In this document: positions 1 through 64,000 of the stretch, piece after piece
Layout: every line of letters starts with the position of its first letter
How positions within the stretch are numbered: the first letter of the stretch is position 1
Assembly (NCBI GenBank): GCA_038049695.1
Contig: CP142456.1
Coordinates: forward strand, 74,175,422 to 74,239,421
Length of the DNA stretch: 64,000 bases
Direction of reading: 5' to 3'
From: Cinnamomum chago
Taxonomy: Eukaryota > Streptophyta > Magnoliopsida > Laurales > Lauraceae
Made by a program: the position numbers and the translations under genes
Notes under the pieces: generated by a model
The model's input: the letters and a program-made list of their open reading frames with translations, nothing else
Database searches by the model: none
Told to the model about the DNA's origin: nothing

Positions 1-1703
1 GTCGTGATTTGCAACCCTTAGATCATTGAAACTTGGATAAACATGGTCTCTACTGCAGTCAAAAAGGCTTGTTAATCAAGCACTGGAACAGATGTAAACA
101 TAAACAGCTGTCTTCCTAACCAATCCATAGAAAAAGTTTCCAAATGCAAAATACGGTAAGCTATTCGCATTTGACAGATACCAACCAATTTACTTCCTCT
201 TATTCTTGTAAAAATATCTACTAGTATCAACATACCAGAAATGGAGACAATTGGAAATGGGTCAGATTAACCTTACTTTCCTCTCCTAGTCCTGTAGCAA
301 AGTAATCAAAAAGCCTGTTGGGAAGCACTCAATCCATCCAACACATCATCCACGTGCAAGGCTGCTACCTGAAGGTGAAAAACAGCTTTCTTTAAAGAAA
401 AGCAATGACAAAATGTTCCGATGCCATTAAATATCCATCGTTGAAATGATTATTTCTTCTTACTTAGTAGAAATTTACATACAGCACCGACGAATGTTGA
501 CTTTTGATCTGTGTCTTCCTTCCAGCTAACCGAACTTTAAACAACACTCAAAGCTGAACCATAACAAGAGTCAATATTTGAATTTCAGCAACACTCTCAA
601 ACAGAACCATAGCAAGAGTCAATAAATTGAATGAAGAGATCTGTGTCTTTCTTCCAGCTAGCCAAACTTTCAACAACACTCAAAGCTGAACCATAACAAG
701 AGTCAATATTTGAATTTCAGCAACACTCTCAGACAGAACCATAGCAAGAGTCAATAAAATGAATGGAGAGTTTTTGGGTACTTCTTTCTTCGTTTACGTG
801 GCAAAGAGTGAATCATGATATCTGAAGAGCAAACTGTACTGGAAACCAGTCAACCATTCATCCCACCTGGTAATGAAGCTTACACGAGACCTCAGTGGAG
901 GAAAAAAAAAAGCCCTATTCAATTGCTCCTGCTCATCAGTTTCCTTTCTTTTCGGAGAAACACAGGGCCTTCTCCTATGAAGTAGAGAATGATACGGTGT
1001 TAAGACTCAAAAAAAGACTGAAGACAAATGCATGGGATGAAAAGAACTGATTACCATGTAAGTCCTAAATTTACAGCCACAGATGCACAAAACTAAAACC
1101 CCATGCATTCAAACTCTTTTTTCTTAAAAAAATTAGATCTCCAACAAAAAATTCACCAGGAGCCCCATTCAAGATTATTCAGCAAAGTGGCACCTTAGTA
1201 TTACAATTTCCGTATGTGATTCAGACACTAGGTCATGGCCTCATGACTGCCAAGTGGGGGCGCTCCATCAAACATCAATCCTTAAACAGAATGTAGTAAG
1301 GGTTTTTATCAAAAATAATCAACATTTTAACAAAAATAAAAATAATATAGAAGAGCTACATTCTATTATATAGCTCTGATACATTTAGAAAATAAGCTAT
1401 AGAAATAACAGAAACTATGTCGCTACAGCCGTTACTTGAAGTGAAGCATTCACATGGCCACAATTCATTAAATAGCATGACTTGGAGTGGTGTAATATTT
1501 TTGTTTTAGAAGAACAGGTCATTGAAACCTTTTTTTTAATTGCAATCATGGGAATGTACAAATTAACATACCATTGAATTTGGAAAACTGACAGTGATTT
1601 TGATGGATTCCTTAAGGTGTTCCACAGCCATCAAGCAGTGACAGTAAATAAAAAGAATTTATTCAGACCAAATTGTCACTTAGAACCTCTCAATGAACTC
1701 CAC
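1..1703. other. Downstream flank of the PPR gene, no gene seen
   Basis: AT-rich sequence containing the 132-bp tandem duplication described separately. The first few hundred bases next to the PPR stop probably include its 3' UTR. I see no other convincing coding sequence. Confidence 0.5.
506..769. repeat. Tandem duplication, 2 x about 132 bp
   Basis: Two adjacent copies begin with gatctgtgtctt at 506 and 638. Both run through the shared text caacactcaaagctgaacc and agcaagagtcaataaa, with only a few substitutions. The repeat lies downstream of the PPR gene. No coding potential is seen. Confidence 0.85.
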
Positions 1704-3905
1704 TTAACGGTCAATACGAAACCATCTCCTAAAAGCTCGAACATGCTCAAGCCTATTACTCTGAGCTTCAGTTTTGGCCTTCGATGCTTTTAAGCTTCGA
1801 TAGAGATCCTTGTGAAATTTCAGGAACTCTCTTCTGTATTTCCACTTATCAACATACATACTGTGTTTTGTCATGTAACCGATAATCTCCATCACTCTCT
1901 CAAAGTAACCACCTCTGATAAAATTCCACAACAAGCAATCGAACAAATCTCGGTCTGCATCTAAAACCCCTTCATCCATGCTCCTCTTTATTTCTCCCCA
2001 CAATATCGTGATCTCACGATACATACGTAAGGAAGAATACCCATTTACCAGATGACTGAAAGTCTGCACTGTGGGCTGAAGCTTCATACTTTGCATTCTT
2101 CGGAATGCCTTCAAGGCTTCCTCCATCATCTTGGCCTTGCAAAAGAAATAAATTGAAGAATTTATATCATAGACCAGTGGAGAAGTCGACGTTTCTTCTT
2201 TGGTTTCTTGCAACAAGGATTTGGCCAAACTAGATTCCTGGGGTGACATTGAAGCTATAGGGCTGAGAGAAATAGTGGTGCTATCTTCCGACATGCATGA
2301 GGAGATAACCTGCTCATCAGACAAACTAATGGGTAAGCTAGCTTTTCTCATTTGTTTGATGAGCACTTTGGCTTCACTAAACCGATTCCCTCTGCAATAC
2401 TCTCTCAGAAGAGATGTATATGTCACCCGCCTAACAGGAATTGCAGCAGATTCCATGTCATCTAGAACGTCATGGGCAGTCTCCAGCCATCCCAACTCAA
2501 TGCAAGCATCTATCACATCAGAGCTCACATTAAGAGCTTCTGCCGGAAAACCCAACTTTTGTATGCTTACGAAAACATTTGACAATTCCCCGACCCTTTT
2601 CTCTCTTACATATCCATTGATAAGTTTCGCAAGGGCCTTGTGAGTAACAACAAGCTTCCCATCCACAAAATTAACAAGCTCCGGTCGGTTTCGCACTCCA
2701 ACTACATAATCATTTTGCAGCCGGTCAGGCATGATTTGAATTCTCAGTCCATCCCTTAGATTGCGTGACCCAACTGGAACCAGAGAGGTCTTGCCTAACT
2801 CAGCATTCCTCTTAAGAAGCGGACTGGAGCAATGAAAAGAATGTTGGCATCGATACAGATCCAACACAACAGCTGCAGCAGCATCAATATCATTAAACTT
2901 GAATTGCAAACTCAGCAAGCTGTCATAAAAATGCTGGTAGTGGTGATCTAATGAAACTCTATCAACTTGTTCTTTTAATTTCTTGAGTTCGTCTCTCTGC
3001 CCGTTCCTCTCATAAATAAGTGCCATAATAACAATGGAGTCTGCATCAGCAATAACTCCTGTCAGTGGCATTGCATCCTGTATTATTTTATGGGCCTTCA
3101 ACGTTGCACCAAATCGTACGCATGCATCCAAAACAAGGTTAAAGATCATGGTGTTCAAAGTCAACAACTTTGATATTTTAGAAACTTTAGAACTATGCTT
3201 CTCTGTATGAAGCAAGTAGCACTCACAAACCTCAATCAAGATTTCAGAAGCAATATATGTCCCAATCTGTGTCTTCACCAGATGAAGAAACACCATACTC
3301 AAAGTGTCCATCGATGGGAATTTTTTTTTCTCAAACATTATTCTTATGACAGTGGAGGCAGGAATAGGCATCTGAGCTCTCGCTAATGCAAGAGCTAGCC
3401 TGTTCAAGAAGTCATAGTGAAGCAAATCAGATTTTTCTTTTAGAATCACAAGCACTAGATCATATGCTCTCTGAAGCCACCCAGAGTCGGATGCATAACA
3501 CAATTCAATGATCAATTTACTCACAATCCCCTGTCTGGGAAACCCATGTAAGCTTTTATAATCCTTGAACACTTCCCAAGCTTCATCTGCATGGTGATCT
3601 TTCAAAGCACTTTCGAGCTTGTTCAACAAGATGGCATGAGAGGAACCTTGCCAAGATATCGTTGGCTCGATGGCAGCAGAGAAATGGTAGCAACATAGAT
3701 TCCATTTTAATTGGCATATAACCGGCACGTGCAGGAAATCGCAATTATGGTCAAGGATGGCTGCTCCCGCATAATTAACTTGAGATTGGGTACTGGTAGT
3801 TGATGAAATGATGACACCTTTTGGCAGCAAAGCATTTGAACGCATGAGAAAGATCGATCTTAAACTTTGGCTGAAGCGGTAGAGTGGAAAGGCACCTCTT
3901 ACCAT
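1704..3905 (-). CDS. P-class pentatricopeptide repeat protein (At4g17616/At1g03100-like), probably organellar
   Basis: An intronless 733-codon reading frame, as is usual for plant PPR genes. The protein has repeated 35-residue helix-turn-helix units. Clear ones include the stretch with VTYTSLLREYCRGNRFSEA and one near the C terminus with PTVQTFSHLVNGYSS. There is no E, E+ or DYW tail, which makes it P class. Such proteins bind organellar RNA and act in processing, stability or translation. The N terminus is basic, rich in Ser and Arg, and poor in acidic residues, as in a mitochondrial or plastid presequence. The gene resembles the Arabidopsis At4g17616/At1g03100 type from memory of its C-terminal half, so the exact orthologue is uncertain. 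The first ATG of the frame (3905) was taken as the start; a second Met lies about 20 codons in. No frame lesion is seen. Confidence 0.85.
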   Translation of the reverse strand: MVRGAFPLYRFSQSLRSIFLMRSNALLPKGVIISSTTSTQSQVNYAGAAILDHNCDFLHVPVICQLKWNLCCYHFSAAIEPTISWQGSSHAILLNKLESALKDHHADEAWEVFKDYKSLHGFPRQGIVSKLIIELCYASDSGWLQRAYDLVLVILKEKSDLLHYDFLNRLALALARAQMPIPASTVIRIMFEKKKFPSMDTLSMVFLHLVKTQIGTYIASEILIEVCECYLLHTEKHSSKVSKISKLLTLNTMIFNLVLDACVRFGATLKAHKIIQDAMPLTGVIADADSIVIMALIYERNGQRDELKKLKEQVDRVSLDHHYQHFYDSLLSLQFKFNDIDAAAAVVLDLYRCQHSFHCSSPLLKRNAELGKTSLVPVGSRNLRDGLRIQIMPDRLQNDYVVGVRNRPELVNFVDGKLVVTHKALAKLINGYVREKRVGELSNVFVSIQKLGFPAEALNVSSDVIDACIELGWLETAHDVLDDMESAAIPVRRVTYTSLLREYCRGNRFSEAKVLIKQMRKASLPISLSDEQVISSCMSEDSTTISLSPIASMSPQESSLAKSLLQETKEETSTSPLVYDINSSIYFFCKAKMMEEALKAFRRMQSMKLQPTVQTFSHLVNGYSSLRMYREITILWGEIKRSMDEGVLDADRDLFDCLLWNFIRGGYFERVMEIIGYMTKHSMYVDKWKYRREFLKFHKDLYRSLKASKAKTEAQSNRLEHVRAFRRWFRIDR

Positions 3906-6321
3906 GGTAATATCAATGATCTTCAGGTTTGGCTGAAGCAGTAAATTGGAAACATGTGCTTATCAGTTATCACAATAACATCAATGAGGTACTTCGATAG
4001 GAGAAAAGACAACAGAAGATAATATTGATGATGCTTGTGATAAAAAAAAAATGAGCTTTCAAACAGGTTACATTTTTTCCTGCATAAAAGAATTAAGTAA
4101 AAGATTCAGGCACATATCCCATGATCTAGCTCAATACATAGTTTTTATAATGATAATATCAATCAAATAATTTTAATAGGAGAGAAGACGGCTGCAGATA
4201 GGATTGATGATGTGGGGAAAAAAAATCCTGCGCATAATGTTTTTGTTCCTGCTAAGTTTAAGCTAAAGATCTAGGCACATAATGCCTGATCTAACTCAAG
4301 AAACAGACTTTGTCCTTTGCACATTTACCCTTAACCTTATAATCAGCTTCTAGAATCCAAGGGGATTCATCAGAAAGAAGAAAACACAATTGGAGTACTG
4401 GACGACTCACAATAAAGAAATAGCAAATTCTACAAAATAAATTTTGCCAGCCAAAAAGTCTTTATCCTTAACAACCAACGTGACTGACGGGAGTTCAAAG
4501 ATGAGTTGACACTTGACACCACATAAGCAAAACCTCCAAGTAACAACCAAAATCCATTGTCAGGGTTTTTCTCTTTTTTGAGGCATGAGTTCTATCTATA
4601 TCACACAAAAAACAGTGCTGCAACTAATTAAGACCTGCAGGAGTGAAGCTAATAAAAGAAGTGAAGATCATATTGCCAATAACTCAATTTGGAAGTGCAT
4701 CCACATAAAATTGACTAGCACCATTAACATCCCAACTAGCCACCACTGAAATCCATGCCTACAATATCCCACTGAATGACTCTGATTATCTTGCTCTTCA
4801 ACAAACCAGTATAGCAAAAATTCAGACATTGATGCTATATCTAAGTGTTGCAGCAGCATGTGAGTTGAATATTAATATTGAGCGACCAATAAAAACAATA
4901 TTATTAATATTGAGCAATGAGCAGACAATGAAACCATAACCTTGTCAAATTAAACATAACACCATCCTGTAAAGGAGAACTCCATGTAGCAAAACAATAC
5001 TTTAAAGCCATTGTGAAATAGGGAACATGGAGTAAGGCTAGGAAAAAAAAAACAACGGTTTTTATATATAAGTTCCTAAAATCCAAAAGATAAAAAAAGG
5101 AGACTGATTTCATTTTCACTCCAAAAACAAAACCCACCCAAGAAACACCAAAAAGAATCGTCGCAGTGACTTGTATGGGGCTAGAAATGACCTGATATTC
5201 CCATTTCTACAGTCAAACACATGATAATACACCCCAATACCTAAATACAGAAACCAACATAACAATATTGACTGCCCATTTCTTTTTAACAAAATATAGA
5301 ATTAAACAGAAAAGGTCCCACACTTTCCCAATTAAAGAGGCAATATAACAGAATCAGCTCTTTTGGTTGCACCAGTTGCCAAAATCAGCTATAATGCTAA
5401 TGGTGAACAAAACTGCCCCAGAGAGAGAGAGAGAGAGAGAGAGAAAACAAGAGCTTTTACCAGTTCCACAATTCTTGTGAAATGTAAAATTGATTGGTAA
5501 GTTGCAGAAGCAAAAGGAGTAAGACTGCAGAGGAGGGTTGAACGCTTACCTGTGGGTTGCTTGGATGGCTGTTGGAAAGACACTCCAGAAGCTGAAGAAG
5601 AAGAAATTAGACCCAAATTAATAACCCTCAAACCCCCCCAAAAAATTGCTAAAACAAAAACAACAAATCCATTTCCTTCCTTTTTAACCAAGAAGCCATG
5701 CTCACCTAAAATCTTAAACAATCAAGACAAATGCCTAGCTACATCGCCATAAATTTTAACAAGCATGATATATTTAAATAAAACATTTTAAAAAACAACA
5801 TTATTATACATAACTAAAGTTATAGTACCCCATCTCCTATCAAAATGAAAAAAAAAAATTTATGGGGCTCATACAAGAGGAGGCATTTATATTAGATAGT
5901 TTAGAATTTTAGCAGATGGGTCTCATTGTAGATCCTCGCAAGTTCTCCTATGAGTTGCAGCATGAGAAGAAATGATTGCATCAGTAACAATACATAGCAC
6001 ACACCTATTGAAAAACCTATTGCCCATTTTGTTACCTCAAAATTGATTGCACACTAAGGGGCCTTTTGAAAACTATAGTCTAATTTAATAAGAGAAAAAT
6101 GGATTAAGATCTAAAATAAAAACTTTAACTTTCAAGTTTTAATGTACAATTAGTCTATTTGATAAGATTATTAAATAAATAAATAAATAAACCTTATCTC
6201 GCAGAGATTTAGTTCCAACAAGAACTTTGATAAATGGTTTCAAGTATTGAAAGAAAGCAATCAGCAAGAGTTTGTCCAACAGCTACATAAGGTACATGAT
6301 TTGATTTCTACTTTAGTGAGT

Positions 6322-6352
<31 letters not shown>

Positions 6353-7239
6353 GGGGGGGGGGGGGGAGAAGAACCCTAGTACCTACGGGAGAGACAACAG
6401 TGTTGGTGGTGTTGATGGCGGACAACAGGCAACGCAGCGAGAGAGATAGGGGCGAGAGTGGCTCATCAAGAGAGGAAGAGCAGCGGAGGAGATGGGAAGT
6501 GTTTTGGGTAAAACAGCCTCCATCACTAGTTTTCTTAAGATGTTAAAAACCAGATGCTTTTAATTAAATGATGAATACATATGTATACCGGCCACTCTAA
6601 TTTATAAATAAAATTGTAGAATCCAAAATAAAAGCTTGTTTTTTTTTTTTTTTTTCAAATGGGCCCTAATTCCAAACAATGTCTTTCTACTAAGGGTCTA
6701 AATTTTAAAAGATAAAATAAAATTTACCATCAACATAGCAAATTTGTGACGAATGACTCAAACTCACAAGGAGTCCATGAGTCTTCATAATGTGGCTTCT
6801 CTGTGCAAAAAAAACTAAATCACTCGTAATAACAATATGAACTCTGAGCCCAGTGATACTGGCCCAGAGTTCATATTATTCACTGGCCATGCTCATAATG
6901 CATGTCACATAAATTGATAAACTCGACGGTATCTTGCGAAGAGTGTATGTCATATAAATTGATAAATCCCATGATATTATAGGACCGTCCCTTGACGTCA
7001 TGGCTTTTATGTAACATCTTAGGGGAAAAAACCCAAGATATAATAATTAGATGTGTATTTACTTTTAACAAAATGTCATTTTTTGTATTCCATAAAAAAT
7101 AATTTTATTCTCTGGCAGTAAAAAGTGTATGATATAAATATTGATAAATTACACAATAGGGTGTAACATGAAAAAGTTTAAAGAAAAATAATATCGACCA
7201 GAATTAAGCTGGTGATATCATATAAATTTGACAAATTCC
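3906..7239. other. Upstream flank of the PPR gene; AT-rich, simple repeats, no clear gene
   Basis: Holds a GA microsatellite near 5420-5443 and a GA tract running into a 25-base G run at 6342-6366. There is also a short hairpin at 6837-6879 and several diverged copies of a motif like tcatataaattgataaa between 6900 and 7230. A minus-strand splice-donor-like CAG|GTAAGC near 5545-5550 could belong to a 5' UTR exon of the PPR gene, but this is not demonstrated. Confidence 0.4.
6320..6366. repeat. GA microsatellite fused to a 25-base poly-G run
   Basis: An (AG)n tract from about 6320 is followed directly by 25 uninterrupted G from 6342 to 6366. Long poly-G is rare in plant DNA. It can form G-quadruplexes and is prone to length error in sequencing. 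Confidence 0.95.
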
Positions 7240-7409
7240 AAGGGATAGCTCAATTGGTCTACGACCACAGTTTTGCACTCAAAGATGATAGGTTCAAAAC
7301 TGCACTACCACACTAGGAGGCTATGAGGGAGTTTACCCGACTTTCCTTTGGGTTCGAATGAATTAGTCTAACTTAAAGGGTTTGGAACCCTCTGATAGGA
7401 AAAAAAAAA
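7240..7409 (+). mobile_element. tRNA-derived SINE (Au-like)
   Basis: Starts agggatagctcaattggt, which resembles a tRNA A box. About 50 bases later ggttcaaaact resembles a B box, so there is an internal RNA polymerase III promoter. It ends ggaaccctctgatagg followed by an A run at 7399-7409. A second, 5'-truncated copy with the same tail region follows at 7453-7545. The SINE class is well supported by structure; the family name is inferred. Confidence 0.65.
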
Positions 7410-7452
7410 TTATATGAATTTGGTTCTAAAATTGGAAAAATATCACACTGGG

Positions 7453-7545
7453 GCTATGAGGGAATTTACTCGGCTTCCCTTTGAGTCCGGAGAGATTAGT
7501 CCAGCTTAAAAGGGTTGGAACCCTCCAATAGAAAGAAAATAATAA
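7453..7545 (+). mobile_element. 5'-truncated second copy of the SINE
   Basis: Begins ggctatgagggaatttact and ends ggaaccctccaatagaaag plus an A-rich tail, matching 7316-7400 of the full copy with scattered changes. It lacks the A and B boxes. The sequence between the two copies (tatatgaatt...aaaattggaaaaat) recurs at 7560-7590, so the whole block is a duplication of about 135 bp. Confidence 0.6.
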
Positions 7546-7723
7546 TAAAAGAAAAAACATTATATGAATTGGGGTATAAAATTGGAAAAATCGGATTTAA
7601 GGAGTACTCTGATGTCAAAAAAAAAAAAAAAAAAAGTGAAGAAGCTCAAGCCTCGACAGTGCGTCACGCTGCTCACGCAGACGCTCTAGACTCTTTTTTC
7701 GCTCGTGCCGTCGAGAGCTTCGA

Positions 7724-8016
7724 ATGGCTTCTCTGCGTAGACATCTATCTTCGACGAGAACGAGAAGACTACTCCTCCTTTCAAATCCACACCTCTGTAA
7801 TCGATCTTCTCCTCTCGCTTCCTCTCCATCTCCACAACCTTCCACACCTCCCGTAGGGTTCCGCTTCTCATCTTCTCTTTCCCAGATCACCCGAGATCTC
7901 AGACCCACGAATTCTAGGGTTTTCAGCTCCCGCCCTTTGGATCTCGACGATGCACAAGGACCAGCCGCCATTGATTATCGGTTCGTAATCCAGTCATTAG
8001 GTTTTCATCTTCATCG

Positions 8017-8047
<31 letters not shown>

Positions 8048-8286
8048 CTTCTGCTGTAATGGGGGATTAGGGTTTAAGAATCATTTTTGCGCTGAGACGC
8101 AATGCATTAGAGGATTAAAAATTGAATCTTGCTAATGGTTTGATGATGAAATGTAGGTCTGTTCTTCAGGAGGATGAGTTTCATAGATTGGCAGATGAGA
8201 CGATACAGGATCTGCAAGAGAAGTTTGAGGTGATTGATTCTCATCATCATCTCAGTTTTAGAAAGAGCTTCTTTGTTGTTGTTGTT

Positions 8287-8325
<39 letters not shown>

Positions 8326-11300
8326 GCTTCTCTATTATGCATTGTGTACTGTAGATTTCTTTGTTCTTGATGTGAATTCATGCTTTTGTTTTTGTGAATT
8401 TTGCGTGCGGTGATTTCGCTTTTGTTTGATTCTAATTGCCCTTTGTTTTTTTTTTCCCCCTCTTTTTGTGTATCTGTCAGGAATATGGCGATTGCATTCA
8501 AATTGACGGGCTTGATATAGATTACGGGGTAAGATTAGAATTTAGAAAAGCAATGTTCTTCCTATAGAGTCCATATAGCTTTCTCTCACCTTTTTCAAAC
8601 CCATGAATTGGGCCCACTATTCGAAAATTTATGCAGCTCAAATGACATGGCCATAGATATATATATATATATAGGCATCATAAAGATAAAAAAAAAAAAA
8701 AAGAAGATAAAAAATCAATTGGAATGAGATCCTTCATTGGGTTTGTCTCATCTAATGAACTCCAATGGAATAAATTATGTTTTTACATTGTCATAAATCC
8801 AACTGTGGTTCAAACTAACTCTGGTAAAAATTTTAGATGAGTGCCGGTTGGGTCCTCTAGGGGGGTTGACATGTCGTCGGAGGATATTGGATTCGTCGTA
8901 GGTAGGTGGGCCCATTGTGTGGATTTTAAATATTGAGAGCATACTCCCACTTTTAAAATGGGATTGGCAAATTGGTTCATATGTGTAAGAGAATAATTTA
9001 TATGTTGTTTTAAAATTTTATTATCATATATATATATATATAGAACTCCTAAGTATTTCTCCAAAATTTGAATTGGTGGTGACACGCCCCGAGCCCGAGA
9101 TTTAAGCTCATCTCAAAGCATGATGTACGCCCGCGTGGAAATTCAAACCAACATGAATTTCACGAACGGGTTTTCCCACAGGATATTACTTGTGAGATAA
9201 AATTTCCTTAACCTGTATCGTTCAATCATAACTTGTCCATACATATAAACATCCATCAAATATATAATCATGATAAAAGAGCATAATCTAGTCCACAAGC
9301 ATAGTTAAGAGTTTAAATTTCAAAGTTAGCAAGTAAGAAAGAAATACTAAAATATAGCAGAAACAAGTATTAATTAGGTTTATAATCTCAAATAAAAGTC
9401 TAAATCAACTCTAAGTCAATGGCAATCCATGCCATGGTCAAGGGAAATGGTGATGCATGAACACTCAACGCATAAATGTCTTTTTGACATCCTCCGGGGC
9501 CCACTCTACTAGTTGTTGAGGAGTCTCCTCTCCAACCTCCGTGATCTCTTGGGCAATGGCGTTGACGTGATCCTCCCCTGTAACGCCAAGTGTAGCACCA
9601 TTAGACTACGCTAAGCAAGGTAAACAAGAATAAAATATAACATGCATATCAAACGAGTAAGATTGACAAGATAGGTTATATGAGGTCAAGTAAGGAAATC
9701 TAGGCATACATGATGGCAAGTGTATAGACATACATATCATAACTAGATAGCAAAACCACATGAGCTATATTCTTCCACATAAATATGTAAACATAGTCAC
9801 ATGAAAGCATGGCATAACATAAAATAAACATGAGGTACCACTAGGAGGGTCCCGGATACTCCATCGTGGACCTGAGGTACCGGCAACCCCCCGTAGAAAT
9901 ACCATCTGCAGAGGTCCATAAAAATTAACTAAACCCACACCCAGCCGGATCCAACTGGGCTAAGGTCGAAGCTAAGTGGTGCCGACTCAAGAGATAGAGT
10001 GTACATCAAATATCATGGTGTGACATAGCGTAAGCATATGCACATACAAATGTAAACATGGACAAGTACATGACGATAATCATAAGTATTTATCAACAAG
10101 TAAACATGGACAAGTACATGACGATAATCATTGCTTTGAACAATAAGGAGTGATTTGGGAAAAGTTTTGCTTACCTATAGAGTGGAATAGAAGAAGAAGA
10201 ACAAATGAGAGCTTGAAGAAGATGAAACTTGTAGAAAATGGGTTCTTGCTTGAGGAAGATGAAGGAAGACACTCTCAAACCTCTCTATTTGGTGTTTGGT
10301 AGCAAGGAAAATGATGAAGAATGGGTAGGAAATGGAACCCTAGGTGCCTCTTGCTAATGGAGATGGAATGAAATGAAAGAGATGGGGTTTAGGGTTTTAG
10401 TTAGCCCTTTATACCATGAAGTTCTAGTATTTGAAGGAAAGTCCAAAAATATAATGAAGATTTATAATATAGGGCTTTTGGCTTCTAAATGAGTCTAAAT
10501 GAGCTCCAATGAGTTGGGTCAAAATATAGAAATTGAAAAATGACTCATGAACTATGGGATGCACCCAAAATCCTTAGAAAAATAGAAAACACACATGCGG
10601 GGCCCAATAAACCCAAAATACCTAATAGTCATAAACTCATAATGCTACTTAGTCAATGGTTAAACCCCATTCTAATCTACCTAATCAAGCCCAAATACAT
10701 TCAAAACATACATTAGGCATTTAATTAAGATTAATTAGATGCTAAACATGATTAGGGTAGGATCAAGATATTACAGGTGGAAATATTTCAGTTTGGAGCT
10801 AAAGGAAACGGGTCCAAAATGAAATTGACAACTATGCTCCAACCTCCCCATTGGGCACTCTTGTCCATGATTTCCACTGGATATGTTTCACAAGAGATCA
10901 CTCATGCATGAGAAGTTATCTGTTTGGTTTAAATCATTGTTAGCATGGTTTTGGCAGAATCAAGTTTTAACCTTAAAGCTTGGGAGCTTAGGCACGTACG
11001 TTTTGAACAAGCAAACACCAAATAGACAGATCTGGTTGTCTTCCCCGGTCAGGTATTTTGCTTGCGAAACTTGTAGATTAAATGATTTGAATGGTCTAGA
11101 CAAATATTTATCCCAAAGCATAGGCACATTTCACTTTAATGCTAGTAGGCAATGATTGCTTTGGTTTCCTGTGGAGTGTATCCAAATTTATTGTATTTTC
11201 AGCTATCATTCTTATAGTTCTTCCTTCTACATATATTCTTGATGCTACTAAGTTCAAACTGTTGAATTTTCTTGCAGTGGACCATCTAGGTTTGATTGGG

Positions 11301-11407
11301 ATCGGACAAGTCAAGCTTGGGTTTACAGGAGGACCAAAGCAAAATTGTTACAGCTTTTAGAAAATGAATTGGAGCAGTTGTGTGGTAAACCCATTAATTT
11401 ATCTTGA
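7724..11407 (+). CDS. FH: Frataxin, mitochondrial (five exons)
   Basis: Exons join in frame at GT-AG sites: 7724-7980, 8157-8229, 8481-8528, 10958-11052 and 11278-11407, giving 200 residues. Frataxin is the mitochondrial iron-binding regulator of the cysteine desulfurase complex in Fe-S cluster assembly. The Ser/Arg-rich N terminus (about residues 1-75) is a typical presequence. The mature domain starts near the exon 1/2 junction with an acidic first helix ([14 protein letters not shown]). It continues with DGLDIDYG, the invariant strand [20 protein letters not shown], and the FDWD and VYRR motifs. Length and intron pattern fit plant frataxin. Intron 3 (8529-10957) is swollen by a solo LTR insertion. 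The reading frame is intact, so the gene is probably functional. Confidence 0.95.
9075..9079. other. Target-site duplication, left (ggtgg)
   Basis: Five bases identical to 10776-10780 on the other side of the solo LTR. Confidence 0.8.
9080..10775 (-). mobile_element. Solo LTR in frataxin intron 3 (target duplication ggtgg)
   Basis: The 1,696-bp unit starts tgacacgccccgag and ends gatattaca, i.e. 5'-TG...CA-3'. It is flanked by a perfect 5-bp duplication, ggtgg at 9075-9079 and 10776-10780. There is no internal region, primer-binding site or polymerase gene, so it is a solo LTR left by recombination between LTRs. A TATAAAG box is readable on the minus strand at about 10407-10413, which puts the LTR antisense to frataxin. 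A 32-bp tandem repeat (gtaaacatggacaagtacat...) lies near 10050-10130. Superfamily cannot be assigned by eye; length would suit a Ty3/gypsy element. Confidence 0.85.
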
Positions 11408-11449
11408 ATTAATTTTAATGCAAGTCATTAACTGCTTCCAAGCATGTGA

Positions 11450-11690
11450 TATTTCAGCATGTCACTCGATCATCTAATGAAATGGCGGATTTGTGGGCCA
11501 AACAAGGGGTGGATAGTGATGTTTCCTCCGGTTGATATTAGTTTAAGCTTTAAATTAATGTTCACTTTTCTTTTTCAGTTGGTATAATGATCTCATACCT
11601 TTGTTTTAGCCTCCTTTGGCTTTTGTACTTTGTTGTTCTTTATATTTTCTTTAATCAAAGTTTATCTGTTACCAATACTAAAAGAAATAG
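11450..11690 (+). mobile_element. LINE 3' end (RNase H C terminus) just after frataxin
   Basis: The plus-strand text translates as HVTRSSNEMADLWAKQGVD, the conserved end of the RNase H domain of plant L1-type LINEs, followed by a stop. The sequence after it (tttgttttagcctcctttgg...tttaatcaaagtttatctgttacca) resembles the 3' UTR of other LINE ends in this window (46600-46731). It begins only about 45 bases after the frataxin stop, so it may form part of the frataxin 3' UTR. It is heavily truncated at the 5' side. Confidence 0.7.
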
Positions 11691-13779
11691 TGCAAGCAAT
11701 CATGTGAAATGAATCCAATTGAGAAATTTTTTATGAACATGTTGGAAATACTTGAAAATGGATGCATACTTAATGTTGTTTCATTGGATCAAATTTCAGA
11801 CTCATTCTTTTCATTTTATTATAGATTTCAACCTCCTCTTTTAGAAATAGTAGGTTCTTTATATTTCAGCCTCCTATAAAGACAAGGAATTGGATGGAGT
11901 TGTGGAAACCATTTACGTGTATGCTTCTAGCTGCGTCCCTCAAAGTCCCTTTCTTAGAGTTTTAACTAGTGTGGACACATGCTTAGAACCCAATAGTATT
12001 TGACATAAAAATCCCAAGTATTACATTTTTGGTCCCCTTGTCTTTTCATAAGATAAACTGATTAAATGAAAATGATCTTCATGGATTGTCTGAGCAGGAC
12101 CCTGGTTTAGGCGTGTTGTGAGAAACCCTGGTGTGTGATGAAATACATTGTTGTTTGATACACTACTTTTTGGAGTGTATTGTGAATGTGGCAATTACTA
12201 TTACCTTACTGCTGTTTGATCAGGCAAACTCGGCGGAAAGTATTTCACATTTGGACACATTTATGCGAAGCTGGCCATTGAAGAGTGATTCCTACCCCCT
12301 CCTATAGGAAATGGTTTCTTGTGGAGCTAAGGAAAACCTCTTTCCACATCAAAAGACACTGCACCAAACAGTGAAAACATGGCAAGCGCAGAAAATTAGG
12401 GGTTTTTAGATGCTATGGAGGAATCCTCAGCGGCCTTGCATACACGTGTCATTGGTTTTTCCACTATGACCAATCTTCTTAATCTAATAGTTGAAATTGT
12501 CGGCATGTGGTGACCACCACGCCAGGGTACTGTCATGCATCACAGGTAAATGGGAGTGTGGTTGCAATGAAAACAACCATTTTTAGCTTCCTGCGCTCGA
12601 AATCTTGCAAATTGGTAAAATTGTGTTGGTTTCAACTACTGACTATTCTAAAACAGTCCCAATGTCCGGACAACCAGGTATCAATATCTTTATGTATTAA
12701 ACAGATATGCCTATGGAAAATTTTGACGGGTTCACAAAAAGCATATCAATTGCATCAGCAACTTAAAACTTTTAAGACTAATGGGGCACTTGCATTTTAC
12801 TTAGAGCAGGGACTAGTTGGAAGGCAGCCGTTTTTATTGAATTTAAGAGTTTAGGTGATCTGGTGGGGCATGTAAGGAACACTTCTTTTATTTTCAGGAA
12901 TGGATATGCATAGCAGTTTGGTCGACTTCTGAGCTGACTATAAATATTGGGAATGTGGTCGTTATCTCCTTGGATGTATTGATATGATCAGAACAAAATG
13001 TCTCTGGATCTCCATAAAATAGGAATGCTACTACTAGACAAGTGGAGTAAATGTGACTGCGGCTGTGCACCTAAGATATGGAAGTCATCTTTATCACAGA
13101 TGGATTGTGGGATACAAATTTTGCCATTAAGATTTGTCTTTCTTATCACGATTTACGTCAACTTGTTCAAATTTCTGTTTACAGAAGCAAGAACTAATTT
13201 GTTATAGAAGCAGCTCTGTTTGTCTACTGCAGAACCAAATTGAAAAATAAAGCATAACAATTTTAGTTTTCTACCTATGGTTTCCCAAATCAGGCTATGC
13301 AACTTACATCCCAAAGTGCCAGTTAGAAACAACCCTAAATATGATTGTGTTGCCTTTTCAAGTATCGTCTCAATTGTTTCATCAGATAAACTCATTTCTG
13401 ATTCATATAGAAGTGCAATCAGCATTTGCTTGACCTGTACAAATCCTTCCAGTTTACTGTTTTTAGTCAGAGTAATAACTGTCAGGCCAATTAATTATGT
13501 ATTGATTGCAAAATCAGTTTTATAGAACTTTTTTTTTTTTTTCAAAATTAAATCGTATGAACAATATTTTATTAGATTTTTGAAAAAGTTTGTTAAAGAA
13601 AAAACTATTTGACTTGATAAGAGGACATGACTGGGTTGGGCGTAGCTTCATGGTATTATTAGGCTTATCAGCTGCATTTAGTTTGGTGTGGCTATGGAGG
13701 TCCAGGATAGACGTATGACTTGCTGGAGAGTAGAATTGTGCCGGTTGAATTTGTTGTCGGAAAAGTGAATCATTATAGT

Positions 13780-13920
13780 CCAAAGGGGGATTCCGAGGAA
13801 CAAGGACTATTCTCTCGAGATACATACATGGCCGCACACATGGTATCAGGATCATTAAAGGGGTGGGAGTTGAACTCGAGACCTTGGGAATCAAACTAAG
13901 GCTCAAACCAACTGCGGCAA
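13780..13920 (-). mobile_element. Possible tRNA-derived SINE fragment
   Basis: On the minus strand the text reads gcagttggtttgagcc and then, about 25 bases later, ggtctcgagttcaactccc. These sit like the A and B boxes of a tRNA-derived SINE. No clear tail or target duplication was found. Confidence 0.3.
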
Positions 13921-15855
13921 GGTTCTATATTTTTTGGGATGAATGTAATGATGATGGACAATTTTTAAGGGTAGTTTCTTTGGTGCAAGTGGTAGGTGCT
14001 AGACCCAGTGATGTGGCCCACTACCATGTAGGACAAAGAGAAAAAATAAATAAAGAACCTTCACATGCACGCCCCTTCCTTCGAATGTTTCCTCCTCCAT
14101 TGTGGAAATGGATGATTTGCCTTTTATATACTCTTTTATAGTCATCTCCCAGGCTTATGTAAGGAGAATGAAAAGGGGGAAATGTATCTTATATATCACG
14201 ACTGTTTTATGATGTTGGCAGTGATGGAGCTAGGATTTCTTATAGGAGGGGCAAAAGATGGTTCGCCGATAATGTCAGTAACTCCTTGGTTGCAATGTTT
14301 ACCAAAAAAAAACTCCTTGTTGCAATTATTTTTCCATTAATAATGACAAATAAATAAATAAAGTCTATTATCGATGGTTGATCTCCATATCTCTAGTTAC
14401 TGGTGAGGATTCAATTCTTTTTTCTATCTAAAGTGGTAAAGAAAACAACTATGAAGTTTTCATCAATGATGAATGTTAATTCTATAAAGAATGAAGTGAA
14501 TTATGTCCATTAATTTTAGGTGTAGATGGCTTGACATGAAGGTTTTGGACCATCATGCTCTCTGACTTTTTGCAAAGAGGACAAGGACTTGACATTGGTG
14601 GTGCATTATGGAGTGGAAGTTTACAGAAAATGATCTTTTTTTAATAAGAAGTGAAATAAAAGGTTGAGTTTTCATCTGGACTTTCTTGGATTGTTATCAT
14701 GAAGTTTGTGTGTGTTGCATGTATAATGCAAAGCTTGTCACATTCAAGAAACTGTTTGGAGATGATGAATTGGTTTCTTTTTATGGTTCATGTACTTAGA
14801 CTATTGACTTTTGCAAGAAGCCCAAAATTCCTGCAAGTTGGAGTAACAATACCATTCAGTACTTGAGTAGTTTTGTTATTACATGCACAAGTGGGTAGGA
14901 TTCGATCAAGTAGAAACACTTTAAAGTCTGGTCCCAATGCTTTAGCAGTGGCTTACATTCAAGGTGAGTAGTTTGAAGTTGGGAGAGGTTAGCTCTAGTA
15001 AAAACCCTACCATGCAGTGTTTATTTAGTAAAAGGAGTAGTGACGATGAGAGTAAAAGTGGGCACATGATGTGGCAAATTTTTTTTTCCTTTTTCTTTTA
15101 CCTTAACATATTTGGATAAAAAAAAGTGAAGTGAAAGGGAAGAAACTACTCTTGACATCCACTACATCTGTCCTTCAGTTCTCACATCAATGGGCCAGTT
15201 AACAGCCTATGGACAATAGAGAGTGACGGTGCTTAATAAGGTGATTTCTAGTAAATCTCATTTAGGCCTTACGATGTTATATGATCTCATCCATCTTTTT
15301 GATTCATCTCGAACACTGTATCCGGCACATGAAATTTGATCCAGAGCTTGCTTGATTCTTCAAGATAAAAAAAGAAGTTTGAATCATTAAACTACAATTC
15401 TAGCCCAACTTGTCATGCTAAGGGGGAGATTGTCTGGAATAATTTTTACGAGAATTCCATGTTGGGACTATGTCATCTCTCTAGCATTTGGAATACCCTA
15501 TTTTCTTTTTGTGAGATCTCAGATGTACCAACAGGAATTCTGTAATATATTGCATTCAAACAAGCGCCGAGTATAGACATTTGAGGGTTATTTTTTGATC
15601 CACCATTGTATACCTACCTCCTCTCATAACTGATAACTAGGATAAGGTTTGCAAAAGAAATTAGGGCAGGGATTACATAAAGAAATGTTACATTAGCATG
15701 TGGGTCATTATTTCATAAGAAATGTTGCATTCACATGGGTTATAACCAGAATGAGAAAGGGCTCACCTAAGATTTTCTTTCTCAATAAAGAATATTAGTT
15801 GAATGTAGTATCAAAATGAAGTCTGCATCCCTTTTTTAAATTATCAATTGCTTTA

Positions 15856-16215
15856 GACTAGAAAGTGCATACTTCTCTCATTTTCTTTTTGGCAAGCCAC
15901 CATACTAGCTGGCAAAACTGATTATTCTATTGGTACTTGTGAGAGTAGATGTCCCTAAATTAGAGGAACCGGATTCCCTGTGTTCCCTATTTGGACCAAA
16001 CAGAGAAAGACACGTAAAGGGGCCGGTGTGGGGTTCTCTTTCCTCTGCCCCCACACCCGCCCCCCTATGTGTCACCAAACAGGGATTCCCTGTTTGGAAT
16101 CCGTTTCCTAAATTAGAAAGTGCTCATTTCTCTCATTTTCTTGTGGGCAAGCCACCCTAGTGGCTGGGGCAACTGATTATTCTATTGGTACTTGTGGAGA
16201 GTAGATGTCCCTAGC
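15856..16215. repeat. Direct repeat of about 100 bp enclosing a 150-bp MITE-like insert
   Basis: 15856-15957 and 16111-16215 are diverged copies of one sequence. Both contain ctgattattctattggtacttgtg and gagtagatgtcccta. Between them lies an insert with imperfect inverted ends: ttagaggaaccggattcc on the left and, in reverse complement, tttaggaaacggattcc on the right. It is flanked on both sides by cctaaattag. Confidence 0.6.
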
Positions 16216-17476
16216 ACTTAATTATGCTTGCGGGGACAAAATTCTTGTTGTTAATAGTGATTGTTCATGCATCCGCCGCGGAAGTGAAATCCGGTGTCTT
16301 TTCATGTAACAACTCAATTCCCGCGGACCACGTTGGATTCCAACATTGGATTCCACTTTCTTTGCTCCAGCCGAAAAGCAACATGTTTTTTAACATTTTG
16401 TCTCCAAAATCTCGTTGCACCAAATGAAAGGATAGGGGTGAGAGTGGAAAAGCTAATCAGGTTAACATCTCTTTTGCAAAAACCTAGTTGCACAAATGAA
16501 TCCTTAAAGGCTTAGAGCTTTGGTATTGCCTCTCTTCGGTCTGCGTGGATTGTTGTTTCAATTGGAGAGATAATTAAACTGCTCATTTATGCCCCTCCCA
16601 TAGAAAATCAAGATCCTGCCAATCAAGGAAAATCACTTCATTTTTTCCAATTTTCACAAGGAAAATGAGTTTCCCCGTGGGCTTGATGAAAAGTCTGAAT
16701 AATTTTCCTCTTTATCAAGGAAACCTCTCATGGTACAAACACTGCTAGAAATTTCCTATTTTCCTTCGAATGACGGATGACCAACCTCTTACGGCTGTCA
16801 TCATGAAATTCTTTGAACAAGATGCTATTTGATATAAATCCATCCCCGGAGCCTATATTTAAAATAAAAAACATTATTTCCTCTTGCATTTGCTCTCGGT
16901 TAGTGTTTCATTATCTGTTAGCAAGTTGACTTTTTTTAATTTTAATCATGTATTTTACTAAATGAATTTCATGATAGGCCCTCAAGTTTAACTGAAATAT
17001 AATTGTCCCAAAGTTAAACAAGGGTAGACATTGATTTTGAGAGACTTAGATTTTAAATATGACCTCCCGTGAAGGATTTGTAGTTGGACTTGGAATTCTC
17101 ATAGGCCGGTCCCTGGAGAATCCAGGTTCTATTACCTTACGAGGTACTGTGTCCATTGTCACAAATAGTGATCCCCAAGATTCTATAAATATATCTACTG
17201 TAGCTGTGTAGGTCTACCCTATTTAGTCATTCTACAAAGAAATGGGCCTAACCCTTTCAACCCCACCAATATGATAAGTAGTGAATTTCAACGATGTAGG
17301 TTTAAAGAAAAAGAAGCTTACTGTTAAATCTAAGTACTTCCAAAATTTGATTTGATTTTGAAGCTTCAAGCTGATGATCTTTGAAAATATGGAAACTATT
17401 ATGTAACTTAAAATGCCATTAAATTTGTGGCATGTCGGCAGTGGCGGACTTACATGTAATGGGCTGGGGGCTGAAG

Positions 17477-17631
17477 CCCCCTCCTAATTGGAGAAAAGCC
17501 CATAAGGGCCCTATGGGCCCTTAAGCCCAGCCCCAGTTAGAAATGGCCCAAGTCCCCTCCTAATTGGAGAAAAGCCCATAAGGGCCCTATGAGCCCTTAA
17601 GCCCAGCCCCCAGTTAGAAATGGCCCAAGTC
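17477..17631. repeat. Tandem duplication, 2 x 77 bp, inside the hAT element
   Basis: Both units read cccctcctaattggagaaaa, then cccataagggccctatg, and end gttagaaatggcccaagt. They differ at only a few positions, so the duplication is young relative to the surrounding repeats. Confidence 0.85.
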
Positions 17632-17783
17632 CCCAGTCGGCCAGTCCCCTTTATTTCCCTTACCACTTTAACCTAAAAACAGTAAACCCTTTTCTCTTTC
17701 TCTGTTTCTCATCTCTTTCCTTCCCCCTCTCAAAAATCCTCATCTCAGGACTCAGGCTACTGGGCCCTGACTGCCTCATTGAT

Positions 17784-17925
17784 GCCAGATTAGCGCAAGG
17801 AATTGCAGCGCCCAAATGCAAAGGGGCCGATTTCTCCAAATTGATTGCTCAGGCGAAGGAAGATGCTCGTTCTCGCATTGACCCAGATCAGGATTTCTTC
17901 GGTTCCGTCAACGATGTTTTCAGTG
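17784..17925 (+). pseudogene. Possible captured host exon inside the hAT element
   Basis: An open stretch of about 47 codons ends in a good splice donor (cagtg|gtaattc). It encodes a soluble-looking, codon-like peptide with ADFSKLIAQAKEDARSR followed by IDPDQDFFGSVNDVFSG. GC content is higher than its surroundings, and a CT-rich leader precedes it. I do not recognise the parent gene. It lies between the hAT left end and the CACTA insertion, so it is a transduplicated fragment or a leader exon of the element. Confidence 0.4.
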
Positions 17926-18679
17926 GTAATTCAACTGATTGAGTGTATTTGGTTGAGAAGAAGTGGAAAATGATTTACTAGGAAAAGTGGGATTTTTGGA
18001 TTATGTTTGTTTGGTTTGATCTGCACCACATTGATGAAATTGAAAGCTGAAATCTTTCATTTCATTCCAGTTTCTGTTGTATTGTTTGGTGTGGCAGAAC
18101 ACTTTCTGGAGTGAAATGTGCTGCCTTTTTTGGTGTTACACTACAGGAAATGGTTTTCTACCACTTGGGTCTGAATGTGCTTTCCGAGAAAATTTGTGGA
18201 AAATGCTTTCATTTGGAAAATGAAACCTGCAGAAAATGTTAGTGGGGAATGATGGGAAATTGTTATCCAGTGGAAACCTATTCTCAGTGCTATTCTTTCT
18301 TTCTTTCTTTTTTTGTTGTTGTTTTGAGGTTTAGATAGTTACCATTATGTTAAATTGTTGATGCATCTTTACATTTGAGCATGACAATACTTACTGCTAA
18401 CTCATCCACTGCACATGTGAGATGTGGCAGGCACCAGTCCATATTGTTCAAATTCTAGTTTATTTTATAATGAGTAAAACCTAACAATCATAACCATCAG
18501 ATTTGCTTGTCTATATTGAAAAAGATATATTTAATAGCATTGACGATGAGACAATCATGCGAAGGTTTCAAAACATGAAGAATCGTCGAGGGCAATTGTA
18601 AAAGCTTTGTTTGAGGGTTTTTTGTTTTTTTTTTCTAAAGAAAATCTTTTGTAATTAGGTGATCACACTACAACAGAAG

Positions 18680-19350
18680 ACAGTTTTAGCGACGTTTTAT
18701 TTCGTCGGTAAAAGTCAAAAAAACGTCGGTAAAGTTTTTACCGACGTTTTTTATTTCGTCGGTCAGACGTCGGTAACATCACGTCAAGAAAACCCGTTAC
18801 CGACGAATTAATTTTCCGTCGGCAAAAATATAATTTTCACCGACGTTTTTATGTATTTTACCGACGTTTTTTTTCGTCGGTAAAAGTAAAAAGGAAAATT
18901 ATAATTAAATTACAACACTTTGCCGACGTTATTTTTTCGTCGGTAAAAATAAAAAGAAAATAAATAAAAAAATAAAAACTATTTCACCGACGTTTATTTT
19001 TCGTCGGTAATATTAAATAGAAATATTAAAGATATAAAAAATATTTTACCGACGTTTTATTTTCGTCGGTAAAATCAAAAGGAATAAATAAAAATTAAAA
19101 TAAAATATTGACCGACGTTTATTTATCGTCGGGAACATTAAAAAGAAAACATAAAAAAATAAAAATATTTTACCGACGTTTTATTTTCGTCGGTAAAATA
19201 CAATGGAATAAATAAAAATAAATTACCGACGTTTTTTTTCGTCGGTAAATAGAAATTAAAAAATATAAAACAATTGCCGACGTTTATTTTTCGTCGGTGA
19301 GAATGAATTTTACCGACGAAATTATAAATTTCGTCGGTAAAAAGTTTTTT
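18680..19350. repeat. CACTA subterminal repeat array, left end
   Basis: About a dozen units of the form taccgacgtttt-(few A/T)-cgtcggtaaa, each a small hairpin, are separated by 30-60 bases of A/T-rich spacer. In En/Spm elements such subterminal motifs bind the TNPA protein and are needed for excision. The array matches the one at the other end. Confidence 0.9.
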
Positions 19351-19994
19351 TTTTTTTTAAAATACAATTCCTGTTTTTCGTTTAAAATTTCCCTACACCT
19401 GTAATACACCTGTAACAGGAAATTAAACCTACTCATCCAAACAAAATCATCCACAAACCTACTCACAATACAATTAATAATGAATCCAAACAAAATCATC
19501 CACAAACACACAATTAATAATGAATCCAAACAAAATCATCCACAAACATACAATTAATAATGAATCCAAACAAAACATACAATTAATAATGAATCCAAAC
19601 AAAATCATCCACATTTTTCATCAAATCATTCATCTCCTAAAAATAACAGTACAATTAATAAAAATTTCTAATAGTTGAATAAAATTGTCCAATATACATA
19701 AACAAATAAACTAAAAACAACAAAACTACGCCAAAGTGTGCATCCGATCCAAAAGCGTCCATCAATCTGCAATGACAAAAACAAAAACAAAAACAAAATT
19801 AGTATCTTTTGAATTAATGAATTTATAAATAAAAGATATACCTATATATATATAAACTGATTGGATCATCCCCAATAAAAAACTGAAACTTCTGTTTGGA
19901 TCCAAAGAGTTGAGGTTTCACATCATTCAAAGAACAAAAGATAAGAAAAGAAAATAAAATAAAAAGAAAATGAAATCTAGAACTGCATTAACCC

Positions 19995-20207
19995 TTACTC
20001 AATCAGTTGGTGCTGTACGCTGACTGGAACCTCATTACTAGCACCACATAGAACCACCTCTATAATCCCATGATATAGAAATCCAACAGTGCCATGAATC
20101 TGAAGCTTTGTTATATCAATGCCTACAAAAACAAAAGCCACAACCACCCTAAAAAGACATAAATAGCAGCAAAACTTTTTTTTGTGTGTGTGTGTGTGTG
20201 ATAGCAA
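19995..20207 (-). pseudogene. Unidentified captured coding fragment
   Basis: The minus strand from about 20125 to 19997 reads VGIDITKLQIHGTVGFLYHG, then IIEVVLCGASNEVPVSVQHQLIE and a stop. Its codon use and amino-acid mix look like a real protein tail. It lies just beyond the last captured IspH exon, in the same orientation, but does not match the next part of IspH. I do not recognise the source gene. A (GT)n/(CA)n microsatellite borders it. Confidence 0.35.
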
Positions 20208-20401
20208 TAAAACTTCTGAAATAATTTAAGATTGCAAGTTACTTGTGCATGCCAATCTTTAAGATACATTTGACAAGGCAACCCCCCCCCCCAACAAGCA
20301 TCCAATCTATTAGTGCATTCAAAAGCTTATTTGCTCCTACTATACTAAGCATGTTCTGTGGTTGGGCACTGCATCTCTGACTGCATCACATAAACGCGTA
20401 C

Positions 20402-21015
20402 CTCCATAAACTCTTCTTTCGTTGAACTAGATCCGTCAAGTTTACCTCCAAGAATGTAATCACATACATACATTGCCTGGTTCATTTTGGAAATGTAGAA
20501 CATATAATGTTAATGATAAAAGTTACATTGCTGATGCAAATCATTACACATGACAAAAGTAACCAAAAAGGACAAAGTGCAAGATCATACCTCTGCCATG
20601 TTCTTAACAATAATATACTTCCCTGCAAAAGATGCAGTTGCAACTGTCTCTTCATGAGAATATTTACCATGAATTATTGACGTGTACTCCCCCTTCTTGT
20701 GTTTCTCAACAGTGTTCCAGACCTTTACACAAAAATTTGGGGCAGAGAAAAATAAAATGAATGGTAGATCAAATTAACAATAAGGCCAGCAATTAACATA
20801 ATCCAATAATTCATTCTGACTTCTGAATATAGTACCTTAGACACCCATGGGCAAGTTGTATCAACTATTTGTACGTTCTTTTCGCTCAAAGTCAACATCT
20901 CTTCCACAGCAGCTCCAAAAGCAGGTAAAATCACAACATCATCCTTCTCAACAACATCAAATTGTTTCTTCCCATCCTCAATTGGAATATTCTTGACGTC
21001 CATCTCTTCTAATCT
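20402..21015 (-). pseudogene. ispH: Captured IspH/HDR fragment: three consecutive exons with introns
   Basis: Three minus-strand exons keep plant IspH (4-hydroxy-3-methylbut-2-enyl diphosphate reductase, last step of the plastid MEP isoprenoid pathway) in frame. 21015-20836 includes [20 protein letters not shown] and the iron-sulfur Cys motif [10 protein letters not shown]. 20722-20591 includes [20 protein letters not shown]. 20476-20402 includes [15 protein letters not shown]. Every junction has intact GT-AG sites and keeps phase, so genomic DNA and not cDNA was captured. The N-terminal half with the plastid signal and the C-terminal third are absent, so no functional enzyme can be made. It lies in the 3' part of the CACTA. 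Confidence 0.88.
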
Positions 21016-21358
21016 CTACAACAGAAAACAAATGGGATAATATTTTTTTTTTCATCAAAAGTCAAAATCAATGTGAAAAAACATGGTCGGCAAAGATCCT
21101 TTTAGATATTTAAACTTTCACTTACGTACATGTAAATTAGAATGACATTTAACTGTGAAAATCTACACTAGCATCATATAAGGAATTTTCAATTTAACAT
21201 AGTCCATGACAGATCTATTCCCATATGATGGCGATCACTGAAGTCCACTCCTATTACTCTCTAGCACAAAAATCTAACTCCATCTATCATTGTTAATTAT
21301 CTGATGCAAGGCAGTGAAATACTCATAACAAAAGGAGGGTGTCCTCTAGTAAACCTTG

Positions 21359-21405
21359 GAGCCATGGTTTAAAATCACGGTAGCGGTCACCATCGTGGTC
21401 AACCC
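21359..21405 (+). repeat. Terminus of a palindromic-element family, fragment
   Basis: ccatggtttaaaatcacggtagcggtcaccatcg resembles the left end of the 993-bp element at 48683 (catggtttaaaatctcggtctcggtcg). This suggests a truncated relative nested in the CACTA. Confidence 0.4.
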
Positions 21406-23347
21406 TAAAAACCAAATGGTTTGTGAGAGAAAGATGGGGAAAGAAATAAAAGTTGCACTGAACAAAAATTAATCCATTCGTGTCTTTAGCAATAATGCAC
21501 AGCAGACAAGACATTTAATGCAGGTGAAGTGGAAGATGACAGTTCTCACTTTTGGTGTTCCCTGCCACACAACCAATCCTATCTTAGAAAAAGAAAGAAA
21601 AAAAAAACAACCTCCTGATGCTGAGAATCAAGAATTTATTGGACAAGGTTTCACAAGCATTTGGGGTTTCTATATACAGTACAAATTTCACTTGGAAATA
21701 CCCTTTTCACACAGACCCAAACGTTTGTACCACTGGATTTCTGTCCAGCCCCTGGTGCTCATGAATCAGACCAGCCTGAGACTCAGTAGCTCAGAGTTGC
21801 CAAAATAAAGCTCGATAGGGGCTGTGATTTTAGTCTAGTGGGCTGAACCCAAATCTAATTGCTGAAACAGGTCAGACTGGGCTTATATATGCCTAGATGG
21901 TCGGCCCTGTCCAACATTTTCCCCACAAACTGTGTGGTGGTTTTACAAATGGGCTGGATGTAGGCCTGACTTTCTGGTCTTTGAGCTAAACCCAAACTTG
22001 AGTAATAGGCCTGACAGCAAAATGGAACAGCCTTGCTGGCCCATGTACATCCCTAGCACTACTACAGACTGATGCATTTTGGATGTCAGGATCCCAACTC
22101 TTTGAACACACTTGCGCCTGTTTGTTTCATGTTTTTGAATTCTTAGTATTCTAAGAACTTGTATTTGTACAAGTGGTTGAAAATGTAAAATCAAAGGTGA
22201 GTATCTAAAAATGACCATCAAATACAAACAGACCATCAAATAAAAACCTACACACGATTGCAATCACTGGCTGATAATACTTTGAACAAAAAAAATGTAT
22301 AGATGAGTTGGTTAAGACACCACCCCTCATTTAAGTTAAGACTTCATTAACTATCAAAATGATAGAAAAAATCCTATAAAAGATAATACTTTGAACTAGA
22401 AATGGTACCATTGAAAAGCCAAGTGAAATGGAGTTAAATCAACTAAAACATGTTCATTACAAGCCCTCTTCATAAAGGTGTGCATTTGACATTTTTTAGG
22501 AAGTACATTTTATAGTCCCAATTGGTGAAATCCAAAAGTCAAAGAGGCCAAAACATTTAAACCAGAAAATAGAATCAAAAGCAGGAATGTTGCAGAGAAT
22601 CTCATAAATTCATTAATTGAAACTAAATATATCAAAAGGACCCTCCATAGTTTTATGTCAGTTCAAACTAATCAAACCCAAGTTATTGGGCTTGGCAGGC
22701 GAGTCTAATTTCTAGCCATCTAATAAAACATATTTGAAAAGTAAGAGTTTCTGATTTGATATTTATATTGCTATGGCTGTACATGAATGGCCGGTAGTGA
22801 CCAAAAGAACCGAACATGATCTTGTATCAGGACAATGCTAATGCATGGATTTTAGGTCCCCCTTTTCTTTGAAAGACCAAGTCAAGCTATTGTTCCATAC
22901 AATTCCTACACTATTGACAGTTATGAATAGAAGAATATCAAACAGTAACAGAAACTGTTTGACCTGAAAGAAAGAAAGTTCCAAATGATGGAGGGACTAG
23001 GTTTCAGATATCAAAAACATGAGGTGGTGATATAGCAAAAAGAAATCACTTTATCCTTGCCATGACTTTACTAGCTAAAAAGTGGAGCTGCCCAGAGGAG
23101 GGCAAGGTGAGAGGTCTACAAGCTAATTGTATAAAGTTGGATTGCCTGCATCCTCTAACTCAGTAAATGCTGCACATTAGCACCCCCTCCTTGGACATGT
23201 GCTTCTAACCGGTGTATCTGTAGCCATCTCATCAGTTGATATGGTTTGTATTTTTATTTGGAGCATCAAAAGACCTGGGGTTTGTAAATTTCGACTAGTT
23301 ATTATGTGCAAATTTCAAGGGAGTATTCTACTAACCAAAGAGTCGCA

Positions 23348-25231
23348 TCATAATCCTCCAGGAGCCGTGCCATCCCCAGCAGATGTGGTCCCCCCCGTGG
23401 TGTCAAGAAAGGCGGCCGGATCTATTCCTGCTACAGCTGCCAGCCTTTGAACAAAGGCCTCAAGCTGGCGTGTCCTCCGGTCCTGCTCAGCCTGCCTCCG
23501 GTCCTGCTCAGCTAGCTGCTCAGCCTGCCTCCTGCCTTGCTCAACCTGCTCGGCTAGCTGCTCGCGCAGGGCGACCACCTCAGGGTCCGGTGCCCGAGAC
23601 TGTGTGGAAGAGGAAGAGGTCCTTGAGTATATCCCATACCCCTTTACGTAGCCCGACCTCTTCCCAAGCACATCAGCAGCAATCTGCTCCTCAGTCATCG
23701 GAGTGGTGACAGAGGGCTGCGACTGCTCCTCAGTCCGCTGCACCAAGGCCTCCTGCCATTTAAAAAAATAAAGGATTTAGAATACTTCTATGACATTATG
23801 CAATCATAAACCATTTATTAGGAAACGTACATGTCTCTGTTGCGCCACCTCATTTACCCACTCATTACGAGATCGTCTGTAGTGGGTGTCGCGGAAGAAC
23901 TGAGTAATGGGCGGCGCTTGACCGGCATTCTGTGCCGCCTATCATTTGAAAAAGATTTATATTAGATATGAACCCTGCAACATATTTAGAAATTGATAAA
24001 CTTAATAAAGTTTCTTCATATGAATATAATTAGTACCATCAGAGACATCCTCGAGGCAAATGACCGGGAGCCACTCGTATGATTGTATGGCAACTGAGCT
24101 CGACTCTCTTGCGCTTTCTTTGACTTTGCCTACATAGAAAAACAATAATACAATAAAATCCATTAAAAAATCGTTACTAATAGAATTACATTGGAATATA
24201 ATTAGTCGTTGTAGATAACATCCCAAGGTCACCTTCCAGGCTGGTGATTCCCAGCACTGTGAGATCATCTGCTGCCAGTCAGCTAAAGTACAACCCTCTG
24301 CCGGGTGGTCCTGGGGTCGGGGAACCCTCTGCTCCAAGAGCTCGAGATAGTGGGTATGCAGCTCATACTTCCAACCCCTATACAAGATCCCGCATTGGCG
24401 GTCAATGTCCGCCCTAAGCTGCATATCACCCTCGTAATCTCCGATCTCAAAGAGTTGCTGCAATTAGGGGATAACCATATTAGTCACTAGTAATAACAAA
24501 ATATAATCAGATATTGTAATGAGGAGCACAACTGTAACAACTTTGGTTGATGTTTATCGTTTCAGTTTACCTTAACTGCAGCGATGACGGCAAGCTTGAT
24601 CCCGGAGTCAAGCTTCTTCCAGCCATGAGGCCTAACTGGGGCAACCTCTCTAATGGCTAACCCAAGATGGTTAGCCAGTGATGGGGCATGTTCCCCCTCT
24701 GGCCTATGACTGGAGCTGGGGATCGGGACTGGGATGTTATGACCCAGTTGTCTCCTCAGCTTCGTTGCATTCTTCCCCCGCGTGACACCCCTTACGCGGC
24801 TCGGAGCACCCGAAGCTGAGGCTGATGCTGCTAAGACGACAATGCTAAATGAGTTAGTGAGCACAAATGATAATTGAGGTGATCAAATCAGAAGAAAAGA
24901 AGTTAAAGAGCACAAATATAAATTGAGAGGAACCATTATACAGTTTAAAAGGTTTTCCGATTTTCTCACCGACGCTGCTCCCGATCGTATGAGGACTCGC
25001 GGGTGGCTGGGAGGGCTGGGCCTGGGTCTGCGAGGGCTGCTCTATCAAGGGCTGAATCGGCAGAGGCTGGGGGGCTGCCGATTCAGGGGTGGTCCCTGAT
25101 CCTCCGGCCCGTGTAACATCGAGTGCAGCTGGCGTAGGCTGCGTCGAGGGCTCTCGTGTGCTCTCCACAGGAGCTAACCCGAGTGCAGCTGCGACCTGCC
25201 GAGCACGTTTCGCCCTATTTTCCCGAGGCAT
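23348..25231 (-). CDS. TNPA-like CACTA protein (Transposase_24, Ptta/En/Spm type)
   Basis: Six minus-strand exons join in frame at GT-AG sites: 25231-24970, 24830-24571, 24457-24233, 24129-24037, 23938-23831 and 23752-23348. Together they give 450 residues. The Pro/Gln-rich N terminus is followed by a conserved basic segment (RGVTRGKNATKLRRQLG), then ADWQQMISQCWESPAWK, the HTSGSRSFASRM motif, and DVLGKRSGYVKGYG. A Gln/Arg-rich coiled coil (EQLAEQVEQGRRQAEQLAEQ) ends the protein. This order is typical of the plant Ptta/En/Spm Transposase_24 family. The protein is thought to bind the subterminal repeats and bring the element ends together. No frame lesion is seen. It follows the transposase gene in the same direction. 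Confidence 0.85.
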
Positions 25232-25343
25232 ATCTGCAATCTGACTTAAAGCAAAGTGACAAGGAAAATAAATAATTATTAACAACAATAAATAATATTC
25301 GCAACGTGAATATAAGCAAAGTGACCATGTCATTATGTAAGAA

Positions 25344-26160
25344 AATATATTTATTAATTTACTTAATCGTTACATGTGCAAAACCTGAAATTTAATGTCG
25401 ACCTCGATCTCTTCTAGCATTTCTCCTAATTCCCTCAAGTCTAGGAAATTAATCTTGAGTTTAGCATGAATTTCTTGTACCGGCCAAGGAGGTGGTAGAG
25501 TGCTTACTATTGAACGCACCAGATCTGCAATATTTGGTTCAAATCCTCTTCTTTTGAGATCGTAAAACAATTGCTCCTTGTTTAGCAAATGTTCTCTAAC
25601 AGATATTCCTTCAGCCATTTTCTCTCTCCGGAACTGTATCCATAAGGGATGAATACATTTTTCAAATGACTGTAATAGGTTGACGAACTCCACTGCATGC
25701 CATGGTCGTAAGACTTCAAATATCCTCATTTTTGCAGCATCCCAAGCCCGTGGCAATGTTTCAGCAATTTTTATCATTATATATCTTTCAGGGATGAAAT
25801 TGCCACACAGTCTCAGCCACTGAGCCAGTTGAATTTTGCGGGAACCATGCTTTGCTATTGGAGTTTCATTTTCAAATGATTTATGTTCAAACTCATTTGT
25901 CCATTCCCTAACACGTTGAGAGTCTTTGCCACGACAGTATTTGAGATGTGTATTCATATGTTCTGTGTTAGAGTTGAAAAATTGAATCGTTTCAATTTTA
26001 ATTTAAAGGAAAGCAACAACGGATAAATCAAACATGAACATAATATAACAAGCTAGGTAATAACATAGCACACAGCATATATAACAATTGAATGAAATTA
26101 AGCATACTTTTTATAAGAAAAGTTCTTTATTAATTTACTTAATCATTACATGTGCAAATT
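25344..26160. repeat. Direct repeats of about 50 bp flanking the extra CACTA ORF
   Basis: 25340-25382 and 26113-26157 share tttattaatttacttaatc, then one mismatch (g/a), then ttacatgtgcaaa, preceded by a similar taagaaaa. The right copy lies in the 3' UTR of the transposase gene. The pair brackets the ORF at 25370-25957 and suggests insertion or duplication of that block. Confidence 0.6.
25370..25957 (-). CDS. Extra CACTA ORF, weak retrotransposon-gag resemblance
   Basis: A single open frame of 195 codons starts at an ATG and runs between the transposase and the TNPA-like gene, on the same strand. It is hydrophilic and largely helical. The segment GISVREHLLNKEQLFYDLKR followed by IVSTLPPPW resembles the pattern of the copia-type gag region (UBN2: an SVREH helix, then L..LP.S/PW). 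The typical zinc knuckle is absent. This is not a standard part of En/Spm elements. It could be a captured gag fragment, a captured host domain, or a diverged element gene. The family assignment is weak; the open frame itself is clear. Confidence 0.45.
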   Translation of the reverse strand: MNTHLKYCRGKDSQRVREWTNEFEHKSFENETPIAKHGSRKIQLAQWLRLCGNFIPERYIMIKIAETLPRAWDAAKMRIFEVLRPWHAVEFVNLLQSFEKCIHPLWIQFRREKMAEGISVREHLLNKEQLFYDLKRRGFEPNIADLVRSIVSTLPPPWPVQEIHAKLKINFLDLRELGEMLEEIEVDIKFQVLHM

Positions 26161-26171
26161 AAAAGTAAACA

Positions 26172-29100
26172 CTACATGTCATATTCCATGTCATCATCTT
26201 CCTGACTATGACCATCACTCCCTTCATCATCTTCGTATTCCGCCAGCGTTTCATCCTCGTCTTGGCCATCCTCTGATGCTGACTCATCACTGAGAACGAT
26301 CTCATGATCTATATCATCCCTAGAGTATTGGTCACTAGTACCATCGACGAGGACTGGGACAACAAATGCCGTTTCGTCCTGCTGAAATGCATCAACCGGC
26401 ACATCATCATCATCACCGTCGTCATCCCGCTTAGCGGGTACATCCCATACTCCCCGAGTCTTGACCCGTTCTACAACTCTCCAATTTTTTCCTCTGCTGG
26501 TGTCATTGACGTAGAAGACTTGTTTCACCTGACTTGGTAGGACAAATGGATCATCCTTACACCACCGACCCGTGATATCAATGCTTGTAAGATGGTCTTC
26601 GATGTTTATCTTGTGCTTGGTACTAGTGTTGTACCATTCACATTCAAATAAGACCACCTTACCCCCGTGCCGATAGGACAATTCCCAGACTTTGCAGAGG
26701 TAGCCATAGTAGTCATGTTTCACCCCTTCGTATTCCCCTTCCACGACCAAGCCGCTACTCTGGCTCCTACGACATTTCTCACGGTCTACAGTGTGGTATC
26801 GGACGCAATTGCAATCACACCCCTGGTAAAGATTCACTAGGGATCTGGGGCCATTTGCTAATGACCACATCTCATCAAAAGCTTCTGGTGACCCTATAGT
26901 TCGCAATTGATTCATCTACATAAGCATATTAAGACAAATGTATTAGACTGATGTTATTTGAAGCTTATACTCAAATAATATCAAACTATTAAAATGATAA
27001 TATTTTATGTCTTACACGTTGTTTGAACCATTCTGCAAATTCTTTTCGTTGTATCTGCCCGATGTCTCCACCTCTTTGGTCTTGAACTAAATTCCTGTGT
27101 TCCCTACTCAAGATAGCTTTTAATGAATAAGTACGAATAGAGAATGAATAAATGAGTTAACAAGCAAAACATAAATATGGCTAGATTGAAGCACATACTG
27201 TAGATACGGCTCCACTTCGGGGCAATTATTCAGCACAAACCAATGAGCCATGTCACGCTCCCTTTGAGAAGGATCATGTGCCCTTTGCATCAGCCCGATG
27301 GGACGGACAGTTTGTGTGAAGATTGACATCCCCGCACCCCGTTCGCCACCATCGTCATAACGCTCTACTTGATCAGTCTGCCTTAAATACATTGAGCAAA
27401 AAGTGAGACACTCTTTGACAATGTAAGCCTCGGCGATTGAACCTTCAGGTCGTGCTCTGTTGCGAACGTACCCCTTTAGTGTCTTCAGAAACCTTTAAAC
27501 AACAAATGATAACTATTACGATTTCCAATGCAAGGCAATTGCACTAATATATAAATAATTTTTCGATGGTCATCAACTATTACCTTTCAATCGGGTACAT
27601 CCACCGATATTGCACCGGTCCACCAAGAATGGCCTCGCGCGGCAAGTGAACCGATAGATGAACCATCACATCAAAGAAAGCAGGAGGAAATATCCTCTCA
27701 AGCTTGCACAATATTAAAACTATCTGCTCCTCCAATTTTTTCAAATCGTCGTGTCTCTGTGTTTTCGAGCAGAGGTCTTGGAAAAAGCTACCTAACTCAA
27801 ACAATGTTGTACAAATATCCTTATTCACAAAGCCACGCATGCCAATAGGAAGGATCCGTTGGATAAGGATGTGGCAATCATGGCTCTTTAAACCAGCCAA
27901 TTTATCATTTTTCGAGGTTACACACCTCGAGAGGTTCGCGGCATAGCCGTCTGGGTATTTGATCGACTTCAAGAATTCATAAAATTCATCTCTGTCTTTT
28001 GGTGCCAGAGTGTAAGAGGCATGCGGCTTCAAGCTGGATCCATCGCCCCTCTCCACTAAATGCAACTCTGGCCTGATGCCCATATTTTTCAAATCCTTAC
28101 GCGCTTTATCGGTGTCCTTGTTTTTGCCCTTTATGCCCAACATTGTTCCAACCAAGGCTACACAGATGTTCTTCTCAATGTGCATAGGATCAAGGTTGTG
28201 TCGGAGTTTTTTGCACTTCCAGTAGGGCCATTCAAATAGGATGCTTTTCTTTGTCCAATTCAACTCTCCAGACTCACGCGGTCTTTTGTTATTCTTGCCA
28301 AACCTGACCGGATGTAGTTCTTCGAGCTGGTCTAGTACCTTTTGCCCCGGTAGATCCAAAGACCCCTTTTCACGCTCAGGCTGACCGTTGAAGGCCTTGC
28401 TTCTACGCCATTGGTGGTTTACTTCCAAGTATTTTCGATGGCCAATGTACCCAATCTTATCTTTCAACCTCACCCCTAACGAGGTGTCGTTACACGAGGG
28501 GCATGCGTTATAACCTTTTGTACTCCACCCAGATAAGTTACCATACGCAGGAAAGTCATTTATCGTCCACATCACAGCCGCATGCATTTGAAAGGTTTGT
28601 TTAGTGGAGGCATCATAAGTAGATACACCATGATCCCACAACTCCTTCAACTCATCAACCAAGGGCCTCAGATATACATCGATATCGTTTCCCGGTGAGT
28701 TTGGTCCTGGAATAAGTAATGACATCATCATGAATGGCTCCTTCATGCACATCCATGGTGGCAAATTATAGGGCATAAGTATGACAGGCCACATGCTATA
28801 AGAGGTGCTCATGTTACCAAAAGGATTAAATCCATCAGTGGCTAACCCCAACCTCACATTACGTGTCTCTTGGGAAAACTCTGGATATTTCTCATCAAAT
28901 TCTTTCCATTCCACTGAATCAGCCGGATGCCGCGCTATCCCATCGTCAACGCGCTTATCACTATGCCATCTCATCTCTGTGGCTGTCTTCCTTGACATAT
29001 ACAATCTGCGTAATCTCGGTATCAATGGGAAGTAACGGAGCACCTTATGCGGGATCTTCTTTCGCTTGCCATCATTGATCTTGTACCTAGGCTCTTCACA

Positions 29101-29772
29101 TTCTGGACATTTTTCCAATTGAGCATTCTCCTTCCAATACAACACACAATTGTGTTTGCAGGCATCTATGTTCTTGTATCCCATGCCCAAGTCACGCAAT
29201 AATTTCTTCGCCTCGTAAATTGATGCCGGCACCACATGACCTTCGGGTAAGAAGTCCTTAAAAATCTGCAGGACCTTGTCGAACGACTTATTGCTACACC
29301 CACTTTCTACCTTCACGTGGAGTATCTTGATGACAAACGATAACAGAGTATCTGAGCTTTTGCATCCTGGGTAAAGGCCTCGCTGAGAAGCATTCAACAA
29401 ATTTTCAAAATCATCCCTCTCTTGAGTATCTTCCTCCAAGTAAGTTCCCCTACGATGATCATCTATCAACTCATTGTACCCATCTTGATTATCTTCTGAT
29501 TCATCATCGCTCTCATCCGAATCATCGGGTTGAACTATGGGTTCCCCGTGATATATCCACCGTAGATAATGGACCATCATTCCTTTAATGTGCAGATGAC
29601 TTCTCACGGTTACATAGTCATGCTTCCGATGGTTACAACAATCGTTACACGGGCAGTTAATCAACACTGCCCCGCCCGAATTCGCCTTTGCAAAATCAAT
29701 AAATGAGTTTACCCCAGCTATGTACTCCGCACTAAATCGGTTCCGATAATGTAATATCCAACTCCTGTCCAT
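26172..29772 (-). CDS. TNP2-like CACTA transposase (four exons)
   Basis: Exons read as 29772-27584, 27492-27199, 27116-27016 and 26915-26172. The protein starts MDRSW with the Transposase-associated domain (Cys/His pattern NCPCNDCCNHR, near residues 40-50). It continues with the TNP2 catalytic domain, including LATDGFNPFG at about residue 310 and the NDIDVYLRPLVDEL segment. Then follow the DUF4218 region ending QYRWMYPIER and the DUF4216 C-terminal domain with a long acidic tail. It is the catalytic transposase that cuts the element ends. The first and last junctions join in frame. The middle one (27199/27116) does not join in frame at the canonical sites I can find, so there may be a one-base lesion or a non-canonical splice. 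Confidence 0.85.
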
Positions 29773-29859
29773 ATCTGACCAAATCACAAGTAATTAGCAA
29801 TTAGAAATAGAATCCACTCGCCTATATTGAATAAATTGAATGTGTTTATGAGGTCCAGC

Positions 29860-30150
29860 TCATTGGGCCTGCTCCAATCATCTTTTCCGATGGAGATACA
29901 TCTTTGCCGTCCATGTGTAGAAAGAGGATGGTAATACTTTGGCAAAGCCAGGTATTGCAAGGCAATTTAATTTTGGAAACAGGATCAGCTTGCCATGGAA
30001 TAGGTCTATTTGGAAACAGGATCCATATTGCATCTTTTTGCGACAAGTATCAAACGTCAAAAGATGAATTGAAGAAGACAATGGAGAAAGCTAACAATTT
30101 AATTGTTGACATTTTGAAGAAAAAACCACAATTAAAGTGCTTTTGATAGT
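29860..30150 (+). pseudogene. Unidentified coding-like fragment upstream of the CACTA transposase
   Basis: The plus strand encodes a short peptide whose tail reads [20 protein letters not shown] and ends in a Lys-rich stretch with a stop near 30146. It contains the 15-base text tttggaaacaggatc twice (about 29974 and 30007). It runs opposite to the transposase genes and may be another captured fragment. I do not recognise it. Confidence 0.3.
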
Positions 30151-30866
30151 ATTTTTTTATGTTATGTATTTTTTTTTTCAGTGTTTTTTTATTTAATATA
30201 TAAATAATTTTTTTTAGAAATGGGACTTTAAAGAGTCCTACTCATAATAGAAAGTGTTCTTCAAGATAGAGAGAGAAGTTAGGGAGATTTTCAAAATTAG
30301 GAGGGGCCAATGTAATGCCAATCCATTACATTACTTGTAAGTATCTTTATGCAGAGTACATACAGAGAGTCTTATGAGGAAAAGTCTTTCCTATTACTAG
30401 GAGTCTAGGATGCTCTAGCTAGAATTTTGGAGCAAGTATTCCAAACTAAGAAGCTCTTCATTATTAGAGATTCTTAAAAAAAAGAAGAACCTTTAAAAAT
30501 AATAAATCTATGAATTTGGAGAGAATTAATCCCCACTGATTCAAATTTGGAGAACATTTGTATATATGACATTTATGTAAATCTTATGTGATAGGCAAAC
30601 AACCCTTAAGGACCTGTGAAGCAATAATCCTTGGAATCAAAACACAGTTAGTCTTGGAAATTGATCCAAATGGATATATCATGAATTAATAGTGGTTAAT
30701 TATTTGAAACTGATGTTACTAGAATAAATCCATGATATATCCAGGAGGGTTATTCAACTTATTTCTGTATAAAACATGGTGTTACCAATCTGTTTTCCAG
30801 TGAAAAAAAGGGTATTATAAGCAAATGGTTGAAATTCTCAAAACAAATTGATTTATTTACATTCAA

Positions 30867-31714
30867 ATTAGGAACATGCAACATTATTTGATCTCTGTTG
30901 CTCAAAGCCAGACCATAACCAGGAAACCTAATCTAGAGTCTCACTAAATGTGGGTCTGTTACATGGTGCCTCCTACTGTCACTAGGATTCCTCTTATGGC
31001 GCTTCATCACCTACAAATCCATAATATCCAATTTTCAACATTAGAGCACTAAAATCAAATTTATTTAGAGGATAGAATGGTGGAAATTCAGTTGCCTGCG
31101 ATTGGTCTGAATAACCAAAAAATGATCACTAGATCTAGTCTGGGTTAAGGAAATCTGTTTCAAAACACTATTAAGAGTAAATTTTTAGACTTCATAAACC
31201 AGGTGATATGAAACAGCAGAATGGAGAATGAACGGCTCAAGGCTAAAGTCATATTATTTGACAGGGTACAATAACTTCCACCTAAAGGGTTTCTGGTCTT
31301 GCAAATTAATCTTCAGGCCAAAACTAAGGTTCTGATAAGTGATAAGAACAATAATAACATTTGACACATGGTTAATGATTAACAAGTCTGTAGCAACAAA
31401 CCAATTGATTTTCACAGCTTACAGAGAATAACCTCCACCAGCCTTTGGTTTAAATCTATCTTCATACTCTATAGTTGGGGTTTCTGGTCTATAGCAAATC
31501 TTTAGGCCAACCCTAGATTGAGAACACTAAGATGATAATGTCGTTAATGCCAATGATCAGAATGGCAAATTGTTGTAGAATATGACCAAATGCACAAGAT
31601 ACTCAAAAGGGTTTCTTGAAACAACATCCGAATCTAAGTAGTTCTATTTTCTAGATTGCAAATCCTTGCTCAAATGGAAAATACAGAGATCAAATAATGT
31701 TGCATGTTCCTAAT
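30867..31714. mobile_element. 848-bp segment bounded by a perfect 32-bp inverted repeat, nested in the CACTA
   Basis: 30867-30898 and 31683-31714 are exact inverted copies starting attaggaacatgcaacatta. The interior has diverged repeats, for example gggtttctggtct...caggcca at about 31288 and ggggtttctggtct...taggcca at 31477. No coding capacity is seen. No clear target duplication was found, so it could be a MITE or an inverted duplication. Confidence 0.55.
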
Positions 31715-32319
31715 ACCTGAAAATCATACTTGATCAGTCTGCCTTAAATACATTGATGAAAACCAGCAAGTTATGAGGCCCATTGTTGAGTTTCTCACAT
31801 GTTTTACATAAAGATTAACTTTCTTTTGTTAGTTTTTTTCCAAGAGAATTAACATGCATGTGATCTAACCCTAGTCACTTGACTCAGCAACCTATATTGA
31901 ACCGAATCTGGATTTTCAGGAGCTTGACAAAGTGGAACAAGCAGATGAACAGACCAGGTATTTGTGTATGCCTCTTATAATTTACTTTCACAATGAACAG
32001 ACCCACATGTATGTATATAGATGAACAGACCAGGCTTGAGCCTGGAATCAAAGTTTCTGAAAAAAAAGGGGAAAAACGATAACGATGCACTAAAGTATGG
32101 AGAAAAACAACAATCAATGGAAGAAGAAGATTTAGAAAAACAGAGAGCAGTTGCAGCAGATTTAGAAAAAAAAAAAGGGGAAAAACAATGGAAGAAGAAG
32201 AAGAAACCGTGTACCTGGCACCGGAGAAAGCGTGGTTGGGGCCTGGGCTCCGACTGGGCGTGGCACCGGCGACTGGTGAGTGGCGATCTGTTGGCAAGTG
32301 TGGTGATGGCTTCGCTGGA

Positions 32320-32353
32320 CCTTGAGCAGAGTGAGAGAGAGAGTGAGAGAGAG

Positions 32354-32385
<32 letters not shown>

Positions 32386-32443
32386 CAGATCGAGAGCGAG
32401 AGAGAGAGAGAGATAATGTGCAGATCGAGAGAGCGAGAGCGAT

Positions 32444-32475
<32 letters not shown>

Positions 32476-32670
32476 AGCAGAGAGAGAGAGAGAGACAGAG
32501 CAGAGCGAGAGAGAGCAGAGAGCGAGCGAGAGCGAGAGCGAGATCGAGTGAGGGAGCGAGAGAGAGAGATCGCAGTGAGGGAAAAAGAGGGGAAAAAAGA
32601 GTGAGGGAAAAAGAGGGAAAAGAGGGAAAAGAGAAGAAGAGAGAGAGAGAGAGAGCAGCGTCCGGTGCAG
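32320..32670. repeat. GA-rich low-complexity tract in the CACTA 5' region
   Basis: Long runs of (ga)n with interspersed gagc and gaga units are followed by a 29-bp tandem duplication (gatttgggcgattcacgcgg... at 32733-32790). It lies upstream of the transposase in its transcriptional sense and may be promoter or leader sequence. The long open frames through it on both strands are low-complexity artefacts. Confidence 0.8.
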
Positions 32671-32984
32671 GGGAGGCGTCCGGCGGGCGTCCGGGGGCTG
32701 CTGCAGTGGTCGTGCTCCTGGGACTGGCGATTTGGGCGATTCACGCGGAGTGAGGGAGGGAGATTTGGGCGATTCACGCGGAGTGAGGGAAAAGAGGGAT
32801 TGGAGAAGAAAAGGGGCGATTCGCGCGACTTCCGGTGGTGGGAGAGACAGCGAGCGAGGGAGAGAGAAAGAGATCGACAAAGGGCGGGAGAGGGTTTTGG
32901 CGCAGCGGGAGTGAGAGGAGTGAAAAGAGAGTTAGGGAAAAGAGAGGAAAAACAGGGGCTTTGGCGCGGGGGAGGGAAAAAAAA

Positions 32985-33535
32985 GGCGTTTACCGACGTT
33001 AAAAATTCGTCTCCAAAAGCAAAAAAAACGTCGGTAACATCTTTATTAATTTTTTTAAAAACGTTTATAATTTTTGCCGACCTTTCTAAAACGTCGGTAA
33101 AATTAATAAAACGTCGGTAAATATTAATTTTACCGACGTTTTTTAAAACGTCGGTAAAATGTTTTCAAATTTTTTTCCTTTTATACGAAAATAGTTTTCA
33201 TTTTACCGACGAAAATAAAACGTCGGTAAAAGTGGTATTTACCGACGTTCTTGAAGAAAACGTCGGCCAATATGATTTTTACCGACGTTTTTAAAACGTC
33301 GGTAAAAGTTTTACAAATTGTTTACTTTTTATTACCGACGAAATTTATAACGTCGGCAAAATTGTAGTTTACCGACGTTTCCAATAAAATACGTCGGTAA
33401 AAATTAACTTTTACCGACGAATTTTTTAAACGTCGGCGAAAGTTCACTATTTACCGACGAATTTAAAAAACGTCACTAAAAATATACTTTTACCGACGAA
33501 TTTTAAAAACGTGGCTAAAAAACGTCGCTAAAAGT
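32985..33535. repeat. CACTA subterminal repeat array, right end
   Basis: About fifteen motifs of ttaccgacg and cgtcggtaaa alternate as hairpins, mirroring the left array. The last units change to cgtcactaaa and cgtcgctaaa near the end, as the left end also does with agcgacg. Confidence 0.9.
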
Positions 33536-35994
33536 GCAACTTCTTGTAGTGTCAACTGATCATGACTTTTGATGATAGAATGTTAGTTGATCATGTAATT
33601 CGATATTTTGTAAATGCAAGACATTTTCTCTTTTGCAAAAGTTAATGTTAAGAAATACCAACAAAATATCAATTGACTTTTTCAAGTGACTATCTTAAGC
33701 CCCCACCAAGTCAAAATCCTGGGTCCGCCACTGCATGTCAGAGGCCCACAATAGAAGAGATCATTTTAAATTATCTATCCACAAAAAGAAAAAAATCAAA
33801 TAAAATTAGCGTTTTAACTTCTTTTTTTTAATTTCGACATCAATTTCAAATTTTTAATTTTGATGGTTAATAATATAGTAAAGCATGTATACAGACTTCA
33901 TAGATGGTCAATCCGCACCCTCCTCTTGCATCTTGTTGAGTCCAATGGTCCCCTAAAAGGCTCTGGTTTTCTGATAGTGTTGCATCTTCATTGCATTTCT
34001 CTACTTAAAAAATATCAAAAGTGTCATGATATATATTTTAACCATTGGCAAAACTAAAATTTTTGATAGAAAAACTTGACAAGTACAATAATAATAATAA
34101 TAATTTGTATATGTTTTGTAATTATTTATTATCTTAATCACTTCTAAAGTTAGTTTAGTCTATGAAAGTTCTCAAAAACATTCTAAGAAACCCAAAAATC
34201 TAAAGAATGTCCCCCTCTTTTCCTTAAAAGGATAATTTTCAAATGATTATGGTTTTGGTGACACGCACATCATCTATGTGGGGTGGATAGGATAAGCTGT
34301 CACTACTTAATTAGTCATTAGATTGAAATTGACAGATGCTTATGAGTGTTTTGTTGAGGGGTGGATTTTTGATGTTACATTCCTCATAAAAATCATGCTT
34401 AGCCATATATGATTAGGTTGGACAGAGGACTATCGATCTATTTATGTCTTAATATTCCGTGGCGTAGAACCACTGCGATGCGAGTCTTCCACAATTTAAA
34501 GAAAAAAAAAGTTTTTCTTGGCTCCTCCGCTACACTAGTACGGTGGCAACTAGCGGTGGATTAGGGTTTTCATTTGAAGGGGGCAAACCAAATAGGTAGT
34601 TGAATTTTGGGGGCAAATTTAGAATTTCCTTGTGGAGATTTTGGGGAACAGATCTGAGATTCTCTTGTGAATTTTTGCAAGCAATTCAAACTTTTTCATA
34701 TGAACTTTGAAAGTAGATTCAGGTCCAACGGGGGCATACATATAGGTCCGCCCATGGGCGGGCTCCTATGAGTAGACAACATACAATTCATAAGTGGTAC
34801 GTCTAGATAACTAATTTAACCACTTCAATTAGGGTTAACTTTTTTCTTTTTAATGATAAGGGCTTCCCCGTAGTATTTAACCCAACAGGACTATTTTTCT
34901 GGGCAAACGCACGGACTCCACACACATGTGCGCCTGATAAGTATAGAGCAAGACTCGAGCACACGACATGGGGAGGAAGCCTGCTCACCCAACTCCCAAG
35001 TGGGTATCAATTAGCGTTACCTAGATCACTATTTCACCATATAATTGGTGATTAGAGTCACAACAACCCAAATGATAGTTTGATTTTTATGGATGATAAA
35101 ATTAAATGATCAACACAATTTTGGTTTATGATTCATTTTTCCAATGGGCTAAGATTCTGTTAGATTGTGAACAAATTTTACATGATCGAGTATCAAAATT
35201 GAAATTCAAATTTAAGTAGGACACGGGCTAATTATGGAATGGCTTGAAATATTATATCTAAAATTTGGCCACACTTGTCAATTAAAGGAGAAAAAAGAAT
35301 TGTCGTATCCATGTAATTTATAAATATATGATTTGCTCATCCTAACCATTAGTGATACAGGAACATTGACAAGAAGAAAGTGACAACCTGCAAATTAGAA
35401 ACACTCATGCTGAGAATTATCTACCGTCCTATGCACTTCACGTTTTTTTTTTTGTCAATATCCGAAATTGTTATTTACTATTTAAGGTTTTAATATGTAA
35501 AAACATTATAGCTAAAAAAATATTATATTTGAGCTTCAAAAACAAATGAAATTTTTCTAAAATGACCATCAAATTATCTACACTTTAATGGAAAATGGAC
35601 CAAGCAGAGGTACAAAATGAATACCCAACCATTATCAAAGTAATTTGAATCCTAGGAAAGTGAGGGTTACATATACCTCGGCACCTTATATCAAGACCCT
35701 TTGATATGCAATGTTCAGTTGTTTACTAGCAGTTCAAGCTTTTGGTATTTTTATTTGTTAAGATGGTATTAAGGCCAAGGGCTAGAAGCCGTGTGTTCAA
35801 ATTCCCAGTACGTGTTTCTGTTGGTGTGGGTCATTTGACGTGTTTCTATGTACATGCAAAGCCCAACACGTGAAAAATCACTTTTAGCAAAAATTATAAA
35901 TTTCAAAATATCCTAAATATTTTGGAAGTTCCACTAAAAGAAAGCATTGAAAACCATAGGTCCAAATGCTTGAAATCAAACATGCACTCACACC

Positions 35995-36483
35995 TAGGGT
36001 TGCGAACAGGACGGTTCCGGATCGAAACTATAGTGGACCCAGCCCCAATGTTAAATAACGATTCCGGTTCCAAAACCGATTTTGACTCGAAACATGTTTT
36101 GTTGTTTCCAGAGCCGGTTCTGATAAAAAAATCTGGATCCGGTTTCTAAACCGGGTCCACCTAAAGGACTAGAATCTAATTCCAAAATCAATTTTAATTT
36201 CTTTTTATTCCCATTTTTTCTTAAGATAAGCATATCGTTCCATTTATAACAATGCATCAAATCTTCTACCTCCAGTATAATACATAAAAAATATTAAAAA
36301 AAATTATTTTAAAGTACAAATTTACTAAATTAATGACTTATATACCGGGTCTATCTGAACTTATATGGATTTAAAATCTGACCCATTTATCAATAGGAGC
36401 ATAAATTAGATTTTAGAACCAGGCCTGTTTATGAGTCGAAACCTAAAAATAAGTTCCGTATCCAATATTTTGGATCAAAACTG
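35995..36483 (-). mobile_element. Truncated copy of a hAT-type MITE family
   Basis: Starts tagggttgcgaacaggacgg. Read forward, it matches the reverse complement of the complete element at 45028-45576 (shared text such as aaataacgattccggttcc and gttttgttgtttccagagccggttctgat). The right end fades near 36483 without the expected terminus. Confidence 0.65.
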
Positions 36484-37841
36484 TGAGATAATCAGAGTAT
36501 CAGGAAACCCCTTTCCTACCCTACTCGCACCCACAGTGGCACCACTTGTTTGCACTTCATTACAAGCGAAATTTTCTTCTTGACGAATGACATTCCCGAG
36601 TCTCCATCCAACGAACCTTCCTTACGTCTAAAAACAGTGCAGCCAAACTAACATGCGCAGCCACCAACGGCTGCAATTGGTTACATAAAGATAAGCGGTA
36701 TTACGTGGCATGCCCCTCCTACCAACAACCTTGGTGGCCCGCATGGCTCACGTTAGCATTCCCACCTCGACCTCGACCACGACGACGACTTATCGTCCGC
36801 CGTTCGTCCCTTGAGAATCTCCGCGTGCGCTTTCAGAAGTCGGACGCGTGTCAGAATTTGGTTGCTCGTTTTGTCGGCTTCCTGGACGACACTTGGACGC
36901 TAATCATAAGAGAAAATTTACAGAGAGACCCTGTAGTTTTTTAAAATCTTGTAATTACGATCCTTAAGTTTGTCACAATATCAAAAGCACTCCTCAATTC
37001 TCTTTTGACATTCTCAAGTACACTTATTAACCATGGTCAAAGTGGTCTTCACTAAAACTTCAGGTTTTGTGTGATGTAGTTTAACCTTGGTTTAAATCAA
37101 TGGGCTCAATAGTAGTTATTAGTTAATGACATGAGCTTTAGCTCTAGAAACATGATAAATATAATGTATTTGAAAAATTATAATGGGTGGTTCTCAATTT
37201 CAAACAACCAAAAAATTTTAAAATAAAAATTATATCTAAGTAAAAACACTTACCATTTTTTATTTCTTTTAGCATTGATTCACTGCCATTATTATGATAC
37301 ACATACATACATATATATATATATATATATCTTGGGTTTGTCACTGCTTAAACTCAATTAACATCCACATAAGTTTTACCATACTGTCTCTGAGTCTTTT
37401 CAATCATTGTTATCATTGAAGTAAGGGAATGAAAATAAACATAATAAAGACACAAAAAGGAGAGAGAAATGCCAAAGTAAATTAGATTTTAAATCCTATA
37501 CTCAATTTTATAAATGCCGTTTCTATGATAAATAAATTAATCATAGTGCTTTACCAAAAAAAAAAATACTTAACTTAATCATAGTGAAGATGGATCTTAG
37601 CTAATTTAAATATATGTATTTTTAAGTTAAGGTGGTCAGAAAGGTTGAGGAGAGCATTTGTTATTCTGAAAAACTCAGAGGTGCATAATGCCAAAAATAA
37701 AAGGGTTTATTTATAAATTTCCCTTCTCTATCATACGATAAGTGTACGCTAAAATTCCAAAAACAGACATAAAATAAAGAAGAGAGATCTTTCAAACGAC
37801 AAATACTGGTCATATTGCCTGTATAAGACTTTTCAGTTAAG

Positions 37842-37882
<41 letters not shown>
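37842..37882. repeat. CT microsatellite in the SnRK2 leader
   Basis: About 20 CT units lie some 70 bases upstream of the SnRK2 ATG. CT-rich leaders are common in plant 5' UTRs and may affect expression. Confidence 0.9.
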
Positions 37883-37888
<6 letters not shown>

Positions 37889-37954
37889 TAAAACTCCAAT
37901 TCGATCTCTGGGTATTTGCGTTTTCTGGGTTTGCATTGATTAGTGGTTTGGGAA

Positions 37955-39076
37955 ATGGAGGAGAGATATGAGCCGTTGAAAGAGCTCGGTTCGGGGAACT
38001 TTGGAGTGGCAAGGCTGGTGAGGGATAAGAAGACTAAGGAGCTGTTTGCTATCAAATACATAGAAAGGGGACCTAAGGTGATGGGATCAATGCCTTGTGT
38101 TTTGGGTGAATTCTGTTTGCTTTTTCTGCTGCTGTTGTTGTTGTTGTTGGGTTTCTTTCTTTTTTGCTTGTTTTGTTGATTGAAATTGGTTTTGTTGGCA
38201 TTCTGTTTGAGTTTGGATAGATTTTGGGTTGTGGTAGGAGTTTGTACTGTTTTTTGGTTCATAAAGTTTGGGACTTGGGTTGGGCTGGTGGGTTTTGTTT
38301 GAATTGGCTGAATTCTGTTGTCTTCGTTACTGTAGTTGGGTTACCTTTTTTCTATCTTTTTTTTTTTTTTTTTTTCTTTTTTAGTTGGTTGAGAGTGGTT
38401 TTGCTTTGCATTTTGTTTTGAGTCTGGATGTAGTTTGGCTTGTGGTATGATGGCTTTGTTTACCTTTCTCCATTTCATGAAATTCATCATGCAATTGGGG
38501 TTGAGCTAGTGGGTTTTGTTTGAATCTGGTTTTGGGAGCTACTATTTGGATCTGGTTTTGGATTTTGGTCTCAATTAGATGCCCTTACCTTGCTCTTCCA
38601 TGAAAAAGAACTTGTTGCCAGTTCCTATGCTCACTTAAAGCTGTTGGTGGTATTGAGATTGTTATTTTATTATTGGGGTCTTTATGTGGATTTTGGATTG
38701 ACTTGATGGATTTGGAATGAAGTGGGATTTGGTTGTTTTGAGCAGATTGATGAGAAAGTGCAAAGAGAAATCATTAATCACAGGTCACTCAGACATCCGA
38801 ACATTGTGCGGTTCAAGGAGGTATGTGATATTGATATATTTTGTCAACATTCTATCCTGCTTTGGATTAGTTTTGAACTTCATTTTTCAATTTATGCAAG
38901 TAAATTCTAGTGGAAGAAAAGCATGGTAAAGATTGAGATGTAATTCACTTGGAATTGGAATATGTTGGTTTCTTTTATCTGTACAACAGTATTAGAGAAG
39001 TGGGTTGATTTGAACTCTTTTTAGTATCCAAGCCTCTTCTTTTGATCTTATTTAAAGTTAGGACTGTGTCAAATAA

Positions 39077-39124
<48 letters not shown>

Positions 39125-42100
39125 AATGGTAATAAAATCTCTCCTTGATGCCAGAACAAATTAGCCTATAAACTTGAAAATGTGGGCTTGTTGTGTGGGA
39201 GGGGTTGCTTGACACTGTGATGGTATATATCCCAAGAATCGAGTTTTTTGAACAATCCTAGCCTTCTGATATAACCTATTGTATTTGGACCACTGAATTG
39301 TTCTGATTACCCCATTTACACATCCAGTTGAATTTTCTATTCTTTCTGGTCAGAGTGATTTTCATGTTATATTCATCAATGGAATTACGATTTGGATCCC
39401 TGAATTGGTGTGCTTGCTTGCCACATCTGTGTCAGATGAGGGTGCCAAACACTGATGCTTTGCAGGAGGCTACTCACCGTCAGATCAAGTCACTAATGGC
39501 CTAGCTTCTAATGATTGCAATGCACCAGCTTTCAGAAGCTGAAACTGATTATTTTAATAAGTTCTCTTTATATTTATTTTTTGAAATATGAAAAGTAAAC
39601 TTCTAAATGGCTACTACGAAAAAACCATCCACTTATTTGATGATAAAATGGAAATGAAGCTTTCTTTAAGAAAAGGAACCATAATTTCAAGATCCGAGGA
39701 TATGTAGCATTTGTTTTTTAATTAGATTTCTGAGCATTAATGCATTCTTCAACTACTTGCTCTTCTACTGAATTACATCCCAGTGAATTACTGCTGGATT
39801 ATGAATTGTATAAGAGGGTGATAATTGATAATCCCATGCAGGTTTTGCTAACGCCAACACATCTAGCCATCGTAATGGAATATGCTGCTGGTGGTGAGCT
39901 CTTTGAGAGGATTTGCAGTGCTGGACGATTTAGTGAGGATGAGGTCTTTCAACTTGTACCTTCATTTAAGAATATGATCACCCCCTTTCCAGTCTTTTTC
40001 CTCTGTTCTTTGAGCATATAAAAATCCTCTGTTTCTGTTATAGTTAGTTTCTATTTGTTTGGCAACATTTGCATATGCAACAGGCAAGATTTTTCTTCCA
40101 GCAGCTAATATCTGGAGTCAGCTACTGTCATTCTATGGTAGGTCCTGTGCTGATGCTATTTGCTGTGTTAGCAATGTAGAATTGAATAGTTCGATGTCAT
40201 CTTTCTGCTATTCTTGCAGGAGATATGTCACAGGGACCTTAAATTGGAAAATACACTATTGGATGGAAGCCCAACGCCACTCCTCAAAATTTGTGACTTT
40301 GGCTACTCCAAGGTAATACACATTTGAAGAGACTGTTTAGGTCCACAGTGACCAGAAAAAATATGAAATGTACCATTACCAAGCCATGAAGCAGAGTGGA
40401 CAAACCATCTGGTTAACCTGGCCTGAAAATCAGGCAGGTTAGCTCTTTAGTGGGGGGATGTTCTGCACATTGAAAATAGACCATTGAAGACTCCAGTTTT
40501 ACATACATGATTGGCCCTCCTGATGATTGGACTAGCCAAATGTTTGGCATGGGGTGAGGGGACATTGATGGAGGGGCACATACAATGGATGGCTTCACCA
40601 TTCATAGATGTATACCATTTATGCACAGGTAACTACGTTTTTAGTGGTTTCTTTGATCTGATTACAGTCTGCGTTGCTGCACTCACAACCCAAGTCAACA
40701 GTAGGAACGCCAGCATACATTGCTCCAGAGGTCCTATCACGAAAGGAGTATGATGGAAAGGTAATACTCTTCCTCTCTTACTTGTTCTGGTAAATATGGT
40801 TTACTGAACTCTTCCAATTAATTATAGAAACATGGTCTATTTGAAGTTTAAACTCAATGAAGGTAGTAAGCCCTCTTGTCAAGGCTAGATCTAGAGAGGT
40901 CTCCTAAATCCCCTAGGCCTCTGAGTTCTGCTCTCAATTTAGTTGCATAGATACCCTTGTTTTATCTGTCAAAAATCAAAATCAATAACCAACTACTTGC
41001 AAACACCTTGTGCAAGAACTTAAGCTGCAGCTCAACAGGCCTACCGCAATGGGATATATTCCAAATAAAAAACCCAGGGCTGGTTTGGCACCGTGTAATG
41101 GTTATCTTTCATCTTATTACCATGACATCATGCATTGGCACGAGTATAATTACGCTTGAATATAGAGTTGCTTCCTAATTTGAATTGTTAATATTTCTTC
41201 CTGCAATCTTCAGATAGCAGATGTTTGGTCTGGCGGTGTGACGCTCTATGTGATGTTAGTGGGAGCATATCCATTTGAAGATCCTGAAGATCCTAGAAAT
41301 TTTCGGAAGACAATTGGAGTGAGTTCTCTTTGCACAACCTCAAACGAGCATCAATATAAGGTGTCAAAAGGTCACACTATGGTCACCCAGAGCCCAACAC
41401 AGTAGAGCCAAGACAGTGCTCAATCTGGTAGAAATTGGTCACAGCTGGGCTGGTCCAAGTTGCTTACACCATTTACAGCCTTTGTTACATATGATTATGG
41501 AACTGATTCTTTGTTACCTTTATGCATAACAGAGAATAATGAGCGTTCAATACTCCATACCAGAATATGTAAGAGTATCTGCAGACTGCAGGCACCTCCT
41601 TTCTCGAATTTTTGTTGCCAATCCATCAAAGGTAAGCTCCTCAACATCAACTGTTCATAGCCTTTCTACTCCATGTTCTACTTATAGAAATTCTAATGGC
41701 TACATTTTCATTGAATTACCGTATCTTCATTGTAAGAAAACATCCCAATATATATGATAGAAGATAAAGATACTTAAATAAATTCAAACCTATTCAAAAT
41801 TCAGGCACATTTCCTAACATCTCTAAAACAACTGACATAATTCATTGTCTTTAATTCTCTTTGAAGAGGATCATGATCCCCGAGATAAAAACCCACCCCT
41901 GGTTCCTCAAGAACTTGCCTAGAGAGCTAGTGGAAATAGAGAAAAAAACCTATGAGAGTGTTGGCAGTGATGAACCAAGTCAGAGTGTAGAAGAAATAAT
42001 GCGGATTATACAAGAAGCAAGGACACCAGCGCAAGGTGCCCAGGCTGGTGGGCAGCAGTCTGCCGATGCTGAAACTGAAGGAGACTCTGAAGAAGTGGAT

Positions 42101-42130
42101 AACAGTGGTGATTTCGTCGCACATGTGTGA
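37955..42130 (+). CDS. SnRK2 serine/threonine kinase, subclass II (SAPK1-3 / SnRK2.7-2.8 type)
   Basis: Nine exons join in frame: 37955-38077, 38746-38820, 39842-39943, 40084-40137, 40220-40312, 40668-40760, 41214-41318, 41533-41631 and 41867-42130. They give 335 residues, and nine exons is the standard SnRK2 pattern. Kinases of this family act in osmotic-stress and abscisic-acid signalling. Visible are the glycine loop GSGNFGVA (12-19), the ATP-binding Lys34, HRDLKLEN with Asp124, DFG (144-146), and the activation loop [13 protein letters not shown]. That loop has Ser155 and Ser159 equivalent to the regulatory serines of OST1. The SnRK2 box is [15 protein letters not shown]. The acidic tail ending SGDFVAHV fits the subclass II pattern of SAPK2 and SnRK2.8. 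The usual DVWSCG reads DVWSGG here. Confidence 0.93.
39081..39122. repeat. TA microsatellite in SnRK2 intron 2
   Basis: About 21 uninterrupted TA units lie in the 1 kb intron between exons 2 and 3. Confidence 0.95.
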
Positions 42131-43547
42131 GCAATGCAACAACTGTATTTATAAATACACTGATTGTGTGTATGCATACCTCAAGGTATACTGACTTACT
42201 GAGATATACTGGAGTGTTGTGTCCACATTGTACTTGGATGGGACTGCATTTGAAAATTAGATTCTCTCACTTTGTTATTGTTAGAGATTTTTTTTAATAA
42301 ATCCCCAACATATATTTTCTGGATTTAATCCATGAAACGTTTTCACACACTTAGTTTTCCATATCAAAGCTGGGAGAGAAAATCGCCACTCATTTTGCAA
42401 CACTCTCATCTTGTTTGGAAACCCACTTTACAGGTGTACATTGGGAGGAGAATTTTTCCTTTCAAAGTTTCAGATAGAAATTGACGTATTTAACATAATA
42501 TTTTTCATGGATTGAACCTCGAAAATACAATCTGAATATTTATTGAAAAAATTCTAAAAATTTGCTATGATTTTCAAAAATCTCCAACAATTATTTGCCT
42601 AATGGATTGTGGTATGTCTTACTTTTGTTTCTTCCATACTTTCTAGTGGTTCTTCCTTTTTTATACCTTAGCTCTCTTTTATTTGGAAGTCCTTCGAAGG
42701 AGGTGAAACACAAGCTTTAACAACTCTTATGAAGAAATTAAAAAGTGAAATGCACTATTATCTAGCTAAAGCACATCCAAAATATGATGAACACAAAAGA
42801 GCCCTTTTCTTTGCTCAGTATTGAACTCAAAGGAATTATAACCAAATGCATTCATATCAGAAGGGCTAATTGAAGAAATAAAGGTGAAGATCTACAGATG
42901 ACAATAAAATAGTCTCCCCTTTTGTAGGAATTGAATACTCAGTCATCAGCCTAGAAACTCAAATCCTAGGGAAGTGGGGGTCCCATTACATCTCCATCTT
43001 ATCCATCGCTCTGCACCTTTTATCATTTTATTGTCATATCTTAATTCACCATGATTCTATGAATTCAACACTGCAAACAAATGTGTCCAAAGTAATTAGA
43101 ACTCATCAAGATGACAAGACACCCGAGAAGTTTCCCCCATGACAAATCACCACCTCTCTTATTTTACCATCTTTTACATTTGACCCTCTGGATTTATTTT
43201 CCATTAAGAGCCATCAATGAGATACCCAGGATCACCTCTGAGTTTGAATTCAGACATATCTTTCTATAACAGAAGACACTTCATATGACAGGCATTTAAC
43301 ACAAAAAACTATTAAATTCTGTGTTAAACACCAACCTATAGCAAGGAATTGGAAATTACAGGAGTAATGAGACAAGTCTAACAAAGAAACCCATTACAGG
43401 GACATAATGACATTCATGATACTGATACAACAATACATGCATAAGAGGAATTTATTAATAGCTTATTATCCTATAATGATCATTAGTTTATCTAATGACA
43501 AAGCTTCAATTTCCTTACGCAACAACCCAAATTAAAAGCTACACACT
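42131..43547. other. Convergent spacer between SnRK2 and PR-10, no gene seen
   Basis: Should contain the 3' ends of both converging genes. AT-rich, with no coding or repeat structure recognised. Confidence 0.5.
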
Positions 43548-44140
43548 CTACACATACACATCAGGATTCGCAACAAGGTATCCTTCAATTGCTTTAAACA
43601 TTGCCAACATACTTCCCATCATTTCTTTCGTTTCGGCTTCTGTTGGAAGGCTCTCTTCAATGGTCTCATACTCAGAATTCAACTTGCATAAACTACCCCC
43701 ATTGGCGCCACCTTCAAATTTGAGCTCAAATGAAGTAGACTTCACTTTGTTCCCTATAAGGCCTCCCTCTATGACAGAGTATCTGAATACATGCTTCTCT
43801 TCATCGATTGTGTCAATGCGGTCCTTCCAATAGCTAAAGTCCTTGATCACTGCATGTTTAAGACAAGTAATACATACAAACAAAAAACTAAACTAAATAC
43901 AGACTCCAAACCAATTAAAAAAAAATGAAAAATCTGAGCAGTGTGATGATATGCTACCACTGGTGAAGTTGGATTGCCTTATGGTGCCGACACGCCATCA
44001 CCTTGGAGAGTGACAACGCTCGATATGATGTCGGGCATCAGCTTGGGCATGAGGTTGTGTGAGTCCTTCACCATTGCCATCCACAATCTTGATGGCGAAA
44101 CGGGGGACAGTACCTCATTGCTCAATGAACCAGCAACCAT
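43548..44140 (-). pseudogene. PR-10/Bet v 1 family gene with a one-base frameshift in exon 1
   Basis: Two exons: 44140-43958 and 43849-43548. The protein starts MVAGSLSNEVLSPVSPSRLW, as PR-10 and Bet v 1 proteins do. It continues through SHNLMPKLMPDIISSVVTLQ and GDG. In exon 2 it carries DRIDTIDEEKHVFRYSVIEGG and ends MFKAIEGYLVANPDVYV. These proteins bind small hydrophobic ligands in a cavity. After GDG the frame reads VSAP and hits a stop at about 44000. Shifting by one base restores the expected family text IRQSNFTS and joins correctly to exon 2. One G therefore seems to be missing near 44005 (ggcgtgtc where ggcggtgtc is expected). It is either a recent pseudogene or an assembly error. All else, including splice sites, is intact. 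Confidence 0.82.
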
Positions 44141-44224
44141 TTTGTTCTACAATCTTAGGATTTAGAAGTTTTCTTGTTTTCAAGGAATGAGTTCCTCTTG
44201 TGTGTGGAGATGAGAGTTGCATGA

Positions 44225-44228
<4 letters not shown>

Positions 44229-44265
<37 letters not shown>
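44229..44265. repeat. TA microsatellite upstream of PR-10
   Basis: (AT)n of about 18 units lies about 90 bases upstream of the PR-10 start codon, within its likely promoter or leader. Confidence 0.95.
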
Positions 44266-44270
<5 letters not shown>

Positions 44271-44459
44271 TGAGGATATGGAATTCTGATTTCTAGATTT
44301 TGGCTCCACAGATTGCATAGAAATTCTTGGCCTTGTTTGAGTTAGAAGTACAGTTACAGAATGCTGAAAACAAAGAGATTCTTCAGATTGTCTTGTATTA
44401 AAAATAATAAAATAAGACAAGGGAACAAGGGATTGATATCTGGTGTCCAAAGGAACAAA

Positions 44460-45027
44460 TTTATTTTAGCTTCCTAGGAGTTCTTTTCCCATATGAGTGG
44501 AACAGCCCTCATGGACCATGTCATTTGTAATGTCCCTACAGAAACAAGCCTCTAGACAACAGAAAAATGGCTTGTAGCACAACCAGTGCATATTCATTCT
44601 CATTAGAATCCTTGCCCCACAATTACTGCATCTAAACATGGAATCAGGGTCTTCTGCCCTATAAATCCATCAGTGGGGCCCACCTCTTAACTCAAAACTG
44701 GTCAATGTTACGTATACTGGCAATGGGTTGGATTTTAATCTAATTGAAGCTGGGCCTACAATCAGATTCATCATGTGGATAGCATTAATCTTAATACAAC
44801 AAAAGTGAAGATAACGAAATCACATGTTAACATTGTGCTTTAAACATGATAACCTGATGGTGCACCCTACTTTTATCAAAGTGAGATTTGGCCCCGGGGA
44901 TGGTTTTATATGGCTGGATCAAAGAATTATCTTAGGCTGGGCCTAGAGTCGGGGTTCCTTATCATGAAATACTGCTAGTAAACAGAGAAAAATGTATTGA
45001 TTCTAGTAGGATTTGTTGCCTTGTGGA
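44460..45027. other. Spacer, nothing recognised
   Basis: Upstream flank of the PR-10 gene up to the hAT-type MITE. No coding or repeat structure was seen. Confidence 0.4.
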
Positions 45028-45576
45028 TAGGGTTGCAAACGGATATCGGATTCTCCGATTGCCCTCCGATTGCCCGGAAGTTCCGATCCGTAAAAACCCA
45101 AGTCTGGAACCTATTTTAGGTTCCGATTCATAAACGGGTCAGGGTCCGAAACCTAATTTAGGTTCCAATTGATAAACAGGTCCGGTTCCGGGTCCATATA
45201 GGTTTCGACCAATGGACCCGAGACCCGGCATTTGAGCATTTGATATTGCAAATTGTACCTGAAAGCCAACTTTTTGTAGACATTTTTATGTATAATATTA
45301 GAAGTAGTAGACTTGATGCACCGTTATAAGCTGAATGATATGCTAATTTTAAGAAAAATGAAGAATAAAGAGAAATTATAATTGATTTTGAAACTAGATT
45401 TCAGTCCACTGGGTGGACCCAGTTCCGGAACCGAATCCTGATTTTCCTATCAGAACCGGTTCTGGAACCAACAAAACAAATTTCTAGTCAAGATCAGATC
45501 CAGAACCGGTACCATTATTTAAAAATAGGTCGGATCCATTATGTTCCGATCCAGAACGATCCCTTTTGCAGCCCTA
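45028..45576 (+). mobile_element. hAT-type MITE, complete (549 bp)
   Basis: Left end tagggttgcaaacgg and right end (reverse complement tagggctgcaaaaggg) are matching terminal inverted repeats. They are flanked by an 8-bp duplication with one mismatch, cttgtgga at 45020-45027 and cttatgga at 45577-45584. The interior is made of repeated ccggttcc/ggaaccgg and gggtccg text and encodes nothing. A truncated copy in opposite orientation is at 35995. Confidence 0.8.
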
Positions 45577-45984
45577 CTTATGGAGTGCATAACCAACGCA
45601 CAAACTCTGCCTAGTAAGTCAGGATTTACGTTGGCCCTTGACAAGTGAACGCCCCCTAATTTGTAGGATAATAAAACATTGTACTTAGACTAGGTAGGGG
45701 TGCGCCTGGCCCATGCAGTAGTGCAACGCAAGGGCAACACTTGAGGACCCCAGTAACAAGCTACTGTGATGGGCCCTCCCCCAGAAAAAAATAATTTAAT
45801 ATCATGTGACCCAATGGGCCACGTATCAGATATTAAACTGATAAAAGCCAAAAGGCCTTCCAATGTGGGATACAATAAGCTTCTTACACTAAACACTCAC
45901 CTAAACCATACCTTCTACCAAAAAAAACATGACCATCACTAACATAAACAATGCCTTGTACCCAAAAACATGACCATTGATATC

Positions 45985-46731
45985 TAAATGATATTCAGGA
46001 GCTCTTCTTCCCCATTAGAAGTTTTGATATCTAAAATCGTTTTCAGAATTGCGAAATGGGCTTTGATTAGAAAGGAGCTTTTCGTATTTTCGTTTAATGA
46101 TATTCTTTTTAATTGGGGAACTTGTATGGAATATTGCCCGCGTAAGGAGATGATATACATTCCTTGGAGTCCCCTTCCTTATGGAGTTTTAAAGTTTAAT
46201 GTGGATGGTGCTTCAAGGAGTAAGCCGGTCCGAGTGGGGATTGGATGAGTGCTTCGCAATAGTAAGGGTGATGTTGTTCTTATGCTCTCCAAGCATGTTG
46301 GTGTGTGCTGCTCTAATGAAGTGGATGTGCTAGCAATTTTGGAAGATCTTAGATTGTTCTCAACAAGATATAGTGGTGCCCTTGTGTTAGAAACTGATTC
46401 TTCAAATGCGATTGCGTGGGTATCTAACCGAAAGTCTAACCCATGGAAATTTCAATTCCTCTTCAATGAAATTAGGGGGAATTTCAACTCGCATTAATGT
46501 CTCCTTCCATCATGAGATTATATTCGCCAACTCAATGGCGGATGTGCTGGCAAAGCCAAGGGTGGATAGGTTAATTATTTGGGTGGGTATCATCTTCTAA
46601 TTGGAGTTGTGGCTGGTGCTTCTCTCTTGCACCTTCCAACTCCTCTTTTCTTTTTAAGTTTTGATGTATTCTTTTCTTCCTTCTTTTAATGAAATATTTG
46701 TTACCGTTTTCAGAAAAAAAAAAAAAAAAAA
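45985..46731 (+). mobile_element. LINE (L1-type) 3' end with RNase H domain and poly(A) tail
   Basis: The plus strand encodes a broken LINE C terminus: a linker (ISKIVFRIAKWALIRKE), then the RNase H start VLKFNVDGASR. A TGA follows (gattggatgagtg, where Gly-Gly is expected), then VLRNSKGDVVLMLSKHVG, VLETDSSNAIAWVSNRKSN and the end SMADVLAKPRVDR. A T-rich 3' UTR leads to an A run at 46714-46732. It is 5'-truncated and dead. The foldback element that follows is inserted in its A tail. Confidence 0.8.
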
Positions 46732-48148
46732 AGAGGATTTTACCGAAAAAATCTCCTTAGACTCATTGAAGATCAAAAGGGGCTTAGAAAGTCTCCATGC
46801 ACTGCAGTGGTCCTACATGCCTGATTTGGTTTAGTTTTTTTCAGTTTTTCCTGAGAGGGGATATCGCCGCTCATCTTGCCCTTTTACAGTCGATCAAAAC
46901 CCATTTTCCCCATTGTTAATCTTCCTCATTTCGCTCACCTCCTCCATCGATCTAAACCCAACTGATCACAGGCGTTGCTCATCGATTCCAATGCTTCCTC
47001 TTCCACATATTTTCACCTTCTAGCAAGCACGCAGAGATCCTAGTTGTATTTTTCATCTTCGTGACCTACAACTCGTCGGAGATCAAGGAGTGTAGAACAT
47101 GAAACCCTACCCTATTCCACTATTGTGACGTTTAATGTGAGGTTTGGGTTTGAGATGGAGTTGGAGGAAGGAGGAGGAAGATGAAAAACAAGCAGCTGAG
47201 GAAGGAAGAAGATGAAGGAAGTGGAGGAGGAAGAAGAAGAAATAAGAGCAGGGATAATCGCGGGTGAGTGGGGATATCCCCGCTCATGACAGGTGCAGCT
47301 CTCATATGAGTGTGTTCATCCTTTAGAAAAACTCTGTCATGGGTGGGGATATCGCCGCTCATCGCATATAAGCTTCATATATTAAGCAGAGACATCCCCT
47401 CACTTAAAAGATTAAGCTCCTAGTTCATCCCTTGGGAAAATCTGTCATGAGAAGGGATATCGCCGCCTATCATTTATAAACTTCATATATTGAGCGGGGA
47501 TATCCCCTCACATAAAAGGTTAAGCTCTCATATAAGTGTGTTCATCCTTGGAAAAAAAATCTGTCATGAGTGGGGATATCGTCGCTCACCCGCGATTGTC
47601 CCAGCTCATTTTTCCTCTTCCTTCCTCCTCCTCTTCCTTCCTCCTCTACTCATTTTTCATATTCTCCCTCGTCCTCTTCCTTCCTCATCTGCTCGTTTTT
47701 CGTCTTCCTCCTTCCTCCAACTCCAACTCAATTTCAAACTCAAACCTCACATATTAAACGCCACAGTAGAGAAATAGGGTAGGGTTTCATGTTCTACACT
47801 CCTTGAGATCCGATAAGTTGTGGGTCACGAAGAGGAAAAATACAACTAGGATCTCCACGTGCTTGCTAGAAGGTGAAAAGAGGTGGAAGAGGAAGAATTG
47901 CAATCGACAGTGAGCGTCTTGAGTTGAGATCGATGGAGGAGGTGAAGGAAAGGAAGAAGATGAAAAAATGGGGGAAATGGGTTTTGATCGATTGTAAAAA
48001 GGCAAGATGAGCGGCGATATCCCCTCTCAGGAAATCTAAAAAAAACTAAATCAAATCAAGCATGTAGGACCACTGCAGTGTATGAAGACTTTCTAAGCCT
48101 ATTTTGATCTTCAACGAGTCTAATGGGATTTTTTTGGTAAAATCCTCT
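46732..48148. mobile_element. Foldback (long inverted repeat) element inserted in the LINE poly(A) tail
   Basis: A 1,417-bp element. The left terminus agaggattttaccgaaaaaatc is matched on the right by the reverse complement agaggattttaccaaaaaaatc. The two arms pair over roughly 550 bp (about 46732-47285 with 47570-48148), with scattered differences. It is flanked on both sides by A runs, the LINE tail on the left and 12 A at 48149-48160 on the right, consistent with a target duplication inside poly(A). The motif ggggatatcgccgctcat recurs about eight times in both orientations. No protein is encoded; the long Ser-rich frames come from CT/GA-rich text. It would form a very long hairpin RNA if transcribed. 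Confidence 0.8.
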
Positions 48149-48682
48149 AAAAAAAAAAAAGGACCATTAATTGGATTGTCCATTTCTTAAGACATGGCCC
48201 ATCCCACATGGGCCCCACTATATCAGCAATTTTATGCTGATTAGGTAGTCTTTGTGGTAAGAATGGATGAGATCCAGGCCAAACATATCATTGGTGGGCC
48301 GTACCACGTGGCATGAGTTTGCCTTGTTGATCAACTTCTACCAAGCTATTCTAAAGATCAGGTTACTCTCTATCTAGATTGAAAAGACTGTCTAATTGGT
48401 TTGAGTTAGCTACATTTGCCTTATTTGTTAATTGCTATGATTTTTTTTTTTTTTTTCTCTCACAGGGTCCCAGTCCCATCGCTGGGTTCCCAAAACAAAT
48501 TTGCTACGAATATATTGGCTGTGTACATGAGTAAGATTCCTTCCATAAATACGGCCAAGTATTAAATAGCTTTAGGGTGCGTACCTGCATCACTATCCCC
48601 TCCATTTAGGATTTTTTTTTTTTATAACCACTTAATGTAGGAATTTTGGATCCTCTCTCTGGTGGAAAACACGGGTTAAAAG

Positions 48683-49397
48683 CATGGTTTAAAATCTCGG
48701 TCTCGGTCGCGGTATCGGCCGGGCCGAAAAACCGATATGATATCGGTATCGGTCGCGGATATCGGTCCGTCGCGGTCATCGCGGTGTGAATTTTTTTTTT
48801 AATCCAAAAAATTTCGCAAAAATATCCAAAAAATCCAGAATATTAGAAAATGCTGGAAAACTATATTTGTTTCCATTAGTAACAACAATAAATCAAAATC
48901 TCGGTCACCTTAAGTTATGAGTCCTGTCTGTGTTACAGACTCGCAGTTCACTATCTTTTTCCCAGTATTTCATATAATGCAAACATTATTTATGACTATG
49001 AGTAGATGTAGATATATCATCTACATACTATTAATAAGCCTTTGGTATCACAAATATCCTAACAAGTAACAACTATTATTTTTTGCAAAACAAAAATTAA
49101 TAATATCATTTTCAAAATCCTAAATATATAGATCTAACATAAAAGTATGTAGATCTATCATTTACACACCATACAATGATCATGAATCATTAAAACAACA
49201 TATTTATGATGAAATCCCCAAAAAATGATATATTATAATTCAAATATTAAAAAATCCGAAAATAAAAAAAATTGAAAAAAAATTTCAAAATCATGTGTAT
49301 AAGTAGATCTAGCATGAAAGTATATATATCTAACTTATAAATGAAGAAAACAACACAATTACACAAGTGAGTAAGTGACAAACCTCTATGCTTCATC

Positions 49398-49448
<51 letters not shown>

Positions 49449-49675
49449 CGAGATAATGGTCATCTCGGCCGAGATGAAAAAAATACCGAGATATTGAAAA
49501 TCTCGGCCGAGATGGCCGAGATTTTGGAGAATCTGGACCGAGTCCGATATCTCAGCGAGATATCGGACCGGTCACGGCCGAGACCGGTTCATCTCGGCCG
49601 AGATGAACCGGTCACGGCCGAGACCGGTTCATCTCGGCCGAGATGAACCGGTCTCGGCCGAGATTTTAATCCATG
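48683..49675. mobile_element. 993-bp non-coding element with 18-bp inverted ends and 8-bp target duplication
   Basis: Ends catggtttaaaatctcgg and, reverse-complemented, catggattaaaatctcgg differ at one base. The 8-bp duplication gttaaaag (48675-48682 and 49676-49683) is perfect, a hAT-like length. Subterminal regions are GC-rich nested palindromes (ctcggccgag, gaaccggt, cacggccgag). The interior is AT-rich with a 47-base A run at about 49400-49446. It encodes no protein. Confidence 0.8.
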
Positions 49676-49683
49676 GTTAAAAG

Positions 49684-51658
49684 CCCTTTTCCGAAATAGT
49701 TTCCACGGTGCACCATATGTGTTGATGAAGGCGCCGAATTGTCTCCTCAAAAAAATAAGGCATCAAGTGAGGCACTAATTGGGTGTTTTTATAGCGTTGC
49801 GGAAGATAAAGCCTGTGTTTTCTCTCCTACGTCCAATTTCTGCATCATTAAGAGTATGTTTGTGTAGCGGGCATTTCAACAGAAATGGGCAGAAATAAGA
49901 CGACATTTAAGCGGAAATTGGCAGAAACAGGGCGCCGGATTTTCCGGTACCTTCCCCACTAGAGTTTGGTGCAGCCAACTTTAAAAAAATTAAGGAAAAA
50001 AAACATGTTTTTTATTTTTTTGTGAAAAGAAATTTTTTTAATAGTTTGTTGGAAACACTTTTCCATGAGAAAAGGTATCAAAGGCAGTATAATTTTCTTA
50101 TATGTTTTTATTTTTTTATTTGGTGTTGTGTGAGGCATAAAATTTTTATGGGTTTTCTTTTCTTTTTTTTTTAAATTTAAGCCTGGCTACCGTTTAAGTC
50201 CTGATTACAAGAGTTTTGGCTTTAATTTTGATTATCAGTTATGATTTTGAAAGTAAGCTATCCTTTTTTCAAATCTTCTTACTCTTCTCCTTAGTTTTAT
50301 CTCATGCAAATTAACTTCTTTATCTCTTTATCGAAACCACTCACGTCTATTCCCTAGTTTTTAAAGTTCTTACAATACCTTTATTTATATCCAAACGCTA
50401 CTATTCCCTTTCTTTTCCAATTCTTTTCTTTCATTTCTATGCTATTGGCTATTAGATTAAATAAATAGGTACTCTCACAACTTTTTCTTCTTTTGCTTTC
50501 TTTTTAAAACTTATGGATATTTTTTAATGCATAAATATCTAAGTTGCAACGTTGGCCATACCTGTGTTGAGCAAGAGTTATTATGCTAGTATAATATTAA
50601 ATCAAGAGGGATGCTCTCATGTGAGGCACTCCCCTACGAGACAATTGTGGGTCCCACAGGCCATGGAAGAAAGGGGATCAATAGATCCAAGTTGAACCAC
50701 TTTGGATAAGAAATTCTAAATCAATCAAATGATCTCAATCCCTTGACTTGTGGCTTAAAAAAAAAACGGTTTTAAATTAAAGAAAAAGAAAATCACACTT
50801 GATCTAAAGGTCTAATCCATTGGGTTCAGAGTAAACCCCATATGTTTGGTGTGGGAGGAGGGTTTGATGGTCCAACAGGATTTGATCATATGGTGTGCCC
50901 CACTTAGTATCTCACACAATAAGGTCGTGACCTTTGTTATTCTAAGATAATCAAATTCAGGATCTTGGAGCTTGTTATTAGCTCATTAAACAAATGAATG
51001 GTTTGGATTACAGAGATGGGAAAATGTTCATCTCCACATCATGCATCGTGATTGCACATCATGTAGATTTAAAGGTGGATCCCGCATTTGGGACGGTTTG
51101 AATGCGTGGTGCACATGTGAATGTTGTGTGATAAATATGTATACTACTTCTCATAAACAGACAAAAAAAAAAAAAAAAAATGCAATCACCATGCAATAGA
51201 CTTTTCCAATATCTTTCTATAAGAAGGTATAAAAAAATTTATACCTACAAATGACCTTATTTACGTACCATTTTTACAATTCATTTCTGCACCATGGCAT
51301 TAGTTAGATATCATTTACCAATCATTTACATAAACAAATGAATGCAAAACAAACCACCCCTAGTAATTTTGATTTTTAATGGCCCTACAAAATGCATCAA
51401 GCCCTAACCACAAAGCCCATCTCAACTTGACCCATTCACCAACCCTATTAAAATATCACACATTCTATCCCTATTGGGCCCCACCACATGATTTGAGCAA
51501 ACCTGCAACTTATTAGGGTGACGGCGACAGAACCACCCTTACCCCTCTACTCGATCAAGCTGTGAGAGCTAAAACAGAAAAACTCCCTCTTTTTGTTCCT
51601 TCCCTCCACTCTCGTCGAAAAGAGTAGAAAGAAGGAGAATTCAAAAGATAGAAAGCAG
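49684..51658. other. Spacer upstream of PABN, no gene seen
   Basis: AT-rich, with T-rich and A-rich runs. The last 100-150 bases before 51659 are less AT-rich and purine-rich and probably hold the PABN promoter and leader. Confidence 0.5.
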
Positions 51659-54600
51659 ATGGACGGTGAGGATCACGACGAGCACGAATCGTACGGCGGA
51701 GATATTCCTGATGAAGGCGAGATGGAGGCAGATGTAGACATGACAGTTGCAGATGAAGATCCCAATTCCAACGAGGTCCGTTTTCTCTTCCTCGAACCCT
51801 AACCCTAATTTCCTTTTTTTGGTTTTTTTTTTTTTTCCTTCTGAGATCTGAATCCCTAGAAATCATTCCTTCTTTTGTTTGTTGCATGATCTGTTTAGAA
51901 TCTTGAGGATATGAAGAAGAGGCTGAAGGAGATCGAAGAAGAAGCAGGAGCCCTTCGAGAGATGCAGGCCAAAGTCGAAAAGGAAATGGGTGCTGTGCAA
52001 GGTAGGGTTTTCTAAAAAAATTTTGCGTTGGAAATTCAATCTTAATGAGGAATTAGTTTTGGATAACTGTTGGGTGACTCGGAATTCATCTATATTTGTC
52101 TGGGAGTGGAAAAGATTGAATCTTTCGAGGAATTTGGATGTGTGGTTTCTACCAAGAGCTTGGTGGAATGTGTTTGAGGAGATTTGTGTGGAGTTTTAGG
52201 TGTGAATTCACCATTTGGGATTGAACTTTTGTTAAATTGGGTTGATTGGTGGAGAAAGCAAGAGCGCGATTTACCTAGAACAACCTTGATCTCAATAATT
52301 ACACACAAAACACCATAAGCCGTCAAGTGAGAGGGTGGGATGATTTGAAAAGTGCAAGTTGGTGGGATCTTATTTTATCATCTGAAAGCAATCCACACAC
52401 TCAATTTCGGGTGGAAAGTCAGGGAAAAGGAGACAGAAAAGAGGCTTAAGGATTCCTTGTTGCCCCAATTGCATTGCCTGTATCAGGCCTTTATTTTTGG
52501 GGTAAATGTGGATTTTGGGATGTATCCAAAATGCAACTTGAAGTTCAGATATGGATAGAGAAGTACACTACTTGATAAAGGTTTAAAAAGGGTAGAAAAA
52601 GAGGGATGCACATTCTTTCCTGCCCCACATCTATCACCTAGATTTGCTGCTTTTCTGTGTAACTTAAAATATCTATTTTGTTTTTCTTTATTTTAACCAA
52701 ATGAGTGTGCTCAGTGCGTGGCAACTAAATGCCATCCTGAGTTGCACCATGTATTACAATTTACTATGCTTCAAACTCAGTTGCTAAAGAATGTATTGTT
52801 TCAATTTCCTCTCTAGTTTTTCTTTTTCTTTTTCATGAAGTTGTTCTCAATTCTTTTGTTGAATCATGTTTATAGAATCTTCTGGTCCTTCTGCAACCCA
52901 AGCTGAAAAGGAGGAGGTGGATTCACGGTCAATCTATGTTGGTAATGTGAGGTTCTTAATCCTTTGTATTTAGTGCAATGTTATATTTGAAGGGTGCATC
53001 TAGCCTTGGAGATTCTCTTATAAATTATTTTCTATTTGCTCCTTTTGTGCGTATGAATTTGGTGTTTCTGATATCACCCTAATTTGATAAATCTACTTGT
53101 TCAACCCACTCTCGAGTTACACCACGACATTATGAAAACTAACAGTCCCATGATAATTTTAGTTGCTACTTTAATACTTTTGACTATCAATATAAAATGC
53201 TTGTTGTAATTATATGGTGAGATGAAAAGTTGTAGGGCCACCTTAGCCTGTTAGTTCTTGGAGGTGGGTGGGGATGTGATGGAGACCATGTAAAAGGGGT
53301 TTGTAAGTTTTACCCCGATCATCTATCCTGTGTCCTTGAGCCTTAAAAATGTCTTTCTTCAACCCCTTTTTTCGTATGGTCCAAATTATGGTTAATAAAC
53401 CAGTAGTGATGTTCCTCAATTGTTTATCCACTTTGTCCCTTTCACATTGAACATGCCCCCAAGAATTGGCAGCCCCTCGGTTGGCCTCTGGGACAACATT
53501 TTCAATTGTGTGATGGATTTTGCTCAGTCCACCTGGATGCGTACCAACACATGGGGCATGGTGGTTCTCCATGGGTCAGGTCAGCACATGAAAATTTTGG
53601 GGAAAAATCACCTATGTAGTTGTTGCTGCCTTGTGATCTGATCCCTTTAAAATTTTGGTCTTTATGAATGATTTGTTGTATTGGAACTCAGATCACGAGG
53701 CTACATTTGTTGGATGGGGCCAAGCTTCACCCACCTATCATTTTGTGACCCTACACATCCCACCTCCCTCCATTGTCAAGCTTTGAGGTGGATCCAACAA
53801 AAAATATCACGTTAGCGCGCTACATTTATAATGAGATAGCATTTCAGTGTCTAGCATGGGTCCACCTTAATTTAGTCATTTAGCGCACCATTATTTGGTT
53901 GTAGTTTTATTGGGGTCCTCAGAATCAAAGTGATCATAAAAATTCAGTCCAACGTTTCATTTCTTCAGAAAGCACATTAGAATCAGTGTCAGCACGTTAC
54001 GATGAATTTACATTGTCTATTTGTTTGAGAACACACCATTTCTAGAATGGGCGCAGTGAAATGTACTTGTCGCATCCTTTGTTTTGCTGCCCTCTTTTTT
54101 AATGAAATCCTTTGTTACTGTTTTTTTTTTTTTTCTTAAAGAACTTGTATGTTATTTCTCTGTGCATGCGATCTCTATAGCAAGCACATTTAGATCAATG
54201 GTTCATACCATTTCTAGATTATATCATGCAGTTTTTGTAAAGAAAATCATTCTCTCAGTTGTTTGTTGAGAATGTAAATTTTGGCGGACCGTATGTACTC
54301 TCTCCCTCTCTTTGAATGAGAGTGCATTTTATGTGCTTCTCAGAAAATGTATATGCAGTTCATATTAAACAAATTCGACTTCTATTCTGATTGTAGTTAT
54401 GCTTATTCTATGGGAGGAATGTGAATGTGCATATAGTTTCTCTGTACTTTCCACTGTGCAAACCAAACCAAACCAAATCAAACCAAGCTTTTTCCCACTA
54501 GGTGGAGTCGGCTATATGGATTTGACGACGCCAATCAAATCTGCGTAGGGCCATGTCCTCCGTTAGATCCATGTAGGCAATGTCATGTTTAATAGTTTCT

Positions 54601-57600
54601 TTCCAACTTCTCTTGGGTCTCCCTCTCCCTCTCCTACTCCGGGCAATCTCCATGCTTTCACACCTTTTAACAGGTGCCTCCGTTGGGCGCCTTCTAACAT
54701 GGCCGAACCATCTCAGTCGATTTTCTCTCAGTTTATCTTTAATCAGTGTTATTCTTACTTTGCCCCTAATCTCCTCATTCCTAATCCTATCTCTCCTTGT
54801 GATCCCGCACATCCATCTTAGCATTCTCATCTCCATAACTTCCATCTTCTTAATATGATTATGCTTTACTGCCTAACACTGTGATCCATATAACAACGCT
54901 GGACGTACCGCCACCTTATAATACTATCCTTTAACCTTGAGGGGGACTTTCCGATCACACAAGACCCCCGAAGCACTCCTCCATTTGGTCCACTCGGCCT
55001 GAATCCTGTGACTTACATCAGTATCAATCTCTCCATCTTGTTGCACCATAGATCCAAGGTACCTAAAGTTTTCTTTCTCTATAATCTTTTGTGTGCCCAA
55101 ACTTACTTCTAAGTAACCAGGTGTCCTACTTTGACTAAACTTGCATTCCATATATTCCGTCTTGCATCGACTTAGCCTAAACCCTTTTGTCTCTGACGTT
55201 TTCCTCCACAATTCTAGCTTAGCATTCACTCCTTCTCTTGTCTCATCCACTAAAATAATGTCATCTGCAAATAGCATACACCACGGCACCTCATCCTGAA
55301 TATGTCTTGTAATCTCATCCATAACTAGTGCAAACATACCTTTTATATTTGAATTAATCATGGTGGTCAAGAATCCTGTACATTTTTGGCATATCCACAA
55401 GATTGTGCAGATGTGGCATGTTTCATTCACTTATTATAACCAATTACAACTATAGAAAATATGGTATTTTTTATATCTATATTATATTCTCTCTGAATTC
55501 ATATGCATGCCACTTAGAAAGATGTTTAAAGCATGCATTTAAGCTCTCACTCGGATTGGAATGTAGGTGGATTATGCATGCACTCCTGAGGAAGTTCAGC
55601 AGCATTTTCAATCTTGTGGAACAGTGAACAGAGTTACCATTTTGACAGACAAGTTTGGCCAACCAAAGGGATTTGCTTATGTGGAATTTGTTGAGATTGA
55701 TGCTGTTCAGAATGCTATCCTGTTAAATGAATCTGAGTTGCATGGTCGTCAATTAAAGGTCCTCATATTTCCACTTAGTAGAACATATTTTTACCTGTGC
55801 CCTTGTATATAATGATAGAGAGATCTGTTGCCAAGCAGGTGTCGGCTAAACGAACCAATGTCCCGGGAATGAAGCAGTTCCGTGGAAGGCGTCCAAATCC
55901 GTATCTTGGCTTTCGATCCCGAAGGCCATTCATGCCGCCTCCTTTCTATTCTCCTTTCGGTTATGGGTGAGTGGAAGACTGCATCTTGTTTTTGGTTGGC
56001 TGTGACACTGGCTGCCGGCTGGCAGGGAGGGAGTCTAAAAAATATAAGGGAAGTAGGCTGGACCCTAAACCTTGTACTCCCTCTATGCTCTATGGAGGAT
56101 GGTATGCCTAACAAATGCACCTAGAATTTGCACTAGCTGTTTCTTGCTGCTGCTTTTTTTCTTTTTTCTGCTTTATGGGGCTTCTTAGAAATTGCAAACT
56201 TTTAGAGTACGTGAAAGAGGATGACCCTACCAGGTTGGGTTGCTGTTCCCGTGGCATAAGCACTATGGGTTTCAGTATGTTTTATGCTCAACTCTTTTTC
56301 TGCCACCACTGTCGCTGTTTCTGACTTACCATTTGAAATAGACGTGTAAATGGGCCTCTCAGATAGTCTTCAAAGTCGAAGACCAGTTTCCACAGTATTG
56401 CTGCACATATTAGCGGCTGAATAGTGGGTCATAGAAACCATCAGTTTTAACGATTAGGGGCTTCGCAGGTAATTCACTTGTAAAGTGAATTGAAGTAAAT
56501 GACCACTTTAAGAGACAAGAAAAGAAGAGGGGCTGTATCAAAAAGTACAAAAATCTCAAAAATCACCATGTTGACTTTTTGTTATTTTTTGGCATGAGAA
56601 GGATCTTTTTGTCTATTTTGGATAAAAAGAAGAGTCATTTTTGTCATTTAATGGGATGAGAGATCGTGGATGGAAAACTCTTCGAGTCGACTCTTGACTC
56701 TCCCGAGTCATCTCATTTTGACTGGGCCGAGTCATCTCATTCTAATAAGTTTACATTCCGAACCACTTAATCGGCAAATCTAATTTTAAACAACTAAAAT
56801 TTACTTATAAGTAATTATGCATGAGATTTGAAGTCAATAATTTAAAAATGATGATTGAAATGTAATTTGAAATTTAAATTTGATTTTTTACATTCGATAT
56901 TTGTACTTACAAATTATGTAATATGCAATAATTTTTCTTTTATTTTCTTTATTATTGTACTTTTCCTACATATATATAAGCTTATTAATTTGAATTGATT
57001 ATCATGAATACATATAAATAAATATATTTTTATATTTGATAAGTAATGGATTCATTTTTAGATACTTTTAAAATTATTTTAAAATAAACACGACTCTTCA
57101 GAGTCTCCACATTGACTCTATCCGAGTCAAATTTTTTTACATTGGATGAGTTGAGTCGAGTCCGAGTCACGAGTTTTTCAACCTTATGAGAGAATAACTT
57201 TTTGAAATTTTTTCTTTTTTAAAAGAGGTGATTTTTGAAATTTTGTACTTTTTAATATGACCCCTCTTCTTTTCTTGTCTCTTAAAGTGACCATTCACTC
57301 TAGTTCACTTTACAAAGTGAATTTTACCCAAACAGGAATGTCGGAGTGCGCAAACTCGTCTTATGCCAAAAGACTTCCAGCTCTTCTCCCTTGCATACTC
57401 TTGCTATTTGGTTAATAGTAGAACTCACTAACCAGCTCCAAATTGATGGGATAATGTAATGCCATTGTTGTTATTGTTGTTGATGATGTCCCTTACCATT
57501 AGGTTTGGATTTACATTTTTCCTGTGCTTTCACTTTTTTTTTTTTTTAGCTTCTCTTTTACATTTTCATTGCTTCAATTGATGTCGAGCAATTCTATTTT

Positions 57601-57661
57601 GTCTTTCTACAGCAAAGTTCCTAGATTCAGGCGGCCCATGCGATACAGACCATACTATTGA
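51659..57661 (+). CDS. PABN: Nuclear polyadenylate-binding protein (PABN/PABPN1 type)
   Basis: Six exons join in frame at GT-AG sites: 51659-51775, 51899-52001, 52876-52946, 55567-55758, 55839-55966 and 57613-57661. They give 219 residues, the usual length for plant PABN proteins. It binds growing poly(A) tails in the nucleus, stimulates poly(A) polymerase and sets tail length. An acidic N terminus (1-39) is followed by a coiled coil (about 40-75, [19 protein letters not shown]). A single RRM follows, with RNP2 IYVGN (about 93-97) and RNP1 KGFAYVEF (about 131-138). A C-terminal Arg/Pro/Tyr-rich tail ends [10 protein letters not shown]. Introns 3 and 5 are enlarged by transposon fragments. The frame is intact. 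Confidence 0.95.
53250..53600 (-). mobile_element. Possible LINE reverse-transcriptase fragment in PABN intron 3
   Basis: The minus strand carries a segment resembling the end of a LINE ORF2 (text like [12 protein letters not shown], where plant LINEs often have an IIW.IWKERN motif). It is degraded, and the call rests on one motif. Confidence 0.3.
54050..54136 (+). mobile_element. LINE 3' tail fragment in PABN intron 3
   Basis: tttttaatgaaatcctttgttactg followed by a T run resembles the 3' ends of the LINE copies at 46680-46710 and 60760-60790. Only the last part of the 3' UTR remains. Confidence 0.4.
54455..55390 (-). mobile_element. RTE-type LINE fragment (reverse transcriptase 3' half) in PABN intron 3
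   Basis: The minus strand encodes the C-terminal half of an RTE-clade reverse transcriptase. It includes [14 protein letters not shown] and the catalytic [14 protein letters not shown] box, then [17 protein letters not shown]. The end has [29 protein letters not shown] and the [13 protein letters not shown] motif. The 3' end is a short tandem repeat (ggttt units at about 54461-54485), typical of RTE elements, which lack poly(A). It is 5'-truncated and has frame breaks near 54850-54920, so it is dead. It is antisense to the host gene. Confidence 0.85.
56468..57328. mobile_element. MITE-like element with inverted ends of about 110 bp in PABN intron 5
   Basis: The left arm (ggtaattcacttgtaaagtgaa ... 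actttaagagacaagaaaag, continuing to caaaaatcacc) pairs with the right arm (57225-57328) over about 110 bp at high identity. Both arms start with the short palindrome ttcacttgtaaagtgaa. The interior contains repeated gactcgg/gagtcatctcat text and no coding capacity. No target duplication was found. Confidence 0.7.
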
Positions 57662-58262
57662 TGGGACTCTAGTTGGTTCCACTGCAGCCACCAGGCTTTG
57701 TTTGTGCCATCTTGAAGAAGAACAACAATTTTCCTTACAAGCTGTGTCATCTTTACATTGAAGGGCAACTTGACTCTCAAATATGTAATTCTCTTCTAGG
57801 GTTTTCCAATTCCTGACCCTATGGCTTTTTTGGGTCACCGCGGTGTTGGCTGGCGGGAAATGATAATCTCACGTTTAAACACCACAGATGCATATTTCGT
57901 AGATTATAATGTGGAATTTTTTTAACTCTATGTTTAAACGCATGGATCCATATTTCATAGATAATGATGAGGAAATTTCGGGAGAAAATTTTCGGGAGAA
58001 ATTTCATGATCAATGCTAACTTCATTGCAGGCCTATCTCTCTCTCCTCCTGCACCAAAGATTTTGGAGAACTTATTTGTTACACAGGGACTCCATTGGGG
58101 CATCAGATTTGCCACATCAAAATCCATGGCCAAGTAAGAGTCCGTGCAGTGCCCTCTATTATCTGGTTCATGTTTGTGTGTCTATGCCTTAAAGCCTGGT
58201 CCTATGCAGTTTAGTTTCTTGCAGGAGTTGTGCAACCATGATTATATGTTTGAAATATAGAG

Positions 58263-58530
58263 ATGCTTATTGTGGATGTTGTCTGCCTCATTTTTGTCAC
58301 AATACATGCAAAAACAGATTGTTCGCATTAGTGGGTGAATTTGATGGAACAAAAAGGTCACTGAAATTGTCACCGGATGCATGAAATTTCCTAAATATGC
58401 TTATTGTGGATGTTGTCTGCCTCATTTTTGTCACATTACATGGAAAAACAGATTGTTCATGTTGGTGGGTGAATTTGATGGAACAAAAAAGTAACTGAAA
58501 TTGTCACCAGATGCTCGAAATTTCTTAAAG
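58263..58530. repeat. Tandem duplication, 2 x about 134 bp
   Basis: Units beginning atgcttattgtggatgttgt at 58263 and 58397 continue in parallel to gaaattgtcacc.gatgc and aatttc.taa, with about ten differences. It lies downstream of PABN. No coding potential. Confidence 0.88.
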
Positions 58531-60689
58531 AATTTAGAAAAACTGAAAGTGCAATGTGTTTTCAGTGGATGGGGAAAAGAAGGGAGGTCCATTCTTCTTC
58601 AGACTTCCTCTTTCTTCGTCTAGTGCATACAGTTTTCTGCAAGGAAAAGGACCATTTTGGCCTTGATTTTCACAAATCTGGGGAAAAGCATTTTGATGGT
58701 TGTGATTGTGGTGTTATATGTGTAGGGGTGGGATGGAGTGGATGGTGTAAGGCAGAGCTTTCCGTTCAAAATGGAAAGGCCACTGGTGCAGATGCTACAC
58801 AAACATGCCTTTAGCCTTTCACATGGCTCTCTCCTTTGAATCTTTTTGTACAAACTACAAAGTAATCAAAACTAGTGGTTGACACCAGGTTCTGCTTTAA
58901 GTTCCATCCAGGTCAGGGTTCATCTACAAATTAAGGTTACATAGAACTCATTAAGCTGATTCTAGATTGATGAGAAATGTTTAGCTGACACTTAAAGTGA
59001 AGCTTATGTTTATATTATTTTTTTAGGTAGAAGTTTACATGATGTTAACCTTCTAATTCCCTTTTTAATGTAATTAATGTTCTCTCTCCTCCTCCTGTGC
59101 CTATTGATAAAAAGGGCATCACCTTCTTTTCTTATTCAATCAACCAATAGATTGGAACTTACAATAGTAAGAAAGATATGAAAAGCGCTTTTCAACCAAG
59201 CAATACATCTTTCCTCAAAACATTCTTGTGAGGTGGTCAATTAAACAAAACAAAAAATTACATGTGCATCATGCATTGTAAAATACTCTACCCTGAACGA
59301 TGCCAATGGTCCAAGAATAGCTAATAAATCATCACTTTCTCTTTTTAAGTGTCGAGAAAAGCTGAGTTATGGAAACCCACTTCTTTTGCACCTGAACAAC
59401 GACTTGAATTAGGGATACAAATAATATAGATAACAGTGTTGAAGTACAAAACGTTCATGTGATGTGAAAAATGATGAGTCTTCGCTTGATCTTACATCTA
59501 AACGTTTGAAAATTGCATTCATCTTCACTACAGCAGACTCACTATGATGTTGCTTCTTCCTCCTCTTATTCTTCCCTTTGGTGCCCACCCAAGATTTTAT
59601 AAAACTAGGGATCAGAACCTTCTTCCAATCCCCCAAGCATGTTGGAGTTCTTAAATTTTTTCGCTTGCGTACAACAGTTATGATCTATGAAAACATAATT
59701 AGATTAATAAATGACCATTTGTTTTACTCATAATACACATGCAATTCAGAAAAAAAAAAAAAAGAGTAAAAGCCATATCAAATATTTCGTAATGGATCAT
59801 ACGATAACGGAAAGCCCATGTGCTCACGGGGTGCTCATGGGCCGGTCCAGGCCTTAGGTTTAAGTATACAGGTTGGTTCATCTCTAAAATCTGGGCCCAT
59901 TTGAGCTGGGCTTAGATTAAATGATGGGAAGCCTGAAGTTAGACCCTTGTGATTCACTCCTCAAGTTGATCTTTCAAGATACCTCTAATCCCTTATAAAA
60001 GAGAATTGAGTAAATACTTAACCCCTAGGACTTTTTCCCTCATGGAATAATAAAATGGGTTCTATGCATGTAAAATTTGCATATGTTGATTTTTTTTCTC
60101 ATTGCTCAGTTTGAATTATAATGTAAAATATTCACTTATCTCAAAATCTATAAATGTTTAAGACATAATATAAAATATTTTGGAGTTTAATGGGTCAATA
60201 AGTAATTTAGATTAAAATTTAGAGTACACATGACTTATAAGAAATTGATGGGATTTGATACCACACCGGCACTGAGAAAGGTGTGAAATTTTATAGGAAA
60301 ATGACGTCATTTATCCATCAGTTTCTTTTCTTTTCTTCTTATTCTTTTTTTTTTTCTTATTGTTTCTTGTTGTGGTGGTGTTGGGCTTCTGGTCGGGAGC
60401 GATTTTACCCATCATTTTCATACTTCATTTATCTATGTGATTTATGATGCGTAAATGAGAACAAACAAAACTGAGCCCACATTAGATGGATGCAAACTGC
60501 CCCTTAGTGTGAAGACTACTTAGTGACGTGTCATGAGGCTCAAAGTGTCCAACGCCCAATAATTCAATAACTGGGCCAATAACTGTACGGGTAAGAAGGA
60601 AGGAAGAAGAATATAACAATAAACGCCTTACAAAGTACAATAGTAGAGTTGTTCCTATTGCTTAATTTTTTTGGTTTTTGTTTTTGGTA

Positions 60690-60798
60690 TTGGTATAAGG
60701 CTTTTGTGCCAACTCCTTTTGTTTTTACTTTGTGTTGGAGAATTTCTTACACCGTTGCTTTATCTTTAATTTAATTTACCGTTACCGATAAAAAAAAG
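60690..60798 (+). mobile_element. LINE 3' tail fragment
   Basis: ataaggcttttgtgccaact ... tttatctttaatttaatttaccgttaccgat followed by an A run (about 60790-60797) has the layout of the LINE 3' UTRs at 46640-46731 and 11600-11690. Confidence 0.45.
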
Positions 60799-61430
60799 TA
60801 CACTAATAAGGGAAAAAAAACCAAAAAGAATGAAAGAAGGTGTTTAATTTGGACCGGAAGACCTTTGAGGTATCTTTCCATCCGCGGTGGTGCATCAAAT
60901 CAATAATCTGGATCATTAAATCATAGGCCTTATATCCATGGTACCCAGAAGGCATGTTTGTATTCAACCAATTTCTTCAATAAATAGTTTCAATCATAAT
61001 TGACTTCATAATTTACATGTTACAAATATTTCCTGCACCTTGTTTAAGGACAGCATAAAATGATTCTCTACCTTTACAACAAAGTCTAAATCGCAAAAAT
61101 CACCTCTATCTCATAGCAGGAAAATTATTAAAATAAAAAATAAAAAATCAACATGGAAATACAAACAATTCAATTACTCTAAACTTACTTTTATTTTGTA
61201 TATAAAATGCTTCACATAAAGATGAGTTTTGAGTCCTCATTCTGATATGATTATATGAACATGGACAGCTGGAAAAGACTATTAAAATTCAAAACTTTAA
61301 TTTGCATGGGGACAAATGTATCAGTTCACCTCCATTTTTTCAATCTTCCATTCTCATCTAAGTAAACCCTAACATTCCTCCAACATCTTCCAACCCAACA
61401 GATGAATTTCCATTTAATTCCAACAGAACA

Positions 61431-62048
61431 TTAGAGAAACATAGAGGGCAGGTAACATACCTTGGTTGTATGTTGTGGGTGAATGGTTGCCAATTGAGGG
61501 TGTTGGTCTGGCGTGGGGCCTGCTGATCTGCTTCTTGCAGCTTCCCTCAATTGTTGTGAGTAAAGGAGAAGGTCGGCCCTCCTATTATACCCACCACCAA
61601 CCTTATGATGATGGTGGTGGTGGTGGGGGTGTCCACCATGGAGACGGCTTGGATCTGATGATGAGACCCTCCTCCTTGGCCTCTCCACATAAACACTCAC
61701 CACCACTGATTCTTCTCCACAACATACTGCCTGCCATCAAAATATCCAAGTACAATAGAATAATACATCATGTTTCAATGTCACATTGCACCCTATATAA
61801 GAGAATATGGTTCATGATCTTTGATCGAAACTGATAATCTTATGTGACCCATTGAAGATGAATCATTTCTAAAGTAATCAGCTCATCAATGTGGGCCATC
61901 TCTATGTGAAAAAAAAAAAAAATAGATTGAAGGACTATGATTGTCAAATTGGAGAGAACTTTTGCAGGATGGTTTTGTAGCACCATATCAACTTTCTTAA
62001 TCACTGAACAAAATGTGCACAAGAGAGGAGACTTACCTTGGTGGCCAT
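61431..62048 (-). CDS. Small His-rich plant protein of unknown function
   Basis: Two exons joined by GT-AG: 62048-62037 encodes only MATK, and the second exon starts at 61730. The product begins MATKAVCCGEESVVVSVYVE, has a run of eight His (HPHHHHHHHK region), then NRRADLLLYSQQLREAARS. This last motif is shared, as I recall, with small uncharacterised plant proteins. If exon 2 is read through, the frame stops at 61431, giving about 104 residues. A strong donor (CAAG|GTATGT at 61461/61460) could instead splice to a short downstream exon, so the C terminus is uncertain. A TATA-like ctatttatat lies on this strand at about 62077-62088. No function can be stated. Confidence 0.6.
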
Positions 62049-64000
62049 GGGGAGATGGCCAGAGAGGGAGAAAGAGGATATAAATAGCCGGGGCTAAAGA
62101 GGGAGGGAGTGTTATCTTATGTCACAAATGCCAAAAGTGTTTCTTTGGTTGGATCGAAAACCAACCCATCTATCTCATTACAATAAGAGAGAACCATATT
62201 GAATGAGGAGATACAAAGATATGGGTCCATTTTACCAAGTCTCTTGGTTCTTGGATTATTCTGGTTTCTCTCTTTATCATGCAGGCTTGCATAAAGGCCC
62301 CATTTGGCAATGCCACCAAAACCCATTTTGCATTCTGATGTAGTAAATAGGAGTATTCATGGGCCAGGTCGTATCAGGCTGAGCAGAAGTGTGTCCAAGC
62401 CTAGCCTTTTTTGTACCTGGCTCAATTATTCAGGCTTGGATCCAGCCCACCATTTGCAAATTAATAGATACAATCCTTTTTCTTGTGGAGACATGGAAGC
62501 ATACATAGGACCGGGCCCAACCCATTTAACTATTGGAACAGAAAATAAGGACCACAATATTACATCCAAGGGTAGGTTGGGTTGGATTCAGTCTAACCAG
62601 GCAGAGGAGAACCCCAGGAAGTACTGGACTGTGGATGTTGCCATCTCCTCTAGAATGGCCTGGCGCTGAGGCTGTAACCATGTGTTAGGTAAGGGGTGCT
62701 TGGATGTATGGTAAAGGTGGGCCATGATGGTGAGTACCCAACAAAAGTTCAGTGACACATACATCAGATGCCAGCATGTTGCTTGCCCTAGTCATTTGGA
62801 TGTGATCATCTTTTTAATACTGGACTCATCCCAGTGAGAAGGATATCTAGGTCAAGCCTACATTGAGTTGACTCAATCGAGTCAAGACTCAGGACGAGTG
62901 AATTCGAGTTTTTGAGCTATAGAAGTTGTGAAAGCAAACTTTTAAATTAGCCCATCCAACCAGAGGCTGGGCTGATATACCCTAGTGAGTTGAAAGGACA
63001 TTGAGTCAAATAACCCCAACTTATTAATTTCATGCCCCCCTTCATTGAGTCAATTTGGCCGAGTTAGGACTCAGGACAAGCGAACCCGAGTTTTCGACTA
63101 TGGATAAGGTGAAAGCAGACTTTTCCATTAGTCCATCTAACCATGGACTCTGCTGGATACTACTCAACAGTTTCTGTATTTACTGAGCGGGGCAGCAGAC
63201 TAAGCTCAGGCCCTGATAGAAAATTATATAAGTGACTAATTTTAATAGCCCCTTCTGTTGATTTGGAAAAAAAAGAATATGAAAATTATTTAAAATTAAT
63301 TGCAAATCAAATTTTAGTTTCAAAATATTTTACGAACTAGTGACAATTATTAAGGGGGTCATCACTTAAACATTTAATATTGCGACGCGGGGTTCGGTGA
63401 TAATCAAAATTGAAAAGGTATCAATCAAAATCTAATTAACAACCTTCTTTTGCAACTTGTAATAATACATAAATGTAAGTTGATGTGAGGTTCAGCCAGA
63501 GTAAAACTTGAAGAGTACTTTGCAAAATTAAATTGAAAGGCCCTAGCTACAATATATGATAATTGGACATCCTTAGAAAAATAAAAAAAGAGCAATTATA
63601 TCTCAATAAATTGAATTGTCCATTAAAACCTTGTAGCCCAAATGTACATGATAAAAAGTGGAGGCCCACTACATGACTCCAAATTTGATCTCATCCATTC
63701 ATTAGGTGAGCCATGCAAGCTTGAAAAGTTCCTGAAACATCTATTTTCGTATAATTTGAAGCTTCTGATGAGAGGCAGAAAAAATCTGGTGATTCTCCTC
63801 ATGGTGCCCACTTAACCATGGAAGAAGTGGAGAGAACAAATGTCTCCCATACATGAGCTCTTGACTCTATTAAGTTTGACCATGTAGATTGATGTATCCC
63901 ATGCGAAAGAAGAGGTTGGTTTTGAATTAGCTTGGATTGGATTCAACAAGTGGGACTAACTGTTCAAAGTCCCTCACTTGCTATTCTCCTATGCGCATAC
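62049..64000. other. Right flank, no gene seen
   Basis: Apart from the upstream region of the small gene, this is repeat-like AT-rich text with phrases such as gggccaggtcg and caggcttgg near 62360-62450, of the style of degraded hAT-type MITEs. Two similar gagtcaa...gactcaggac blocks lie at about 62870-62910 and 63045-63085. No coding region recognised. Confidence 0.45.

Follow-up and report, generated by a model that had tools for sequence, protein, structure and literature searches.

The window, by which we mean the whole 64,000-nucleotide stretch of Cinnamomum chago DNA analysed here, contains a complete CACTA element whose coding sense runs on the minus strand (Table 1). Its ends, CACTACAACA...TTGTAGTG, were read directly and are common to the nine other IspH-bearing copies described below. 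Many ACCGACG/CGTCGGT motifs lie near both ends in both orientations, a subterminal repeat pattern that was likewise read directly and is uncounted against chance. Termini of the form CACTA...TAGTG and a 3-bp TSD, both found in all ten IspH-bearing copies, together with a TNP2-type transposase, place the element in the CACTA (En/Spm) superfamily. The CACTA element itself seems to be inserted in a small element spanning 17439-33733, which we take to be hAT-like: inverted ends CAGTGGCGGAC/GTCCGCCACTG, read directly, surround it and are flanked by the near-identical 8-mers CATGTCGG/CATGTCAG. Elsewhere in the window, an open frame encoding a 751-aa PPR protein (1704-3959, minus strand; Pfam PPR_2, 8.8e-21) is apparently an ordinary host gene.

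Table 1 Positions of the CACTA element, its genes and its captured pieces in the window
Feature	Position	Strand	Details
Complete CACTA element	18666-33551	- (coding sense)	14,886 bp; 5' end 33551, 3' end 18666
Left TSD	18663-18665	.	TCA, read directly
Right TSD	33552-33554	.	TCA, read directly
TNP2 transposase gene	26172-29772	-	our 4-exon model, 1,104 aa, open
TNP2 exons	27584-29772, 27199-27492, 27016-27103, 26172-26915	-	our model
195-aa ORF	25370-25957	-	weak copia gag-type match, Pfam Retrotran_gag_2 9.3e-7
Second gene, TNP1 position	23348-25231	-	our 6-exon model, 449 aa, open
Remaining IspH piece	20206-21451	-	three donor-matching blocks
IspH block	21413-21451	-	donor L009:4644-4682, 100%
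IspH block	20291-21414	-	donor L009:5203-6334, 97.6%
IspH block	20206-20292	-	donor L009:6559-6645, 93.1%
IspH exon 3	20836-21013	-	178 bp, captured
IspH exon 4	20591-20722	-	132 bp, captured
IspH exon 5	20402-20476	-	75 bp, captured
Second genomic piece	21464-22236	-	773 bp, 93.3% to C2:73.24 Mb (L046:2518-3268)
Third genomic piece, 5' slot	30896-31732	-	837 bp, 96.4% to C1:121.864 Mb (L047:537-1362)

The element carries two transposase-type genes. TNP2 matches the Pfam families Transposase_21 (2.2e-100), DUF4218, Transpos_assoc and DUF4216. The second gene, which we liken to TNP1/TnpA, gave no Pfam family for the three of its exon-bearing ORFs that were scanned. Judged by the open frames under our splice models, the element is potentially autonomous. 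Between the two genes lies a 195-aa ORF that is open in all nine IspH-bearing copies having it and is possibly another acquired gene. The 5' subterminal part of the element also holds a 426-aa open frame (31884-33164, minus strand) without a Pfam match.

The IspH piece lies about 1.9 kb past the stop codon of the second gene (23348) and holds three exons of IspH, at 20402-21013 on the minus strand (positions by hand count). The original prediction had described consecutive IspH exons at 20402-21015 that keep frame, phase and GT-AG sites and lie in the sense direction of the element. Alignment to the donor gene and protein profiles confirmed this description: the exons are in phase, the frame is open, AG/GT borders are present, the span agrees to within 2 bases, and the orientation is that of both transposase-type genes. 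Joined, the exons encode a 129-aa peptide that matches Pfam LYTB (2.6e-22, profile positions 47-139 of 267) and the NCBIfam IspH model NF009911 (1.7e-55, positions 103-219 of 405). The peptide covers exons 3-5 only, about 29% of the IspH protein, and is not a complete reductase with three Fe-S cysteines; the first and third conserved Fe-S cysteine regions are, as we presume from their positions, absent from the captured piece and present in the donor.

A search of the 1.06-Gb assembly (14 contigs) for the donor, as the original prediction had proposed, identified an IspH gene at C11:49.4711-49.4768 Mb (locus L009). Its coding sequence is uninterrupted and encodes a 457-aa protein under our splice model, residues 1-278 of which match solved IspH structures (3dnf, 1.8e-15). 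Because the main block aligns to this one gene over 1,132 columns, introns included, at 97.6% identity, a chance match is excluded. The sole exonic difference between donor and window is a synonymous ACT to ACG change in exon 4. Retention of the introns means that DNA, not cDNA, was captured, as predicted, and rules out a retro-copy. The only other IspH-like locus that we met (L027, C1:109482000-109491900, around C1:109.487 Mb) was rejected as the donor, its exons having only 66-82% DNA identity and, by eye, having lost conserved motifs; it looks like a decayed IspH duplicate. The 1,124-bp core of the piece begins with 53 bp that match dispersed short repeats at 84-94%. They do not represent a repeat of the element: the same stretch and its surroundings are present in the donor intron, and it therefore arrived with the gene.

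When the genome was searched with the 1,124-bp core and all 22 candidates were scored, the donor and at least ten copies of the element, on eight contigs, were obtained; these counts are lower bounds. Both CACTA ends and identical flanking 3-mers were found in all ten (TGA, TCC, CAT, ATA, ATG, GCT, CTC, ACT, TAT and ATA). The possibility that the CACTA borders exclude the IspH piece in other copies was checked and did not hold, each of the ten elements including it between ends with a perfect TSD; the cargo therefore transposes with the element. The copies measure 13.8-16.1 kb, apart from a 5.1-kb deletion derivative (C7:59.78 Mb). Five of them, from the window, C12, C3 and two places on C4, form group A and differ pairwise by only 0.04-0.22%, so their transposition must be very recent. 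Group B comprises the copies on C5, C7 (63.30 Mb) and C10 (0.43-0.46% pairwise); the C8 copy stands apart from the groups, and the C7:59.78 copy is 1.3-1.4% from group B. Both transposase-type genes are open in five of the ten (window, C7:63.30, C12, C3 and C4:88.55). In the other five, one or both are disrupted by a stop, a frameshift or a deletion, and only the C7:59.78 copy lacks both. Comparison of TNP2 among the window, C7:63.30 and C8 copies gave dN/dS values of 0.31-0.76, with few changes.

An independent IspH gene, or a duplication that came to be nested inside the CACTA element by chance, would account for the intact frame and splice sites of the window copy. The original prediction had named a complete, independent gene as the outcome that would overturn it, and this was not borne out: exons 3-5 alone are present, the full-length gene sits on C11, and on eight contigs the same piece recurs within ten elements that each have a TSD of their own. 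We regard this explanation as next to impossible. Instead, a CACTA element almost certainly copied about 2.0 kb of the host IspH gene as genomic DNA and then transposed with it, two steps that sequence comparison shows.

The source of the cargo had thus been predicted correctly and its extent too narrowly. Pooled over the copies, the captured span runs from the interior of intron 2 to the interior of intron 5 of the donor (L009:4644-6645, or C11:49472143-49474144), contiguous genomic DNA of about 2.0 kb, of which the window copy keeps about 1.25 kb. Group A retains donor positions 4644-4682, 5203 to about 6334 and about 6559 to 6645 (this joint falls within a G run, which blurs its exact position), the C8 copy 4644-4979 and 5129-6645, group B 4794-6645, and the C7:59.78 copy 5337-6645. 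The right edge, donor position 6645, is common to all ten copies, and the left edge to group A and C8. Apart from the G-run joint, the readable deletion joints have 2-3 nt of shared sequence.

The IspH piece is not the only cargo. At least two further genomic pieces lie in the window element, matching C2 and C1, and the inner end of the one matching C1 adjoins a 32-bp inverted copy (30867-30898) of a stretch near the start of that piece. When the second gene was used to search for the wider family, 40 of 434 candidate places were listed, nine of them IspH-bearing copies. Among the other 31 listed places, we examined the 3' regions of ten (L033-L042). Three of these are elements bearing a P450 gene piece, whose DNA was read for the 3' parts; the remaining seven (L036-L042) carry other 3' sequence past the second gene's stop codon, and in some of them units of about 172 and 57 bp are tandemly repeated. 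Among the elements examined, none was a pre-capture form of the same 3' module, and the original insertion joint is therefore unreadable.

Three related elements lack IspH (C11:20.39, C3:5.17 and C4:51.64 Mb). As listed, these P450-bearing elements are 100% identical to the second-gene query. They are 99.57% identical to window 21522-22683 but lack window 22683-23214, and about 905 bp of different DNA replaces window 19991-21522; at the 3' end, identity to the window element is only 89-90%. The replacement is an antisense piece of a P450 gene (Pfam p450, 2.7e-7; isoflavone synthase structure 8e83, 5.1e-5; no NCBIfam match), and it aligns at 97.46% over 907 columns to its donor, a P450 gene at C9:68.4549-68.4558 Mb. 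Of the 773-bp C2-type piece, 716 columns are common to group A and the P450-bearing elements, whereas the C1-type piece in the 5' slot of group A is absent from the latter. Their 5' slot, like that of group B, holds a shared piece matching C5:71.59 Mb (98%), and that of the C8 copy a 523-bp piece with 98% identity to C4:17.105 Mb. The C8-type 5' slot recurs at three further places (98-99%); one of these three, at C1:113.00 Mb, has no IspH in the part of its 3' region that was examined. The C1, C2, C4 and C5 loci would be the donors, each being the single other strongly matching locus, a direction of copying that we infer; no gene could be named for these four pieces from ORF listings.

Slot contents thus differ across subfamilies: the family has two cargo slots, one 3' and one 5', and what they hold appears to have been replaced and reassorted. 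The pattern of sharing suggests an order for these replacements: as group A, group B and C8 have the same right boundary, loss of IspH in the P450-bearing lineage is the simplest order, though not a proved one.

The IspH piece lies between the second gene and the 3' subterminal repeats, where it was probably inserted by aberrant repair after excision in which DNA synthesis switched to an unrelated template. In later copies, parts of the piece were lost by deletion, the readable joints having 2-3 nt in common; in one related lineage it was probably replaced by the P450 piece, and recombination between subfamilies probably reassorted the 5' and 3' modules. The 32-bp inverted stretch, which is what a template-switching polymerase could leave, and the short shared sequences at the joints fit template switching or end-joining. 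A review describes another proposed route for Pack-CACTA elements, in the part of its text available, in which neighbouring insertions form hybrid elements with aberrant excision (PMC13317346), and our observations cannot choose between the two routes. To judge from what the sequence shows, the IspH piece is passive cargo. Transcription running through the element would be expected to include it in the RNA, in sense, as putative 3' exons or as a 3' UTR, and it could then give rise to small RNAs that match IspH.

Where four or more copies cover a site, fixed differences between donor and element number 28 at 1,350 noncoding sites, a few of them adjoining a poly-G run, and one at 385 exonic sites. 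The dating by intron divergence that the original prediction had suggested, with a noncoding difference of 2.1% and substitution rates of 2e-9 to 6.5e-9 per site and year, would place the capture at about 1.6-5 million years ago as an upper bound. The group A copies are far younger than the capture.

The scarcity of exonic changes extends to the copies themselves. Across donor positions 5337-6330, the span covered by all ten copies, none of the exon columns (385 bp) and eight of the noncoding columns (about 609 bp) are changed (p ~0.02; hand count and hand arithmetic, column 5583 left out). Dropping a column beside a poly-A run leaves seven noncoding changes versus no exonic ones (p ~0.03). 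A raw script count (28 noncoding, 0 exonic, p 8.9e-4) was set aside owing to poly-G/poly-A alignment artefacts and uneven coverage. The captured exons are open in all ten copies, one of which has lost a splice donor. This conservation is suggestive only, a hint rather than a finding.

Most probably, a single capture in the ancestor of groups A and B and the C8 copy was followed by neutral drift, with the exon-intron difference reflecting chance and allelic divergence of the donor before capture. The right boundary common to ten copies, the left boundary common to group A and C8, and the low overall divergence are consistent with this history, although pre-capture divergence does not explain the depletion of exonic changes among the copies. 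Alternatively, the exons may have been kept because they are useful to the element, as coding or splice-active exons of a transcript of the element or as a shield, since silencing RNAs aimed at the element would strike the IspH mRNA too. The absence of exonic change, the frames open in every copy and the excess of noncoding over exonic fixed differences would agree with such a role, and the camouflage idea is already in print (PMC13317346, section 11, and PMC8978399, in the portions available). We nevertheless consider a useful role unlikely: the numbers are small and weaken without the column next to the poly-A run, a splice donor is gone from one copy, the P450-bearing relatives manage without IspH, and many of the fixed differences may have arisen before the capture, while both sequences were under constraint. 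In plants, IspH is an essential gene. In a still bolder and quite improbable version, the exons would be under selection to stay identical to the host IspH mRNA, because small-RNA silencing of the element would harm plastid isoprenoid synthesis; the cargo would be a hostage shielding the mobile element, and the slot would be rewritten as the arms race proceeds.

The original prediction called the element a Pack-CACTA that still carries transposase genes. The transposase genes are there and, as in a Pack-CACTA, captured host coding DNA lies between CACTA ends; the strict name does not apply, because both transposase-type genes are open in the window element, while Pack-TYPE elements, Pack-CACTA among them, are defined as non-autonomous in the passages available (PMC8903248). 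CACTA elements that have transposase genes and have captured host gene sequence are already described in the literature. The excerpts of the grapevine study at hand describe Cactavine-5, a CACTA family with two copies in which a fragment of a host PPR gene follows the transposase ORF, a placement like that found here, and its family table gives two elements with potentially functional ORFs, which may or may not be the PPR-bearing copies (PMC2528002). There the piece lies in the opposite orientation, and only two copies have it, whereas here it is in sense, keeps its introns and is found in ten copies flanked by TSDs, the slot being taken by another gene in related elements. The grapevine Hatvine-6 elements similarly combine a shared transposase and ends with a variable region of differing genic or non-genic sequence, but belong to hAT rather than CACTA (PMC2528002, same excerpts).

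Chenopodium CACTA-like elements likewise have coding regions together with captured gene fragments, and their authors note capture-prone regions and the camouflage idea; according to the available passages those fragments lie in the 5' region, whereas here IspH or P450 occupies the 3' slot and further genomic pieces the 5' slot (PMC8978399). Soybean Tgm-Express1 resembles the present element in holding intronic and exonic parts of host genes, and its captured exons are spliced into chimeric transcripts; it is 5.7 kb long with five gene fragments, in contrast to 14.9 kb with transposase genes here, and the portion of its text available contains no mention of a transposase (PMC1947982). A literature search pairing CACTA with hydroxymethylbutenyl diphosphate reductase found nothing, and CACTA with IspH matched a single grapevine genome paper.

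The IspH-bearing CACTA is therefore a well-resolved, clear example of something already known, unusual in the details of how its cargo is swapped. One genome shows the donor of the piece, its boundaries, the deletions that followed, ten copies between TSDs and, in related elements, a second gene in the slot; five of the IspH-bearing elements have open transposase genes, and eight copies fall into two groups with within-group differences of 0.04-0.46%. This makes the family well suited to asking by what steps capture occurs, and whether pieces taken from an important gene affect the silencing of the element or of the gene.
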